Below are positions 1 through 64,000 of a DNA stretch of 64,000 nt, piece after piece (the first letter of the stretch is position 1; each line of letters starts with the position of its first letter). A program made the position numbers and the translations under genes. A model generated the notes under the pieces. That model saw only the letters and a list, made by a program, of their open reading frames with translations, was not told the DNA's origin and made no database searches. Where the stretch lies: NCBI RefSeq assembly GCF_023101685.1, contig NZ_CP082164.1:6324001-6388000 (forward strand). Reading direction: 5' to 3'. Source of the stretch: Bradyrhizobium sp. 186. Its GTDB lineage: Bacteria > Pseudomonadota > Alphaproteobacteria > Rhizobiales > Xanthobacteraceae.

Positions 1-375
1 CTCGAGCTGCTGCGCGATCGACTCGGCCACCAGCGTCGCATCGAGCTCCGGCTTGCGGATCTCGACGATGTTGATGACGACGTCGGACGAGGTGATGTCC
101 GCCACCTTCTTGCGCAGCTTGTCGATGTCGGCGCCCTTCTTGCCGATCACCACGCCCGGACGAGCCGAGTGGATGGTGACGCGGCACTTCTTGTGCGGAC
201 GCTCGATCACGATGCGGGCGACGGCAGCCTGCTTGAGCTCCTTGTGCAGGATCTCACGGATCTTGACGTCCTCATGCAGCAACTTGCCGTATTCCTGCTT
301 GCCGGCGAACCAGCGGGAATCCCAGGTCCGGTTGATGCCGAGACGCAGACCGATCGGATTGATCTTTTGACCCAT
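1..375 (-). CDS. rpsC: 30S ribosomal protein S3, N-terminal part (cut by window edge)
   Basis: Ribosomal protein S3 binds 16S rRNA in the 30S head and lines the mRNA entry channel. The visible 125 codons start [16 protein letters not shown], the conserved S3 N-terminus, and continue into the KH-domain region that binds RNA. The C-terminal part lies outside the window. The gene is directly downstream of rplV in standard S10-operon order and is surely co-transcribed with it. Confidence 0.95.
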
Positions 376-393
376 CGTATTCTCCTACGTCCC

Positions 394-780
394 TTAGGCG
401 GCCGCTTCGGCTTCGACCTGACGAACAATGATCGTCAGCTGCGAAAATGGTTTGTACACGCGACCCGAGCGGCCACGGCCGCGCGGGGCAAAGCGCTTCA
501 TCACGAGGCCGTTGCCGACGAAAGCCTGGGTCACGACGAGATCGTCGACGTCCAGGTCGTGGTTGTTCTCGGCGTTGGCGATTGCCGACTCCAGGCACTT
601 CTTGACGTCGACCGCGATCCGCTTGCGCGAAAACTGCAGGTCGGCGAGCGCGGCAGACGCCTTCCGGCCGCGAATGAGCTGGGCGACCAGATTGAGCTTC
701 TGCGGGCTCACCCGCAGCATCCGGGCGACCGCCTTGGCCTCGTTCTCGGCGAGGCTCCGTTCGCGCTTAGGTTTGCTCAT
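394..780 (-). CDS. rplV: 50S ribosomal protein L22
   Basis: L22 binds 23S rRNA, and its long beta-hairpin lines the peptide exit tunnel. The 128-residue protein has the typical core ([19 protein letters not shown] near the N-terminus) and the basic hairpin [17 protein letters not shown] near the C-terminus. Length is normal for alphaproteobacteria. It lies 10 bp after rpsS and 18 bp before rpsC, within the S10 operon. Confidence 0.97.
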
Positions 781-790
781 CGTTTAATCC

Positions 791-1069
791 TCAAGCCTTC
801 TTGGCTTTCTTGTCGCCGGAGTGGCCATGGAAGGTCCGGGTCGGCGAGAACTCGCCGAACTTGTGACCGACCATTTCCTCGTTGACCGCCACCGGCACAT
901 GCTTCTGGCCGTTGTAAACGCCGAAGGTCAGGCCGACGAACTGCGGCAGGATGGTCGAGCGACGGCTCCAGATCTTGATGACGTCGTGACGGCCGGACGC
1001 GCGCGCGGCATCTGCTTTCTTGAGCAGAGAGCCTTCGACGAACGGGCCTTTCCAGACTGAACGAACCAT
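791..1069 (-). CDS. rpsS: 30S ribosomal protein S19
   Basis: S19 sits in the 30S head and contacts the A-site finger of the 50S subunit. The 92-residue product begins [18 protein letters not shown] and contains [16 protein letters not shown] and [16 protein letters not shown], all hallmark S19 segments. It follows rplB by 12 bp and precedes rplV, as in the canonical operon. Confidence 0.97.
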
Positions 1070-1081
1070 GTCCGGCGTTCC

Positions 1082-1915
1082 TTACTTCTTCCGCTTGTGG
1101 CGGCTTAGGAGAATGAATTTGTTGGTCGACTTGTTGGAGCGGGTCTTCTTGCCCTTGGTCGGCTTGCCCCACGGGGTGACCGGGTGGCGGCCGCCCGAGG
1201 TACGACCTTCACCACCGCCGTGCGGATGGTCGATCGGGTTCATCGAGACGCCGCGGTTGTGCGGACGACGGCCCATCCAACGCGTGCGGCCGGCCTTGCC
1301 GATCGAGGTGTTCATGTGATCCGGGTTCGACACCGCGCCGATCGTGCCGCGGCAACGGCCGTGCACCAGGCGCTGCTCGCCCGAGTTCAGGCGGATGATC
1401 ACGTAGTCCTGGTCGCGACCAACGAGCTGGGCATAGGTACCGGCGGAGCGGGCGAGCTGGCCGCCCTTCCCGATCTTGGTCTCGATGTTGTGGATGATCG
1501 TGCCGACCGGCATGTTGCCGAGCGGCATGACGTTGCCCGGCTTCACGTCGACATAGTTGCCGGCGATGATGGTGTCACCCACCGCCAGGCGCTGCGGCGC
1601 CAGGATGTAGGCCTGCTCGCCGTCCTCGTACTTGATCAGCGCGATGAAGCCGGTGCGGTTCGGATCGTATTCCAGCCGCTCGACGGTCGCGGGTACGTCG
1701 ATCTTGTCGCGCCTGAAGTCGACGGTGCGCAGCGTCCTCTTATGACCGCCGCCGCGGAAGCGCACGGTGATGCGACCGGTGTTGTTGCGGCCGCCCGAGG
1801 AGTGCTTGCCTTCGGTGAGAGCCTTGACCGGCTTGCCCTTGTAGAGCGCCGAACGATCGACCATGACCAGCTGGCGCTGGCCCGGGGTCGTGGGATTGAA
1901 TGTCTTCAGTGCCAT
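1082..1915 (-). CDS. rplB: 50S ribosomal protein L2
   Basis: L2 is a primary 23S rRNA binding protein near the peptidyl-transferase centre and subunit interface. The 277-residue protein starts [17 protein letters not shown] and contains [17 protein letters not shown], and near the C-terminus the highly conserved [15 protein letters not shown] loop with the histidine (DHPHGG) implicated in function. Length and position after rplW are standard. Confidence 0.98.
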
Positions 1916-1927
1916 CGTCGTGCGACC

Positions 1928-2230
1928 TTACAGACCGGTGGTCACGTCGATCCGGTGACCCTCTTCGAGAGTCACGATCGCGCGCTTGGTGTTCGACTGC
2001 GAGCCGAGATTGCCGCGGAAGATCTTGGTCTTGCCCTTGCGGACCAGCGTGTTGACGCTCTTGACCTTGACGTCGAACAGCTTCTCGATCGCTTCCTTGA
2101 TCTGCGGCTTGGTCGCTTTCGCGGCCACCTTGAACAGGACCTTGTTGTGCTCTGACGCCAACGTCGCCTTTTCGGTGACGACCGGAGCGACGATCACGTC
2201 GTAATGGCGAGGCTCGATGTTCTTCGTCAT
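1928..2230 (-). CDS. rplW: 50S ribosomal protein L23
   Basis: L23 lies at the peptide tunnel exit and docks trigger factor and SRP. The 100-residue protein has the family segments [20 protein letters not shown] and [13 protein letters not shown]. Its ATG overlaps the stop of rplD by 4 bp (ATGA), indicating translational coupling. The gene is 12 bp upstream of rplB. Confidence 0.97.
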
Positions 2231-2847
2231 TTGAAGCGCGCCTCCAGCGCATCGATGGCGGCCTTGGTCAGAACAAGCTTCCGACGGCGCAGGATGTCAT
2301 AGACGTTGATGCCCTGGATCGGCAGCACGTCCATGTTCGGGATGTTGCGGGCCGCAGCGGCAAAGCCGTTGTTGAGCTCGGCGCCGTCGATGATCAGCGC
2401 GTTGGTGAGCCCGAGGCCGGAGAAGTGACCGATCAGTGCCTTGGTCTTGGCGGCTTCCAGCGCGGCCTTGTCGATCACCAGGAGATCGCCGTCCTTGGCC
2501 TTCGCCGACAGTGCATGCTTGAGCGCAAGCGCGCGGACCTTCTTCGGCAGGTCGGTGGCGTGCGAACGCACCACCGGACCGAAGGCACGGCCGCCGCCGC
2601 GGAACTGCGGCACGCGGGCCGAGCCGTGACGAGCACCACCGGTGCCCTTCTGCTTGTACATCTTCTTGCCGGTGCGCCAGATCTCGGCGCGGCCCTTGGC
2701 CTTGTGCGTGCCGGCCTGACGCTTGTTGAGCTGCCACTGCACGCAACGCGCAATGATGTCCTGGCGCGGCTCAAGGCCGAAAATGGTGTCGGAAAGCTGG
2801 ACCGAGCCGGCTTCCTTGCCCTCGAGGGTCGTGACCTTCAATTCCAT
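2227..2847 (-). CDS. rplD: 50S ribosomal protein L4
   Basis: L4 is a 23S rRNA assembly protein whose loop reaches the exit tunnel. In E. coli it also autoregulates the S10 operon. An open frame extends 16 codons further upstream, but [18 protein letters not shown] is the conserved L4 start, and the 1-bp gap to the rplC stop fits. The 206-residue protein contains the tunnel-loop segment [24 protein letters not shown] sequence around residues 60-80. Confidence 0.96.
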
Positions 2848-2848
2848 C

Positions 2849-3565
2849 TCACGCACCCTCTTGCTGGGCCGCAGCCTCGGCTTCGCCACCCGCAACCTTG
2901 AACTTGCCGGGCTTCGGAGCTTCCTTCGGCAGCGGCTTCTTGACGGCGTCGCGCACGCGGATCCAGCCGCCCTTGGAGCCGGGAACGGCGCCTTCGACGA
3001 GGATCAGGCCGCGCTCGACATCGGTCTGGACGACGCGAAGGTTAAGCGTGGTGATGCGGTCGACACCCATGTGGCCGGGCATCTTCTTGTTCTTCCAGGT
3101 CTTGCCGGGATCCTGACGGCCGCCGGTCGAACCGATCGAGCGATGCGAGACCGACACGCCGTGGGTGGCGCGCAGACCGCCGAAGTTCCAGCGCTTCATG
3201 CCGCCGGCAAAGCCCTTGCCGACCGAGGTGCCGGTGACGTCGACGAACTGGCCGACGACGAAATGATCGGCGAGGATCTCGGCACCAACGGGGATCATGG
3301 CATCCGCGGAGACGCGGAACTCCTCGACCTGCCGCTTCGGCTCGACCTTGGCGACCGCAAACTGGCCGCGCTCTGCCTTGGGCAGATACACGGTCTTGCG
3401 GCTGCCAGACCCGAGCTGGAGCGCGACGTAGCCGTTCTTCTCTTCAGTGCGGTGGGCTACGACTTGGCAATTGCCGAGCTTCAGCACGGTCACGGGGATA
3501 TGTTCGCCGGCCTCTGTAAAGACCCGCGTCATCCCGACCTTTTGTGCGATCACTCCGGAGCGCAT
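2849..3565 (-). CDS. rplC: 50S ribosomal protein L3
   Basis: L3 is an early assembly protein that reaches close to the peptidyl-transferase centre. The 238-residue product starts [20 protein letters not shown] and carries the conserved [20 protein letters not shown] and [20 protein letters not shown] segments; the glutamine in GGRQDP is the usual methylation site. The C-terminal Ala/Glu-rich extension is common in Bradyrhizobium-type L3. It lies 53 bp after rpsJ. Confidence 0.97.
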
Positions 3566-3618
3566 CGGCGTGCTTCCTGTTCTTTCTGTCCGCTAGTCGC
3601 GAACGTGATCCAAAAATC

Positions 3619-3927
3619 TTAGAGCTTGATCTCGACGTCGACACCGGCGGCCAGGTCGAGCTTCATCAAAGCATCGACGGTCTGCGGGGTCGGATCGACG
3701 ATGTCGAGCAGGCGCTTGTGAGTGCGCATCTCGAACTGTTCGCGGCTCTTCTTGTCGACGTGCGGCGAACGGTTGACGGTGAACTTCTCGATGCGGGTGG
3801 GCAGCGGAATGGGTCCGCGGACCTGCGCGCCGGTGCGCTTCGCCGTGTTCACGATCTCGCGGGTCGACGTATCGAGAATACGATGGTCGAACGCCTTGAG
3901 ACGGATACGAATATTTTGGCCGTTCAT
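3619..3927 (-). CDS. rpsJ: 30S ribosomal protein S10 / NusE
   Basis: S10 is part of the 30S head and also acts as NusE in transcription antitermination with NusB. The 102-residue protein starts [18 protein letters not shown] and has [20 protein letters not shown], both diagnostic. It is the first gene of the S10 group but follows tuf closely, so the str and S10 groups probably form one long transcription unit here. Confidence 0.98.
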
Positions 3928-3951
3928 TGCCGTGGTCTCTCTTCAGTGGGT

Positions 3952-3992
3952 GGCGAGTAGCGAATAACGAATGCTGCCATTCGCTACTCGCC
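3952..3992. repeat. 14-bp inverted repeat between tuf and rpsJ
   Basis: GGCGAGTAGCGAAT at 3952-3965 is exactly complementary to ATTCGCTACTCGCC at 3979-3992, with a 13-nt loop. It lies in the 82-bp gap between tuf and rpsJ. There is no U-tract, so it is more likely a dispersed palindromic repeat or an mRNA processing/partial attenuation hairpin than a full terminator. Confidence 0.7.
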
Positions 3993-4009
3993 AATCCCTA
4001 TTCGCGTAG

Positions 4010-5200
<1,191 letters not shown>

Positions 5201-5240
5201 TTGACTCTCCGTTCAATCGTCAGCTCGAGACCGACGACAA

Positions 5241-7313
<2,073 letters not shown>

Positions 7314-7345
7314 GGGCGTTCCTTGCGAGTCCGTTGGCTTCGCTG

Positions 7346-7831
<486 letters not shown>

Positions 7832-8203
7832 TTACTTCGGACGCTTCGCGCCGTACTTCGAACGACGCTGCTTACGGTTCTTGACGCCCTGGGTATCCAG
7901 AACGCCGCGGAGGATGTGGTAGCGCACGCCGGGCAAGTCCTTGACGCGACCGCCGCGGATCATGACCACCGAGTGCTCCTGGAGGTTATGGCCCTCGCCG
8001 GGGATGTAGCCGATCACCTCGAAGCCGTTGGTCAGGCGCACCTTGGCGACCTTACGAAGCGCCGAATTCGGCTTCTTCGGGGTCGTGGTGTAAACGCGTG
8101 TGCAAACGCCGCGCTTCTGCGGCGACTGCTGCAGCGCCGGCACCTTCTTGCGCGACTTCTGCACTTCCCGCGGTTGTGCGATCAGCTGGTTGATCGTCGG
8201 CAT
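7832..8203 (-). CDS. rpsL: 30S ribosomal protein S12
   Basis: S12 helps control decoding accuracy and is the streptomycin-resistance locus. The open frame extends 38 codons further upstream, but [20 protein letters not shown] is the conserved S12 N-terminus, so the start at 8203 is chosen (123 residues). The loops [12 protein letters not shown] and [12 protein letters not shown] carry the usual unmutated residues, so nothing suggests streptomycin resistance. It is the first gene of the str operon. Confidence 0.97.
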
Positions 8204-8869
8204 CCTGGCCTTCACCCTTTTTCTGCTGCGGCCCCTTGCGGATCCGCTGTCTTGCCGCGGCCCGTTACCGGGTCCGCAAATTCTCTTCGGACTAGCCGTC
8301 CGAGGGGCCGCCTGCACGGAACAATCCGAACAAAGCGAAATCGCGCCAACCGCTCATCACTGAGCAGAAAGCGTTTCGACGCCACAGAGGACCGCAGTTT
8401 TTGGACCAAACAGCGAAAACGCCGCAGCCCGCGCACCGAGGTCATGCACCCGAATTCGATCTCAAGAGAACGTGCTCAAGAGAACTAGAATCGTCCTGGC
8501 ATTGCCTAGCTATAAGCGACAGCGTTTGAGCGGCATTCGTCGAGGTTGGTGCCCGTCTTGTGACCCAAAAGGATCTAACGGGTGGCCCGTTCCGACGCTG
8601 GCGATGCTCACCGCCTGTCGTTAAGTGAGGCGCTTTCTATAAGTGGGAGTCGTTCAAGTCAAGGCGAAACGACAATCAGAAAGCGCTGCTTGCGCTTGTA
8701 GAAATCGCAACTTAACCGCCCACCGCGCCTCTTGCATATGGGACCGAAGCGCCGGTTCCGCCAGCCTCACAGCGATTTATACCCGGACAAAATATACTTT
8801 AATAACCAATGCTAAGGCTTTTTTTCCTGTTGAGGCCTCAATCTACGGTCTTCGGCGGGGATAAGCGCC
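8204..8869. other. Non-coding 666-bp gap between rpsL and the divergent FAD gene
   Basis: No convincing gene is seen. Short open frames here lack codon bias, recognisable motifs and ribosome binding sites. The gap should hold the long leader and promoter of the str operon on the minus strand (candidate given separately) and any promoter for the divergent oxidoreductase pseudogene. Base composition is visibly less GC-rich near 8780-8840. Confidence 0.6.
8636..8663 (-). promoter_or_regulatory. Candidate sigma70-type promoter for the str operon
   Basis: Read on the minus strand, CTTGAC (8658-8663), a 16-nt spacer and TATAGA (8636-8641) match the CTTGAC-N16/17-TATA pattern of housekeeping promoters in alphaproteobacteria. 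Transcription would start near 8629, leaving a leader of about 425 nt before rpsL. The assignment rests on sequence resemblance only. Confidence 0.5.
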
Positions 8870-10114
8870 ATGCGGTACACTGACATTGCCATTATCGGCG
8901 GGGCACTTTCCGGCTCGACCGCCGCCGCAATGCTCGGCCGTGCCGGCATTTCGACGGCGCTGATCGACCCGCACGAGACCTATCCGGCCGATTTTCGCGT
9001 CGAAAAACTCAGCGGTCACACCCAGGTCGAGCGATTCTTGCGGACCGGAATCGGAGAATCGGTGCTGCGCCGTGCGACTTTTGCCGGCGAGAACTGGATC
9101 GCGCGATTCGGCCACCTGCTCGACAAGGCGCCGAGCCGGCAGTTCAACATCCTCTACGATTCGCTGGTCAACGCGGTTCGAGACGAAATCCCCGAGACGG
9201 TCGAGCGGATCTGCGCCAAGGCCGTGTCGGTCGAGACGAGTCCGGAGCGGCAGAAGGTCGTGCTCTCCAACGACGAGACGATCTCGGCCCGCCTGGTCGT
9301 GCTCGCAAACGGTCTGAATGTCGGCCTGCGCCACTAACTCGGCATCGGGCGCAAAATCATCAGCGCCTGCCATTCGATCTCGATCGGGTTCGACATCGTG
9401 CCTGCGGGACGGACGTCGTTCGATTTCCCGGCGCTGACCTATTTCTCGGAGCGGCCGAGCGACCGCATTCCCTACATCTCGCTGTTTCCGATCGGCACGC
9501 GGATGCGCGCCAACCTGTTCGTCTATCGCGCCTTCGACGATCCCTGGCTGCGCGAGCTGCGCCGGGCACCGGCCGAGACGCTGGACGTCGCACTGCCGCG
9601 GCTGAAGCGCATCACCGGCGCATTCGACATCCCCGGCGAGATGAAGATCCGCCCGGTCGATCTCTATGTGAACGATGCACGCGGCCAGCCCGGCCTCGTG
9701 CTGGTGGGCGATGCCTTTTCGACCTCCTGCCCTGTTGCCGGCACCGGCTGCGACAAGGTCTTCACCGACGTCGAGCGGCTCTGCAACGTCTATGTCCCGC
9801 GATGGCTCGCCTCCGACGGGATGGATACGGACAAGACCGCCGCCTTCTACGACGACCCGGTCAAGCGGGCCTGCGATGAATGGTCGGCGGCGAAGGCGTT
9901 CGACTTCCGCTCGGTTTCAATCGGCACAAGCCCCCACTGGACGGCACAGCGCTGGGCGCGCTTCATCGCCTGGTCGGCTCAGGGGCTGTTGCGGCCACTT
10001 GGAGGAACGTTTCATCTGGAGCCGAACTTTCTCGGTCACTCCTCCGCGTCGTCGTCCTCGTCCTCGATATCGTCTTCATCTTCGTCGTCATCGTCGCTGT
10101 CGTCGTCGGCGTGA
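8870..10114 (+). pseudogene. FAD-dependent oxidoreductase/monooxygenase, interrupted by an in-frame TAA
   Basis: The N-terminal half starts with a Rossmann FAD motif (IIGGALSGSTAAAMLG, residues 7-22). It ends at a TAA at 9335-9337 after codon 155. The same frame then stays open to 10114 and continues the protein (SISIGFDIVPAGRTSF; LVLVGDAFSTSCPVAGTG, the second FAD-contact motif of geranylgeranyl-reductase/halogenase-like flavoproteins). No indel is needed to join the halves. A CAA-to-TAA change would explain the stop. The last 79 bp overlap the ABC transporter gene on the other strand and encode only a serine run, so the native C-terminus may also be altered. Confidence 0.8.
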
Positions 10115-12057
10115 GCAGCAGTGCCATGCGGCTGGTGGGTCTGGTCGTTCCACAGCTTGCGATAGGTGCCGTTCTTGGCGAGCAGCCCGGCGTGCGAGCC
10201 GCGCTCGATCGCCCTGCCCCCTGAAATCACGATGATCTCGTCCATCTCGACCACCGAGGTCAGGCGGTGGGTCGACCAGATCATGGTGCGGCCCTTGGCG
10301 ACCTTCAGCAGGGTGCGGTTGATCGCGGCCTCCGTGGTCTGGTCCAGCGCCGAGGTCGCCTCGTCCAGGAGCAGCACGGAAGGGTTGCGGATGATCGCAC
10401 GCGCGATCGCGATGCGCTGGCGCTGGCCGCCCGACAGGGTATCGCCGCGCTCACCGACCGGCGTGTCGTATCGCTGCGGCAGGCTCATGATGTAGCGGTG
10501 GATCTCGGCCTTCTTGGCCGCCTCCTCCACCTCTTCGTCGGTCGCGCCCTCCTTGCCGAGGCGGATGTTCTCGCGGATCGACATGTTGAACAGCATGTTC
10601 TCCTGGAACACGACGGCCATGCTCCGGCGTAGCGAGTCCAGCGTTACCTTGCGGACGTCGACGCCGTCGATGGTGACGCGCCCCTCGTCGGGCACGTAGA
10701 GCCGCAGGATCAAATTGAGCAGCGTGCTCTTGCCGGAGCCGCTGGGACCGACGATGGCGATGCGCTTGCCGACATCGAACCTGAGGCTGAGATTGTCGAG
10801 CACCGGCGTCTGGCTGCCTTCGTACTGGAACGTGACGCGGTCGAAGGTGATATCGTGGGTGACGCGCGGCAGATCCGGCGCGCCCGGGCGATCGGCGCTG
10901 CGCGTCGGTTCGTCGAGCAGCTCCTGCATGTGGCGGATCGCGGCAGCCGAGGAGATCGACACCGGGATGAAATGCATCACATGGGCAATGTTGTAGGAGA
11001 CCTCCCAGAACGCGCTTTCGAAGGTGACGAAGGTGCCGATGGTGATCTGACCCTTGGTCGCCAGATACGCGCCGATCGCGAGCACCACGAGGTGCAAGAG
11101 CAGCACCGAGATGGTGACCGTCCGCTCCACCATGGTCGACAGGAACGCCGCCGACGCCATCCTGTTGCGCGTCTCGTCGTTGCGGAAGGAAAAGAAGCCG
11201 AACATCCTGCGTTGCAGACTGAACGCCTTGATCACGGCCTGGGCCGCGACGTTCTCCTGCACCATGCCGAGCAGCGCGGATTCATTGAGCTTCTGCTCGT
11301 AATTCGCCTGCACCGCCTTCGGCGTGAGCATGCGCGGACCGATCAGCGTAATCGGAAACACGAGGAGCGCGACCACCGCGAGCTGCCAGTTGAGGAAGAA
11401 CATCAGGATGATGCCGGCGATCAACTCCAGGAACGGCAGCGCCGCGCTGTTGGAGAAGGTCTTGACCGAGCCCTCGAAGGCCGCGAGATCGACGGAGAAG
11501 CGCGACAGGATCTCGCCGCGCTTGGTGCGGCCAAAATAGGCCGCCGGCAGGTCCTGGACATGCTCGAACAGCCGCTTGCGGACGTCGGAGATGATGCAGG
11601 CCGCGAGCCGCGCGTCCCAGCGCTCGTACCAGACCGCGACGATCGAGGTGAAGATGCCGGCAGCTGCGAGCACGCCGAGGATCTTGTAGAGCGCCTGGAA
11701 GTCTTCCTCGCCGAGCGCATCATCGATCAGGAATTTCAGGCTGAGCGGCATGATGACGTTGAACAGCGTCTCGACGAAGACGCCGAACGCCACGAATGAC
11801 AGCATTCGCTTGTAGTTCGTCAGGTAGGGTTTGACGAAACCCAGGATGGTCGCGAGCGCGCCGGCGGCTTCGCGCGCCGTAAAGACGACGAGGTCCTCGT
11901 CCTCATCGTCGTCGAGCTCCAGCTCGTCGTCCTCGTCTTCGTCGTTCTCGTCGTCTTCCAGCTCGGGCTTGTCGCCAGCCACGAGCTTGTCCTTGAGCTC
12001 GGCCGTCTCTTCAGCAGTGAGCTTCTGTTTGTCGGGCGAGAGAGGCTTGGACGCCAT
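10036..12057 (-). CDS. ABC transporter, fused permease and ATPase, with acidic tails
   Basis: This is a half-size exporter (673 residues) of the MsbA/ABCB type: a six-helix membrane domain at roughly residues 75-360, then a nucleotide-binding domain. Walker A GPSGSGKST is near residue 437, the signature LSGGQRQR near 540 and the Walker B LLLDEATS near 562, followed by an STHRLTS switch histidine. The substrate is not evident. Residues 31-55 and the last 23 residues are almost purely Asp/Glu, which is unusual for the family and could bind cations or a basic partner. It is followed on the opposite strand by the oxidoreductase pseudogene, with overlapping 3' ends. Confidence 0.9.
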   Translation of the reverse strand: MASKPLSPDKQKLTAEETAELKDKLVAGDKPELEDDENDEDEDDELELDDDEDEDLVVFTAREAAGALATILGFVKPYLTNYKRMLSFVAFGVFVETLFNVIMPLSLKFLIDDALGEEDFQALYKILGVLAAAGIFTSIVAVWYERWDARLAACIISDVRKRLFEHVQDLPAAYFGRTKRGEILSRFSVDLAAFEGSVKTFSNSAALPFLELIAGIILMFFLNWQLAVVALLVFPITLIGPRMLTPKAVQANYEQKLNESALLGMVQENVAAQAVIKAFSLQRRMFGFFSFRNDETRNRMASAAFLSTMVERTVTISVLLLHLVVLAIGAYLATKGQITIGTFVTFESAFWEVSYNIAHVMHFIPVSISSAAAIRHMQELLDEPTRSADRPGAPDLPRVTHDITFDRVTFQYEGSQTPVLDNLSLRFDVGKRIAIVGPSGSGKSTLLNLILRLYVPDEGRVTIDGVDVRKVTLDSLRRSMAVVFQENMLFNMSIRENIRLGKEGATDEEVEEAAKKAEIHRYIMSLPQRYDTPVGERGDTLSGGQRQRIAIARAIIRNPSVLLLDEATSALDQTTEAAINRTLLKVAKGRTMIWSTHRLTSVVEMDEIIVISGGRAIERGSHAGLLAKNGTYRKLWNDQTHQPHGTAAHADDDSDDDDEDEDDIEDEDDDAEE

Positions 12058-12188
12058 GAAACCAACCGATGCTGACGGCCGGCATGACCGCAGAGAAACC
12101 AGAAAATAGCGGCAACCGCCATTGCACCGATTCTATGCGATCAGGATCAATTCGGCAAAGCAATTGGCGAATTCATCCGATCCTGCGG

Positions 12189-14243
12189 CTAGTCCTCGTC
12201 CTCGACCTTGTCGAAGAAGGAATAGCGCAAGCTGTCCGCGTCGGCGTACCACCGGCCCGGGCCCTTGTCGGCGGCGAGCGTCGCCTCCCAGAGCGCATCG
12301 GTGCAGTCGTTGCGGTGCATCGACAGATCGAAGCCGTTGCCGAAGAACAGTTCGGACCATTCCCACCAGGTGCCGAGCTTCTTGACCCCGCGCAACAGGT
12401 CGTAGCGGTCGATCAGCGCAGGCGCCATGTCCGAAGTGATCGAGCCGAACACGAGTCCGGTCTTGACCACGCGGTTCAGCTCCTTGATCGCGCGGACCAC
12501 CTGCTTCGGGGAAACATGGCAGAGGCTGGTCTCGAACACGAAGTCGAACGCGCCGTCCTTGAACGGCATGTCGAGGATCGAGCCGAGCTTGTTGTACTTC
12601 CTCAGCGCCTTCGGCGTCCTGGCGTGGATGGCGCGATTGTTCTCGATGCCCCAGGCGTCGATGCCGCGCTCACGTAGCACGCCGACCAACTCGCCGCTGG
12701 CGGAGCCCGCGACCAGCAGCTTGGCGCCCTTCGCTTTGCCCCAGACGATGCCGATCAGTCTTGTGAGATAGTCGGGATCGGTGAACTCGCGCCACGCCTC
12801 GCTATAGGGGCCGAGGCCGCGATAGCTCTCGAAATAGTCGCGGTCGATTTTGTCGGACACCGGCTTGTCGCCCTGCGCACGCTCGCGGCGCAGCCGCATC
12901 ATCTCCGTCAGGATGATGTCGGTCGCCGCATCCGAGGAGTCGAGCAGGCCGTTCAGCGTCGAATCGAACAGATAGTCGCCGACCACCACGATGCCGGGAT
13001 GCTCCTTCGGCTCCGGCCGGTGATTGGTCATGACGTCGCGCACGGGCAGACCGCCCGGAATCGCGTTCACCGACGACAGCCAGCGGTGGATCTTGCCTTC
13101 CATGAAATGCGCACGTGCATCACCGAGCGAAGCCGGTAACGATTTCAGCGCGGCATCGATCAGCTCCTGGTCCGACAAATTGGCGAAGGCCAGCGCATCG
13201 GAACCGGGAATGAGCCAGTTCAGGACGCCGTGCTTGCCGACGTCGTGGCGCGCGCCCTCATTGTAGACGCAGCAGCCGCCGAAGGCTTCCGACATGAACC
13301 AGGCGCCGGCGATCTTGTCGCCCCAGAACGGCGTATCGAACAGGATCGAGACACGCAGATAATGCGCGGGACGGTCGAAATAGGAGACGTGCTTGACCAT
13401 CGACTTGCGGAGCTGCTCGCCTTTCCAGCCGACGGTCCCAAGCCAGGAATGCGGCAGGCAGACCAGCACGAGATCGAAGTCGCGCGTCTCCGGCCCCTTG
13501 CCGTTCATCATCTTGAGCTGATAGCGGCCGGTCGGCGCCTTGCCGACGGTGAGCACGCGGTGATTGAGCTGGATGTCGGCATTAACCTCCGACTGAAGGC
13601 ACTCGATGATCTGCTCGTTGCCGTTCTGGATGGAATAGAGGCCGATATAGCCCTCGACATCCATCAGGTAATTCTTGAGCGCGTTGAGCCCGTTGGTGTT
13701 GTGGCTCTCGGTGGCAATATCGGAGCGCGCCAGCACCTTGAAGAAACGCTTTGCCGTTTCGTCCTCGACCTCCTCGTCGAGCACCTGCTCGGCGGTCTTG
13801 TAGGCCCAGGGGTTCTCGTTGTCGTGCGCGCCGACGCCCTCGTAGTACTCGATCGGCGACATCTTTTCGGCGCAGCGCTCGCGGAACGCCTCGATCGCCG
13901 CCGCGGTCTTGGCACCGTATTTGCGGCGCATGCCCGCCACGTCATTAAGGAGCTCGCCGCCGAACTGGACCTGTTCCGCGTCCATCGGAATGGTCTGCAA
14001 ACCGAAATGCTGGATCAGCTCGCGCAGTGGGTCCGGGCCGGTCATCGAGTAGTCGTAGATCTCGGCGACGCCGGCCTCGTACATCGCGGGCGCGGAATCG
14101 AATTTGCGCGTGACGATCTTGCCGCCGAGCCGGTCGGAGGCCTCATAGATGGTGACGCGGCAGAGGTCCCCGAGCTTGCGCTTCAGATACCAGGCGCTCA
14201 TCAGCCCGCCGGGGCCGCCGCCTACGATTGCGAGATCAAGCAT
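12189..14243 (-). CDS. FAD-dependent oxidoreductase fused to a SAM-dependent methyltransferase-like domain
   Basis: The 684-residue product opens with a dinucleotide-binding motif (IVGGGPGGLMSAWYLKRKL) and an amine-oxidase/phytoene-desaturase-like FAD domain. This domain ends near residue 445 with the FAD-contact segment VVVGDYLFDSTLNGLLDSSD. From about residue 500 a second domain begins (LLVAGSASGELVGVLRERG), followed by SILDMPFKDGAFDFVFETS, the layout of class I methyltransferases (motif I, acidic loop, motif IV/post). The glycine motif is degenerate (AGSASGE), so SAM binding is inferred. It lies 131 bp upstream of the ABC exporter on the same strand; a shared role in modifying and exporting a lipid or pigment is only a guess. 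Confidence 0.8.
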   Translation of the reverse strand: MLDLAIVGGGPGGLMSAWYLKRKLGDLCRVTIYEASDRLGGKIVTRKFDSAPAMYEAGVAEIYDYSMTGPDPLRELIQHFGLQTIPMDAEQVQFGGELLNDVAGMRRKYGAKTAAAIEAFRERCAEKMSPIEYYEGVGAHDNENPWAYKTAEQVLDEEVEDETAKRFFKVLARSDIATESHNTNGLNALKNYLMDVEGYIGLYSIQNGNEQIIECLQSEVNADIQLNHRVLTVGKAPTGRYQLKMMNGKGPETRDFDLVLVCLPHSWLGTVGWKGEQLRKSMVKHVSYFDRPAHYLRVSILFDTPFWGDKIAGAWFMSEAFGGCCVYNEGARHDVGKHGVLNWLIPGSDALAFANLSDQELIDAALKSLPASLGDARAHFMEGKIHRWLSSVNAIPGGLPVRDVMTNHRPEPKEHPGIVVVGDYLFDSTLNGLLDSSDAATDIILTEMMRLRRERAQGDKPVSDKIDRDYFESYRGLGPYSEAWREFTDPDYLTRLIGIVWGKAKGAKLLVAGSASGELVGVLRERGIDAWGIENNRAIHARTPKALRKYNKLGSILDMPFKDGAFDFVFETSLCHVSPKQVVRAIKELNRVVKTGLVFGSITSDMAPALIDRYDLLRGVKKLGTWWEWSELFFGNGFDLSMHRNDCTDALWEATLAADKGPGRWYADADSLRYSFFDKVEDED

Positions 14244-14377
14244 GTGAGTTCCGTGGTCTCCGGCCCTGCCCCTGCCATGGGACCACCGGTCTAAGCGCCC
14301 CTAACAGAAGCGCTTTTTAGCCTGAAGGAAAGATGAACAAAGGTTGATCCTGCATCGCAGCAAGCAAACAAAGCAGC

Positions 14378-14404
14378 AAAAAGGCCGGCTTACGCCGGCC
14401 TTTT
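14378..14404 (-). terminator. Rho-independent terminator of the rpoBC transcript
   Basis: A perfect 7-bp stem GGCCGGC/GCCGGCC (14383-14389 and 14394-14400) with a TTAC loop is flanked by A5 on the left and T4 on the right. It can therefore act in either direction. It lies 32 bp downstream of the rpoC stop. Confidence 0.85.
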
Positions 14405-14435
14405 CATTGTCCTCGGTATTCCTACGGATGCCCCA

Positions 14436-18632
<4,197 letters not shown>

Positions 18633-18724
18633 CGTCTTCTCCTCGCGTGCCGGTCGCCTCCGGCAGCAAATTCGAAAATCACTGTGCGGGGCGCCCTGCC
18701 CTCAAGTCTCGGGATGGAGCGCCG

Positions 18725-18749
18725 ATGCCCGGCCGAGCCGGCCGGGCAT
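18725..18749. repeat. 10-bp perfect hairpin in the rpoB-rpoC gap
   Basis: ATGCCCGGCC (18725-18734) pairs exactly with GGCCGGGCAT (18740-18749) around a 5-nt loop, just after the rpoB stop. There is no T-tract, so full termination is unlikely. It may be an mRNA processing or stability element that sets beta versus beta' levels, or simply a palindromic repeat. Confidence 0.65.
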
Positions 18750-18760
18750 GATAGATCGCG

Positions 18761-22876
<4,116 letters not shown>

Positions 22877-23381
22877 CGTGGCCTCTCATTTCGTCGCCCG
22901 CTCTGGGCGCGGCGTCCAGGACGCGGCTGCCGCCGCTCCCCGGGTTGAATTTTTCGAACCCGTCTTGGAGGGCCAAAGACCCAGTTTCAGGCGGGAATGT
23001 CCTGAATCTGTTCTTCAGACCTTCAAAACGCAAAACGACGCGCGGGGCGCATAGGCGCGCCCGCCCGTCACAACGATCATTTTCACGGACTGCAAAAGCC
23101 CGAAATAGCCTGCTCTCCCAACGGCTTACAGGGAAAATCTGGCATCCCTGACACCGCGCTTTCGTGCTGTCGAACCGATATGGGGCGACAATAGTGGAGA
23201 TTCGAGGGGTAAACCCTCAAATCCCCACACTTTTTCGTGTTTGGCCTGCGTCGGGACGTTCCGTCGCACGCCTTTTGCATCCAGCCCGCTTCTCCCGACC
23301 GGATACCGGCCGCCGAAATTGCGGGTCGGGATCCCGGGTCTCGCTCGCGCTCGCCCGGGATCTCGATCAAGCAAGCTTGGC
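22877..23381. other. 505-bp non-coding gap between rplL and rpoB
   Basis: No supported gene is present; the open frames here are short and without codon bias or motifs. The gap is the rpoB leader plus the rplL 3' region. It includes a palindrome at 23330-23362 (GATCCCGGG pairing with CCCGGGATC), right after rplL, that belongs to the dispersed repeats of this genome. The palindrome could attenuate transcription between rplJL and rpoBC. Confidence 0.6.
23330..23362. repeat. Palindromic repeat downstream of rplL
   Basis: GATCCCGGG (23330-23338) and CCCGGGATC (23354-23362) form a 9-bp stem around a 15-nt CG-rich loop. The same GATCCCGGGT...CCCGGGATGAC core occurs in the repeat at 29759-29853, which marks it as a member of a dispersed family. 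Confidence 0.7.
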
Positions 23382-23759
23382 TTACTTGAGCTCGACCTTC
23401 GCACCAGCCTTCTCGAGCTGGGCCTTGATCTTGTCGGCCTCGTCCTTGTTCACGCCTTCCTTGACAGGCTTCGGCGCGCCCTCGACGAGGTCCTTTGCTT
23501 CCTTCAGGCCCAGGCCGGTGATGGCGCGGACTTCCTTGATGACTTCGATCTTCTTGTCGCCAGCGGCGGCGAGAACGACCGTGAACTCGGTCTTCTCTTC
23601 AACCGGAGCGGCGGCAGCGCCACCAGCAGCCGGGCCAGCCACCGCGACGGCGGCAGCGGCGGACACGCCCCACTTCTCTTCGAGGAGCTTCGCGAGTTCG
23701 GCAGCCTCGAGCACGGTGAGGCCCGAGAGGTCGTCAACGATCTTCTGCAAGTCAGCCAT
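23382..23759 (-). CDS. rplL: 50S ribosomal protein L7/L12
   Basis: L7/L12 forms the flexible stalk that recruits translational GTPases. The 125-residue protein has the N-terminal dimerisation helix ([20 protein letters not shown]), an Ala-rich hinge around residues 35-55, and the globular domain ending [14 protein letters not shown]. It follows rplJ by 54 bp. Confidence 0.98.
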
Positions 23760-23813
23760 TGTTCAGTTTCCTTGAGTGTAAGTCTGGTTCGGGTTTGAGT
23801 TTTGCGAAGGGCG

Positions 23814-24332
23814 TCAGGCCGCTTCGCCCTTTGAGGCATGAGCCTGGATGACGCGCGCGAGCTTGCCCGCAGGCGCGTTGGCGAGCTGGGCCAGCTTGGT
23901 CGCCGGGGCCACGATGAGGCCGACGATCTTGGCGCGCAGTTCGTCAAGCGACGGCAGCGAGGCAAGTGCCTTCACGCCGTCGACATTCAGGACGGTCTTT
24001 CCCATCGAGCCGCCGACGATGATGAACTTTTCGTTCGTCTTGGCGAATTCGACGGCGACCTTTGGCGCCGCTACCGGATCGTTCGAAGTCGCGATCACGG
24101 TCGGCCCCTTCAGCATGGGACCGATGGCAACGACGTCAGTGCCTTCAAGAGCAATTTTGGCGAGACGGTTCTTCGAGACCTTCACCGAGGCGCCAGCCTG
24201 CTTCATCTGCATGCGCAGCTTCTGCATCTGGACAACGGTGAGGCCGGAATATTGAGCAACGACCGCGACGCTCGTGGTCTTGAAGACCCCATTGAGCTGT
24301 TCGACCGCCTCTTTTTTTGCCGCTCGTTCCAC
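23814..24332 (-). CDS. rplJ: 50S ribosomal protein L10
   Basis: L10 anchors L7/L12 dimers to the 50S stalk base. The open frame extends 78 codons upstream to 24566, but those residues look non-coding. A GTG at 24332 begins (V)[16 protein letters not shown], the known alphaproteobacterial L10 start, and a good ribosome binding site (GGAAAGAG) precedes it. The resulting protein has 172 residues. In E. coli, L10 with L12 represses its own leader; the long leader here could allow the same. Confidence 0.95.
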
Positions 24333-24911
24333 AGCAAGCTCTTTCCGGTTGGCAGTCGTCGCGAAAAGCGGGACCGCCGGGTTGCACCCATCGTCCCACC
24401 CAAACCTGAACCTCTGGGTCAAAACCCTTTGGACACGCCGGGGCGAGACAACGATTAAAGCCTGCCCTCCCGAGACCTTTTGGGCCCACGGGGTGTGTCG
24501 AGGTCCGAACCAGACCCATTTCGCACCTGCCCGAAAGCGGAATACGACGTGAAATCCGGTCTTCACCCGTCTATGCAGGCCATGCGATTAAGCCGTTGAG
24601 AAATCGAAATTCCCCGCGGGCGCCTGCAGTCTTGGACAGGACAAGGTCAGCCGGCAAACCGTCCGACCCCTGCTCGCCTTCCACCAGCCGATGGGTTTTC
24701 CTTCCTTTTCCGGCAAATCCTCGCGGACGTCCTGAAAAGGAATGATCTCCTGTCGTACCGGGTTTTCGGAATGCGTGCACGAACGTGCCCGCTACGGCCA
24801 GCACGTCCGGAGCCGGTTCTTTAACCGCTCTGGGCCGGCTTGCCAAGAGCAAAATTCACACCAGTTCCAATCGATTGCAGACAAGGCTTGATGCGCCCCG
24901 AAAGGACCGAT
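24333..24911. other. rplJ leader and upstream non-coding region (579 bp)
   Basis: No supported gene is seen; an open frame on the minus strand at 24571-24852 has no recognisable protein features. The stretch next to rplJ should be the rplJL mRNA leader, where L10-L12 autoregulation acts in other bacteria. I could not derive a convincing L10-binding fold by eye. The far end includes a candidate promoter (separate entry). Confidence 0.5.
24819..24847 (-). promoter_or_regulatory. Weak candidate promoter for rplJL
   Basis: On the minus strand, CTTGGC (24842-24847), a 17-nt spacer and TTAAAG (24819-24824) resemble a sigma70-type promoter. The -10 match is poor. It lies just downstream of the dehydrogenase stop, where a separate rplJL promoter would be expected. 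Confidence 0.3.
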
Positions 24912-25865
24912 TCAGGCGATTTTGACAGCGTGCGGCAGCCGCTGGCCCGCAAAAAATGCGCTCAGATTCGCCAGAACGCAGTTCTGCATGGCGAAGTGCG
25001 ATTCGAGGGTGTGGCCGCCGATATGCGGGGCCAGCACGGCGTTGGGCAGCGCCGTCAGCGCATCGGGCGCGTGCGGCTCCTTCTCGTAGACGTCGAGGCC
25101 GGCGCCGGCGATGGTCTTGTCGGTCAGCGCCGCGACGAGGGCCTTCTCGTCGATCACCGAGCCGCGGGAGATGTTGACGACATAGCCGTCCGCGCCCAGG
25201 CGCCTGAGGATATCAGCGTTGACGGCGTGCTGGGTCTCGGCGCCGGCGCGGACCGCGATCATCAGCACGCTGCACCAGTCGGCGAGCGCCTCCAGGGTCG
25301 GGAAATATTGATACGGCAAATCGTGCTTGCTGCGGCTGAAATAGCCGACCTCGCTCTCGAAGGCGGCACAGCGCGCCGCGATCTTGCGGCCGATCTCGCC
25401 CATGCCGTAGACGCCGATGCGACGGCCGGGCATCCCGGCCTGCGGCCGCATCATCGGCGACTGTTTCGCGCCTGCCCAATCGCCGCTGCGGACATAGTGG
25501 TCGGCGACCAGGATCCGCCGCGTCGCCGCGAGCATCAGGGTCATCGCGATGTCGGCAACCGAGGCTGCATTGGCGCCGGGGCTGTGGCCGACCGCAATGT
25601 TGCGCGCGGCTGCCGCCGTCAGGTCGATGCCGTCATAGCCGGTGCCGTAACAGACGACCGCGCCAAGCTTCGGAAACAGGTCCATCGCCTCCGCGTCGAG
25701 CGGCGTGCCGCCGGCGGTGAGCATCGCGCGAATGCCGGCGAGTTCCTCGGCCGGAAACACCTCCCGCGCCGGCATGCCGCCGGTGTCCAGCAGCTCGAAT
25801 CGCTCGGCGAACCGCGCCATCATCGTCTTTGGAAAGCGCGAGTAGATCAGGACCTTGTCAGCCAT
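24912..25865 (-). CDS. D-isomer-specific 2-hydroxyacid dehydrogenase
   Basis: The 317-residue NAD(P)-dependent enzyme would interconvert a D-2-hydroxy acid and a 2-keto acid, plausibly glyoxylate/hydroxypyruvate reductase-like. The Rossmann motif VYGMGEIGRKI is near residue 150, ISRGSVIDEKAL carries the catalytic Arg, and APHIGGHTLES has the catalytic His with the Glu nearby. It sits between rplA and rplJ, an unusual place, and starts only 36 bp after the rplA terminator hairpin. Its promoter may therefore lie within or before that hairpin. Confidence 0.9.
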   Translation of the reverse strand: MADKVLIYSRFPKTMMARFAERFELLDTGGMPAREVFPAEELAGIRAMLTAGGTPLDAEAMDLFPKLGAVVCYGTGYDGIDLTAAAARNIAVGHSPGANAASVADIAMTLMLAATRRILVADHYVRSGDWAGAKQSPMMRPQAGMPGRRIGVYGMGEIGRKIAARCAAFESEVGYFSRSKHDLPYQYFPTLEALADWCSVLMIAVRAGAETQHAVNADILRRLGADGYVVNISRGSVIDEKALVAALTDKTIAGAGLDVYEKEPHAPDALTALPNAVLAPHIGGHTLESHFAMQNCVLANLSAFFAGQRLPHAVKIA

Positions 25866-25901
25866 TGTTCTTGTTTCCAGTGAACGCCATCACAAACGAA
25901 A

Positions 25902-25931
25902 GGGGCGGAATTGGTTGCCCAATTCCGCCCC
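25902..25931 (-). terminator. Intrinsic terminator after rplA
   Basis: A perfect 13-bp stem, GGGGCGGAATTGG (25902-25914) with CCAATTCCGCCCC (25919-25931), and a 4-nt loop are followed on the minus strand by TTTCGTTTG. It lies 39 bp after the rplA stop and should end the nusG/rplKA transcript before the dehydrogenase gene. Confidence 0.85.
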
Positions 25932-25970
25932 TCGCCTCATGCAATTCTCGAACCTTAGCCGAGGCAAACC

Positions 25971-26663
25971 TTAGCCGAGGATGGTGCCGGGCTCGACCTT
26001 CACGCCGGGGCCCATCGTCGAGGACACCGCAACGCGCTGGATGTAGGTGCCCTTGGAGCCCGCCGGCTTTGCCTTGGAGACCGCGTCCGCGAGCGCCTTG
26101 ATGTTCTCGACCAGCTTGTCCTCGGAGAACGAGGCCTTGCCGACGCCGGCCTGCAAGATGCCGGCCTTCTCGACGCGAAACTCGACCGAGCCGCCCTTGG
26201 CGCCCTTGACGGCGTTGGTGACGTCCATGGTCACGGTGCCGATCTTCGGGTTCGGCATCAGGCCGCGCGGGCCGAGCACCTTACCGAGACGGCCGACCAG
26301 CGGCATCATGTCGGGGGTGGCGATGCAGCGGTCGAAATCGATCGAGCCGTTTTGCACCTTCTCGACCAGATCTTCGGCGCCGACGACGTCGGCACCGGCA
26401 GCCTTGGCTTCATCCGCCTTTGCGCCACGGGCAAACACGCCGACGCGGAGCGTACGGCCGGTGCCGTTCGGCAAGGTCACGACGCCACGGACCATCTGGT
26501 CGGCGTGACGAGGGTCGACGCCGAGATTGATCGCGATCTCGATCGTCTCGTCGAACTTCGATTTGGCGCGCTCCTTGACCATCTTGATGGCGTCCGCGAG
26601 CGGATAAAGCTTTTCGCGATCAACCCCTTCGCGGGCTTTCTTCAAACGCTTTCCGATTGCCAT
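25971..26663 (-). CDS. rplA: 50S ribosomal protein L1
   Basis: L1 forms the mobile stalk at the E site and represses its own operon in many bacteria. The 230-residue product starts [20 protein letters not shown] and has the hallmark [20 protein letters not shown] segment. It lies 6 bp after rplK. Confidence 0.98.
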
Positions 26664-26669
26664 GACCGT

Positions 26670-27098
26670 TTACCCCGCCACTTCCAGACCCATCGAACGG
26701 GCAGAGCCCTCGACCATCTTCATGGCCGATTCGATGGTGTCGCAATTGAGATCCTTCATCTTCTTCTCGGCGATCTCGCGCACCTGCGCTTTGGTCACCG
26801 CGCCGGCCTTGTCACGGCCCGGCGCCTTCGAGCCGGACTGGATCTTTGCAGCCTGCTTGAGGAAGAAGGACATCGGGGGCGTCTTCATCTCGAAGGTGAA
26901 CGAACGATCGGCGTAGATCGTGATCACCACGGGAATCGGGGTGTTCTTCTCTTCCTTCTGGGTCTGGGCGTTGAACGCCTTGCAGAACTCCATGATGTTG
27001 AGACCGCGCTGACCAAGCGCGGGACCGATCGGGGGCGAAGGATTCGCCGCACCGGCCGGGACCTGAAGCTTCAGGTATCCGGTCACTTTCTTTGCCAT
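26670..27098 (-). CDS. rplK: 50S ribosomal protein L11
   Basis: L11 forms the GTPase-associated centre and is needed for RelA activation. The 142-residue protein starts [20 protein letters not shown] and has the thiostrepton-region [19 protein letters not shown]. The C-terminal RNA-binding domain ends [11 protein letters not shown]. It lies 133 bp after nusG; that gap may hold an rplKA promoter or L1 control site, but none was firmly seen. Confidence 0.98.
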
Positions 27099-27231
27099 GT
27101 ATCACTCCTGTTGTGCCGGCAGATCGCCGGCGGTTTCAGGTTCGTGGTCTGGGTCGGGTGCGGTTGGCGACCGCCCTCTCCCTCCCACGGCCTATTTCGC
27201 GCCAAGCCCTTAAGCTTCGCACGTCGTCCGA

Positions 27232-27786
27232 TCAGACCTTCTCCACCTGACCGAATTCCAGTTCGACCGGCGTGGCGCGACCGAAGATCGACACCGCGAC
27301 CTTCACGCGCGAGCGCGCCTCGTCGATTTCCTCGACCACACCCGAGAACGAGGCGAACGGGCCATCGGCCACGCGCACGTTCTCGCCGATCTCGAACGAC
27401 ACCGAGGCCTTCGGCCGTTCCACGCCCTCCTGCACCTGGTGCAGGATGCGCATCGCCTCGGCCTCCGAAATCGGCATCGGCTTGTTCTCGGCGCCGAGGA
27501 AGCCCGTCACCTTCGGCGTGTTCTTGATCAGATGAAACGCCTCATCGGTCAGCTTCATCTTCACCAGCACGTAGCCCGGAAAGAACTTCCGCTCGGCGTC
27601 GATCTTGCGGCCGCGGCGCACTTCCGTGACCTTTTCGGTCGGCACCAGCACCAGCTCGAACAGCTCCTCGAGCCCGCGCTGCTTGGCCTGCTCGCGGATC
27701 GATTCGGCGACCTTCTTCTCGAAGTTCGAATAGGCGTGGACGATGTACCAGCGCTTGTCAGACAATTGAGCCGTTGCTGTTGCCAT
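27232..27786 (-). CDS. nusG: Transcription termination/antitermination protein NusG
   Basis: NusG links RNA polymerase to Rho or the ribosome. The 184-residue protein has the N-terminal NGN domain (RWYIVHAYSNFEKKVAESIR, VKMKLTDEAFHLIKNTPKVT) and the C-terminal KOW domain (GENVRVADGPFASFSGVVEE). Its ATG overlaps the secE stop, so translation is coupled. Confidence 0.98.
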   Translation of the reverse strand: MATATAQLSDKRWYIVHAYSNFEKKVAESIREQAKQRGLEELFELVLVPTEKVTEVRRGRKIDAERKFFPGYVLVKMKLTDEAFHLIKNTPKVTGFLGAENKPMPISEAEAMRILHQVQEGVERPKASVSFEIGENVRVADGPFASFSGVVEEIDEARSRVKVAVSIFGRATPVELEFGQVEKV

Positions 27787-27977
27787 CAGTGAATGCCCAA
27801 AAGGAAGGTGATGAGGTAGCGAATGATCTGGTCGGCGGCGAAGAAGAAGATCGACGCCACCGCAACCATGACGAACACCATGATGGTGGTGATCGTCGTC
27901 TCGCGGCGGGTTGGCCAGGTGACCTTGGCGGTCTCCGAGCGCACTTCCTGCAAGAATTTGAACGGGCTGACTGCCAT
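27786..27977 (-). CDS. secE: Preprotein translocase subunit SecE
   Basis: SecE clamps SecY in the Sec translocon. A longer frame runs to 28103, but MAVSPFKFLQEVRSETAKVT is the conserved short-SecE start, giving 63 residues. It has the motif EVRSETAKVTWPTRRET followed by a single C-terminal membrane helix (IMVFVMVAVASIFFFAADQI), as in other alphaproteobacteria. It overlaps nusG. Confidence 0.96.
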   Translation of the reverse strand: MAVSPFKFLQEVRSETAKVTWPTRRETTITTIMVFVMVAVASIFFFAADQIIRYLITFLLGIH

Positions 27978-28307
27978 CGTTTGATGTCCAACGTCCGTCG
28001 TGAGACGCGAATGAATTTCAGGGATCCGAACAGCCGCCGTTGGCCCAGCCCTCTGTCTTGAAGGATGAGCCGGAAACCGGGCTCGATTGTTCGGGGATTT
28101 CAAAGCCGCGCCGGAAATCCGTATCTCAACGGGCCGGCTGCGAGTGCGGGGTAGATACTGCGGATGGGCCCAAACGTCAAGGTATCGCCGGACCGGAGGG
28201 AGGATCGAGAGCCTTCACCGCCTCTGACAGAGCCGATCCGGATCAAGGGCTTATCCGGCTCCCATGAACCGCGGCACTAGCTTCTGATCTTATGGGTCGG
28301 GTTTAGC
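27978..28307. other. 330-bp gap between tRNA-Trp and secE
   Basis: No gene is supported; the open frames are extensions of secE or lack coding character. It must include the 3' end of the tRNA-Trp transcript and probably the secE-nusG promoter, but I could not single out convincing -35/-10 boxes. Confidence 0.5.
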
Positions 28308-28383
28308 TGGCAGGAGTGGCAGGGCTCGAACCTGCGACCCCCGGTTTTGGAGACCGGTGCTCTACCAATTGAGCTACACTCCT
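28308..28383 (-). tRNA. trnW: tRNA-Trp (anticodon CCA)
   Basis: On the minus strand AGGAGTG pairs with CACTCCT as a 7-bp acceptor stem, and the encoded CCA end is at 28308-28310. The D-arm (TAGCTCAATTGGTAGAGCA), anticodon loop CTCCAAA with CCA, and T-loop GGTTCGAGCC are all intact. tRNA-Trp directly upstream of secE-nusG is a known conserved arrangement in alphaproteobacteria. Confidence 0.97.
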
Positions 28384-28530
28384 ACAGTCCCGCGTCGCCG
28401 CGGGTCAGGCGGGCTTTCAAGCACAGGGGGCAGCCGGATTGCAAGGGAGAAGCGCGCCAGGTTCGCTTGTTTGTGCCGGAGCTTCTGCGCCACAGTCACT
28501 CCCGATAATAAAGAGCAACCGGGAGTGACC

Positions 28531-29757
28531 ATGACTGCCCAAGCCGTCTCTCAAGCCGCGGCGATGACGCCGAAAACCCCGCCTTTGCCCGAGGCCAAGC
28601 CGGAAACGTTGGGCCTGTCGCGGCCCCGCCTCCAAGCCATGTCGGACGCCTTCAAGCGCGAGATCGACAAGGGAACCGTTCCCGGCGTCACCGTGCTGGT
28701 GGCCCGGCGCGGCCAGGTCGGCTGGTTCGAGGCGCTTGGCAAGCAGAGCCCGGCTGGCTCGGCGCCGATGGCGCGTGATTCGATTTTCCGCATCTTCTCG
28801 ATGACCAAGCCGATCGTGTCGGTCGGCATCATGGCGCTGGTCGAGGACGGCCACCTCCTCCTCAGCGACGCGGTCGCGAAATTCATCCCGGAATTCGCCA
28901 ACCAGAAGGTCGGGGTCGTCAGCGCTGGCAAGCTGGAACTGGTTCCGGCCAAGCGGGCGATGACGGTCCAGGACCTGCTGCGCCACACGTCTGGTTTGAC
29001 TTACGAGCACCAGGGCGACGGTCCCGTGCACAAGATCTACCAGGACTCGCGGGTGCGCAGCCGCAGGATCACCAACGCCGAGCACGCCGCTCTCGTCGCA
29101 AGCTTCCCCCTCGTCTGTCATCCCGGCGCTGAATTCAACTACAGCCGCTCCACCGACATCCTCGGCCGCATCATCGAGGTCATCAGCGGCAAATCGCTCG
29201 GCGCATTTCTGACCGAGCGCATCCTCGCGCCGCTCCAGATGTCCGAGACCGGATTTTCGACCAGCGAGGCCAATGCTGGCCGGCTTGCCGAGCCGTTCAC
29301 GGCCGATCCCAGGACCGGCGACAAGGTCGCTCTTTTCAATATGCTGGAGCAGCCGGTCATGGAGTCCGGCGGCGGCGGCCTGGTCTCGACCACTATGGAC
29401 TATGCCCGCTTCGCGCTGATGCTGCGCAATGGCGGCACGCTCGACGGCAACAGGATCATCGGCCGCAAGACGCTGGAGCTGATGGCTTCCGATCACCTCG
29501 GGCCTGGCGTTGTGACTAACGGCACCCTGCTCGCCCCCGGGCACGGCTTTGGTCTCGGCTTCGCCGTGCGCAGGGACGCCGGCATCGCGCCGTTCCCCGG
29601 CAGCGTCGGCCAGTATTTCTGGAGCGGCATTGCGGGGACGTTCTTCTGGATCGACCCGAAGGAGGACCTGTTCGCGGTCTTCATGTCGCAGGGACCCGGA
29701 CAGCGCGATTTTACGCGCACGCTGGTGCGCGATTTGGTTTACGCGGCGGTGGATTAG
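28531..29757 (+). CDS. Serine hydrolase of the beta-lactamase/esterase family
   Basis: A 408-residue protein of the class C beta-lactamase/EstB/penicillin-binding-protein fold. The catalytic S-x-x-K is SMTK at residues 90-93, the Tyr motif lies in FNYSRSTDILG, and a C-terminal GHGFGLGFAV segment fits the family. The frame is open back into the tRNA gene, but the ATG at 28531 follows GGGAGTGACC and is the sensible start. No clear signal peptide is present, which favours a cytoplasmic esterase over a secreted beta-lactamase. Substrate unknown. Confidence 0.88.
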   Translation: MTAQAVSQAAAMTPKTPPLPEAKPETLGLSRPRLQAMSDAFKREIDKGTVPGVTVLVARRGQVGWFEALGKQSPAGSAPMARDSIFRIFSMTKPIVSVGIMALVEDGHLLLSDAVAKFIPEFANQKVGVVSAGKLELVPAKRAMTVQDLLRHTSGLTYEHQGDGPVHKIYQDSRVRSRRITNAEHAALVASFPLVCHPGAEFNYSRSTDILGRIIEVISGKSLGAFLTERILAPLQMSETGFSTSEANAGRLAEPFTADPRTGDKVALFNMLEQPVMESGGGGLVSTTMDYARFALMLRNGGTLDGNRIIGRKTLELMASDHLGPGVVTNGTLLAPGHGFGLGFAVRRDAGIAPFPGSVGQYFWSGIAGTFFWIDPKEDLFAVFMSQGPGQRDFTRTLVRDLVYAAVD

Positions 29758-29758
29758 C

Positions 29759-29853
29759 GTCATTCCGGGGCGCTCGCATTTTTGCGAGCGCCCCGGAATC
29801 TCGAAGTTGCGGCACGAGATCCCGGGTTCACGCTTCGCGTGCCCCGGGATGAC
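29759..29853. repeat. Composite palindromic intergenic repeat
   Basis: Two hairpins lie in tandem: CATTCCGGGGCGCTCGC with its complement GCGAGCGCCCCGGAAT, then GATCCCGGGTTCACGC with GCGTGCCCCGGGAT. The unit begins GTCAT and ends ATGAC. It lies between convergent genes, where it may act as a bidirectional terminator. Related units are at 35185-35264 and 36746-36837. Confidence 0.8.
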
Positions 29854-29862
29854 GCTTGCGCG

Positions 29863-30630
29863 TCAACTAATCGTCGCGCCGCCGTCGATCACCATGGTCT
29901 GGCCGGTCATGAAGTCGCCGGCCTTTGAGCCCAGGAACACGGCCGCGCCCGCGATCTCGTCGGGGATGCCGATGCGGAGCAGCGGCGAGCGCGCGGTCGA
30001 GGCCTTCAGATTCTCCGGGTTGTCCCACAGCGCTTTGGCGAAATCGGTCTTGATCAGGCCGGGCGCGATGCAGTTCACGCGGATGTTGTGCGGGCCGTAT
30101 TCGCAAGCGAGGTTGCGCGCGAGCTGCATGTCGGCGGCCTTCGAGATCGCGTAGGCACCGAGGATGGTCGAGCCTTTGAGGCCTCCGATCGAGGAGACGA
30201 TGATGACCGAGCCGTCCTTGCGCTCGATCATCTGCGGCACCACCATCGAGATCAGCCAGTTGTTGGCGACGATGTTGTTGTCGAGAATCTTGCGGAACTG
30301 ATCGTCGGAGATGCCGGCGAGCGGGCCGTAATACGGATTCGACGCAGCGTTACACACCAGCACGTCGATCTTGCCGAAGGCGCGATTGCTCTCGTCGATG
30401 AGGTTTTGCAGATTTTCCTTCGACGAGATGTTCGCCGCAATCGCGACCGCCGTACCCTTGCCGAACTTGTCGTTGATCCCCTTCGCAACCTGGTCGCAGA
30501 CGTCGGCCTTGCGCGAGGAGATCACCACCTTGGCGCCGTGCTCGGCCATGCGCTCGGCGATCGCCAGCCCGATGCCGCGCGTCGAGCCGGTGATGACGGC
30601 AACTTTCCCCTTCATGTCGAACAAGGTCAT
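29863..30630 (-). CDS. Short-chain dehydrogenase/reductase (SDR)
   Basis: The 255-residue classical SDR has the cofactor motif TGSTRGIGLAIAE near the N-terminus, CNAASNPYYG in the NNAG position and the catalytic pair YAISK (Tyr-x-x-x-Lys). It ends GQTMVIDGGATIS. The start MTLFDMKGKV at 30630 is preceded by GGGAGAG, so it is preferred over an ATG 5 codons upstream. Substrate not evident. Confidence 0.9.
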   Translation of the reverse strand: MTLFDMKGKVAVITGSTRGIGLAIAERMAEHGAKVVISSRKADVCDQVAKGINDKFGKGTAVAIAANISSKENLQNLIDESNRAFGKIDVLVCNAASNPYYGPLAGISDDQFRKILDNNIVANNWLISMVVPQMIERKDGSVIIVSSIGGLKGSTILGAYAISKAADMQLARNLACEYGPHNIRVNCIAPGLIKTDFAKALWDNPENLKASTARSPLLRIGIPDEIAGAAVFLGSKAGDFMTGQTMVIDGGATIS

Positions 30631-30698
30631 GTTTCTCTCCCACATTGTGATTTGAATTGGCCTGAGCTTACGCCGCGGTCGCGCGACCGGACAACGGC

Positions 30699-31397
30699 TC
30701 AGGCGAGCTTCTTGACTTCCGGACCCGCGAGCTGGTGCATCGCCGCATGCGCATCATCCGCGATCCACGGCTGCTGGTTCACCATTGGCAGTCGCCAGAC
30801 CGTGCGATCGGGACTTGCAAAATAGTCGAGCCGCGTCACCGAGCAATTGTCGATGTCGAACGACAGCGCCCGCTCCGGCTGGCCGTCGAGCGCGAGCCCC
30901 AGCGCGGCCTTGATGGTCCCGCCATGGGCGACTGCGATCACGTCCTGCCCGGCAGCCTCCGCATTGATCCGCTCGATGATGCGGCGGGTGCGGTTGTAGA
31001 GGTCCATGAAACTTTCGCCGCCGGGCGCGGGCTCGTTGATGTCGGCGAACCAGCTGCTGCCCAACGGGCGGCTTGCGATGAAGGCGGCGCGGTTCATGCC
31101 CTGCCAGCGGCCGAGATTCTGCTCGGCGAGATCGGCCTCCCATGTCATGGTCGCGGGCCTCGGAAAGCCGGCCGCCCAGATCGCTTCCGCGGTCTGGTGC
31201 GTGCGCATCAGATTGCTCGAATACCAGACTGCATTGCGCGGCAGAACCTTCGCAACCGCATTGAACACGTAGGTGTCGCTGGTATCGCAGGCGAGGTCGC
31301 TCTGCCCGTAGATGTTGCCGCCGTCATTGCGCACCGGCGCGTGACGGACCCACCACCATCGTGTCGTGACCACATTCGGCTTTTCTGCGGCTGCCAT
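30699..31397 (-). CDS. Histidine phosphatase family protein (CobC/PGM-like)
   Basis: The 232-residue protein has the phosphohistidine motif as WVRHAPV (RHG variant) near residue 18 and a second His in VIAVAHGGTIKA. The Glu/Arg residues expected in between are present (SSNLMRTHQTAEAI). It may dephosphorylate alpha-ribazole phosphate or another small phosphate ester; there are no cobalamin neighbours here to support CobC. The start at 31397 follows GGAAGGG; the longer frame upstream lacks family similarity. Confidence 0.85.
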   Translation of the reverse strand: MAAAEKPNVVTTRWWWVRHAPVRNDGGNIYGQSDLACDTSDTYVFNAVAKVLPRNAVWYSSNLMRTHQTAEAIWAAGFPRPATMTWEADLAEQNLGRWQGMNRAAFIASRPLGSSWFADINEPAPGGESFMDLYNRTRRIIERINAEAAGQDVIAVAHGGTIKAALGLALDGQPERALSFDIDNCSVTRLDYFASPDRTVWRLPMVNQQPWIADDAHAAMHQLAGPEVKKLA

Positions 31398-31531
31398 CGA
31401 AACCCTTCCATCCCGTGTAATGTCGCTGTACGTCAGTGACGAACGTGTCTCAAGACACTTTACCGTTTGAAATCTTGTTTGAAATTCCGTCGCGCGGCAA
31501 GCGTCGCGCGAGCAGCACAAGGGAGCAACGC

Positions 31532-32317
31532 ATGGGCCGCTTGCAAGGCAAATCCGTCATCATCACCGGCGCCGGAAGCGGCATCGGTCGCGCCGCTGCG
31601 CTGCTGTTCACCAGGGAAGGCGCAAAACTGATCGCGGTCGATCGCACCGACGCGGTGAAGGAGACCGTCGAGGAAGTGAAGAAGGTCGGCGGTGTCGCGG
31701 AGGCCATGATCGCGGATGCAGGTTCGGAGAAGGACGTCATCGCCGTCATCGACAAGGCGGTGAAGACGCACGGCCGGCTGGACGTGATCTGGGCCAATGC
31801 CGGCGTCTCCGGCGGGCTCGTTCCGCTCGCCGAGCAGACGGTCGAGCACTGGCAGGAGATTTTGCGCGTCAATCTGATCGGGCCGTTCCTCGCGGTGAAA
31901 TACGCGATGCCGCACATGGTGAAGCAGCAGTCGGGGGCGATCGTCCTGACGGCTTCTGTCGCAGGCCTGAAAGCGGGCGCGAGCGGGCATCCGTATGCCG
32001 CCAGCAAGGCCGGCGTGATCAGCCTGGTGCAGACCACAGCCTATTCGCTCACCGGCACCGGCGTGCGCATCAACGCGGTCTGCCCCGGCCTGATCGAAAC
32101 CGGGATGACGAAGCCGATCTTCGATCGCGCCAAGGAGCGCGGCACCGCGGACAAGATCGGCCAGCTCAATCCGCTCAAGCGCCCCGGCCAGCCGCACGAA
32201 CTCGCCGCGATGGGACTGTTTTTGGCCAGCGACGAGGCGTCGTATGTCAATGGCCAGGCGTTCCCGGTGGACGGCGGGCTGACGGCGTCGATGCCGTATG
32301 CGGGGAAGCCGGTTTAG
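31532..32317 (+). CDS. Short-chain dehydrogenase/reductase (SDR)
   Basis: A 261-residue classical SDR with TGAGSGIGRAAALLF, WANAGVSGG (NNAG-type), the catalytic Ser in VLTASVAG and YAASKAG, and the PG motif NAVCPGLIETGM. It ends GQAFPVDGGLTASM. The start MGRLQGKSVIITG is preceded by AAGGGAG. It is divergent from the histidine phosphatase gene (134-bp gap), which suggests a shared control region. Confidence 0.9.
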   Translation: MGRLQGKSVIITGAGSGIGRAAALLFTREGAKLIAVDRTDAVKETVEEVKKVGGVAEAMIADAGSEKDVIAVIDKAVKTHGRLDVIWANAGVSGGLVPLAEQTVEHWQEILRVNLIGPFLAVKYAMPHMVKQQSGAIVLTASVAGLKAGASGHPYAASKAGVISLVQTTAYSLTGTGVRINAVCPGLIETGMTKPIFDRAKERGTADKIGQLNPLKRPGQPHELAAMGLFLASDEASYVNGQAFPVDGGLTASMPYAGKPV

Positions 32318-32649
32318 GCGCGGGTTCAAGGCAGGGCGATTCCACTCGTTCGATGTCGTCCTGGCGAAAGCCAGGCCTTCGCCAGGACGACAATTGGCGG
32401 CATCTCGTCTGGGCAAAGTCGTACGAGTGTTTTGCCCGACGGAACAAGCGACTCTTTTTTTCGAAAACAACCCCATGCAAAGTAGGATCGCGCGGCGGAG
32501 GTGAGCTCTCCGGAGTCCCCTCAAACGTCTGCCGGGCGGCACAAGGGGGCATGGAATGGTCGGGCCGGGATTTGCCCTACGGCTGGCTGCGTTGGTATGG
32601 TTCATGCAAGCGATCCTGCCCTCCGCAATCTCCTGACAAGACTGGGAAA
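32318..32649. other. 332-bp intergenic region with a palindromic repeat
   Basis: No gene is supported. It contains the 14-bp inverted repeat at 32355-32391 and a stretch with TTTTGCCCGACGG and poly-T that recalls other repeat-filled gaps of this genome. A promoter for the downstream deacylase is expected but not identified. Confidence 0.5.
32355..32391. repeat. 14-bp inverted repeat
   Basis: GTCGTCCTGGCGAA (32355-32368) pairs exactly with TTCGCCAGGACGAC (32378-32391) across a 9-nt loop. It is a dispersed-type palindrome downstream of the SDR gene. Confidence 0.75.
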
Positions 32650-33822
32650 ATGCCAGACTCAACACCCGCCCGTATCCGCAAACTCCTCGCCGACCTCGTC
32701 GCCTTCGACACCGTCAGCGATCGCACCAACCTGCCACTGATTGCCCACGTCGAGAGCTATCTCGCCTCGCTCGGCGTCAAGGGCGAGCGCATCGTCGACG
32801 AAACCGGACAGAAGGCCTCGCTCTGGGTCACCATCGGACCGGAGGACCGCCCAGGCCTGGTGCTGTCGGGACATACCGACGTGGTGCCTGTTGTCGGCCA
32901 GGACTGGAGCCACGATCCGTTCAAGCTGGTCGAGCGCGACGGCAGGCTCTACGGCCGCGGCACCACCGACATGAAGGGGTTCGTCGCCGTCTGTCTCGCC
33001 ATGGTGCCTGAGATGCTGGAGGCGAAGCTCACAACGCCGATCCATGTCGCGATCTCCTATGACGAGGAGATCGGTTGCGTTGGCGTGCGGCCGATGCTCG
33101 GTGAGGTCGCAAAGAAGAAGGTCAAGCCGCTCGGCTGCTTCGTCGGCGAGCCGACCGAGATGAAGGTCATCATCGGCCACAAGGGCAAGCACGGCGTGCG
33201 CGCGACGTTCAAGGGACTCGCCCGCCACTCCTCGATCGCGCCGGACGGCGTCAACGCCATCGAATATGCGGCCGAGCTGATCACCGAGATCCGCCGCCGC
33301 GCTGTGAAGCTCGCGGCCGCAAGATCAAAGGACAGCCTCTACGACGTTCCGCACTCGACACTGCTCACCAGCATCGTGCATGGCGGCGCCGCGCTGAATA
33401 TCGTGCCCGATCACTGCACGGTGGATTTCGAATGCCGCGGCATCGGCATCACCGAGTCCAGGGAAGTGACCGATGCGATCGTTGCCTGGGCCAAGGCCGA
33501 GCTCGAGCCGGAGATGAAGGCGAAGAATCCCGAATGCGGCATCGATTTCGAGGAGATCCTCGACTATCCCGCGCTCGACACGGCGGCCGACGCCGCCATC
33601 GTCACGCTGGCCAAGAGCCTCGCCGGCCGCAACGACCACGCCAAGGTCGCCTTCGGCACCGAGGCGAGCCTGTTCGCGAGCATGGCCAGCGTGCCGTCAG
33701 TCGTCATCGGCCCCGGCTCGATCGCGCAGGCGCATACACCGGACGAATTCGTCGAGATGTCGGAGCTGTTGAAGTGCGCAGGCTTCGTCGAAAAGCTGAT
33801 CGCGCATTGCGCGAAGGGCTGA
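32650..33822 (+). CDS. argE: M20 family deacylase, acetylornithine deacetylase-like
   Basis: A 390-residue zinc hydrolase. Metal and catalytic residues are seen in LSGHTDVVPV (His and Asp), GTTDMKG (bridging Asp) and SYDEEIGCVGVR (catalytic Glu pair). A dimerisation domain starts near GKHGVRATFKGLARHSSIAP, and the last His ligand is in QAHTPDEF. This matches ArgE, which removes acetyl from N-acetylornithine. There are no arginine genes nearby, so another acyl-amino-acid substrate is possible. The ATG at 32650 was chosen because MPDSTPARIRKLLADLVAFD resembles the family start. Confidence 0.85.
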   Translation: MPDSTPARIRKLLADLVAFDTVSDRTNLPLIAHVESYLASLGVKGERIVDETGQKASLWVTIGPEDRPGLVLSGHTDVVPVVGQDWSHDPFKLVERDGRLYGRGTTDMKGFVAVCLAMVPEMLEAKLTTPIHVAISYDEEIGCVGVRPMLGEVAKKKVKPLGCFVGEPTEMKVIIGHKGKHGVRATFKGLARHSSIAPDGVNAIEYAAELITEIRRRAVKLAAARSKDSLYDVPHSTLLTSIVHGGAALNIVPDHCTVDFECRGIGITESREVTDAIVAWAKAELEPEMKAKNPECGIDFEEILDYPALDTAADAAIVTLAKSLAGRNDHAKVAFGTEASLFASMASVPSVVIGPGSIAQAHTPDEFVEMSELLKCAGFVEKLIAHCAKG

Positions 33823-33842
33823 TAGGCGTGAAACCGAACTGC

Positions 33843-33933
33843 GTAGGGTGGGCAAAGCCAAACGTGCCCACCGCTTTCTCCATGATCGCGGAGAGATGGT
33901 GGGCACAGCGCTACGCGCTTTTGCCCACCCTAC
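33843..33933. repeat. Palindromic repeat, GTAGGGTGGGCAAA family
   Basis: GTAGGGTGGGCAAA at the left end and TTTGCCCACCCTAC at the right end are exact complements. Inner arms CGTGCCCACC and GGTGGGCACAG also pair. This pattern is a typical intergenic repeat of Bradyrhizobium-like genomes. It lies downstream of the deacylase gene. Confidence 0.8.
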
Positions 33934-33955
33934 GACGAGTGTATGGAGACGGCGC

Positions 33956-34023
33956 GTAGCCCGCATAAGCGAAGCGACATGCGGGACCGCTGTCCCGGGT
34001 ATCGCTGCGCTCACCCGGGCTAC
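33956..34023. repeat. Palindromic repeat, GTAGCCCG family
   Basis: GTAGCCCGCATAAGCGAAGC at the left and a GCTGCGCTCACCCGGGCTAC segment at the right form an imperfect long hairpin, with GCGGGA/TCCCGG inside. It adjoins the preceding repeat, so together they nearly fill the 276-bp gap between convergent genes. Confidence 0.75.
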
Positions 34024-34098
34024 GAAGCTGCACCGCATCCGGAACACAAGAGGCGCTCAATAAAAGCGCGGTCACATCGACCGCGCCCTTCCCTGAGA

Positions 34099-35157
34099 CT
34101 AAACCGCCCCCGCCTTCTGCGCGTACTCCCATGATGCTTTCGACAGCGGCACGGTGCGCTTGGCGGATTCGAGCGCCTTGGCGTTGGCGGCGGTGCCGTC
34201 GCGGATGCGGCCGGCGATGCCTTGCGTGATGCCGGCGAGGCGGAAGAGATTGTAGGAGAAGTACCAGTTGAGGTCCGGCACGCTCATCTTGGTGACGTTG
34301 CAGTAGATCTGCGCGGCCTCTTCCACGCTCGGGATGTTGAGCGCCTTGAGATTGACGCCGTGCAGCCCCGGCATGACCCATTGCATCAAGAGATAGGTGA
34401 AGTCGGCCATGGGATCGCCGAGCGTCGACAGCTCCCAGTCCAGCACGGCCTGCACGCACGGTTCCGTCGCGTGGAAAATCATGTTGTCGAGACGATAATC
34501 GCCATGGACCACCGAGACGCGCTGCTGCTCCGGCACGGTGCGCGGCAGCCATTCGGCGACCTTCTCGAACTCGGGAATCTGCTGGGTCTCGGACGCGCGG
34601 TACTGCTTGGTCCAGCGGTCGATCTGGCGCGCGAAATAATTGCCGGGCTTGCCGAAATCGGCAAGGCCGATCGCGGTCGGATCGTACATGTGCAGCTTGC
34701 CCAGCGTCTCGATCTTGCTGGTGAATATCTTGCGGCGGTCTTCCGGCGTCTGGCTCGGCAGCGCCGGATCCCAGAACACCCGGCCGTCCTCCATCGACAT
34801 GATGTAGAAGGCGGCGCCGATGACGCTGTCGTCCTGGCAGAGCGCATAGGCCTTGGCGACCGGAAAGCCCTGCTTGCCGAGAGCTGCGATCACGCGATAC
34901 TCGCGATCGACCGCATGCGCCGACGGCAGCAGCTTGCCGAACGGCTTGCGGCGCATCACATACGAACGGTTCGGCGTGTCGAGCCGGTAGGTCGGGTTGG
35001 ACTGGCCGCCCTTGAATTGCAGGACAACCAGCGGCCCTTCATAACCTTCGACGTGATCGCGCATCCAGGCTTCGAGCCGCATCTCGTCGATACGATGACG
35101 CTCCTCGACCGGCTTGGTGCCCGAGAACTCTTCGTCTTTCCTGACGCCGTCAGCCAC
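34099..35157 (-). CDS. Aminoglycoside-phosphotransferase-like kinase of the ACAD10/11-associated type
   Basis: The 352-residue protein has an APH-type kinase fold: a substrate/nucleotide loop FKGGQSNPTYRL, the catalytic motif VVHGDYRLDNMIF near residue 217 and the metal-binding VLDWELSTLGDP. This subfamily is the N-terminal half of eukaryotic ACAD10/ACAD11, where a kinase is fused to an acyl-CoA dehydrogenase that handles 4-hydroxy acids. Here an acyl-CoA dehydrogenase gene lies 140 bp upstream on the same strand, so the two likely act together: phosphorylation of a hydroxyacyl-CoA followed by elimination. Not an antibiotic resistance gene on this evidence. Confidence 0.85.
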   Translation of the reverse strand: MADGVRKDEEFSGTKPVEERHRIDEMRLEAWMRDHVEGYEGPLVVLQFKGGQSNPTYRLDTPNRSYVMRRKPFGKLLPSAHAVDREYRVIAALGKQGFPVAKAYALCQDDSVIGAAFYIMSMEDGRVFWDPALPSQTPEDRRKIFTSKIETLGKLHMYDPTAIGLADFGKPGNYFARQIDRWTKQYRASETQQIPEFEKVAEWLPRTVPEQQRVSVVHGDYRLDNMIFHATEPCVQAVLDWELSTLGDPMADFTYLLMQWVMPGLHGVNLKALNIPSVEEAAQIYCNVTKMSVPDLNWYFSYNLFRLAGITQGIAGRIRDGTAANAKALESAKRTVPLSKASWEYAQKAGAV

Positions 35158-35184
35158 GATGACGCTCCCTCAATTCTTTTGTCC

Positions 35185-35264
35185 GTCATTCCTGGGCGCC
35201 TCAAAGAGGCGAACCCGGAATCTCCAGATTCCGGGTCTGGTCCTACGGACCATCCCGGAATGAC
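35185..35264. repeat. Palindromic repeat between kinase and acyl-CoA dehydrogenase genes
   Basis: The unit begins GTCATTCCTGGGCGCC and ends CATCCCGGAATGAC, with an inner hairpin GAATCTCCAGATTC. It belongs to the same GTCATTCC...GGAATGAC family as the repeats at 29759 and 36746. It may separate expression of the two genes. Confidence 0.8.
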
Positions 35265-35297
35265 GGAGTGGAGAGCGCCATGCGCTCTCTCCCGTTT

Positions 35298-36533
35298 CTA
35301 ATGATTGGGAGAATTTACATACTTCCGAACTTCAAGTCTGGCAATGGCGCGATTGTGCACCTCGTCCGGACCGTCGGCGAGACGGAGCGTGCGGATGCCC
35401 GCATAGTCCTTGGCAAGGCCCGCCTCGTCGGAGACGCCGGCGCCGCCAAAGGCCTGGATCGCCTCGTCGATGATCTTCAGCGCCATGTTGGGCGCCGCGA
35501 CCTTGATCATGGCGATCTCCGCCTGCGCGGTCTTGTTGCCGACCTTGTCCATCATGTCGGCGGCCTTGAGGCAGAGCAGACGCGTCATCTCGATGTTGGT
35601 GCGGGCATCGCCAATGCGCTGCTCCCACACCGAGTGCTCGACGATCTTCTTGCCGAAGGCGGAGCGCGACATCAGCCGCTTCACCATCTTCTCCAGCGCT
35701 TCCTCGGCCTTGCCGATGGTGCGCATGCAGTGATGGATGCGACCCGGACCGAGACGGCCCTGCGCGATCTCGAAGCCGCGGCCCTCGCCGAGCAGGATGT
35801 TCTCCTTCGGCACCCGCACGTTCTCGAGCAGCACCTGGGCATGGCCATGCGGCGCGTCGTCGAAGCCGAACACGGGCAGCATCTTCTCGACCTTGATGCC
35901 GGGGGTGTCGAGCGGAACCAGGATCTGCGACTGCTGCTGATGCTTGGCGAGTGACGGATCGGTCTTGCCCATCAGGATCGCGATCTTGCAGCGGGGATCG
36001 CCGACGCCGGACGACCACCATTTGCGGCCGTTGATGACGTAGTGATCGCCGTCGCGCTCGATGCGGGTCTCGATGTTGGTGGCGTCCGACGAAGCCACTG
36101 CCGGCTCCGTCATCAGGAAGGCGGAACGAATCTCGCCGTCCATCAGCGGCCGCAGCCATTTGCGCTTCTGCTCCTTGGAGCCGTAGCGGATGAACACTTC
36201 CATGTTGCCGGTGTCCGGCGCGGAACAGTTGAAGACTTCCGAGGCCCAGGAGATGTGGCCCATCTGCTCCGACAGCAGCGCGTACTCCAGATTGGTCAGT
36301 CCCGCACCGCGGAATTCGTCGTCCTCATGCTCGGACGGCGGCATGAACATGTTCCAGAGGCCCTCGGCCTTTGCCTTCTTCTTGAGGTCTTCGAGGACCG
36401 GGATCACCTTCCAGCGCTCGCCGCTATGATCCTGCTCGTTGTAGATCGGCACCGCCGGGCGCACGTGCTTGGTCATGAAGGACTGCACGCGGTCGAGCCA
36501 TTCCTTCTGCTTGGGCGACAGATCAAAATCCAT
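35298..36533 (-). CDS. Acyl-CoA dehydrogenase family protein
   Basis: The 411-residue flavoenzyme starts [20 protein letters not shown] after GAGGAGCG. It has the N-terminal helical domain, the middle beta-domain ([23 protein letters not shown]/substrate contacts) and a C-terminal helical domain ending near [17 protein letters not shown]. The sequence pattern is closer to ACAD11-like/long-branch forms than to short-chain ACADs. Together with the adjacent APH-like kinase it probably degrades a hydroxy fatty acid. A divergent TetR regulator lies 318 bp upstream. Confidence 0.9.
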
Positions 36534-36745
36534 GGGACGCTCCTCGTCTCTCTTTTGCAAAACGCTTTTGCGCCGGACTGTCCTCCCGCTTCGCGCGGCC
36601 CGCAAGCGCGAATGCGCGAGCCTTGCGAACACCGAGGGAACCATCGCCGCGAGCGCGGCTCAATTCCATCAAGCGGATTGACTTTTTCCGGCCTTCAAAC
36701 GATAGTTTCATACAAGTGTTTGAAATGCAACTCCCCGTTCACGAC

Positions 36746-36837
36746 GTCATTCCGGGGCAGCCCGCAGGGCTGAACCCGGAATCCAGAAGTTGTGGCGCGA
36801 GATTCCGGGTTCGCGCCAACGCGCGCCCCGGAATGAC
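36746..36837. repeat. Palindromic repeat upstream of tetR-type gene
   Basis: Begins GTCATTCCGGGGCAGCCCGC and ends GCGCCCCGGAATGAC, with an inner GAACCCGGAATC/GATTCCGGGTTC pair. It is the third copy of the GTCATTCCGGGG family in the window and ends 14 bp before the regulator start codon. Confidence 0.8.
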
Positions 36838-36851
36838 GAGGTGTCGAAGCC

Positions 36852-37523
36852 ATGGCTAGCGATCAGACCCGGACATCCATTCTCGCCGCCGCCGAACGGC
36901 TTTACGCCGATCGCGGTTTCGGCGACGTGACGCTGCGCGACATCGTCGCGGAGGCCAATGTCAACCTCGCAGCGGTGAACTATCATTTCGGCTCGAAGGA
37001 CGAATTGATCGCCGAGCTGTTCGTCACCCGCTCGATCGCCACCAACCGCGAACGCCTGCACGAACTGAAAACCGCCGAAGAGCAAGGCGGTGGCCGCGCA
37101 CCGATCGAGGTGATTTTGCGCGCCCTCGTCGGCCCGACCTTGCGCGGCTGTCTCGGACCGGAGAACCAGCGTTCCACCGCGGCGCGCTTCATGATCCGTG
37201 CCTCGATCGAATCCGTGCCGCCGATCCGCCGCATCAAGAACCGCGAGATCGACCATCTGCGGAAATTCGTCGGCGCAATGCGAAGGTCCCTGCCGGACCG
37301 CAGCGACGTCGAGATTTATTGGGGCCTGAACTTCGCACTCGCGATGGCGCACCACACCATCCGCGAGAGCGAGCGGCTGACAAAACTCTCGGAAGGCAGA
37401 TGCGACCTCGACGACGTCGAGGACGTCGTCGCGCGCGTGGTCAGCGTGGCGACGATGGCACTGACGGCGGGTCGGTCGGAGACGAAGGCGCCCGCGCGCG
37501 CGCTGGCGAGAGACGCGCGCTAG
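36852..37523 (+). CDS. TetR family transcriptional regulator
   Basis: A 223-residue protein with an N-terminal TetR helix-turn-helix: RTSILAAAERLYADRGFGDV, then LRDIVAEANVNLAAVNYHFG and KDELIAELF. The C-terminal part has a helical ligand-binding domain of the YerO/CecR-like type. It is divergent from the acyl-CoA dehydrogenase gene and probably controls it and the kinase in response to an acyl-CoA, by analogy with other TetR-acyl-CoA regulators. Confidence 0.88.
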   Translation: MASDQTRTSILAAAERLYADRGFGDVTLRDIVAEANVNLAAVNYHFGSKDELIAELFVTRSIATNRERLHELKTAEEQGGGRAPIEVILRALVGPTLRGCLGPENQRSTAARFMIRASIESVPPIRRIKNREIDHLRKFVGAMRRSLPDRSDVEIYWGLNFALAMAHHTIRESERLTKLSEGRCDLDDVEDVVARVVSVATMALTAGRSETKAPARALARDAR

Positions 37524-37530
37524 CGCCCGC

Positions 37531-37923
37531 TCACATCATTGCGATGCAGTCGATCTCGACGTCGAACGGACCGAACCATTCCGGCGTGCAGACGAAGATC
37601 CGCGCCGGCGGATCGTGCGGGAAGTATCGCGCGTAGACCGCGTTGAATGCGGCAAAATCTTTCACGGAGGTGCAGTAGACGTTGCACTTCATGACGTTGT
37701 CGAGGGAGGCGCCCGCCGCCTCCAGGCACAGCTTCATCTGCTCCATGATGAGCTCGCTCTGCCGCTCGATCGGCGCCTCCGCGATCTCGCCCGTCTCGGG
37801 GTCGAACGGCGGCAGGCCGGCGACGAAGATCATGTTGCCGGCGCGCGTCACCGGCGAGGTCGGCGCCTTCCAACGATCGAGAAATGTCGAGATCGGTTCG
37901 ACACGGAGCGCTTCGCGTTTCAT
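37531..37923 (-). CDS. RidA family protein
   Basis: The 130-residue protein has the RidA/YjgF fold: AGNMIFVAGLPPFDPETGEI, a middle EQMKLCLEAAGASLDNVMKC and the C-terminal PPARIFVCTPEWFG with the Arg that binds the carboxylate of 2-aminoacrylate in true RidA. The final EIDCIAMM matches the EIE-AIA signature. It could deaminate reactive enamine/imine intermediates. Its stop is 7 bp from the TetR stop (convergent). Confidence 0.88.
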   Translation of the reverse strand: MKREALRVEPISTFLDRWKAPTSPVTRAGNMIFVAGLPPFDPETGEIAEAPIERQSELIMEQMKLCLEAAGASLDNVMKCNVYCTSVKDFAAFNAVYARYFPHDPPARIFVCTPEWFGPFDVEIDCIAMM

Positions 37924-38021
37924 GGGCGGCCACCTTCGGTTCGAGCGAGAACAGCGCCTGACTACATTATCTTGCAGCCGGCATGCTTCGCTTCTGATCG
38001 AAGTGTGATCGTTGGAGCGCT

Positions 38022-38237
38022 TTACGCCCCCTGCGGCATCTCCTCGGCCTCTTCCTTGGCGAGCAGCAGCAGCATCTCGATGCCCATCTCGCCTTCCTGC
38101 GGCGAGCGGATGAACTTTATTTCGTCAGCGCTTCGCCGCAACGCGGCAACGATCGCGACGGCCTGGTTGGCCGTTGCCGCCTCGGTCGCCAGGATTGCCT
38201 TCTGGTTCTTGGCTTGAAACCCGATCGTGTAGGACAT
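38022..38237 (-). CDS. Small protein of unknown function (71 aa)
   Basis: I do not recognise a named family. The protein starts MSYTIGFQAKNQKAILATEA after a strong ribosome binding site (GGGAGGGAG), which fixes the start; the longer frame upstream is not supported. It is soluble, with a central helix rich in Ala and a Glu-rich C-terminus. It lies between ridA and the BKACE gene on the same strand. Confidence 0.6.
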   Translation of the reverse strand: MSYTIGFQAKNQKAILATEAATANQAVAIVAALRRSADEIKFIRSPQEGEMGIEMLLLLAKEEAEEMPQGA

Positions 38238-38341
38238 TCGCTCCCTCCCGGATTCAGTGGGGAGGATCGAATCTGAGTCGCGCGCGAAGCGGAAGCCTGT
38301 GTGAGTACGGACCGGGATTATCTGGGGATTGCGCGCAAGCC

Positions 38342-39220
38342 TCACGCCAGCCCGAGCATCACGCGTGCGTCATTCGCGGTCGCAACCGTCGCGCCGAGGC
38401 TCTTGAGGATGCCTGCGGCGTGCGCGACCAGCTCGGCATTGGTCTTCGCCAGCACGCCCTTGGACATATAGAGATTGTCCTCCATGCCGACGCGGACATG
38501 GCCGCCGAGCAGCCAGGCCTGCGCCACCATCGGGAATTCGGCCCGCCCGATGCCGAAGCCGGACCAGATCGCGCCCGGCGGGAGCAGGCTGCGGGCATAG
38601 AACATCGTCTCCGGCGTTGCGGAGAAGCCGTATTTGACCCCGAGCACGAGAGAGAACAGACCCGGCCCCTTCAGCGTGCCGTCGGCGAAGAGATCGCGCG
38701 CGAGATGGCAGTCGCCGGAATCGAATAGCTCGATCTCCGGCAGCACGCCGACAGCCTTCATCCGCTCGGCCATGATGCGGACATTGCGCGGCGTGTTGAT
38801 CACGACCTCGCCGCCGGAATTCATGGTGTTGAGGTCGAGCGTGCAGATGTCGGGCTTGAGCAGCTCGATATGCTCGACGCGTTTTTCAGGCTGGAGCAGC
38901 GTGGTGCCCGGGCCGGCGACGCGGGGATCCTCCACCGAGGGGACGAAACGTCCGCCAGGCCCGGTCGTGAGGTTGATGACAAGGCTCTTGTTGCTGGCAC
39001 GGATATTCTCCACCACCTCGCGGTAGAGATCGATCGCCATCGAGGGCCGGCCGGTCGCGGGATCGCGCACATGGATGTGGGCGATGGCGGCGCCGGCTTC
39101 GGCCGCCTCCAGCGCGCTGGTTGCGATCTGCTCCGGTGTGATCGGGAGATACGGCGACTGCTCGGGCTTCGTGAGATTGCCGGTAATGGCGCAGGTGATG
39201 ATGGTCTTGGTGGTCGTCAT
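38342..39220 (-). CDS. Beta-keto acid cleavage enzyme (BKACE, DUF849)
   Basis: The 292-residue protein belongs to the Zn-dependent 3-keto-5-aminohexanoate cleavage (Kce) family, which splits a beta-keto acid with acetyl-CoA into acetoacetate and an acyl-CoA. Zn ligands are visible in IAHIHVRDPATGRPS (His48, His50), with a further conserved GGHVRVGMEDNLY segment. The active-site Glu is likely in AEAG or VGMEDN. Substrate is not predictable. The adjacent CaiB CoA-transferase on the same strand suggests a shared catabolic route. Confidence 0.88.
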   Translation of the reverse strand: MTTTKTIITCAITGNLTKPEQSPYLPITPEQIATSALEAAEAGAAIAHIHVRDPATGRPSMAIDLYREVVENIRASNKSLVINLTTGPGGRFVPSVEDPRVAGPGTTLLQPEKRVEHIELLKPDICTLDLNTMNSGGEVVINTPRNVRIMAERMKAVGVLPEIELFDSGDCHLARDLFADGTLKGPGLFSLVLGVKYGFSATPETMFYARSLLPPGAIWSGFGIGRAEFPMVAQAWLLGGHVRVGMEDNLYMSKGVLAKTNAELVAHAAGILKSLGATVATANDARVMLGLA

Positions 39221-39263
39221 GCGATGTCGCCCTATGTCCGTAATAACTCAACGCGATCGCCGG

Positions 39264-39396
39264 CCCTCTTCCTTCTCCCCTTGTGGGAGAAGGTGGCGCG
39301 CAGCGCCGGATGAGGGGTTTCTATCCGCGGAGACAGACCCCTCACCCGTCTCGCCGCTACGCGGCGAGCCACCCTCTCCCACAAGGGGAGAGGGGA
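39264..39396. repeat. Long palindromic repeat between BKACE and CoA-transferase genes
   Basis: CTTCTCCCCTTGTGGGAGAAGG near the left end and CCCTCTCCCACAAGGGGAGAGG near the right end are near-complements. The inner arms CCGGATGAGGGG and CCCCTCACCCG also pair. It fills most of the 182-bp gap. This CCTCTCCCACAAGGGGAGAGG motif is common in rhizobial intergenic regions. Confidence 0.8.
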
Positions 39397-39402
39397 AGAA
39401 AG

Positions 39403-40632
39403 TCAGATCACGCCCTGCTTCTTCAGCGTCTCGATCTTGCCGGCATCATAGCCGAGTTTGCCGCCGAGCACCTCCTGGGTGTGCTCGCCGAGCAGCGGCG
39501 GGGCGCGATAGGTCTCGATCGGCGTCTCCGAGAAGGTCAGCGCGTTGCGGATCAGGGACAGCTCCGGCTCGAACTTGTGCGTCGTCTTCACCCGCATGCC
39601 GCGCGACTGGACGTGGGGATCGGCGAATACCTGCGGGAAATCGTTGATGGGACCTGAGGGCACGCCGGCTTTCTCGAGCTCCTCCAGCCAGTAGGCCACC
39701 GGCTTTTTAAGGAACAGGCCGGCGAAGATCGCCATGATCTCCTTGCCGTGCACGACGCGGTCATTGTTCTTGATGAAGCGCTTGTCGTTGGCGAGCTCGG
39801 GTTCGCCGAGCACGGCGCAGGTCCGCTGGAACTGGCCGTCATTGCCGACCACCAGCATCAGCTCGCCGTCGGTGCAGCGGAACACGCCGGCCGGCATGCC
39901 ACCATTGCCCCAGGTGCCGCGGCGCGGCGGCGTCTTGCCGTTAACGAGGTAGATTTGTAGCCAGTGCGACAACGATGCGATGACGGTATCGAGCAGGCAG
40001 ACATCGATGTGCTGTCCTTCCCCGCCATTGGCGTCGCGATGGTAAAGCGCCGAGAGAATTCCGATCGAGGTGTTCATGCCGGTCATGTAGTCGACGATCG
40101 AGGGACCGACCTTCATCGGGCCCTCGCCGGGCTCACCGTCGATGTGGCCGGTGACGCTCATCAGGCCGCCCATCGCCTGCAGGATGGCGTCATAGCCGGC
40201 GCGCGGCGCGTACGGGCCGGTCTGGCCGAAACCGGTCACCGAGCAATAGATGATGCCGGGGTTGATCGCCTTGAGCGATTCATAGTCGAGGCCGTAGCGC
40301 TTGAGATCGCCGACCTTGTAGTTCTCCATGAAGACATCGACGTCCTTGGCGAGCTCACGGATGATCGCCTGCCCCTCGGGCTTGGCGATGTTGACGGTGA
40401 CCGACTTCTTGTTGCGGTTGGCGCAGAGGTAGAACGAGTTGTTGTTGTTCGCCTTGCCCTCGGGATCGGTCAGGTAAGGCGGGCCGAAGGCGCGCGCGTC
40501 GTCGCCGGTGCCCGGCCGCTCGATCTTGATCACCTCGGCGCCGAGATCGCCCAGCATCTGGGCCGACAAGGGCCCGGCGAGGACGCGTGTGAGATCAAGG
40601 ATCTTGATGCCTGAAAGCGGCAGGGCCGACAT
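39403..40632 (-). CDS. CaiB/BaiF family CoA-transferase
   Basis: A 409-residue class III CoA-transferase. The start MSALPLSGIKILDLTRVLAG follows a good site (CCGGAGGAAA). The catalytic Asp is expected in GYDAILQAMGGLMSVTG, and the family segments GDLGAEVIKIERPGTGDD and PSIVDYMTGM are present. It would move CoA between an acyl-CoA donor and a carboxylic acid. An upstream in-frame extension of 68 codons is not supported. Confidence 0.92.
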   Translation of the reverse strand: MSALPLSGIKILDLTRVLAGPLSAQMLGDLGAEVIKIERPGTGDDARAFGPPYLTDPEGKANNNNSFYLCANRNKKSVTVNIAKPEGQAIIRELAKDVDVFMENYKVGDLKRYGLDYESLKAINPGIIYCSVTGFGQTGPYAPRAGYDAILQAMGGLMSVTGHIDGEPGEGPMKVGPSIVDYMTGMNTSIGILSALYHRDANGGEGQHIDVCLLDTVIASLSHWLQIYLVNGKTPPRRGTWGNGGMPAGVFRCTDGELMLVVGNDGQFQRTCAVLGEPELANDKRFIKNNDRVVHGKEIMAIFAGLFLKKPVAYWLEELEKAGVPSGPINDFPQVFADPHVQSRGMRVKTTHKFEPELSLIRNALTFSETPIETYRAPPLLGEHTQEVLGGKLGYDAGKIETLKKQGVI

Positions 40633-40870
40633 GTAGGTTTCCTCCGGGAACTGGATATTGGCGCGGCCGGCTCGAGCCCTGGCCGCGCTCCCTGCGGATA
40701 CACTATTTTCGAGCCCTGAGCACTGCACTGGCGGCATACGGCCATCGCCCGGGCAGTGGCAATCAACCGACGGCGTCGAATTTCCGCGTGGCGAATATCG
40801 CACCAGCCGAGCAAGGGGGGCGCGGGCTAACCGCACCGGCCAATGGACTTCCCGGCAGCGCCGACGATGG

Positions 40871-41558
40871 CTAGAACCTGACGCTCACTCCACCGCGCAC
40901 TGATTGAAAGCGCGGATGCTGCTCGTAAGTTCCGAGGATGGAAGGCCAATCGAAGCGCGTGGTGCCGAAATCGCTGTAGCGATATTCCAGCCGCGCCGTG
41001 ACGCGATTGGTCAGCGCCGCCTCGCCACCGGCGCCCACGGTCCATCCGGTCTTCGCGATGTTGGCGTCCACGGGCGCAACTGGCGAGGGGATACCCGCGT
41101 CCCAGTGATACTTCAGTTCGGTGAACGCGACACCGCCTGTAACATACAGCAGCAGGCGGTCGATCGGCGTCACGCCTAGCCGTCCGCGAATGGAGGCTTC
41201 CCAGTCCTTGCGAGCGTTGAACGCGAGAACGCCAAGGGAGAAACCGTCACTTGCTCGGCCGACGTCCACATCGCCTTCGATGCCGAGCACGATCCTGTCA
41301 AACTGATAATTGTAGCCCACATGCACGCCGCCGAACCCACCACTCGGGCTGAAACCATGGCTGAAGCCGGTCGGCAGTCCGCCGAGGTTAAACTCTGTGG
41401 TGCGGTCGCGGCTCCATTCGTAGCCACCCTGGACGCCCGCATAGAAGCCGGTCCAGCCGTAAGGTGGCACGACGACCGAACGCGGGGCTTTGACCGGCAA
41501 GTCGGCAGCATGCGCTGCCGCCGCGGCGGCAGACCAGCGCGGCGAGGCAAATCAACAT
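40871..41558 (-). pseudogene. Outer membrane beta-barrel protein (Omp25/31-like) with frameshifted signal peptide
   Basis: The long frame 40871-41500 begins at a TTG inside the mature N-terminus (ADLPVKAPRS...GWTGFYAGVQGGYEWS). It encodes an 8-stranded-type barrel ending VRGGVSVRF, a C-terminal aromatic typical for outer membrane insertion. The upstream frame gives AAAAAHAAD, the end of a signal peptide, but has a TGA and no start codon. One base off, an ATG at 41558 gives MLICLAALV. Joining them with a single-base correction near 41531 restores a full signal peptide. So the gene is frameshifted, or the base is a sequencing error. Confidence 0.7.
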
Positions 41559-41736
41559 CCGATTTATGGGAATTCCAGCCGGGCGGGAGTGACGGACTTC
41601 AACTCTAGCGAATTCCCCGCACTTTTGCTGTTGCGGCCGGGCGACACTCGCTGAAAACGAAGAGAAAGTTTCACGCAACCAACAGCTATGGAGGCGAGCA
41701 CCGCCGAATGCGCCTCGGCGCCGCCAAGCCTGGGCT

Positions 41737-42942
41737 TCACACCGCGCCGACGGCCACGATTCGCGGGCGCCGTCGGCCGAGCAGGACCAGGATCAGCACC
41801 GTTGCGCAGGAGCAGACAAAAGTGAGACCGAGCGCGCCGCGGCTGCCGAACTGGGTGAGCAGGCCGACAAGGAGCGGCGGAGAGATCGCGGAAGCGAGAT
41901 TGAGCGGCAGCGCGATCATGGACATCGTCTTGGCGAACTCGGCCTGGTCGTAGAACACGAGCGGGATCGTTGCCCGCGCTACCGCCATGGCGCCGCTGCC
42001 CGCGCCATAGAGCAGGATGAAGAGCGCGACCGCCCAGGTTGCCCCCTCGCTCAGCATCAGGAGCAGCATGGCGATCGGCAGCGCCGTCCCTGCGACCAGA
42101 CCCGTCGTGATTCCGTCCCATCGCCCGCCGCCGAGGAAGTCGAGCCCGCGGGCGCTGACCTGGATCACCCCCAGCATCGAGCCAAAGGCAAGTGCTTGCG
42201 CCGGTGCCAGCCCCTCCGCCCTCAACAGCTCGATCAGAATGGCGCCGAGGCCGAAATTGACGAAGGCATTCAGCGTGATCGCGGCGATGACGAGGCCGAA
42301 CGTGCTCCGAGGAATCGGAGGCGCATCCGCAGGCTTTATCGGCGCGCGACCGTCGTCCTTCGCGGCGCTCCGGCGCGGGGCGGCGAATGCATAGAGCGGA
42401 ACGGACACGAGGATCAGCATGGCCGCGTAGACGAGGCACGTCCCGCGCCAGCCGAGGTGAGCGCTCAGGAACGATGTCGTCGGCCAGAAGATGCTGCTCG
42501 ACAGCCCCGTCACCAGCATCAGCGCGCCGATGGCGTTCTTGGCCTGCCGCCCGGCGATCTCGTTCAGCATGATATAGGCGCCGGTCGAGAGCGTGGCACT
42601 GCCGGCCACGCCGAGGACGATCCAGGCCGCGAAATAGAGCATCGGCTCGCGCGCGAAGGAGAGAAGAACGAAGCCCGGCGCGGCCAGAACCGTGCCGACC
42701 ATCATGACCTTTCGCGCGCCATGTCGCGCAAAGACCTTGGCGAGCCAGGGGGCGCACAGCCCCATCGCGATATAAAGCACCGAGGTGCCGGCGAACACCG
42801 CCGGCAGGCTCATGCCGAGATCGGCCGCGAGATCGCGCCCGACGATGGCGGGAAGTCCGATCGTGCCCCATCCGACGAGTTGGGTGATCGCCAGCACCAG
42901 CAGGACGCCGATGAGCCTGCTGTCAGATTTCAAGAACCGCAT
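41737..42942 (-). CDS. MFS transporter
   Basis: The 401-residue membrane protein shows about 12 hydrophobic segments starting IGVLLVLAITQLVGWGTIGL. A basic loop FARHGARKVMMVG between helices 2 and 3 fits the MFS A-motif position. A central loop (AAPRRSAAKDDGRAPIKP) divides the two halves. It resembles 4- or monocarboxylate-type/efflux members; the substrate is not predictable. Divergent from vapB. Confidence 0.85.
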   Translation of the reverse strand: MRFLKSDSRLIGVLLVLAITQLVGWGTIGLPAIVGRDLAADLGMSLPAVFAGTSVLYIAMGLCAPWLAKVFARHGARKVMMVGTVLAAPGFVLLSFAREPMLYFAAWIVLGVAGSATLSTGAYIMLNEIAGRQAKNAIGALMLVTGLSSSIFWPTTSFLSAHLGWRGTCLVYAAMLILVSVPLYAFAAPRRSAAKDDGRAPIKPADAPPIPRSTFGLVIAAITLNAFVNFGLGAILIELLRAEGLAPAQALAFGSMLGVIQVSARGLDFLGGGRWDGITTGLVAGTALPIAMLLLMLSEGATWAVALFILLYGAGSGAMAVARATIPLVFYDQAEFAKTMSMIALPLNLASAISPPLLVGLLTQFGSRGALGLTFVCSCATVLILVLLGRRRPRIVAVGAV

Positions 42943-43071
42943 TCCAAAAGTCGCTTGCCCGGCAGGCGCGGATCACGCCAACAGACATCTCTTAGCTGTA
43001 GATCGCAGAGTCGAGGAATGCCGGTTCCGAATGGCAAAGGGGCGTCGCTCGCAGGGCGCTGGCTATCATCA

Positions 43072-43096
43072 TTGACTTGGACCATCTTCTGGTCCA
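43072..43096 (+). promoter_or_regulatory. Candidate vapBC promoter and operator
   Basis: TTGACT at 43072-43077 is a good -35 box. It is followed directly by the inverted repeat TGGACCA-N5-TGGTCCA (43078-43096), which would sit over the -35/-10 spacer about 30 bp before vapB. VapB antitoxins usually bind such palindromes to repress their own operon. Confidence 0.55.
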
Positions 43097-43126
43097 TTTT
43101 TTGAAAAGCTTTCAGAGGGCAGTGAG

Positions 43127-43384
43127 ATGCGGGTCTCCGTGACCGATGCCAAGGGACAATTGACGGAGCTCGTCCGCCGCGCAGAAGCTGGCGACGAGGT
43201 GATCTTGACGCGGCACGGACACGCCGCGGTACGGCTCGTTCCAATCAAACTTCAGCCGGATCGGGCAACCCGTCGGTCCGTGCTTGAAGCGGCGCGGAAG
43301 AGCGGCGCCGCCAAAGCTGCTCCTGGACCAAGCGCGGCCCGCAGTCAGGACTTTCTCTTCGGTGACGACGGCCTGCCCAAATGA
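43127..43384 (+). CDS. vapB: VapB/Phd-type antitoxin
   Basis: An 85-residue Phd/YefM-type antitoxin: MRVSVTDAKGQLTELVRRAE, then GDEVILTRHGHAAVRLVPI (DNA-binding N-terminal fold). The C-terminal tail ending AARSQDFLFGDDGLPK would thread into the toxin. Its stop overlaps the ATG of the adjacent vapC (ATGA). The antitoxin is intact while the toxin is broken. Confidence 0.88.
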   Translation: MRVSVTDAKGQLTELVRRAEAGDEVILTRHGHAAVRLVPIKLQPDRATRRSVLEAARKSGAAKAAPGPSAARSQDFLFGDDGLPK

Positions 43385-43766
43385 TCGCGGTCGACACGTC
43401 GGCGCTCATGGCAATCGTGCTTGATGAGCCGCAAGCCGATATCTGCATCACAGCGCTGGAGACCGCCCGACGAGATTCTGATCTCGGCCGGCACCGTCGC
43501 CGAGAGCCTGATCGTCGCCGCACGGCGTGGTGTCGGCGATGAGATGACCAGCCTGATCGACGACCTCGGCTTGAACGTGATCCCGGTTACGCAAGCGTCC
43601 GCCCAACGTATCGCGCAGGTCTATTCACGATGGGGAAAAGGCCCCCATCCCGCCGGCCTCAACCTCGGCGATTGCTTTGCCTATGAGGTGGCCAAAAAAA
43701 CACGGCTGCGCGTTGCTCTACGTTGGCGATGATTTTGCGAGGACGGATATTGGAAGGGCGACCTGA
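43381..43766 (+). pseudogene. vapC: VapC PIN-domain toxin with two frameshifts
   Basis: The N-terminus MIAVDTSALMAIVLDEP carries the first PIN Asp. The frame is lost within 43462-43468; the next frame continues DEILISAGTVAESLIVAARR and NLGDCFAYEVAKK, with the acidic residues of the active site. It is lost again at an A7 run (43694-43700). The third frame then gives HGCALLYVGDDFARTDIGRA and a stop at 43764-43766. Removing one base at each site restores a full PIN protein of about 128 residues. The toxin is thus likely inactive unless slippage or sequencing error is involved. Confidence 0.82.
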
Positions 43767-43782
43767 TTTGCCCTCAGCCGTC

Positions 43783-43986
43783 CTAGCTCCCGAGCGCAGT
43801 CTCGCCTGCTTCGCGGCCGGGCACGCTGACGTGAACTTCATGCCCCTGGCGGAGCGCCAGCGAGGCGGCAGCCACGGCCGATTCGAATGCCGATTCCTTG
43901 GTGGCATATTTGCCGTTGACGTTGCCGTCGTGCAGCACGCCCCATTCGTGCTGGACCGGCACGATGGCATATTGAGCAAGGCCCAT
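43783..43986 (-). CDS. Small DUF2188-like protein
   Basis: A 67-residue soluble protein, MGLAQYAIVPVQHEWGVLHD, followed by GKYATKESAFESAVAAASLA and EVHVSVPG. The pattern (beta strand, WGV hairpin, T-KESA helix) is that of DUF2188-like proteins of unknown function. The start is set by GAGGAGATGGACT just upstream; an ATG 23 codons earlier has no site. Confidence 0.65.
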   Translation of the reverse strand: MGLAQYAIVPVQHEWGVLHDGNVNGKYATKESAFESAVAAASLALRQGHEVHVSVPGREAGETALGS

Positions 43987-44012
43987 AGTCCATCTCCTCA
44001 AGTTCTTGACGT

Positions 44013-45347
44013 CTATCGCTCCGTGAGCTGCGGATGCGCTGAGCTCACCCGCCACACCGTGTTGCCGCTGTCGTCGGCGACCAGCAGCGCCCCGGTCTTG
44101 TCGATGACGACGCCGACCGGGCGCCCGCGCGCCTGATTGTCGCTGTTCAAGAAGCCGGTGACGACGTCCTGTGCTGGTCCGCTCGGCTTGCCGTCGCTGA
44201 ACGGCACGAACACGACCTTGTAGCCGTTCAAGACATGCCTATTCCAACTGCCGTGCTCGCCGACGAAGGCGCCGCCGCGATAGGCGCTCGGCAGGCTGGT
44301 GCCGGTGGAAAAGGCGAGCCCCAGCGGGGCAACGTGCGAGCTCAATGCGTAGTCCGGCACGATCGCCTTGGCGACGAGGTCAGGCCGCTCCGGCTTGACG
44401 CGGGGATCTATATGCTGACCGAAATAGCTATAGGGCCAGCCATAGAAGCCGCCGTCCTTGACCGACGTCATGTAGTCGGGAACGAGATCGGGACCAAGCT
44501 CGTCGCGCTCGTTCACCACCGTCCAAAGGGTGCCGCTCTGCGGCTCGAAGCTCAGGCCATTCGGATTGCGCAAGCCGCTTGCAAAGATGCGCCAGCGGCC
44601 GCTGGCGCGGTCGACCTCGAGAATGCTGGCACGATTGTGCTCGGCCTCCATGCCGTTCTCGGTGATGTTGCTATTGGAGCCGACGCCGGCATAGAGTTTC
44701 GAACCGTCGGGGCTTGCGACGAGGCTCTTGGTCCAGTGATGGTCGATCGGCCCGCCCGGCAGCGGCGTCAGCACCGTGCCGGGCGCGGTGATCCTGGTGT
44801 CGCCTTCCGTATAGGGATATCTGACGATCGCATCGGTATTGGCGACATAGAGATCGTTGCCGACCAACGCGACACCGAACGGCGAGTTGAGATGGTCGAG
44901 AAAGACGCTTTGCGTATCCGGCACGCCGTCGCCATTACTGTCGCGCAACAGCGTGATGCGGTTGCTCGGACCGGTATCGCCGCCGGATGTCGCCCAGGAT
45001 TCGACAAAGCCCATCACGATTTCTTTGGGCCGCTTGATCGCGGCGCCCTTCGGCGCCTTGGATTCCACCACCAGCACGTCGCCATTGGGCAGCACGTAGA
45101 GCGATCGCGGATGCTGCAAGCCCGTCGCAAACGCCTTGGCCTGCAAGCCCTGCGCGACGGTTGGCGTCTCGTCCTTCTTCCAGCCGACGATGCGCGCGAT
45201 GTGTATCGGCGGCAGCAGATATTGCTGGATGTCAGGCAAAGTCGGATTGGCACCGATCTGCGCCTTGGGATCGCCGCTTCCGTCATCGCAGCCGGCAAGA
45301 CACAAAAGCGAAGAGCACAGCAGTGCGCGGATAAACATGGACGTCAT
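44013..45347 (-). CDS. Lipoprotein sugar (sorbosone-type) dehydrogenase, beta-propeller
   Basis: The 444-residue protein starts with a lipoprotein signal, MTSMFIRALLCSSLLCLAGC, whose Cys20 would be lipidated. The rest is a soluble quinoprotein-type beta-propeller: GLQHPRSLYVLPNGDVLVVE, DSNGDGVPDTQ, HHWTKSLVASPDGSKLYAGV and GLRNPNGLSFEPQSGTLWTV are typical of PQQ-dependent sorbosone/aldose dehydrogenases. It likely oxidises a sugar in the periplasm. The open frame extends 119 codons upstream in antisense-like sequence and is rejected. The start overlaps the DUF2231 stop (ATGA), so the two are coupled. Confidence 0.87.
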   Translation of the reverse strand: MTSMFIRALLCSSLLCLAGCDDGSGDPKAQIGANPTLPDIQQYLLPPIHIARIVGWKKDETPTVAQGLQAKAFATGLQHPRSLYVLPNGDVLVVESKAPKGAAIKRPKEIVMGFVESWATSGGDTGPSNRITLLRDSNGDGVPDTQSVFLDHLNSPFGVALVGNDLYVANTDAIVRYPYTEGDTRITAPGTVLTPLPGGPIDHHWTKSLVASPDGSKLYAGVGSNSNITENGMEAEHNRASILEVDRASGRWRIFASGLRNPNGLSFEPQSGTLWTVVNERDELGPDLVPDYMTSVKDGGFYGWPYSYFGQHIDPRVKPERPDLVAKAIVPDYALSSHVAPLGLAFSTGTSLPSAYRGGAFVGEHGSWNRHVLNGYKVVFVPFSDGKPSGPAQDVVTGFLNSDNQARGRPVGVVIDKTGALLVADDSGNTVWRVSSAHPQLTER

Positions 45348-45826
45348 CGCGCAACTCCCACACCGTGGCGATACACCATGGCCCAGCCGGTGACGGGCAG
45401 GATCAGGACGGGGATCACCGAAAGAGCGAGCCCCGTTGGCCACACCGAGGTCCAGGCGTCGCGCGTGTGGATCAGCGCATTGACGATCGCCAGGATCAGC
45501 GCCACGGCGTTGCCGATCAGGTGCGGCCAGGCCGACGCCTGTGCTCGCACCAGCCGGTTGCCGAGGAAGTCGGTCAGGCCTGCGATGGCCGCCAGCACGC
45601 CGAAGATAACGCCGACGATCAAAAGCCAGGCGGAGAAGTTCGCCCACATGATCTCGGCGGTGACGGCATAGGCGATGTCGGTCAGCAATGCCCCGATGAA
45701 GCACGCGATCGGAATCGGCACCAGCATCGGATGTATCGGATGGCCGGCGATTTGCGCGGTGGAACGCAGGCGCACAGCTTCTTGCACGGTTGGCCTCGTG
45801 ACATTTCGCCCTACCCGACCGGGCAA
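45344..45826 (-). CDS. DUF2231 membrane protein
   Basis: The 160-residue protein has the DUF2231 signature GHPIHPMLVPIPIACFIGAL, followed by about four hydrophobic segments. DUF2231 proteins often sit beside periplasmic sugar dehydrogenases or cytochromes and may help electron transfer. The first codon is TTG here; starts further in (GTG at VQEAVRL) are also possible, so the N-terminus is uncertain. The start is not backed by a strong ribosome binding site. Confidence 0.8.
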   Translation of the reverse strand: MPGRVGRNVTRPTVQEAVRLRSTAQIAGHPIHPMLVPIPIACFIGALLTDIAYAVTAEIMWANFSAWLLIVGVIFGVLAAIAGLTDFLGNRLVRAQASAWPHLIGNAVALILAIVNALIHTRDAWTSVWPTGLALSVIPVLILPVTGWAMVYRHGVGVAR

Positions 45827-45862
45827 CTCGTGCTGACAGTGAAGGTTCCTACTCCAGCTCAG

Positions 45863-46009
45863 TCACCGCGCGCCGGCCTGATACGCCGCATACGTCCGCT
45901 TCAACCCATCGTGAAGCGAGGTCGTCGCGGGCCAGCCGAGCCTGGCGAAGCGGCTGACGTCTAGCAGCTTGCGCGGCGTACCGTCGGGACGCGAGGTGTC
46001 GAAACTGAT
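45863..46009 (-). pseudogene. fcl: C-terminal remnant of GDP-L-fucose synthase
   Basis: The minus-strand frame ending at the TGA 45863-45865 encodes 48 residues beginning ISFDTSRPDGTPRKLLDVSR and ending LKRTYAAYQAGAR. This is the C-terminal tail of GDP-L-fucose synthase (Fcl/WcaG), the NADPH epimerase-reductase of GDP-fucose synthesis. The homologous part stops abruptly at 46009, where a 32-bp repeat begins (46011). The rest of the gene is missing from the window. It marks a deletion or insertion breakpoint. Confidence 0.75.
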
Positions 46010-46010
46010 T

Positions 46011-46042
46011 GCGAGCCTCATGGTCGCTGAACGTTCGGCTCG
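46011..46042. repeat. Left 32-bp direct repeat of a candidate island
   Basis: GCGAGCCTCATGGTCGCTGA plus the next 12 bases match 54162-54193 in 29 of 32 positions, in the same orientation. It touches the truncated end of the fcl remnant. The repeat may mark a recombination or insertion boundary. Confidence 0.65.
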
Positions 46043-46177
46043 ATCGTACGCAACACCCGATTCTTGCGATTGGTCGAGCGGTCAATTCCCAGGCTCGCTG
46101 CTTAGTGGGGTCATCTCCAAAGAGAATGGCGCTCCGTAGATGCCAATCCTGACAGAAAACCTTGGCCAGACCCAAAG

Positions 46178-47149
46178 TCAGGCAGTCGCCACCGCCTCCC
46201 GTCGAGCAATCCTGCGCAACACCTCAGGGGGCACACCGAAGGCCCGGATGAACGCCCGCCGCATGCGTTCGCGGTCAGCAAAACCCGCTTCTTGCGCAAC
46301 GACGTTAACGGTGTGCCGCCCTTCCTCCATCATGAACCTGGCAGCTTCCAGCCGAAGTCGCTCGACGGCCTTCGCCGGAGACTGACCCGTCTCGGCCAGA
46401 AAAGAGCGGCTGAACTGACGAGGGCTGAGGTTGGCGGCGGCCGCAAGCTCCTCGATTGTGAGCGGATTCCGCAGATTTTGACGAATGTACGCCACGACCG
46501 ATTCGATGCGATCGGATTTCGGCGTCATGTCGAGAAGAGCGGAATGCTGTGTTTGTCCGCCCATCCGACGTTGATTAATGACCATAAGCTTGGCAGCGAC
46601 TTTCGCAACTTCGGGACCCAGGTCCTTATCGATCATCGCTAAGACAAGATCGATTCCTGCGGTCATTCCAGCCGACGTCCAGATCGGACCGTCATTGATG
46701 TAGATCCGGTCCTCCTCCATCCTGACATCCGGAAACCGAGCCTTGAAACTCGCCGCTTGAATCCAATGCGTCGTCGCACGGCGACCATCGAGAAGTCCGG
46801 CTTCAGCGAGAACAAACGCCCCGTTGCAAAATGAGGCAGTACGCCTCGACGCCCTGGCAGCTTTTTGCACAAAGGCGATCAAGTTTGCGCTTGATGGAGC
46901 CATTTCGAACGCGGTGATCGCACCGACAATAATTGTATCAAAAGCCGGATCGCCGAATGCTTCGGTGTCAACGGTCAAACCACAGGAAGATCGAACGGGA
47001 CCGCCATGTTCCGACAACAGATGGAGGTCATAGTGAAAATCGACCGGAGGTGGCTTCGCAAGTCCGAAACCCGTCATTTCGAATGCCGTCATGGGCGCAA
47101 GGCTCAGGAGCTGGAAGCCGTGCGGGACAATGAGACCTACCCGATGCAT
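46178..47149 (-). CDS. GlxA family transcriptional regulator (DJ-1/PfpI-like plus AraC domain)
   Basis: The 323-residue protein has an N-terminal DJ-1/PfpI-like domain (residues 1-175), with the nucleophile-elbow Cys108 in SFCNGAFVLAEAGLLDGR. A C-terminal AraC-type double helix-turn-helix follows (about 222-315: IEELAAAANLSPRQFSRSFL and VAQEAGFADRERMRRAF). GlxA regulators often sense small amides or amines and control nearby catabolic genes. It is a paralogue of the broken gene at 47311-48266. It probably regulates the divergent hydrolase-nitrilase genes. Confidence 0.9.
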   Translation of the reverse strand: MHRVGLIVPHGFQLLSLAPMTAFEMTGFGLAKPPPVDFHYDLHLLSEHGGPVRSSCGLTVDTEAFGDPAFDTIIVGAITAFEMAPSSANLIAFVQKAARASRRTASFCNGAFVLAEAGLLDGRRATTHWIQAASFKARFPDVRMEEDRIYINDGPIWTSAGMTAGIDLVLAMIDKDLGPEVAKVAAKLMVINQRRMGGQTQHSALLDMTPKSDRIESVVAYIRQNLRNPLTIEELAAAANLSPRQFSRSFLAETGQSPAKAVERLRLEAARFMMEEGRHTVNVVAQEAGFADRERMRRAFIRAFGVPPEVLRRIARREAVATA

Positions 47150-47310
47150 GGCTACTCCTGGTGTCCGAAATGCGGATGATAGTCCAGATCTGTATCATCT
47201 AGGAGGCACGCTCTCCCCGGATGCTCACGCGCGAGCCGGATGGGCCGAGAGCGCCGTTCGGCGCCACGTTAAGAGCCTGACTCAAAAGCCTACATCCTTG
47301 ACGGCCCAAG

Positions 47311-48266
47311 TCAGGCAGCCGCCACCGCCTCCCGTCGAGCGTTCCTGCGCAATATCTCCGGCGGCACGCCGAAGGTCCGATGGAACGCGCGACGCATGCG
47401 TTCTCGGTCCGCAAAGCCCGTTTCCTGCGCCACGACATTAACCGTGTGTCGTCCCTCTTCGATCATGAACCTGGCGGCCTCCAGCCGAAGCCGCTCCACA
47501 GCCTTTGCTGGTGACTGGCCGGTCTCACCCAGAAAGGTGCGGCTGAACTGGCGGGGGCTTAGGCTAGCGACCGCCGCAAGCTCCTCGATCGTGAGCGGCT
47601 TCCGCAAATTCTGACGGATGTACGCCAGGACCAATTCGATGCGATCGGACTTCGGCGTCATATCAAGGAGTGCGGAATGCTGTTTTTGTCCACCCATCCG
47701 ACGCTGGTTCATGACCAGAAGCCTGGCGACCATTTTCGCGGCTTCGGGACCAAGATCATTGTCGATCAACGCCAGAACGAGGTCGATCCCCGCGGTCATT
47801 CCCGCCGACGTCCAGACTGGACCGTCATTGATGAAGATCCGGTCCTCTTCCGCCCTGACATCCGGAAACCGAGCCCTGAAGCTAGCGGCATGGCCCAGTG
47901 CATCGTCGCACGTCGACCACTCAGAAGGCCCGCTTCAGCCAGCACAAACGCTCCGCTGCAGATCGAGGCGACCCGCCTCGACGCCTTGGCGGCTTCCTGC
48001 ACGAATGCGATCATAGTAGCATCGGAGGAAGGCATCTCCATCTCGGTGATCGAACCCACGATGACTGTGTCGAAGGCGGGATCTCCGAACGCCTCGGTTT
48101 CCAGCGTCATCCCTGAGGAAGACCGAACCGGACCGCCATGTTCTGACAACAAATGGATGTCGTAGCGCTGGTCGGCCGGGGGCAGATTGACGATTTCGAA
48201 TGCCGTCAGGGCCGCAAGGCTCATCAGTTGAAACCGTGGCGGCACGATGAAACCGACCCGATGCAT
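47311..48266 (-). pseudogene. Second GlxA family regulator, frameshifted
   Basis: The N-terminal frame (MHRVGFIVPPRFQLMSLAAL onward, start 48266) runs to RRATMHW. There one base is missing compared with the intact neighbour (about 47893-47898). The next frame resumes as AASFRARFPDV, then GMTAGIDLVLALIDNDLG and a complete AraC domain ending at 47311. The N-terminal domain retains its Cys (SICSGAF). Aligning both copies base by base shows 38 versus 39 nt in this stretch. The product would lack DNA-binding activity unless the C-terminal ORF (47311-47799) is translated alone. Confidence 0.82.
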
Positions 48267-48413
48267 TTTCGCTCCTGTGGCACGAATGGTGGCAAGAACG
48301 ACCTACGTCAGCCCCGCCGTAATCGCTAGAGTCCGAGCAACAAACCTCGCACTGGCTCCTCGCCGCTAAACGACGCGCATGTCAGCGCTTCCGTGAGGAA
48401 GAAAGGATGATGC

Positions 48414-49286
48414 ATGTATTCCGATCACGCCGCTTTCGTCGAGCATCGCATTCCCAGGGGAGAAGGAAAAGTCTACGCTCGAGATTATGTGGGTTCTGGC
48501 CCGGCTTTTGTGCTCATGCACGGATTCCCTGATAACCTGCATATCTGGGATGACCTGATCCCGTTCCTGGTTGCCAGCGGCCGGCGCGTGGTGACGTTCG
48601 ACTTCCTGGGCTTCGGCGCCTCGGACAAGCCCGCCGGCGCTGTCTATAGCTTTAAGCAGCAACTGGGCGACCTTGAAGCGGTCGTCGGGGGGCTGGGCCT
48701 GGGAAAGATCGTTCCGGTGGCTCACGATTCCTCCGGGATGGCGACGCTCAACTACGCGCTCGCCCATCCGGGAGGCGTCGACTCCGCGATCATGCTCAAC
48801 TCGGCCTATAGCGAGGACGCCACGGTTCTTTGGCCCGAGATGATCACGCTCTTTGCGACTCGGAGCATGCAGGCCCTTGCAATAGCGATCGCCCAGAGCC
48901 CCGAACAGTTTGGCTGGCTGCTGAAATGGCAGCAGAAGAAATTCCTGGACCCCTTGCCTGAGGCGCAAAGACCCCATTTCAGCGCGTTCATCGGTCCGCT
49001 GATCAGCGACAACTTCATCGCCCAACCCGGCGCCGGTCCTGCCTTCGTGCAGTTGGCGGCGGAATTCTTCGATGAACACGCCCGAAACGCCAAGCATCTG
49101 ACCGCGCTCAAGACGCTCGATATTCCGGTCAAGCTGATCTGGGGACAATACGACCCCTACTTCCCCGTCGCCATGGCCGAGCGGCGTCAATCTCAGCTCA
49201 AAAATGCGTCCCTCACCGTCATACCGGCGGGCCATTGGCTGCAGGCCGATGAGCCCGCGCAAGTAGCGAAGGCGATGCTGTCATGA
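48414..49286 (+). CDS. Alpha/beta hydrolase, haloalkane-dehalogenase/epoxide-hydrolase-like
   Basis: A 290-residue alpha/beta hydrolase. The oxyanion loop is HGFPDNLHIW. At the nucleophile elbow the sequence is AHDSSGMA: an Asp (D105) follows the His, as in dehalogenases and epoxide hydrolases, rather than the usual Ser. The acid is likely in GQYDPYFP and the base in GHWLQADEP. It may therefore cleave C-halogen or epoxide bonds. It starts the plus-strand gene run of the candidate island, and its stop overlaps the next gene's ATG. Confidence 0.85.
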   Translation: MYSDHAAFVEHRIPRGEGKVYARDYVGSGPAFVLMHGFPDNLHIWDDLIPFLVASGRRVVTFDFLGFGASDKPAGAVYSFKQQLGDLEAVVGGLGLGKIVPVAHDSSGMATLNYALAHPGGVDSAIMLNSAYSEDATVLWPEMITLFATRSMQALAIAIAQSPEQFGWLLKWQQKKFLDPLPEAQRPHFSAFIGPLISDNFIAQPGAGPAFVQLAAEFFDEHARNAKHLTALKTLDIPVKLIWGQYDPYFPVAMAERRQSQLKNASLTVIPAGHWLQADEPAQVAKAMLS

Positions 49287-49735
49287 GCCCGCGCGCGCTC
49301 GACAAGCTCACCGTTCGCGTACGCTTGACCAAGCTCGCTCGCGCCGTTGGCCTCGTCACGGTACTGGCGGTGATCAGCCCGACCGCTTCGTTCGCTCAGT
49401 CAGCGCCACCATCATCGAGCCTCGACGTCCCGACGACCAAATTGCTCGCGATCGGCACCTTCACAGCCAAAGGGTCGCCGGAGCGGTGGAAGCCGCTCCT
49501 GCCTGCCGAAGTGCGCGACACGGTACGGCTCTATCTCGCTGGGAAAATCGACCAGTGGTACCTCAAGCAGGACCAGAGCGGCGTCGTCTTCATGATGAAC
49601 GTCACCGATCCGAAGGAGGCTCTGGACCTGCTGGGCAAGTTTCCTTTCGGCCAGGCCGGGCTGATGGAGTTCCAGATCATCTCACTCGGCCCGATCGCCC
49701 CGCTCCGCGTGCTTTTGACTGAGCCTGCGAAGTAG
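49283..49735 (+). CDS. Exported muconolactone-isomerase/YCII-like small protein (paralogue 1)
   Basis: A 150-residue protein with a Sec signal peptide (hydrophobic AVGLVTVLAVISPTASFA, cleavage likely after Ala38), followed by a roughly 105-residue alpha+beta barrel domain. The domain has LLAIGTFTAKGSPERWKPLL and VVFMMNVTDPKEALDLLGKF, like muconolactone isomerase/YCII folds. It is the most divergent of three tandem paralogues and the only one with a signal. Function unknown. Its ATG overlaps the hydrolase stop. Confidence 0.75.
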   Translation: MSPRALDKLTVRVRLTKLARAVGLVTVLAVISPTASFAQSAPPSSSLDVPTTKLLAIGTFTAKGSPERWKPLLPAEVRDTVRLYLAGKIDQWYLKQDQSGVVFMMNVTDPKEALDLLGKFPFGQAGLMEFQIISLGPIAPLRVLLTEPAK

Positions 49736-49779
49736 TTGGCAGCTGCCAAGAACCGATTCAACAAAAGGAAACAGCAAAA

Positions 49780-50154
49780 ATGTCCGATAACAAGAACCCC
49801 CGCGTCCATGCGAAGATACTGCCCGCACTTGCCGCCGTCGTTGGTCCGACAACCAAGATCCTGGCGATCGGCTCGGTAACGGCCAAGGGAACGCCCGAGG
49901 CGATCGCCCCCGTCCTGCCCCACGAAGTCCGCGCAACGGTTCGCAACCATCTCGCCGGCAAGATCGAGCAATGGTTCTTCCAGACGGAGGGCTACGGCGT
50001 CGTGTTCATCGTGAACGCCACCAGTACCGCAGAGGCGCACGAACTCCTGGAAAAACTTCCTCTAGGCGTCGCCGGCATGATGGAATTCGAACTGATCGCT
50101 CTTGGGCCGCTCGCACCGCTCGCCATGCTCATCGCAGAACCTCCCCGTCCGTAA
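49780..50154 (+). CDS. Muconolactone-isomerase/YCII-like small protein (paralogue 2)
   Basis: A 124-residue cytoplasmic protein with the domain ILAIGSVTAKGTPEAIAPVL, IVNATSTAEAHELLEKLPLG and a C-terminal MEFELIALGPLAPLAML, matching dimeric alpha+beta barrel proteins. It is nearly identical to the next gene. The ATG follows AAAAGGAAACAG. Function unknown. Confidence 0.78.
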   Translation: MSDNKNPRVHAKILPALAAVVGPTTKILAIGSVTAKGTPEAIAPVLPHEVRATVRNHLAGKIEQWFFQTEGYGVVFIVNATSTAEAHELLEKLPLGVAGMMEFELIALGPLAPLAMLIAEPPRP

Positions 50155-50316
50155 TGCGACCCGCGGGCGTCGTCTTGAGTTTGGTAACAGTCCAGACTCG
50201 ATCGGACCGCTTTCGTAGCTTCGTGACCGCCCGATCGCTCCGCTTCGGGTGTTTTTTATGGATACCGCGAAGTCGCTTCCCCTCCCCACACCGATACGAC
50301 GAGAGCAAACAGCAAA

Positions 50317-50715
50317 ATGGCTGACGTCAAGAATCCGCGCGTCCATGCCGAGATATTGCCCGCGCTCGCTTCCGTTGTCGGTGCGATGACCAAGATCCTG
50401 GCAATCGGCTCGGTCACAGCGAAGGGTACACCCGGGGCGATCGCCTCGGTCCGACCCCATGAGGTTCGCGCGACGGTTCGCAATCATCTCGCCGGAAAAA
50501 TCGAGCAGTGGTTCTCCCAGACAGAGGGCCGCGGCGTTGTCTTCATCGTGAACGCCACCAGCACGGCAGAGGCGCACGAACTCCTGGAGAAGCTTCCACT
50601 CGGCGTCGCTGGAATGATGGAATTCGAGCTGATCGCTATCGGCCCGCTTGCGCCGCTCGCCATGCTCATCGCCGAACCTCCGCGTTCGCAATGCGACCCG
50701 CGGGCCTCGTTGTAA
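50317..50715 (+). CDS. Muconolactone-isomerase/YCII-like small protein (paralogue 3)
   Basis: A 132-residue copy of paralogue 2, with matching segments such as VRATVRNHLAGKIEQWFSQT. Its end differs: where paralogue 2 stops with TAA after the PP-R segment, this gene has CAA and reads into what was the 3' flank, adding SQCDPRASL before stopping. This shows a recent tandem duplication including flanking DNA, followed by stop-codon change in one copy. Function unknown. Confidence 0.78.
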   Translation: MADVKNPRVHAEILPALASVVGAMTKILAIGSVTAKGTPGAIASVRPHEVRATVRNHLAGKIEQWFSQTEGRGVVFIVNATSTAEAHELLEKLPLGVAGMMEFELIAIGPLAPLAMLIAEPPRSQCDPRASL

Positions 50716-50820
50716 CCTTGGTAGCGTTCACCAACCGATCGAAGCCGGCTGGGGCATGGTGAAGCCGCGTCGCGCGGACCAAAGATTACACTAACAACCC
50801 GCCAAGAAGGACCCGTCACG

Positions 50821-51831
50821 ATGCCTGTTGTCAAAGCCGCAGCCGTGCAGATCAGTCCCGTTCTCTACAGCCGGGACGGCACTGTTGGCAAAGTCGTCAA
50901 GAAGATTCTCGAGCTTGGGCGCCAAGGCGTCCAGTTCGCGACCTTCCCGGAAACGGTCATTCCCTACTACCCCTATTTTTCCTTCGTCGAAGCGCCCTAC
51001 CTGATGGGCGCGGAGCACTACAAGTTGCTCGATCAGGCGGTGACCGTGCCGTCTGACGCCACCAGGGCTATCGGCGAGGCCGCCAAGCAAGGCGGCATGG
51101 TCGTCTCCGTCGGCGTCAACGAGCGCGATGGCGGCACGATCTATAACGCGCAACTCCTGTTCGATGCTGACGGCACACTCATCCAGCACCGTCGCAAGAT
51201 TTCTCCGACCTATCATGAACGCATGGTCTGGGGTCAGGGCGATGGCTCTGGGCTGCGCTGTGTCGACAGCGCCGTAGGGCGCATCGGTCAACTCGCCTGC
51301 TGGGAGCATTACAACCCCCTAGCCCGCTACGCCTTGATGGCCGACGGCGAGCAGATTCACTCGGCTATGTATCCTGGCTCGTTCGCGGGCGACGGTTTCT
51401 CCGAGCAGATTTCAGTCAATATCCGCCAGCACGCACTGGAGGCCGGATGCTTCGTGGTTTGTGCGACCGCCTGGCTGAACGCTGAGCAGCAAGCCCAGAT
51501 CATGAAGGATACCGGCTGCAGCATCGAGCCGATTTCCAGCGGCTGCTTCACCACGATCGTCTCTCCAGAGAGCGCATTGATGGGCGCGCCGCTGCGATCC
51601 GGCGAAGGCGAGGTCATCGCCGATCTCGATTTCTGGGCCATCGACAAGCGCAAGCGTTTGATGGACTCGCGCGGTCACTACAGCCGACCGGAACTTCTCA
51701 GCCTGCTGATCGACCGCACGCCGAAGTCCCATGTGCATGAGCGTAGCGCGCATCCAGCGCCGGAATCCCTCGACCAGGCCGATCGGCCGGAAGAAGCGGG
51801 ATCGCGCCCGGCAATGGCGACAATCTCATGA
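50821..51831 (+). CDS. Nitrilase
   Basis: A 336-residue carbon-nitrogen hydrolase with the full catalytic set: Glu44 (TFPETVIP), Lys126 ([15 protein letters not shown], with Glu133) and Cys160 ([13 protein letters not shown]). CWEHYNPL is characteristic of true nitrilases that turn nitriles into acids plus ammonia. Its stop overlaps the start of the next hydrolase gene by 4 bp, so they are translationally coupled. Within the island it is the clearest catabolic enzyme. Nitrile substrate unknown. Confidence 0.92.
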
Positions 51832-52787
51832 CCTCACGCCGGCATCTCCTTCTCGCTGGCGGCGGTCTCGCCGCCACGCTCGGCCTCCCGAAAGCGGCGT
51901 TTACGGACGCGACGAAGGTCGCCAAGCCGCCAGCCTACCAACCTGCTCACAAAGGATCGAATCCAATGACGACTGCGACAATGAAAGACAGCGCGAAGAT
52001 CTACTTCAAGGACTGGGGCACTGGTCCAGTCGTGACGTTCTCTCACGGATGGCCGCTCACCGCAGACGCTTGGGACGCCCAGATGCTGTTCCTGGGCAAC
52101 AACGGCTATCGTGTTATCGCGCATGATCGTCGCAGCCATGGTCGATCGGATCAGACGTGGACCGGCAACGACATGGATACCTATGCCGACGATCTCGCCA
52201 CGCTACTCAAGACGCTCGACGTCAAGGGTGCGACGATGATCGGCCATTCGACCGGTGGAGGCGAGGTGGCGCGCTATATCGGCCGCCATGGCACATCGCG
52301 TGTATCGAAAGCAGTCCTAATTTCAGCGGTGCCTCCCCATATGGCGCAGACGCCCACCAACCCTAACAGCGCGCCGATGAGCGTGTTCGATGGCCTGCGC
52401 TCGAGCCTAATTGCCGATCGGGCGGGGTTCTTCAAGGAATTATCGATGCCGTTCTTTGGCTACAACCGTCCCAACGCGAAGGTTTCGCAGGGCCAGATCG
52501 AATCCTTCTGGCTTCAGGGCATGATGGGGAGCCTCCAAGGCGAGTATAATTGTATCAAGGCTTTCTCCGAGACCGATTTCACGGATGATCTCAGGAAGAT
52601 GACGATCCCAACCCTGCTCCTGCAGGGTAATGACGATCAGATCGTTCCTATCGACATCGCCTCCCGGCGTTCGGTGAAGGTCCTGCCAAACGCGAGCCTG
52701 AAGGAATATGCCGGTGCTCCACATGGCATGTGCGTCACCCACGGCGATCAAGTGAACGCAGACCTGCTGGCCTTCCTAAAGGGATGA
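51828..52787 (+). CDS. Alpha/beta hydrolase, chloroperoxidase/arylesterase-like
   Basis: The 319-residue frame opens with a possible Tat signal ([17 protein letters not shown]), then an alpha/beta hydrolase of the cofactor-free chloroperoxidase family. It has [16 protein letters not shown], catalytic Ser141 in [12 protein letters not shown], an Asp in [11 protein letters not shown] and His in [10 protein letters not shown]. An alternative start at 51966 ([14 protein letters not shown]) has a better ribosome binding site (AAAGGA) and would give a cytosolic protein. Which start is used decides the location. It is coupled to the nitrilase gene. Confidence 0.85.
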
Positions 52788-52873
52788 CGGGGACGAAGTC
52801 CTCCTGCCGATCGACCGGCCGCAAAGCGGATACGTCGCGCGGCAAAGCATATTCATTCTGAGTGAGGCGAAAG

Positions 52874-53812
52874 ATGAGCAAGGCACAACATGAACTTCCG
52901 ATTCTCGTGACCGGGGCGGCTGGACGGATCGGCTCGGTGGGCCGCTCCGTGACGGAGCTGCTTCTCGCCCGTGGGTTCCGGGTACGGGCGCAGGTTCGTG
53001 TGGACGACGACCGGGCCACAAGGTTGCGCGCGCTCGGTGCAGAAGTCGTGGTCGGCGATCTGCTCGATCTTATGGCGGTACATCGGGCGATCGAAGGGTG
53101 CGAACGTCTCTGCTTCGCAATGTCGGTCGCGCCGACCTATCTCGAAGCGGCTGTCAACGTCACCGTCGTCGCGAAGCACCATGGCGTAAAGGCGTTCGTC
53201 AATCTCTCCCAGATGACCGTCAACGAGATGGACATCTTCAATACGACCCCCAGCCCACAGCAAAAGCAGCATTGGTTGGCGGAGCAGATATTATCGTGGT
53301 CCGGGCTGCCGGTGGTGGAAGTACGACCAACGGCCTTCATGGAAGGGCTATTGCTTCAAACCGCGAAAACCGTCTCCATGCAGGACAAAATCATGGCGCC
53401 CTTTGGAAGGGGCAAGAACTCAGCCATCGCTGCAGCCGATGTCGCCCGGGTACTCGCCGAGATCTTGAGTGAGCCCGCCGAGCATATCGGCCAGACCTAC
53501 CATCTGACCGGCCCGGTTTCGCAGGACATGGACGCGGTTGCACGCGAGTTCTCGGCCGCGCTTGGTCGCACCATCTCGTACGTCAACGTTCCACTTGAGG
53601 TCATGAAGGGGCAACTCGCCGCCTTCGGAATGCCCCCGCATGTCGTTGCGCACGTGGCGACCATGGCGGGGCTACATCAGGACAACCGGTACGATCGGCT
53701 CAGCAATGATGTCGAAAGGCTGACTGGCATGGGTCCGATGAGCGTTCGGGAATTCGTGCAGAAGAACGCACATGCGTTCGCACCGGTCGCGCCTTCGAGC
53801 GCGACTGAATAA
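52874..53812 (+). CDS. NmrA/SDR-type NAD(P)-binding reductase
   Basis: The 312-residue protein begins MSKAQHELPILVTGAAGRIG, the GxxGxxG-type cofactor motif of atypical SDRs. It has AEVVVGDLLDLMAVHRAIEG and PVVEVRPTAFMEGLLL, as in NmrA/azoreductase-like proteins. It has no classical Tyr-x-x-x-Lys. It could be a quinone/azo reductase or a redox sensor. An upstream GTG at 52862 is possible, but the ATG at 52874 has GAGG in front. It closes the plus-strand gene run. Confidence 0.85.
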   Translation: MSKAQHELPILVTGAAGRIGSVGRSVTELLLARGFRVRAQVRVDDDRATRLRALGAEVVVGDLLDLMAVHRAIEGCERLCFAMSVAPTYLEAAVNVTVVAKHHGVKAFVNLSQMTVNEMDIFNTTPSPQQKQHWLAEQILSWSGLPVVEVRPTAFMEGLLLQTAKTVSMQDKIMAPFGRGKNSAIAAADVARVLAEILSEPAEHIGQTYHLTGPVSQDMDAVAREFSAALGRTISYVNVPLEVMKGQLAAFGMPPHVVAHVATMAGLHQDNRYDRLSNDVERLTGMGPMSVREFVQKNAHAFAPVAPSSATE

Positions 53813-53851
53813 ACGGCATCGTAGACAGGGGTACGGCTTCGCAAAGGAGCG

Positions 53852-53892
53852 TGGCTACGCGGCAGGATTTGAACCTGTGACCTTCAGTTATG
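53852..53892 (-). pseudogene. Degenerate tRNA 3' fragment, Met-type
   Basis: On the minus strand the sequence reads CATAACTGAAGGTCACAGG, then TTCAAATCCTGCCGCGTAG and a CCA end. This is the anticodon-to-3' half of a tRNA resembling initiator/Met types (CATAAC, GGTTCAAATCC). No 5' half pairs with it, and one T-stem pair is broken. It is best read as an integration scar or decayed tRNA copy. Confidence 0.5.
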
Positions 53893-54017
53893 GGTCGATG
53901 TCCCGCGAGTCTAGTTTAGGCGATTGGTCAAAACCAAGCGGCTCAGCTTCAATTCCGGGACCGAGATGCAGATCGCCCAGAATGAAATCCGAGCCTCTCG
54001 CTAAGTCTTTGAAAGAT

Positions 54018-54061
54018 TGGAGCGGGTGAAGGGAATCGAACCCTCGTATTCAGCTTGGAAG
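54018..54061 (-). pseudogene. 3' half of tRNA-Gly(TCC), likely attachment-site remnant
   Basis: On the minus strand the sequence reads CTTCCAAGCTGAATACGAGG, followed by GTTCGATTCCCTTCACCCGC and TCCA. This is the intact 3' portion of alphaproteobacterial tRNA-Gly(TCC), from the anticodon to the encoded CCA. The 5' half is absent. Islands that integrate at tRNA 3' ends leave exactly such fragments at their far end. Confidence 0.7.
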
Positions 54062-54089
54062 TCGGGAAGTACTGTAGCATTTTCAGCGA

Positions 54090-54156
54090 CCATTCTGACA
54101 TTTTCGACATTTTTGGCCCCTTGAGATCGTTACAGAATTTCTCGTTGTCAGAATGG
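54090..54156. repeat. 11-bp inverted repeat near the island end
   Basis: CCATTCTGACA (54090-54100) is the exact complement of TGTCAGAATGG (54146-54156). Just outside, TTCAGCGACCAT (54082-54093) and ATGGTCGCAGAA (54171-54182) also pair with one mismatch, so two nested arms surround a 45-bp AT-richer core. The pattern could form a cruciform or be a recombinase site. Confidence 0.6.
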
Positions 54157-54161
54157 CGATA

Positions 54162-54193
54162 GCGAGCCCCATGGTCGCAGAACATTCGGCTCG
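54162..54193. repeat. Right 32-bp direct repeat of a candidate island
   Basis: GCGAGCCCCATGGTCGCAGA plus the next 12 bases match 46011-46042 in 29 of 32 positions, same orientation, 8.15 kb apart. It overlaps the outer arm of the nested inverted repeat. Confidence 0.65.
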
Positions 54194-54352
54194 GGCGCGA
54201 GGAAGGTTCAAATCCCGGAGATGCAACCACCGATGCCGACATTCACTTCACGTCGCGATCCGATCAATGATCCTTACGGAGCGCCCGCTGCGTCCCGAAC
54301 GCACTTCTAAGGTCCTTGATGCTCCTGGCTAGGTTGCATGCATCGGCGACAC

Positions 54353-55366
54353 TCAATCCTCATCGTCGAGCGCGAGAACCGCGAAGCTCGCAAGCCAATG
54401 CTCGCCCATGTAGTCGCCGGTAATATGGGGAAGACCCGCGGCCAGATGATCCCGCGCGGCGTCGAGGGCAACCGCGCGCCGATCGTCGCTTGCCGGCAAG
54501 GCCTCGCCGAGAGAGCGCCAGCACCAGGCCCTGCTGAGATTGAGTCCGTCGAGATGAGCGATCTTGCCATCGGTACGATCGGCCACCGTCGCGGGCCGGA
54601 ACAACGTTGCCGGCTGCTTCTCGGATAGAAGCGGCAGAAACCGATCGAACCAGGGCAAGAACTCGTCTGGCGGCAACAGGCGCCGCATACACTCGGCCTC
54701 GATCAGGGCCGAGGACTGGAAATCGTCGCCGCTCGGCTCGCCCCAGGCCGGGCAGTCGCGATCCTCGCCATACCAGCGCAAGCCGGTTTCGCGCAGCAGC
54801 CTGGCGAGCCCGTCATCGCCCTTGATGCCGGCGTAGTCCGCCGCCATCCGCAGGCCAAACGCCGTGTTGAAATGTGTTCCGACACGCACGGGATAAAGCG
54901 ACAGCGGCAGGAAGTCGCGAAAGCGCTGCGCGATGACTTCGGACAGCGGCGCGAGACTGCGGCCCCAACGACCGTCGGGCTGGAGTGCCAGCTCGGTCGC
55001 CAACTTCAGCAGCCAGGCCCAGCCATATGGCCGCTTGAAGCCGCGGGCAGTCGGGCGGGCAAAGTAAGCGCACTCTGAGGCGACCTTGTCGGGGACGAAC
55101 TGCGCATCGAACAGCGCACGAATATCGGACGCCGCTGCGAGATCCGGAAAGCGGCGCAACAGTCGCGCCAGCATCCAGTAACTGTGGACGCAGGAATGCC
55201 AGTCATAGCTGCCGTAGAAGATCGGATGCAGCTCGCTCGGCGTGCGGGCATCCGCCGGTTCAGCCAGCGCGTGGTCGACATTGTTCGGATATTCGCGCCC
55301 GACATGGCCGAGCGCGATACCAGCGAAATGCGCGGCGTGCTCGCGGGTGAGACGGGACGTGGTCAT
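54353..55366 (-). CDS. DUF2891 family protein
   Basis: A 337-residue soluble protein. The conserved parts are the N-terminal YPNNVDHALAEPAD with ELHPIFYGSYDWHSCVHSYW, and the C-terminal LDGLNLSRAWCWRSL and GDYMGEHWLASFAVLAL. This matches DUF2891, an (alpha/alpha) barrel-like family without known activity; the His/Asp/Trp-rich motifs suggest a glycosidase-like or lyase-like site. It overlaps the transporter gene by 4 bp (ATGA), so both form one operon under the divergent LysR. Confidence 0.88.
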   Translation of the reverse strand: MTTSRLTREHAAHFAGIALGHVGREYPNNVDHALAEPADARTPSELHPIFYGSYDWHSCVHSYWMLARLLRRFPDLAAASDIRALFDAQFVPDKVASECAYFARPTARGFKRPYGWAWLLKLATELALQPDGRWGRSLAPLSEVIAQRFRDFLPLSLYPVRVGTHFNTAFGLRMAADYAGIKGDDGLARLLRETGLRWYGEDRDCPAWGEPSGDDFQSSALIEAECMRRLLPPDEFLPWFDRFLPLLSEKQPATLFRPATVADRTDGKIAHLDGLNLSRAWCWRSLGEALPASDDRRAVALDAARDHLAAGLPHITGDYMGEHWLASFAVLALDDED

Positions 55367-56286
55367 GCTCTGGCCTTTCGTTTGTCACGGCCGATCAACG
55401 TCTCGATCAGGCGCGGCAGGATATAAATCGGCAATTGCGTCGCCGCAAAGTATAGAGCCATGCGTGGCGAGGCGGCAGCGCCGAGCGCCGACCAGACCAG
55501 CCCGACATTGCGATTGCCGAGAATGAGCCCGACAGTCAGCCGCTGGGCAAAAGTCCCCGGCAGCAACGCGGCGCCCGCAACTTGAAGGGCAATATTGCAG
55601 GCGAAAGCAAGCACGAGGCAGAGCATTGCGGCCTGCAAATCCGCCGCGATCTGCGCACGGATGCCGGTCATGGTCGCCACCGCAAAGACGAGAAGCGCCG
55701 TGACGATGACCCCGTCGACAACGCCGCCATGGGCAGCCAGCACTGGCGCCGCATGCCGGCGGAGCAGAAAAGCGACGCCCTCGGCGCTGCCGATCAATAG
55801 CGCCAGCCGCAGCGCAAGTTCGAGTGCGCTGATCTCAAGCCCCCCGAACCAGCCTGCCAGAAGTGGCACGGTGACCGGAGCCAGCACCATGGACAACACG
55901 GTCACGACGAGCGGCACCGCGCCGTCGAGCCCGAGCATGCGCGCCACCGCCGCCGTGCCGCTCGACGGCGGCGCCGAAACGGCGAGCACGATCGCAAGCG
56001 CGAGTTCCGGAGCCAGACCGAGGGCATGACCGGCAACACCGATCGTCAACGGACAGGCCACCATGACAACGGCCGGCAGGAGCACGGACAGCGACGGCCG
56101 ACGCAGCGCGGCGACGACCGCCTCGCCATCGATCCGCAACAGCGTCCCCAGCACGATCAGGAAGATCGTTGTCGGCATCAACGGGCGAGCCAGATCCGCG
56201 AGCGCCGGACATACAAGCCCGAGCAGCACGCCAAACGCCAGCAATGTCGGTCCGCACGGGATGAGGCGCAGGAGTGAGGATCGCAT
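55363..56286 (-). CDS. BASS-type (bile acid:sodium symporter-like) membrane transporter
   Basis: The 307-residue protein has 8 to 10 hydrophobic segments with two short repeats typical of SBF/BASS carriers: APPSSGTAAVARMLGLDG in the first half and GLILGNRNVGLVWSALG (GNRN crossing) in the second. It may import an organic anion by sodium symport. Start MRSSLLRL at 56286 is preferred to an ATG 17 codons earlier that runs into the LysR promoter region. Translationally coupled to the DUF2891 gene. Confidence 0.78.
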   Translation of the reverse strand: MRSSLLRLIPCGPTLLAFGVLLGLVCPALADLARPLMPTTIFLIVLGTLLRIDGEAVVAALRRPSLSVLLPAVVMVACPLTIGVAGHALGLAPELALAIVLAVSAPPSSGTAAVARMLGLDGAVPLVVTVLSMVLAPVTVPLLAGWFGGLEISALELALRLALLIGSAEGVAFLLRRHAAPVLAAHGGVVDGVIVTALLVFAVATMTGIRAQIAADLQAAMLCLVLAFACNIALQVAGAALLPGTFAQRLTVGLILGNRNVGLVWSALGAAASPRMALYFAATQLPIYILPRLIETLIGRDKRKARA

Positions 56287-56357
56287 ACGCCTCGTCCGAT
56301 CAGGTCTACCGCCCCAATAGACCACTCTCCGCAACATTCTTGAAATCGATTTTTACT

Positions 56358-57290
56358 ATGCCTATCATTTCTCTAATGAATTTAGCTTCCGTCGATCTCA
56401 ACCTCCTGGTCGCTTTCGAGGCGCTGATGGAGGAGCGCAACGTGACCCGCGCCGGCCAGCGCGTCGGCCTGGCGCAACCGTCCATGAGCAGCGTCTTGAT
56501 GCGCCTACGGGCGCTGTTTGGCGACGATCTGTTCGTGCGCTCGGCCTCCGGCATGCAACCCACGGCCAAGGCGCTGGCGCTGGTCCGGCCGATCAACGAC
56601 GCGCTCGGGCAGATCAGGGACGTGCTTGAGCCTGGATCAGGCTTCGATCCCGCAACAGCCCGCCGCCGCCTGTCCATTGCGGTGACCGACTACGGCGACC
56701 TCGTCGTGGTGCCGCCACTGGTCACGGCGCTGCGGCGGGAGGCGCCTCATATCGATTTGGTGGTGCGTCCCATCATCGACACGGCTTTGAGCGTCGCGAG
56801 CCTCGAACACGGCGATATCGACGCATTGATCGGCGGCCATCTTCCCGCCTCCGCGCGCATCACCCGGAGCACCCTGTTCGAGGAACATTTCGTCTGCATT
56901 CGTGATGGCAAGCGCGCCAGGCAGAAGGCTGGCCTCTCCAAAGACGACTACACGCGTCTTCCGCACGTGCTGTTCTCGTCGGCCGGCGGCGACGGAATTC
57001 CCGGCGCGATCGACACCATGCTGGCCCGGCATGGGCGCAAACGGCGCACAGCGATCACACTCGCCCATGTCGTTGCGGTACCGTTTGCCGTCGCCGGCAC
57101 CGATCTCGTGGCGACCATGGCCGAACGCATCGCCCGCCGCTTCGCCGCAGCCGCCGGTGTGTCCGTCGTTCCGCTTCCTTACGATGTGAAGGCGTTCACC
57201 ATCGACCTCCTCCACACGCGCCGCGCCATGGCCGACCCGGCGCTGCGCTGGTTCATCGAGCTGGTCAATCGTGTCTGCAGGGAACTCTGA
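56358..57290 (+). CDS. LysR family transcriptional regulator
   Basis: A LysR protein of about 310 residues with an N-terminal winged helix (SVDLNLLVAFEALMEERNVT, LAQPSMSSVLMRLRALFGDDLF) and a periplasmic-binding-like effector domain. The start could be 56358 (MPIISLM) or 56376 (MNLASVD); neither has a strong ribosome site. It is divergent from the BASS-DUF2891 operon, with a gap of about 70 bp that must contain both promoters, so it very likely controls that operon. Confidence 0.9.
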   Translation: MPIISLMNLASVDLNLLVAFEALMEERNVTRAGQRVGLAQPSMSSVLMRLRALFGDDLFVRSASGMQPTAKALALVRPINDALGQIRDVLEPGSGFDPATARRRLSIAVTDYGDLVVVPPLVTALRREAPHIDLVVRPIIDTALSVASLEHGDIDALIGGHLPASARITRSTLFEEHFVCIRDGKRARQKAGLSKDDYTRLPHVLFSSAGGDGIPGAIDTMLARHGRKRRTAITLAHVVAVPFAVAGTDLVATMAERIARRFAAAAGVSVVPLPYDVKAFTIDLLHTRRAMADPALRWFIELVNRVCREL

Positions 57291-57456
57291 CAAGATCGTT
57301 CCAACAAAGGGCGATTTAGCAGACGTCGTCACTCTTGATTTGCCTGATTTGCCGAAGAAGAGAATATCGCACTTGTCTGACTATCAACGCATTGGGCCGT
57401 AGAACCAATCGCAGTCCTGCGACGTTGATCGACCAATCATAACGGGGGGCGGCACG

Positions 57457-58809
57457 ATGGGTCCGGAGGGGCGGCACGCGATTGTCATAGGCGGGGGCGC
57501 CAGCGGCGTCCTGCTGGCTTTTCAATTGTTGAAGACCAACCCACCCCATTTCCGCGTCACGCTGATCGAGAAACGGCCCGAGATCGGCCGTGGCCTTGCC
57601 TATCATGCAGGCAATCCCGAACATCTGCTCAATGTCCGCGTGACGAACATGAGCGCGCTGCCCGACGATCCCGAACACTTCTGGAACTGGTTGTGTGCAC
57701 GGCCCGGCGGGCCGCTGTGTCCCGATCCCTACTGCTTCGTACCCCGGCAGACCTACGGGGACTACCTCGCCGATCTGATCGCGCCGCTGATGTCGACCGA
57801 CGCGACGCGAGGCCTGACCATCGTGCGCGGCGAGTGCGCGGCCATCCGCGAAAATCCGTCCGACGTCGCAGTCACCCTCGCGGACGGAACTTGCATCACT
57901 GGCAGTACGGCCATTCTCGCGACCGGCCATGATGCCGCAGCTCCGTTGCTGGCCGGCCATGCCGAACCCTGGGCCTCACCCGCCGACGCCGGCATCGATA
58001 CGAACGCGACGGTGCTGATCCTGGGGACAGGCCTGTCCATGGTCGACTACGTGTTGTCACTGCTCCGACACGGACATCAGGGGCGGATCGTCGCCATGTC
58101 GCGGCGGGGCCTGCTGCCGAGAGCTCATCGACGCGTCGATCCGATGCGCTTCGCCAAGAGTGAGATTCCGTTCGGCGTCGAAATCAGGCCGCTGTTGCGC
58201 TGGTTTCGTCGTCGCGTCGAAATGCATGTCGCCGACGGTGGCGACTGGCGCGGTGCAATCGACGCGATCAGGCCGTTCACCCAGCGGCTTTGGCATGAGC
58301 TTCCGTTGAGTTCCAAGCGCCGATTCCTGGAACACGCCCGCGCCTGGTGGGATGTCCATCGCCACCGCACCGCACCGGAGGTCGAAGCTCGCATTGCGGA
58401 GGCCCTTACTATGGGGCGGCTGACGATCATCGCCGGCAAGCTCGCCAACGTCGCGCCGAACCCCGGCGGCGCCCTGGCCCGCTATCGCAGGCGCGGCCAA
58501 GACGAGATGTCCGAGCTGCAAGTTGGAGCCATCGTCGACTGCACGGGTATCGTTCGCGATCCCGGCGCCAGCAACAACCCGGCCGTACGTAGTCTGCTCG
58601 ACGACGGCCTTGCCCGCATCGATCCGCTGCGGATCGGCATCGACGTCACGCGCGAGTGCGCGATCGTCAATCGTGATGGATCGCCATCGCGACGTCTCTA
58701 CGCCGTCGGCCCGCTCACGCGCGCCGCATTTTGGGAGATCGTCGCCGTTCCTGATATCCGCCAGCAATGCGCGGAGCTGGCGGCGCGACTCGGCAACCAT
58801 TCGCTTTAG
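57457..58809 (+). CDS. FAD/NAD(P)-binding oxidoreductase
   Basis: A 450-residue flavoprotein. FAD motif IGGGASGVLLAFQLL begins at residue 11, and a second nucleotide site lies in ILGTGLSMVDYVLSLL near residue 190. PVTRQ-type CFVPRQTYGDYLADLI and GRGLAYHAGNPEHLLNVRVT are typical of the FAD_NAD_binding_9 family (ornithine-hydroxylase/HpnW-like). The actual substrate is unknown. No close operon partner; a convergent VOC gene follows 40 bp later. Confidence 0.85.
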   Translation: MGPEGRHAIVIGGGASGVLLAFQLLKTNPPHFRVTLIEKRPEIGRGLAYHAGNPEHLLNVRVTNMSALPDDPEHFWNWLCARPGGPLCPDPYCFVPRQTYGDYLADLIAPLMSTDATRGLTIVRGECAAIRENPSDVAVTLADGTCITGSTAILATGHDAAAPLLAGHAEPWASPADAGIDTNATVLILGTGLSMVDYVLSLLRHGHQGRIVAMSRRGLLPRAHRRVDPMRFAKSEIPFGVEIRPLLRWFRRRVEMHVADGGDWRGAIDAIRPFTQRLWHELPLSSKRRFLEHARAWWDVHRHRTAPEVEARIAEALTMGRLTIIAGKLANVAPNPGGALARYRRRGQDEMSELQVGAIVDCTGIVRDPGASNNPAVRSLLDDGLARIDPLRIGIDVTRECAIVNRDGSPSRRLYAVGPLTRAAFWEIVAVPDIRQQCAELAARLGNHSL

Positions 58810-58849
58810 ATTCACGGAAACGGTCTGCCAAATTCGCTGTAAGCGCTCT

Positions 58850-59212
58850 CTATACCCGTTCAATCACCTGTGCGATCTCCCAGACATGACCGGAAGGGTC
58901 TGCAAAGGACGCGGTTCGCCTTCCCCAGGGGCGATCAACCGGCCCATTGAGCAGATCGACACCGATCTCCCGAAGGGTCGTGCACACTTGATCGACGTCA
59001 CGAACCCTGATGGTCAACAAGACCCGCGCTCCTGCAGAAGACTTCCCAACGGGCAACGGCTCAACGAGCGGAGGCGCCTGAGACACGTCGAGAAGATTGA
59101 TCAGCAGTCCGCCAAATCTAAGCACGGATGAGACCGCATCTTCCCAGACGACTTCAGGTGCGAAGACCCTGGCGTAAAAGGCTTTCGACGACGCGATCTC
59201 GTCGACGAACAA
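58850..59212 (-). CDS. VOC (glyoxalase/bleomycin-resistance) family protein
   Basis: A 120-residue VOC-fold protein: FVDEIASSKAFYARVFAPEV, then VLLTIRVRDVDQVCTTLREI and TASFADPSGHVWEIAQ with the usual His-Glu metal-ligand region. The true start is unclear: the frame continues upstream as LPNEVEVIT but finds no ATG before a stop, so a TTG (59212) or CTG start, or a small frameshift, must be assumed. Substrate unknown. Confidence 0.7.
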   Translation of the reverse strand: MFVDEIASSKAFYARVFAPEVVWEDAVSSVLRFGGLLINLLDVSQAPPLVEPLPVGKSSAGARVLLTIRVRDVDQVCTTLREIGVDLLNGPVDRPWGRRTASFADPSGHVWEIAQVIERV

Positions 59213-59384
59213 GGTAATGACTTCAACCTCGTTCGGCAGACCATGGCCATGTCGCCCTGCTCCTCACCGTTGTCGCGCCGGCTTGCGTGAACGAGACAAG
59301 CCGCTGGCCGCCATATGTCACGATGTCAGGGCGTGGCGCAATTCCAGCGAACCGGGCCATCGGCCCGGCTCAGGAGCCACGCTC

Positions 59385-60167
59385 CTAGTTGAACAGGTCC
59401 GGTTCGGCCTCGGTGATCCAGTCCCATAACGGCTGGAAGCTGAAATAGCCGCCCTTGTGCGTGCCTACCTGTCGGGAGGTCAGGCTCGCGATCTCATGCG
59501 GGATCGGCTTTGGCGCACCGGCGGCTTCGGCGAGCAGCTGGGCGCGCGCTGCATTGTCCATGGCGATGTACCACCAGGCGGCGGCCTCGATGGTCGGTCC
59601 CACCGTGAGCAGGCCGTGATTTTGCAGGATCGCGGCCTTCTTCGAACCCAACGCCTGCGCGATCTTGCGGCCCTCTTCAGCCTCCAGCACGACGCCGGAG
59701 AAGGGATCGAACAGCACGTGGTCCTCGTAGAAGGCGCAGGAGTCCTGCGTCAGTGGATCGAGCAGTCGGCCGAGCGCCGACCAGGCCTTGCCGTAAGTCG
59801 AATGGGTGTGGGCGGCCGCGATCACTTCGGGATGCGCAGCATGGATCGCCGAATGAATCACGAAGCCGGCCTGGTTGATCGGCTTGTCGCCGATCAGGAT
59901 GTTGCCGTCGTGATCGACGAGCTGGAGGTCGGACACCTTGATCTGGCTGAAATGCTTCGACAGCGGGTTGATCCAGAAGCGTTCGGGGAACTCCGGATCG
60001 CGCACGGTGACGTGGCCTGCGAGGCCCTGATCGAAGCCATAGCGCGAGAACAGGCGGAACGTCGCGGCAAGCCGCTGCTTGCGGTGCAGCCGTTCCTCTT
60101 CGAACGAAGCGGCCGGCGTACGTTCGACCAGCGAATATTTCCTGGGCTTCGCGATGAACTTGTTCAT
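59385..60167 (-). CDS. Class II aldolase/adducin family protein
   Basis: The 260-residue protein starts MNKFIAKPRKYSLVERTPAA after AGGAGCC. Zn-binding and catalytic elements are HTHSTYGKAWSALG, QNHGLLTVG, and RFWINPLSKHFSQIKVSDL. Family members cleave phosphorylated sugars or act as dehydratases or decarboxylases. It lies 13 bp after a D-2-hydroxyacid dehydrogenase on the same strand, so the two probably act in sequence on a sugar acid. Confidence 0.88.
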   Translation of the reverse strand: MNKFIAKPRKYSLVERTPAASFEEERLHRKQRLAATFRLFSRYGFDQGLAGHVTVRDPEFPERFWINPLSKHFSQIKVSDLQLVDHDGNILIGDKPINQAGFVIHSAIHAAHPEVIAAAHTHSTYGKAWSALGRLLDPLTQDSCAFYEDHVLFDPFSGVVLEAEEGRKIAQALGSKKAAILQNHGLLTVGPTIEAAAWWYIAMDNAARAQLLAEAAGAPKPIPHEIASLTSRQVGTHKGGYFSFQPLWDWITEAEPDLFN

Positions 60168-60180
60168 TGTTGTGGCTCCT

Positions 60181-61173
60181 TTAGTATTCGAGGTTCCTGT
60201 CGAAGACGTCGGCCAGCGGCACGCCATGCGCATAGGCGTCGAGGTTGACCAGCGTCTTATCGGCCAGACGCTTGACGTCCTCTCCTCCCGTCCACGAGAC
60301 GTGCGGGGTCAGGACGACCTTGGGATGGCTATAGATCGGATCACCATCCAGCGGCGGCTCCGGATCCGTCACATCGAGCGTGGCGCCCGCAATTTTTCCG
60401 TCGTCGAGCGCTTGCAGCAGGGCGGCCTGGTCGATGATCCGGCCGCGCGCGACATTGATCAGATGCAGCGATGTCTTGGCTCGTGCGAGCACGTCGGCGT
60501 TGATCAGACGGGCCGTCTTCGTCGTCGCCGGCAGCGCAAGGACGAGATGGTCGGAGACTTCGACCAGTTGCTCGATGCTGTCGACGGGCTGGATGCCCGG
60601 AAGGAGATATGGCCAGGCCGAGCGTCGCAAAACGCTGATGTTGACACCGAACGGCTTGACGCGCTCGACGACGGCGCGGCCGATGGCGCCGAAGCCCGCG
60701 ATGCCGACCGTCTTGCCACCGAGTGAGCCGAGCTGGGTAATCTTCCATTGCTCGCGGCTGCGCGGCCGGATGTCGTGTATCCGCTTTTCGAAGCCCAGGA
60801 TTGCCGCGAGGACATATTCTGCGATCGGATCGGCCGAGATGCCACGGCCGACCGTGACCACGGGACCGTCGAGCAGCCACGCCGGAAAGAAATCGACTCC
60901 CGTCGATGCGGTCTGGATCCAGCGTAGGCCGAACGGCCAACCCGCAGGCTTGTCCGCGGGCGCCTTATGCCAGCCCGCCAGCGGCCGCGTCAGCAGCACG
61001 TCGGCCTCGGGAGTGACCTCCCACGACGCGCGATCGGCGGGATGATCGATGATCATCGGGCGCGACCAGTGATCGACCAGCGCGGCACGAATTTCCGCAC
61101 CCAGCTGATTGACGATGATCGGCGATCGCACGCTGGTGGATGCATGCCTGCTTTCAATTCGGGGAGTGTTCAT
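60181..61173 (-). CDS. D-isomer-specific 2-hydroxyacid dehydrogenase
   Basis: A 330-residue enzyme with the NAD motif GIAGFGAIGRAVVERV, the catalytic Arg in LINVARGRIIDQAAL, the Glu in DVTDPEPPLDGDP and His in LTPHVSWTGG. It would reduce a 2-keto acid such as glyoxylate or hydroxypyruvate. The start has a poor ribosome binding site. It heads a two-gene unit with the class II aldolase. Confidence 0.9.
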   Translation of the reverse strand: MNTPRIESRHASTSVRSPIIVNQLGAEIRAALVDHWSRPMIIDHPADRASWEVTPEADVLLTRPLAGWHKAPADKPAGWPFGLRWIQTASTGVDFFPAWLLDGPVVTVGRGISADPIAEYVLAAILGFEKRIHDIRPRSREQWKITQLGSLGGKTVGIAGFGAIGRAVVERVKPFGVNISVLRRSAWPYLLPGIQPVDSIEQLVEVSDHLVLALPATTKTARLINADVLARAKTSLHLINVARGRIIDQAALLQALDDGKIAGATLDVTDPEPPLDGDPIYSHPKVVLTPHVSWTGGEDVKRLADKTLVNLDAYAHGVPLADVFDRNLEY

Positions 61174-61388
61174 GTCACGCGTTCATGATCGCAACGAGGT
61201 CGACATGCTAGGCGGTTGCAGCAAGATAATCTTTTCAAAGATGGCTGGCCTCTTGCAACAACAGGACGATGCGCCTCGGCAAGGCATAAGAATTTATCTC
61301 TGGTGGCGGCACGCCGACCGCAATCGCGTTCGCGGCTTGACATTGCCATGAGCGATACGATCTTGAGCAACAATCAGGGAGGCTACCC

Positions 61389-61847
61389 ATGAAGATACTC
61401 AACATCCTGACGCGGCGTTATTTGCCACTGGGTGAACTGGATGCGGCCGTCGCTTTCTATGAGGCTCTGATAGGTCAAAAGGCACGCCTTCGCTTCGATT
61501 ATCCCGAGTACGACCTGAGACTGGCGCAGGTTGCATCAATCCTGTTCATCGCCGGAACCGAACAGAGCCTGAAGCGGTTCACCGCAACTCACATGACGTT
61601 CATGGTCGAGGATATTGATGCCTTCGCCGCCCACCTTCCGACGGTTGGTGCGATGGTGTTGGAAGCGCCCAAGCTGGCGCCGACCGGTCGAAACATGCTG
61701 GTGCGCCATCCAGATCAGACACTCGTCGAATATGTCGAGCATCGCGACAAACATCCGGCGGACGTACTGCCGTCGAGCCGGCCGCGTAGGACGACTGTTG
61801 CGAGCTGCCGCAGCCAGAGCGATTTGGTGGTTATTTCCTCCCGATGA
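61389..61847 (+). CDS. VOC (glyoxalase-like) family protein
   Basis: A 152-residue protein with one VOC module: LPLGELDAAVAFYEALIGQK, FTATHMTFMVEDIDAFAAHL and MLVRHPDQTLVEYVEHRDK. The last 35 residues are basic and not VOC-like; the 3' end overlaps the convergent ferredoxin gene by 17 bp, so the tail may have been added by loss of an earlier stop. Substrate unknown. Confidence 0.78.
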   Translation: MKILNILTRRYLPLGELDAAVAFYEALIGQKARLRFDYPEYDLRLAQVASILFIAGTEQSLKRFTATHMTFMVEDIDAFAAHLPTVGAMVLEAPKLAPTGRNMLVRHPDQTLVEYVEHRDKHPADVLPSSRPRRTTVASCRSQSDLVVISSR

Positions 61848-62214
61848 TGTCAAGCGGCTCCGCTTTCGCCTGTATCGCAGCCTCACCGGCGCGACGGAAT
61901 ACGGTTTCCATCAGCCACTGCTCGTTTGGAAAGCGATCGGACCATTCGTCCCAGCCGGAATGCTTGCGGTATTGGCCGAGACGGCCGGAGGCCACCACGT
62001 CCTCCGCATTCACAGCGACGCGTCGGTCGCAATCCGGCGCCACGTAGATCGCATCCGCCTGGCAATAGAGCTCGCACATGAAGCATGTCTGGCAATCCTC
62101 GACACGGGCGAGAACCGGCCGGCCGTCTTGCCCGGGATCGATTACATTGGCTGGACAGACCTCGATGCATATCCCGCAATCCGTACAGCGGTCCGCGACG
62201 ATGAGCTCGATCAT
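61831..62214 (-). CDS. 2x[4Fe-4S] ferredoxin-type reductase subunit
   Basis: A 127-residue protein with two cluster motifs: Cys10, 13, 16, 20 (CTDCGICIEVCP) and Cys41, 44, 47, 51 (CQTCFMCELYC), followed by a 70-residue tail. This resembles the beta subunit of adenylylsulfate-reductase-like pairs. Its ATG overlaps the flavoprotein stop by 4 bp. It should carry electrons to or from the partner flavoprotein. Confidence 0.88.
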   Translation of the reverse strand: MIELIVADRCTDCGICIEVCPANVIDPGQDGRPVLARVEDCQTCFMCELYCQADAIYVAPDCDRRVAVNAEDVVASGRLGQYRKHSGWDEWSDRFPNEQWLMETVFRRAGEAAIQAKAEPLDIIGRK

Positions 62215-63815
62215 GATGCCACCTCGAATTGACCAGTTTTGGCACCCGCAGGTTCTCCATCGGCGGCGACCCAGACCTGATCCAGGCCGCCGCTGAGCAG
62301 ACGGACCGCAAGTCCGGGATCCCGCGAAGGAAAATCCTCGCGGCGGTGGAGACCCCTGCTCTCCTTGCGCGTTGCCGCCGTGACGACGGACCAGCGTGCT
62401 GTTGCCAGCAGAGCCGCCGTCTCGCGCGAGGCGATTGTGCCTGTGTCCGCGTGATCGGCGAGCTCGGCCCACAAGCCCTCGAGCACGCGCATGGATGCCG
62501 CAAGTCCTTGGCCCGCTCGGAACAGATTCTTGTCGAACGGGTGCATTTCGGCGCGCACACCGTCGCGTAGCGCGGCGAGATCGATGGTCTTCGCGCCCTT
62601 GCGCGGCTCACGCCCGAGGCGGCCAAGCGGGCGAAGCCGGCTCCTGCCCGCCGTTGCGCTACGCGCTAGGCGTGCAGCAGCACGTCCGGCGAACACCCCT
62701 GACGAAAGCGCCCAGGCCGAGTTGACATTGCCGCCGCCGGAGATCGCGCCTGCGACCTTCTCGCGCGAAGCGTTGTCGCCGACGACGAACAGCCCGGGCA
62801 CCGATGTCGCGCCATCGACATCGTGCACGCGTACCCCGCCGATGCCGCGAATGGTGCCGTCATTGTGCAAGGTGACTTCGAACCTCTCACGATAGGGATC
62901 GATACCCCAGCGATCGAACACCAGCGGTACGTTCGGCGAAATTGTATGCATCCGCGCCTTGATGTCGTCAGGCAGACGGTGCAGCGAGCAGTAGACCGGG
63001 CCGCGCTGGAGCGCGCGCGCCAGGCGGATGGTCTGGTCGGGACCGAACGGAAGATCGAGTTCGTGCCCGTCGGCGTCGTAATAGGTCGCGAACGCATAGG
63101 CCATGCTTCGCGTCATCGTCGAATGCGCCGGCGCAATGGTGTAGGCCGCGGTGAACTCCATGCCGGACATCTCGGCGCCAGCCTCCGCCGCCATCAGATA
63201 GCCGTCCCCCGTGTTGGTTCGCGATCCCAGCAGATGGGACAGGAAGCTGGTCCCGCCGGCGGCGAGGACCACTGCCCCCGCCTCGATCTGATATGCGCGG
63301 CCGCCATCCTGCCGACGCTGGCCGCGGGCACCGCCGATCGAGCCGTCGGATCGTGCCAAAAGTTCAAGAACGGGCGAATGATCGAGGATGGTGACGCCAT
63401 GGCTCAGCACCTGCTGCCGCAGGGCGCGCATGTATTCGGGCCCTCGCACGGCGCGGTAGTTTACCCGCCCCTCGTCATCGGCCCCGAACTTGTACTGGCG
63501 CGCAAGCGTCGGCAGCGTGCGCCAGGTCTGGTCGAGGATGCGATACATCCATTCCGGTTCGCCAAGACCAAGGCCGCTCGCAACTCGATTCGCCACGGCC
63601 GCATCGCGCGCCGCCGGAGGATCTGGCGGGACCCACCAATGACCCGGCCCAGCCGCGGCCGTGACGCCACTGGTCCCGCAATAGCCTTTGTCGACCAGCA
63701 CGACTTTCGCGCCAGCCTGCGCGGCAGAGGTCGCAGCCCAGGCGCCCGCCATCCCGCCGCCGACGATCAGTACGTCGGTCGTTATCGAGAGCTCTTCGAA
63801 TAAGGACGACGTCAC
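62211..63815 (-). CDS. FAD-dependent reductase flavoprotein (fumarate/APS-reductase-like)
   Basis: The 534-residue protein has an FAD motif DVLIVGGGMAGAWAATSAAQ near residue 14, a central VVLAAGGTSFLSHLLGSRTN and GDNASREKVAGAISGGGNVN near the C-terminal third, as in the succinate dehydrogenase/fumarate reductase/AprA superfamily. The GTG at 63815 is chosen because GAGGGGCGGAG precedes it; ATGs further upstream give non-conserved residues. With the coupled ferredoxin subunit it forms a two-component reductase of unknown substrate. Confidence 0.85.
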   Translation of the reverse strand: MTSSLFEELSITTDVLIVGGGMAGAWAATSAAQAGAKVVLVDKGYCGTSGVTAAAGPGHWWVPPDPPAARDAAVANRVASGLGLGEPEWMYRILDQTWRTLPTLARQYKFGADDEGRVNYRAVRGPEYMRALRQQVLSHGVTILDHSPVLELLARSDGSIGGARGQRRQDGGRAYQIEAGAVVLAAGGTSFLSHLLGSRTNTGDGYLMAAEAGAEMSGMEFTAAYTIAPAHSTMTRSMAYAFATYYDADGHELDLPFGPDQTIRLARALQRGPVYCSLHRLPDDIKARMHTISPNVPLVFDRWGIDPYRERFEVTLHNDGTIRGIGGVRVHDVDGATSVPGLFVVGDNASREKVAGAISGGGNVNSAWALSSGVFAGRAAARLARSATAGRSRLRPLGRLGREPRKGAKTIDLAALRDGVRAEMHPFDKNLFRAGQGLAASMRVLEGLWAELADHADTGTIASRETAALLATARWSVVTAATRKESRGLHRREDFPSRDPGLAVRLLSGGLDQVWVAADGEPAGAKTGQFEVAS

Positions 63816-64000
63816 AATCTCCGCCCCTCGCCAACACACGAACGCTCGCATCGACACTGGAGCAATGCCGGTTTCAGGAAGGCGCCGTTTCTCCCGACAT
63901 GTTTGGGCCACGCGATATCGGCGTCAATGAAAAGCAAAACTCTTTTGGCAACTCACAGCGAATGAGTCGTACCGTCGTCATCGATGTCGGAAAGATGCTC
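63816..64000. other. Upstream region of the flavoprotein gene and window edge
   Basis: No complete gene. A plus-strand ATG at 63963 opens a frame MSRTVVIDVGKML that runs to the window end and could be the start of the next, divergent gene, but it is too short to judge. Confidence 0.3.

Follow-up and report, generated by a model that had tools for sequence, protein, structure and literature searches.

Comparison of a 64-kb window of Bradyrhizobium DNA (the whole stretch analysed) with related genomes suggests that two integrative elements are very probably stacked by tandem accretion at a single tRNA-Gly(TCC) gene, with an 8-kb block of the window as the outer layer. This block makes up the leftmost 8 kb of a ~281-kb insertion at the gene, an intact copy of which is present 272.8 kb to the right of a tRNA-Gly fragment in the window (G000:C1:6650855-6650928, where G000 is the window's genome; other genomes of the genus are given similar handles). 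The stacking reading corrects the island borders, which an initial annotation had placed at a pair of 32-bp direct repeats, and it assigns the locus to island stacking, an ordinary route of gene gain in soil bacteria.

The block is acquired DNA by the measure of its sequence distribution, as initially proposed, since the same cassette genes also occur on a Rhizobium plasmid (pRCCGE531d) and in G111 and G036, two further genomes of the genus. Its left end (46043..46101, + strand; ACGCAACACCCGATTCTTGCG...) is a start shared with G111 and pRCCGE531d; the copies in G036 and pRlX4 do not have this sequence at their left ends, and it is found on pAtS4c and, partly, on R. leguminosarum plasmids that lack the cassette. 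Then follow a GlxA-type regulator with DJ-1/PfpI and AraC HTH domains (46178..47149, − strand; Pfam), a second GlxA-type regulator (47311..48266, − strand) that is frameshifted in the window's genome and a single 318-aa ORF in G111 and G036, an alpha/beta hydrolase (48414..49286, + strand; Pfam), three small paralogous ORFs (49283..50715, + strand; 49283-49735, 49780-50154 and 50317-50715) with no family above the Pfam or NCBIfam cut-off, a Nit6803-like nitrilase (50821..51831, + strand; 487.3 bits, just below the 502.6 cut-off), a second alpha/beta hydrolase (51828..52787, + strand; family scan) and an NmrA-like NAD(P)-binding protein (52862..53812, + strand; family scan). Among the named genomes traced through the nitrilase, none of the best 80 of at least 560 loci carried all eight cassette proteins. 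The cassette was also correctly described as having no integrase of its own: no integrase family was found among the eight block proteins scanned, and none of the genome's 40 PF00589 matches (E ≤ 0.001) lies in or near the block or elsewhere in the 281 kb, ruling out a PF00589 integrase there.

The right end carries 3' fragments of a tRNA-Gly(TCC) and a Met-type tRNA, first read as footprints of integration, and both the fragments and that reading were confirmed. The right edge of the cassette is a tRNA-Met relic near 53853-53864, not the repeat: positions 53864..53892 (− strand) match the 3' half of one of this genome's tRNA-Met genes, presumably (from its sequence) the initiator, with a score reached by none of 300 shuffles, and the relic recurs at the same place over 42 bp in G111 and 50 bp in pRCCGE531d. 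Originally, the cassette probably had its right attachment end at this relic. Beyond it lie DNA from downstream of tRNA-Gly(TCC) (53978..54017), which some of the relatives also keep next to the intact gene, and a tRNA-Gly(TCC) 3' fragment (54018..54061, − strand) whose 44 nt are identical to the 3' end of the intact gene in the same genome, and which would mark the attachment junction between the two stacked elements. Rfam searches of the right end gave weak matches below cut-off, the best placed being a T-arm-like piece of the tmRNA model on the tRNA-Gly fragment.

Next to this fragment is a conserved tRNA-Gly element end of ~97 bp, here termed the arm (54062..54158, + strand), which holds an 11-bp inverted repeat (54090-54100 / 54146-54156). 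Positions 54062-54194 have matches in 49 of the 265 genus genomes (E ≤ 0.001, own included), and at 27 of the 30 loci inspected (own included) the arm comes immediately after a 3' fragment of tRNA-Gly, which spans at least 42 nt at 25 of them; the three arm loci without a tRNA-Gly fragment count against the stacking reading. In favour of it, fragment plus arm and an intact tRNA-Gly enclose 3.7-9.9 kb in six genomes.

The 32-bp repeat proved as initially described, with copies at 46011..46042 and 54162..54193 on the same (+) strand and 3 differences between them. A pattern combining both copies and allowing up to 3 further mismatches had just two matches in the window, none in 100 dinucleotide shuffles of it and 2 in the 10.77-Mb genome, both of them the window copies; the repeat core (≤3 mismatches) was present in 4 of the 265 genus genomes, as searched with a pattern that misses copies as diverged as the window's left copy. 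These counts rule out a common genomic repeat, a possibility that had been raised at the outset. A genuine repeat with no further copies in the genome, and with its left copy abutting a break in fcl (GDP-L-fucose synthase), would suit the view first taken, of an 8-kb island inserted into fcl with the repeats as its own ends (attachment sites or a target duplication). We nevertheless regard this view as very improbable, because the repeat is present just once in the sibling island of G111 (where the second-best match has 11 mismatches), the cassettes of pRCCGE531d and G036 are without the repeat (best matches of 12-13 and 11-13 mismatches, respectively), the right copy adjoins an arm tied to tRNA-Gly, and fcl is full length in G111 even though the island is present.

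From these comparisons, the 32-bp copies are best read as the matching inner parts of two element ends, a leftover of stacking and not island borders; the case shows how such a repeat, although placed where island ends would be expected, can be a scar of stacking and no attachment site. The right copy lies at the inner edge of the conserved element end, and the left copy would be the stump of another such end, joined to fcl through a deletion. In all 4 genomes with the repeat core, the core adjoins the arm, the window's left copy being the exception, and the tRNA-Gly fragment beside it spans 44-45 nt in three genomes and 15 nt in G042. G111 argues for stacking in two ways: there the cassette occupies the same tRNA-Gly by itself, with fragment, arm and a single repeat copy to its left, and the window's left repeat copy shares its following bases with G111 (ATCGT soon after the repeat is common to the G111 junction and was not found after the right copy). 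The order in G111 is tRNA-Gly fragment, end sequence, one repeat copy, cassette, initiator tRNA-Met fragment and intact tRNA-Gly, so that the island is bounded by the fragment and the intact gene, whereas the left end in the window is truncated; this arrangement likely represents the ancestral form.

On the left, the block is joined to a C-terminal fcl remnant (45863..46010, − strand, from alignment to the fcl of G008) corresponding to residues 266-312 of 314, with 138 bp (45872-46009) aligned at 87% identity to positions 10-147 from the 3' end of the 945-bp G008 gene. Because fcl homology stops at 46009, the repeat begins within 2 bases of the break; fcl marks a breakpoint here, as the initial annotation had recognized. 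The gene is full length in 11 of the 14 other relatives tested. Truncations at different positions occur in G221 (aligned to position 200) and G011/G012 (155), where the cassette was not found in the stretches fetched. These truncated copies would be compatible with a break independent of the island, in which case fcl would have been cut short earlier, at a site prone to rearrangement, but this seems unlikely, given that the break joins the element-end stump directly and that a single deletion explains both this junction and the missing left fragment and arm. Loss of fcl function is unsupported, as two further full-length fcl matches and one split match were found in the window's genome.

At the scale of the whole insertion, the left and right flanks lie 280.8 kb apart in the window's genome versus 0.2-4.9 kb in ten relatives (of the 14 relatives' loci first fetched, 7 had no intact tRNA-Gly(TCC) in the stretch taken and fall outside the right-flank comparison). 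The locus combines two marks of a tRNA-targeting genomic island: an intact tRNA at one end with a duplicated 3' part at the other, and absence from ten relatives with conserved flanks. Conjugation machinery of its own, as an ICE would have, was not found in a search with PF03135 (VirB4/TrbE), for which the genome's only matches (C2:283860 and C1:9047238) are outside the island.

The second segment, of ~273 kb, starts in the window (54194..64000) and runs to G000:C1:6650855 beyond it; it may be a single element. Its GC barely differs from that of the backbone, and it holds near-identical repeated IS copies, with three near-identical ~1.9-kb copies, one of which, with a transposase, is beside tRNA-Gly. 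A ~58-kb stretch of it (54352 to extended coordinate 112205) has counterparts at other places in G194 and G198. Its ends lie next to each other, in circularly permuted order, in G194, G198 and G008, and G195 and G011 likewise have its first ~7-10 kb at a different location. The IS copies and the permuted ~58 kb suggest that the segment may have arrived in more than one step. All of these features could also be accommodated if the 8-kb cassette were a tRNA-Gly island and the ~273 kb had come through chromosomal rearrangement (IS-mediated translocations/inversions) splitting the tRNA-Gly locus. We consider such an origin quite unlikely, because each border is a tRNA-Gly attachment junction, one bearing the arm and the other a recombinase-like ORF, and because the layout from fragment and arm to intact tRNA-Gly is that of small islands in other genomes.

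That ORF, of 415 aa, ends 72 bp before the intact tRNA-Gly(TCC) and is the candidate agent of integration. R248, R358-H359 and Y390 are invariant in 32 family members, with W or H preceding the Tyr, an R / R-H / Y arrangement that we take to be the tyrosine-recombinase pattern, and one relative is labelled 'Tyr recombinase domain' by UniRef. The ORF alone had no Pfam, NCBIfam, PHROG or PDB match, PF00589 was matched by 5 of the 32 members, weakly, and the family profile searched against PDB sequences returned one match, a hydroxylase (E 1.1). Alignment of the family with five single integrases of the same genome by hhalign (E 0.027-0.71) was uninformative, since eight non-integrase controls gave 0.17-0.7; profile alignment beat the controls weakly for one or two of the five known integrases. 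In G181 and G199, recombinase remnants end beside a tRNA-Gly fragment, a junction predicted by stacking. The G111 form had no match to this diverged family.

The junctions, the sibling island, the uninterrupted sites in relatives and the recurrent arm are read directly from sequence, and from them we infer the following order of events. The cassette itself was probably once a tRNA-Met-targeting unit. An older island with this nitrilase/hydrolase cassette would have integrated into the tRNA-Gly 3' end, so that the fcl side gained a tRNA-Gly 3' fragment, 97-bp arm and repeat region and the opposite side kept a restored tRNA-Gly. Into this restored gene a second element of the same specificity would then have inserted, its own arm and repeat region being 54062-54193 and its far end the distant intact tRNA-Gly adjoining the tyrosine-recombinase-like ORF. 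A later deletion, to which comparison with relatives points, would have extended up to the edge of the repeat and taken with it the bulk of fcl together with the tRNA-Gly fragment and arm that first stood on the left.

On the best reading, the locus is a case of tandem accretion at tRNA-Gly, an already known kind of arrangement. As reviewed for tandem accretion and CIMEs, a decayed element without integrase keeps its attachment ends and a later element enters the restored end of the same target gene (PMC5704250); the integrase-less cassette and the later element at the same tRNA-Gly resemble this account, and differ from it in that the older element's outer end is lost, in our reading by deletion, and in that the case is known from sequence alone. 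Islands reported in Bradyrhizobium japonicum USDA6 are likewise flanked by a tRNA gene and, opposite it, a duplicate of its 3' portion, with repeated insertions at one tRNA gene (trnK, trnQ and trnI), although tRNA-Gly is absent among the 15 islands of Table 5 of that report and 'trnG' from its main text (PMC3927601). The islands of two strains are described there as without mutual sequence similarity, one pair excepted, whereas the arm here is shared across species. An 87.6-kb symbiosis ICE of Azorhizobium caulinodans, another rhizobium, is reported at a gly-tRNA gene (PMC8954435), a likeness in target tRNA class that is by description, not by sequence, and the Bradyrhizobium island differs in having no VirB4/TrbE match. 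Among the open-access papers listed in literature searches, none was named as treating islands at tRNA-Gly in Bradyrhizobium.

More tentatively, and with doubts that outweigh our confidence, the arm with its 11-bp inverted repeat might define a Bradyrhizobium-wide family of elements specific to tRNA-Gly(TCC) and relying on a diverged group of tyrosine recombinases largely overlooked by standard profiles, in which integrase-less cargo islands would persist as the recombinase of a resident or incoming relative still acts on the arm, and cargo would have moved between tRNA-Met and tRNA-Gly specificities through capture of element ends. The 97-bp arm offers a sequence handle for finding integrase-less islands at tRNA-Gly in Bradyrhizobium.

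The 8-kb island (45863..54193) proposed in the initial annotation proved real, although its borders and mechanism differ from those claimed. In the host genome (10.77 Mb, two contigs; G000), where the window spans C1:6324001-6388000, this nitrilase/hydrolase gene block (the cassette) is followed by a larger segment of approximately 273 kb, which runs from 54062 to an intact tRNA-Gly(TCC) gene (G000:C1:6650855-6650928), for a total of approximately 281 kb inserted. In ten relatives from a set of 265 Bradyrhizobium genomes, 219-4924 bp separate the left flank (near 45850-46009) from the right one (the intact tRNA-Gly and beyond), versus 280,846 bp in G000. Seven of these ten came from the first 14 loci fetched, among which the flank distance covers those seven; for the remainder of the 14, the fetched stretch contained no intact tRNA-Gly(TCC), one stretch being cut off by a contig end. 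The other three (G195, G129 and G057, the last with flanks 3.5 kb apart at its tRNA-Gly site) came from loci picked for their matches in a separate search. The truncated GDP-L-fucose synthase gene (fcl) at the left was borne out, as a C-terminal remnant (45863..46010, minus strand) with fcl homology ending at 46009. Among 14 relatives, all drawn from genomes matching this remnant, fcl was full length in 11 (including G111) and truncated elsewhere in the gene in G221 and G011/G012; given these differing truncation points, the spot has therefore been rearranged repeatedly.

At the right end, positions 54018-54061 are identical to the 3' part of the intact tRNA-Gly(TCC), as annotated, and the intact gene, which the annotation had suggested seeking elsewhere in the genome, is present 272.8 kb rightward. 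Next to this fragment lies a conserved element end of approximately 97 bp (the arm, 54062..54158), inside which an 11-bp inverted repeat (54090-54100 / 54146-54156) is mostly conserved across an alignment with five further genomes. The region 54062-54194 had matches (E ≤ 0.001) in at least 49 of the 265 genomes, G000 included, a lower bound with up to three candidates scored per genome; most matches spanned the arm, short of the whole repeat. Among the matches listed, context was examined at 30 loci (one per genome, including the window's own): the arm directly followed a tRNA-Gly 3' fragment in 27 (over at least 42 nt in 25 of them, and over 15 nt and 27 nt in the others), and no such fragment preceded it in three. 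Six genomes (G111, G007, G083, G060, G240 and G181) have 3.7-9.9 kb between a fragment plus arm and an intact tRNA-Gly, and several genomes carry more than one arm (for example, three on three contigs in G116 and three within about 25 kb in G234), both of which are what stacking predicts. There are precedents in earlier reports: stacking at tRNA genes is described for B. japonicum (PMC3927601) and in general (PMC5704250), an Azorhizobium ICE uses tRNA-Gly as its target (PMC8954435), and Mesorhizobium ICEs adjoin tRNA-Gly and tRNA-Met genes (PMC8627217).

The 32-bp repeat exists as described, in two copies (46011-46042 and 54162-54193) with three differences and at no other place in the genome, but the copies are not the island's ends. 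The repeat core occurs in 4 of the 265 genomes, always adjoining the arm, and the arm mostly follows a tRNA-Gly fragment, which makes the right copy the inner portion of a tRNA-Gly element end. The left copy is fused to fcl, with neither tRNA fragment nor arm, and the bases after it are closer to the junction in G111 than are those after the right copy. The sibling locus in G111 has a single copy within the 20 kb fetched, and none was found in the fetched stretches of G036 and the plasmids pRCCGE531d and pRlX4. After the right copy, 54194-54303 holds sequence with tRNA-like GGTTCAAATCC and GCAACCA, and related sequence comes after the cassette in three genomes (G036, G183 and G234) and after the arm in one (G083).

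The cassette match begins at 46048 in both G111 and Rhizobium sp. CCGE531 plasmid pRCCGE531d (shared sequence from 46043), at 46179 in G036, where an inverted 30-bp left-end piece lies beyond the right end, and at 46175 in R. ruizarguesonis pRlX4, which lacks the right part; on Allorhizobium pAtS4c, the left-end sequence is present but the cassette is not. At its right end, the cassette passes into a tRNA-Met 3' end (42 bp in G111, 50 bp in pRCCGE531d and a 29-bp match in the window), and the annotated Met-type half was confirmed as a decayed 3' half matching a tRNA-Met of the same genome, presumably its initiator tRNA. In G036, G183 and G234, the corresponding end falls at 53850-53864, with a 10-bp tRNA match in G036. 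The G111, G036 and pRCCGE531d copies carry the same genes, with some differences. On pRCCGE531d there is only one GlxA-type regulator, and one of the three small paralogs is missing. In G111 and G036, a break in frame divides the NmrA gene, and the second GlxA-type regulator is one continuous ORF; in the window, that regulator carries a frameshift. As judged from sequence, this cargo (a nitrilase with two alpha/beta hydrolases, an NmrA-like protein, the three small paralogs and the GlxA-type regulators) suggests that a nitrile or similar compound is degraded or detoxified under regulatory control. The tandem small paralogs (49283-50715) matched no family above cut-off; in 11 of the best 80 loci (of at least 560), their tblastn relatives occur together with a related nitrilase.

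At the far end of the larger segment, an ORF (G000:C1:6649535-6650782; 9536-10783 of fetched locus L073) stops 72 bp short of the intact tRNA-Gly. By itself it had no match in Pfam, NCBIfam, PHROGs or PDB sequences, and its family profile found no recombinase among PDB sequences. The family comprises 1116 proteins (E ≤ 0.001), the best 120 of which, where named, are mostly called hypothetical and come mostly from Bradyrhizobium, without precomputed Pfam domains, one carrying the UniRef name 'Tyr recombinase domain'. R248, R358-H359 and Y390 are invariant across 32 aligned members, five of which matched PF00589 weakly (best E 0.00014), and same-family remnants adjoin a tRNA-Gly fragment in G181 and G199. 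We take the ORF as a diverged tyrosine recombinase, a predicted function. The larger segment has a GC content of 60-67% per 10-kb step, near flank values, and yielded no VirB4/TrbE match. Repeats in near-identical copies occur within it, and two kinds of these carry transposase genes; three copies of approximately 1.9 kb lie at extended coordinates (window numbering continued past its right end) 126217, 214765 and 327039, and a DDE transposase gene accompanies the third, just past the intact tRNA-Gly. Its first approximately 58 kb (54352 to extended 112205; G000:C1:6378352-6436205) has copies at other locations in G194 and G198 with a different cut point, as if circularly permuted relative to them. 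The two ends of this stretch adjoin in G194, G198 and G008, and in G000 each end carries approximately 160 bp of a DUF2891 gene end, the two being 79% identical. At the DUF2891 junction, a 165-aa ORF in fetched locus L090 (12048-12545, minus strand) looks, by eye, like a chimera of an ABC transporter ATPase start fused to a DUF2891 protein end.
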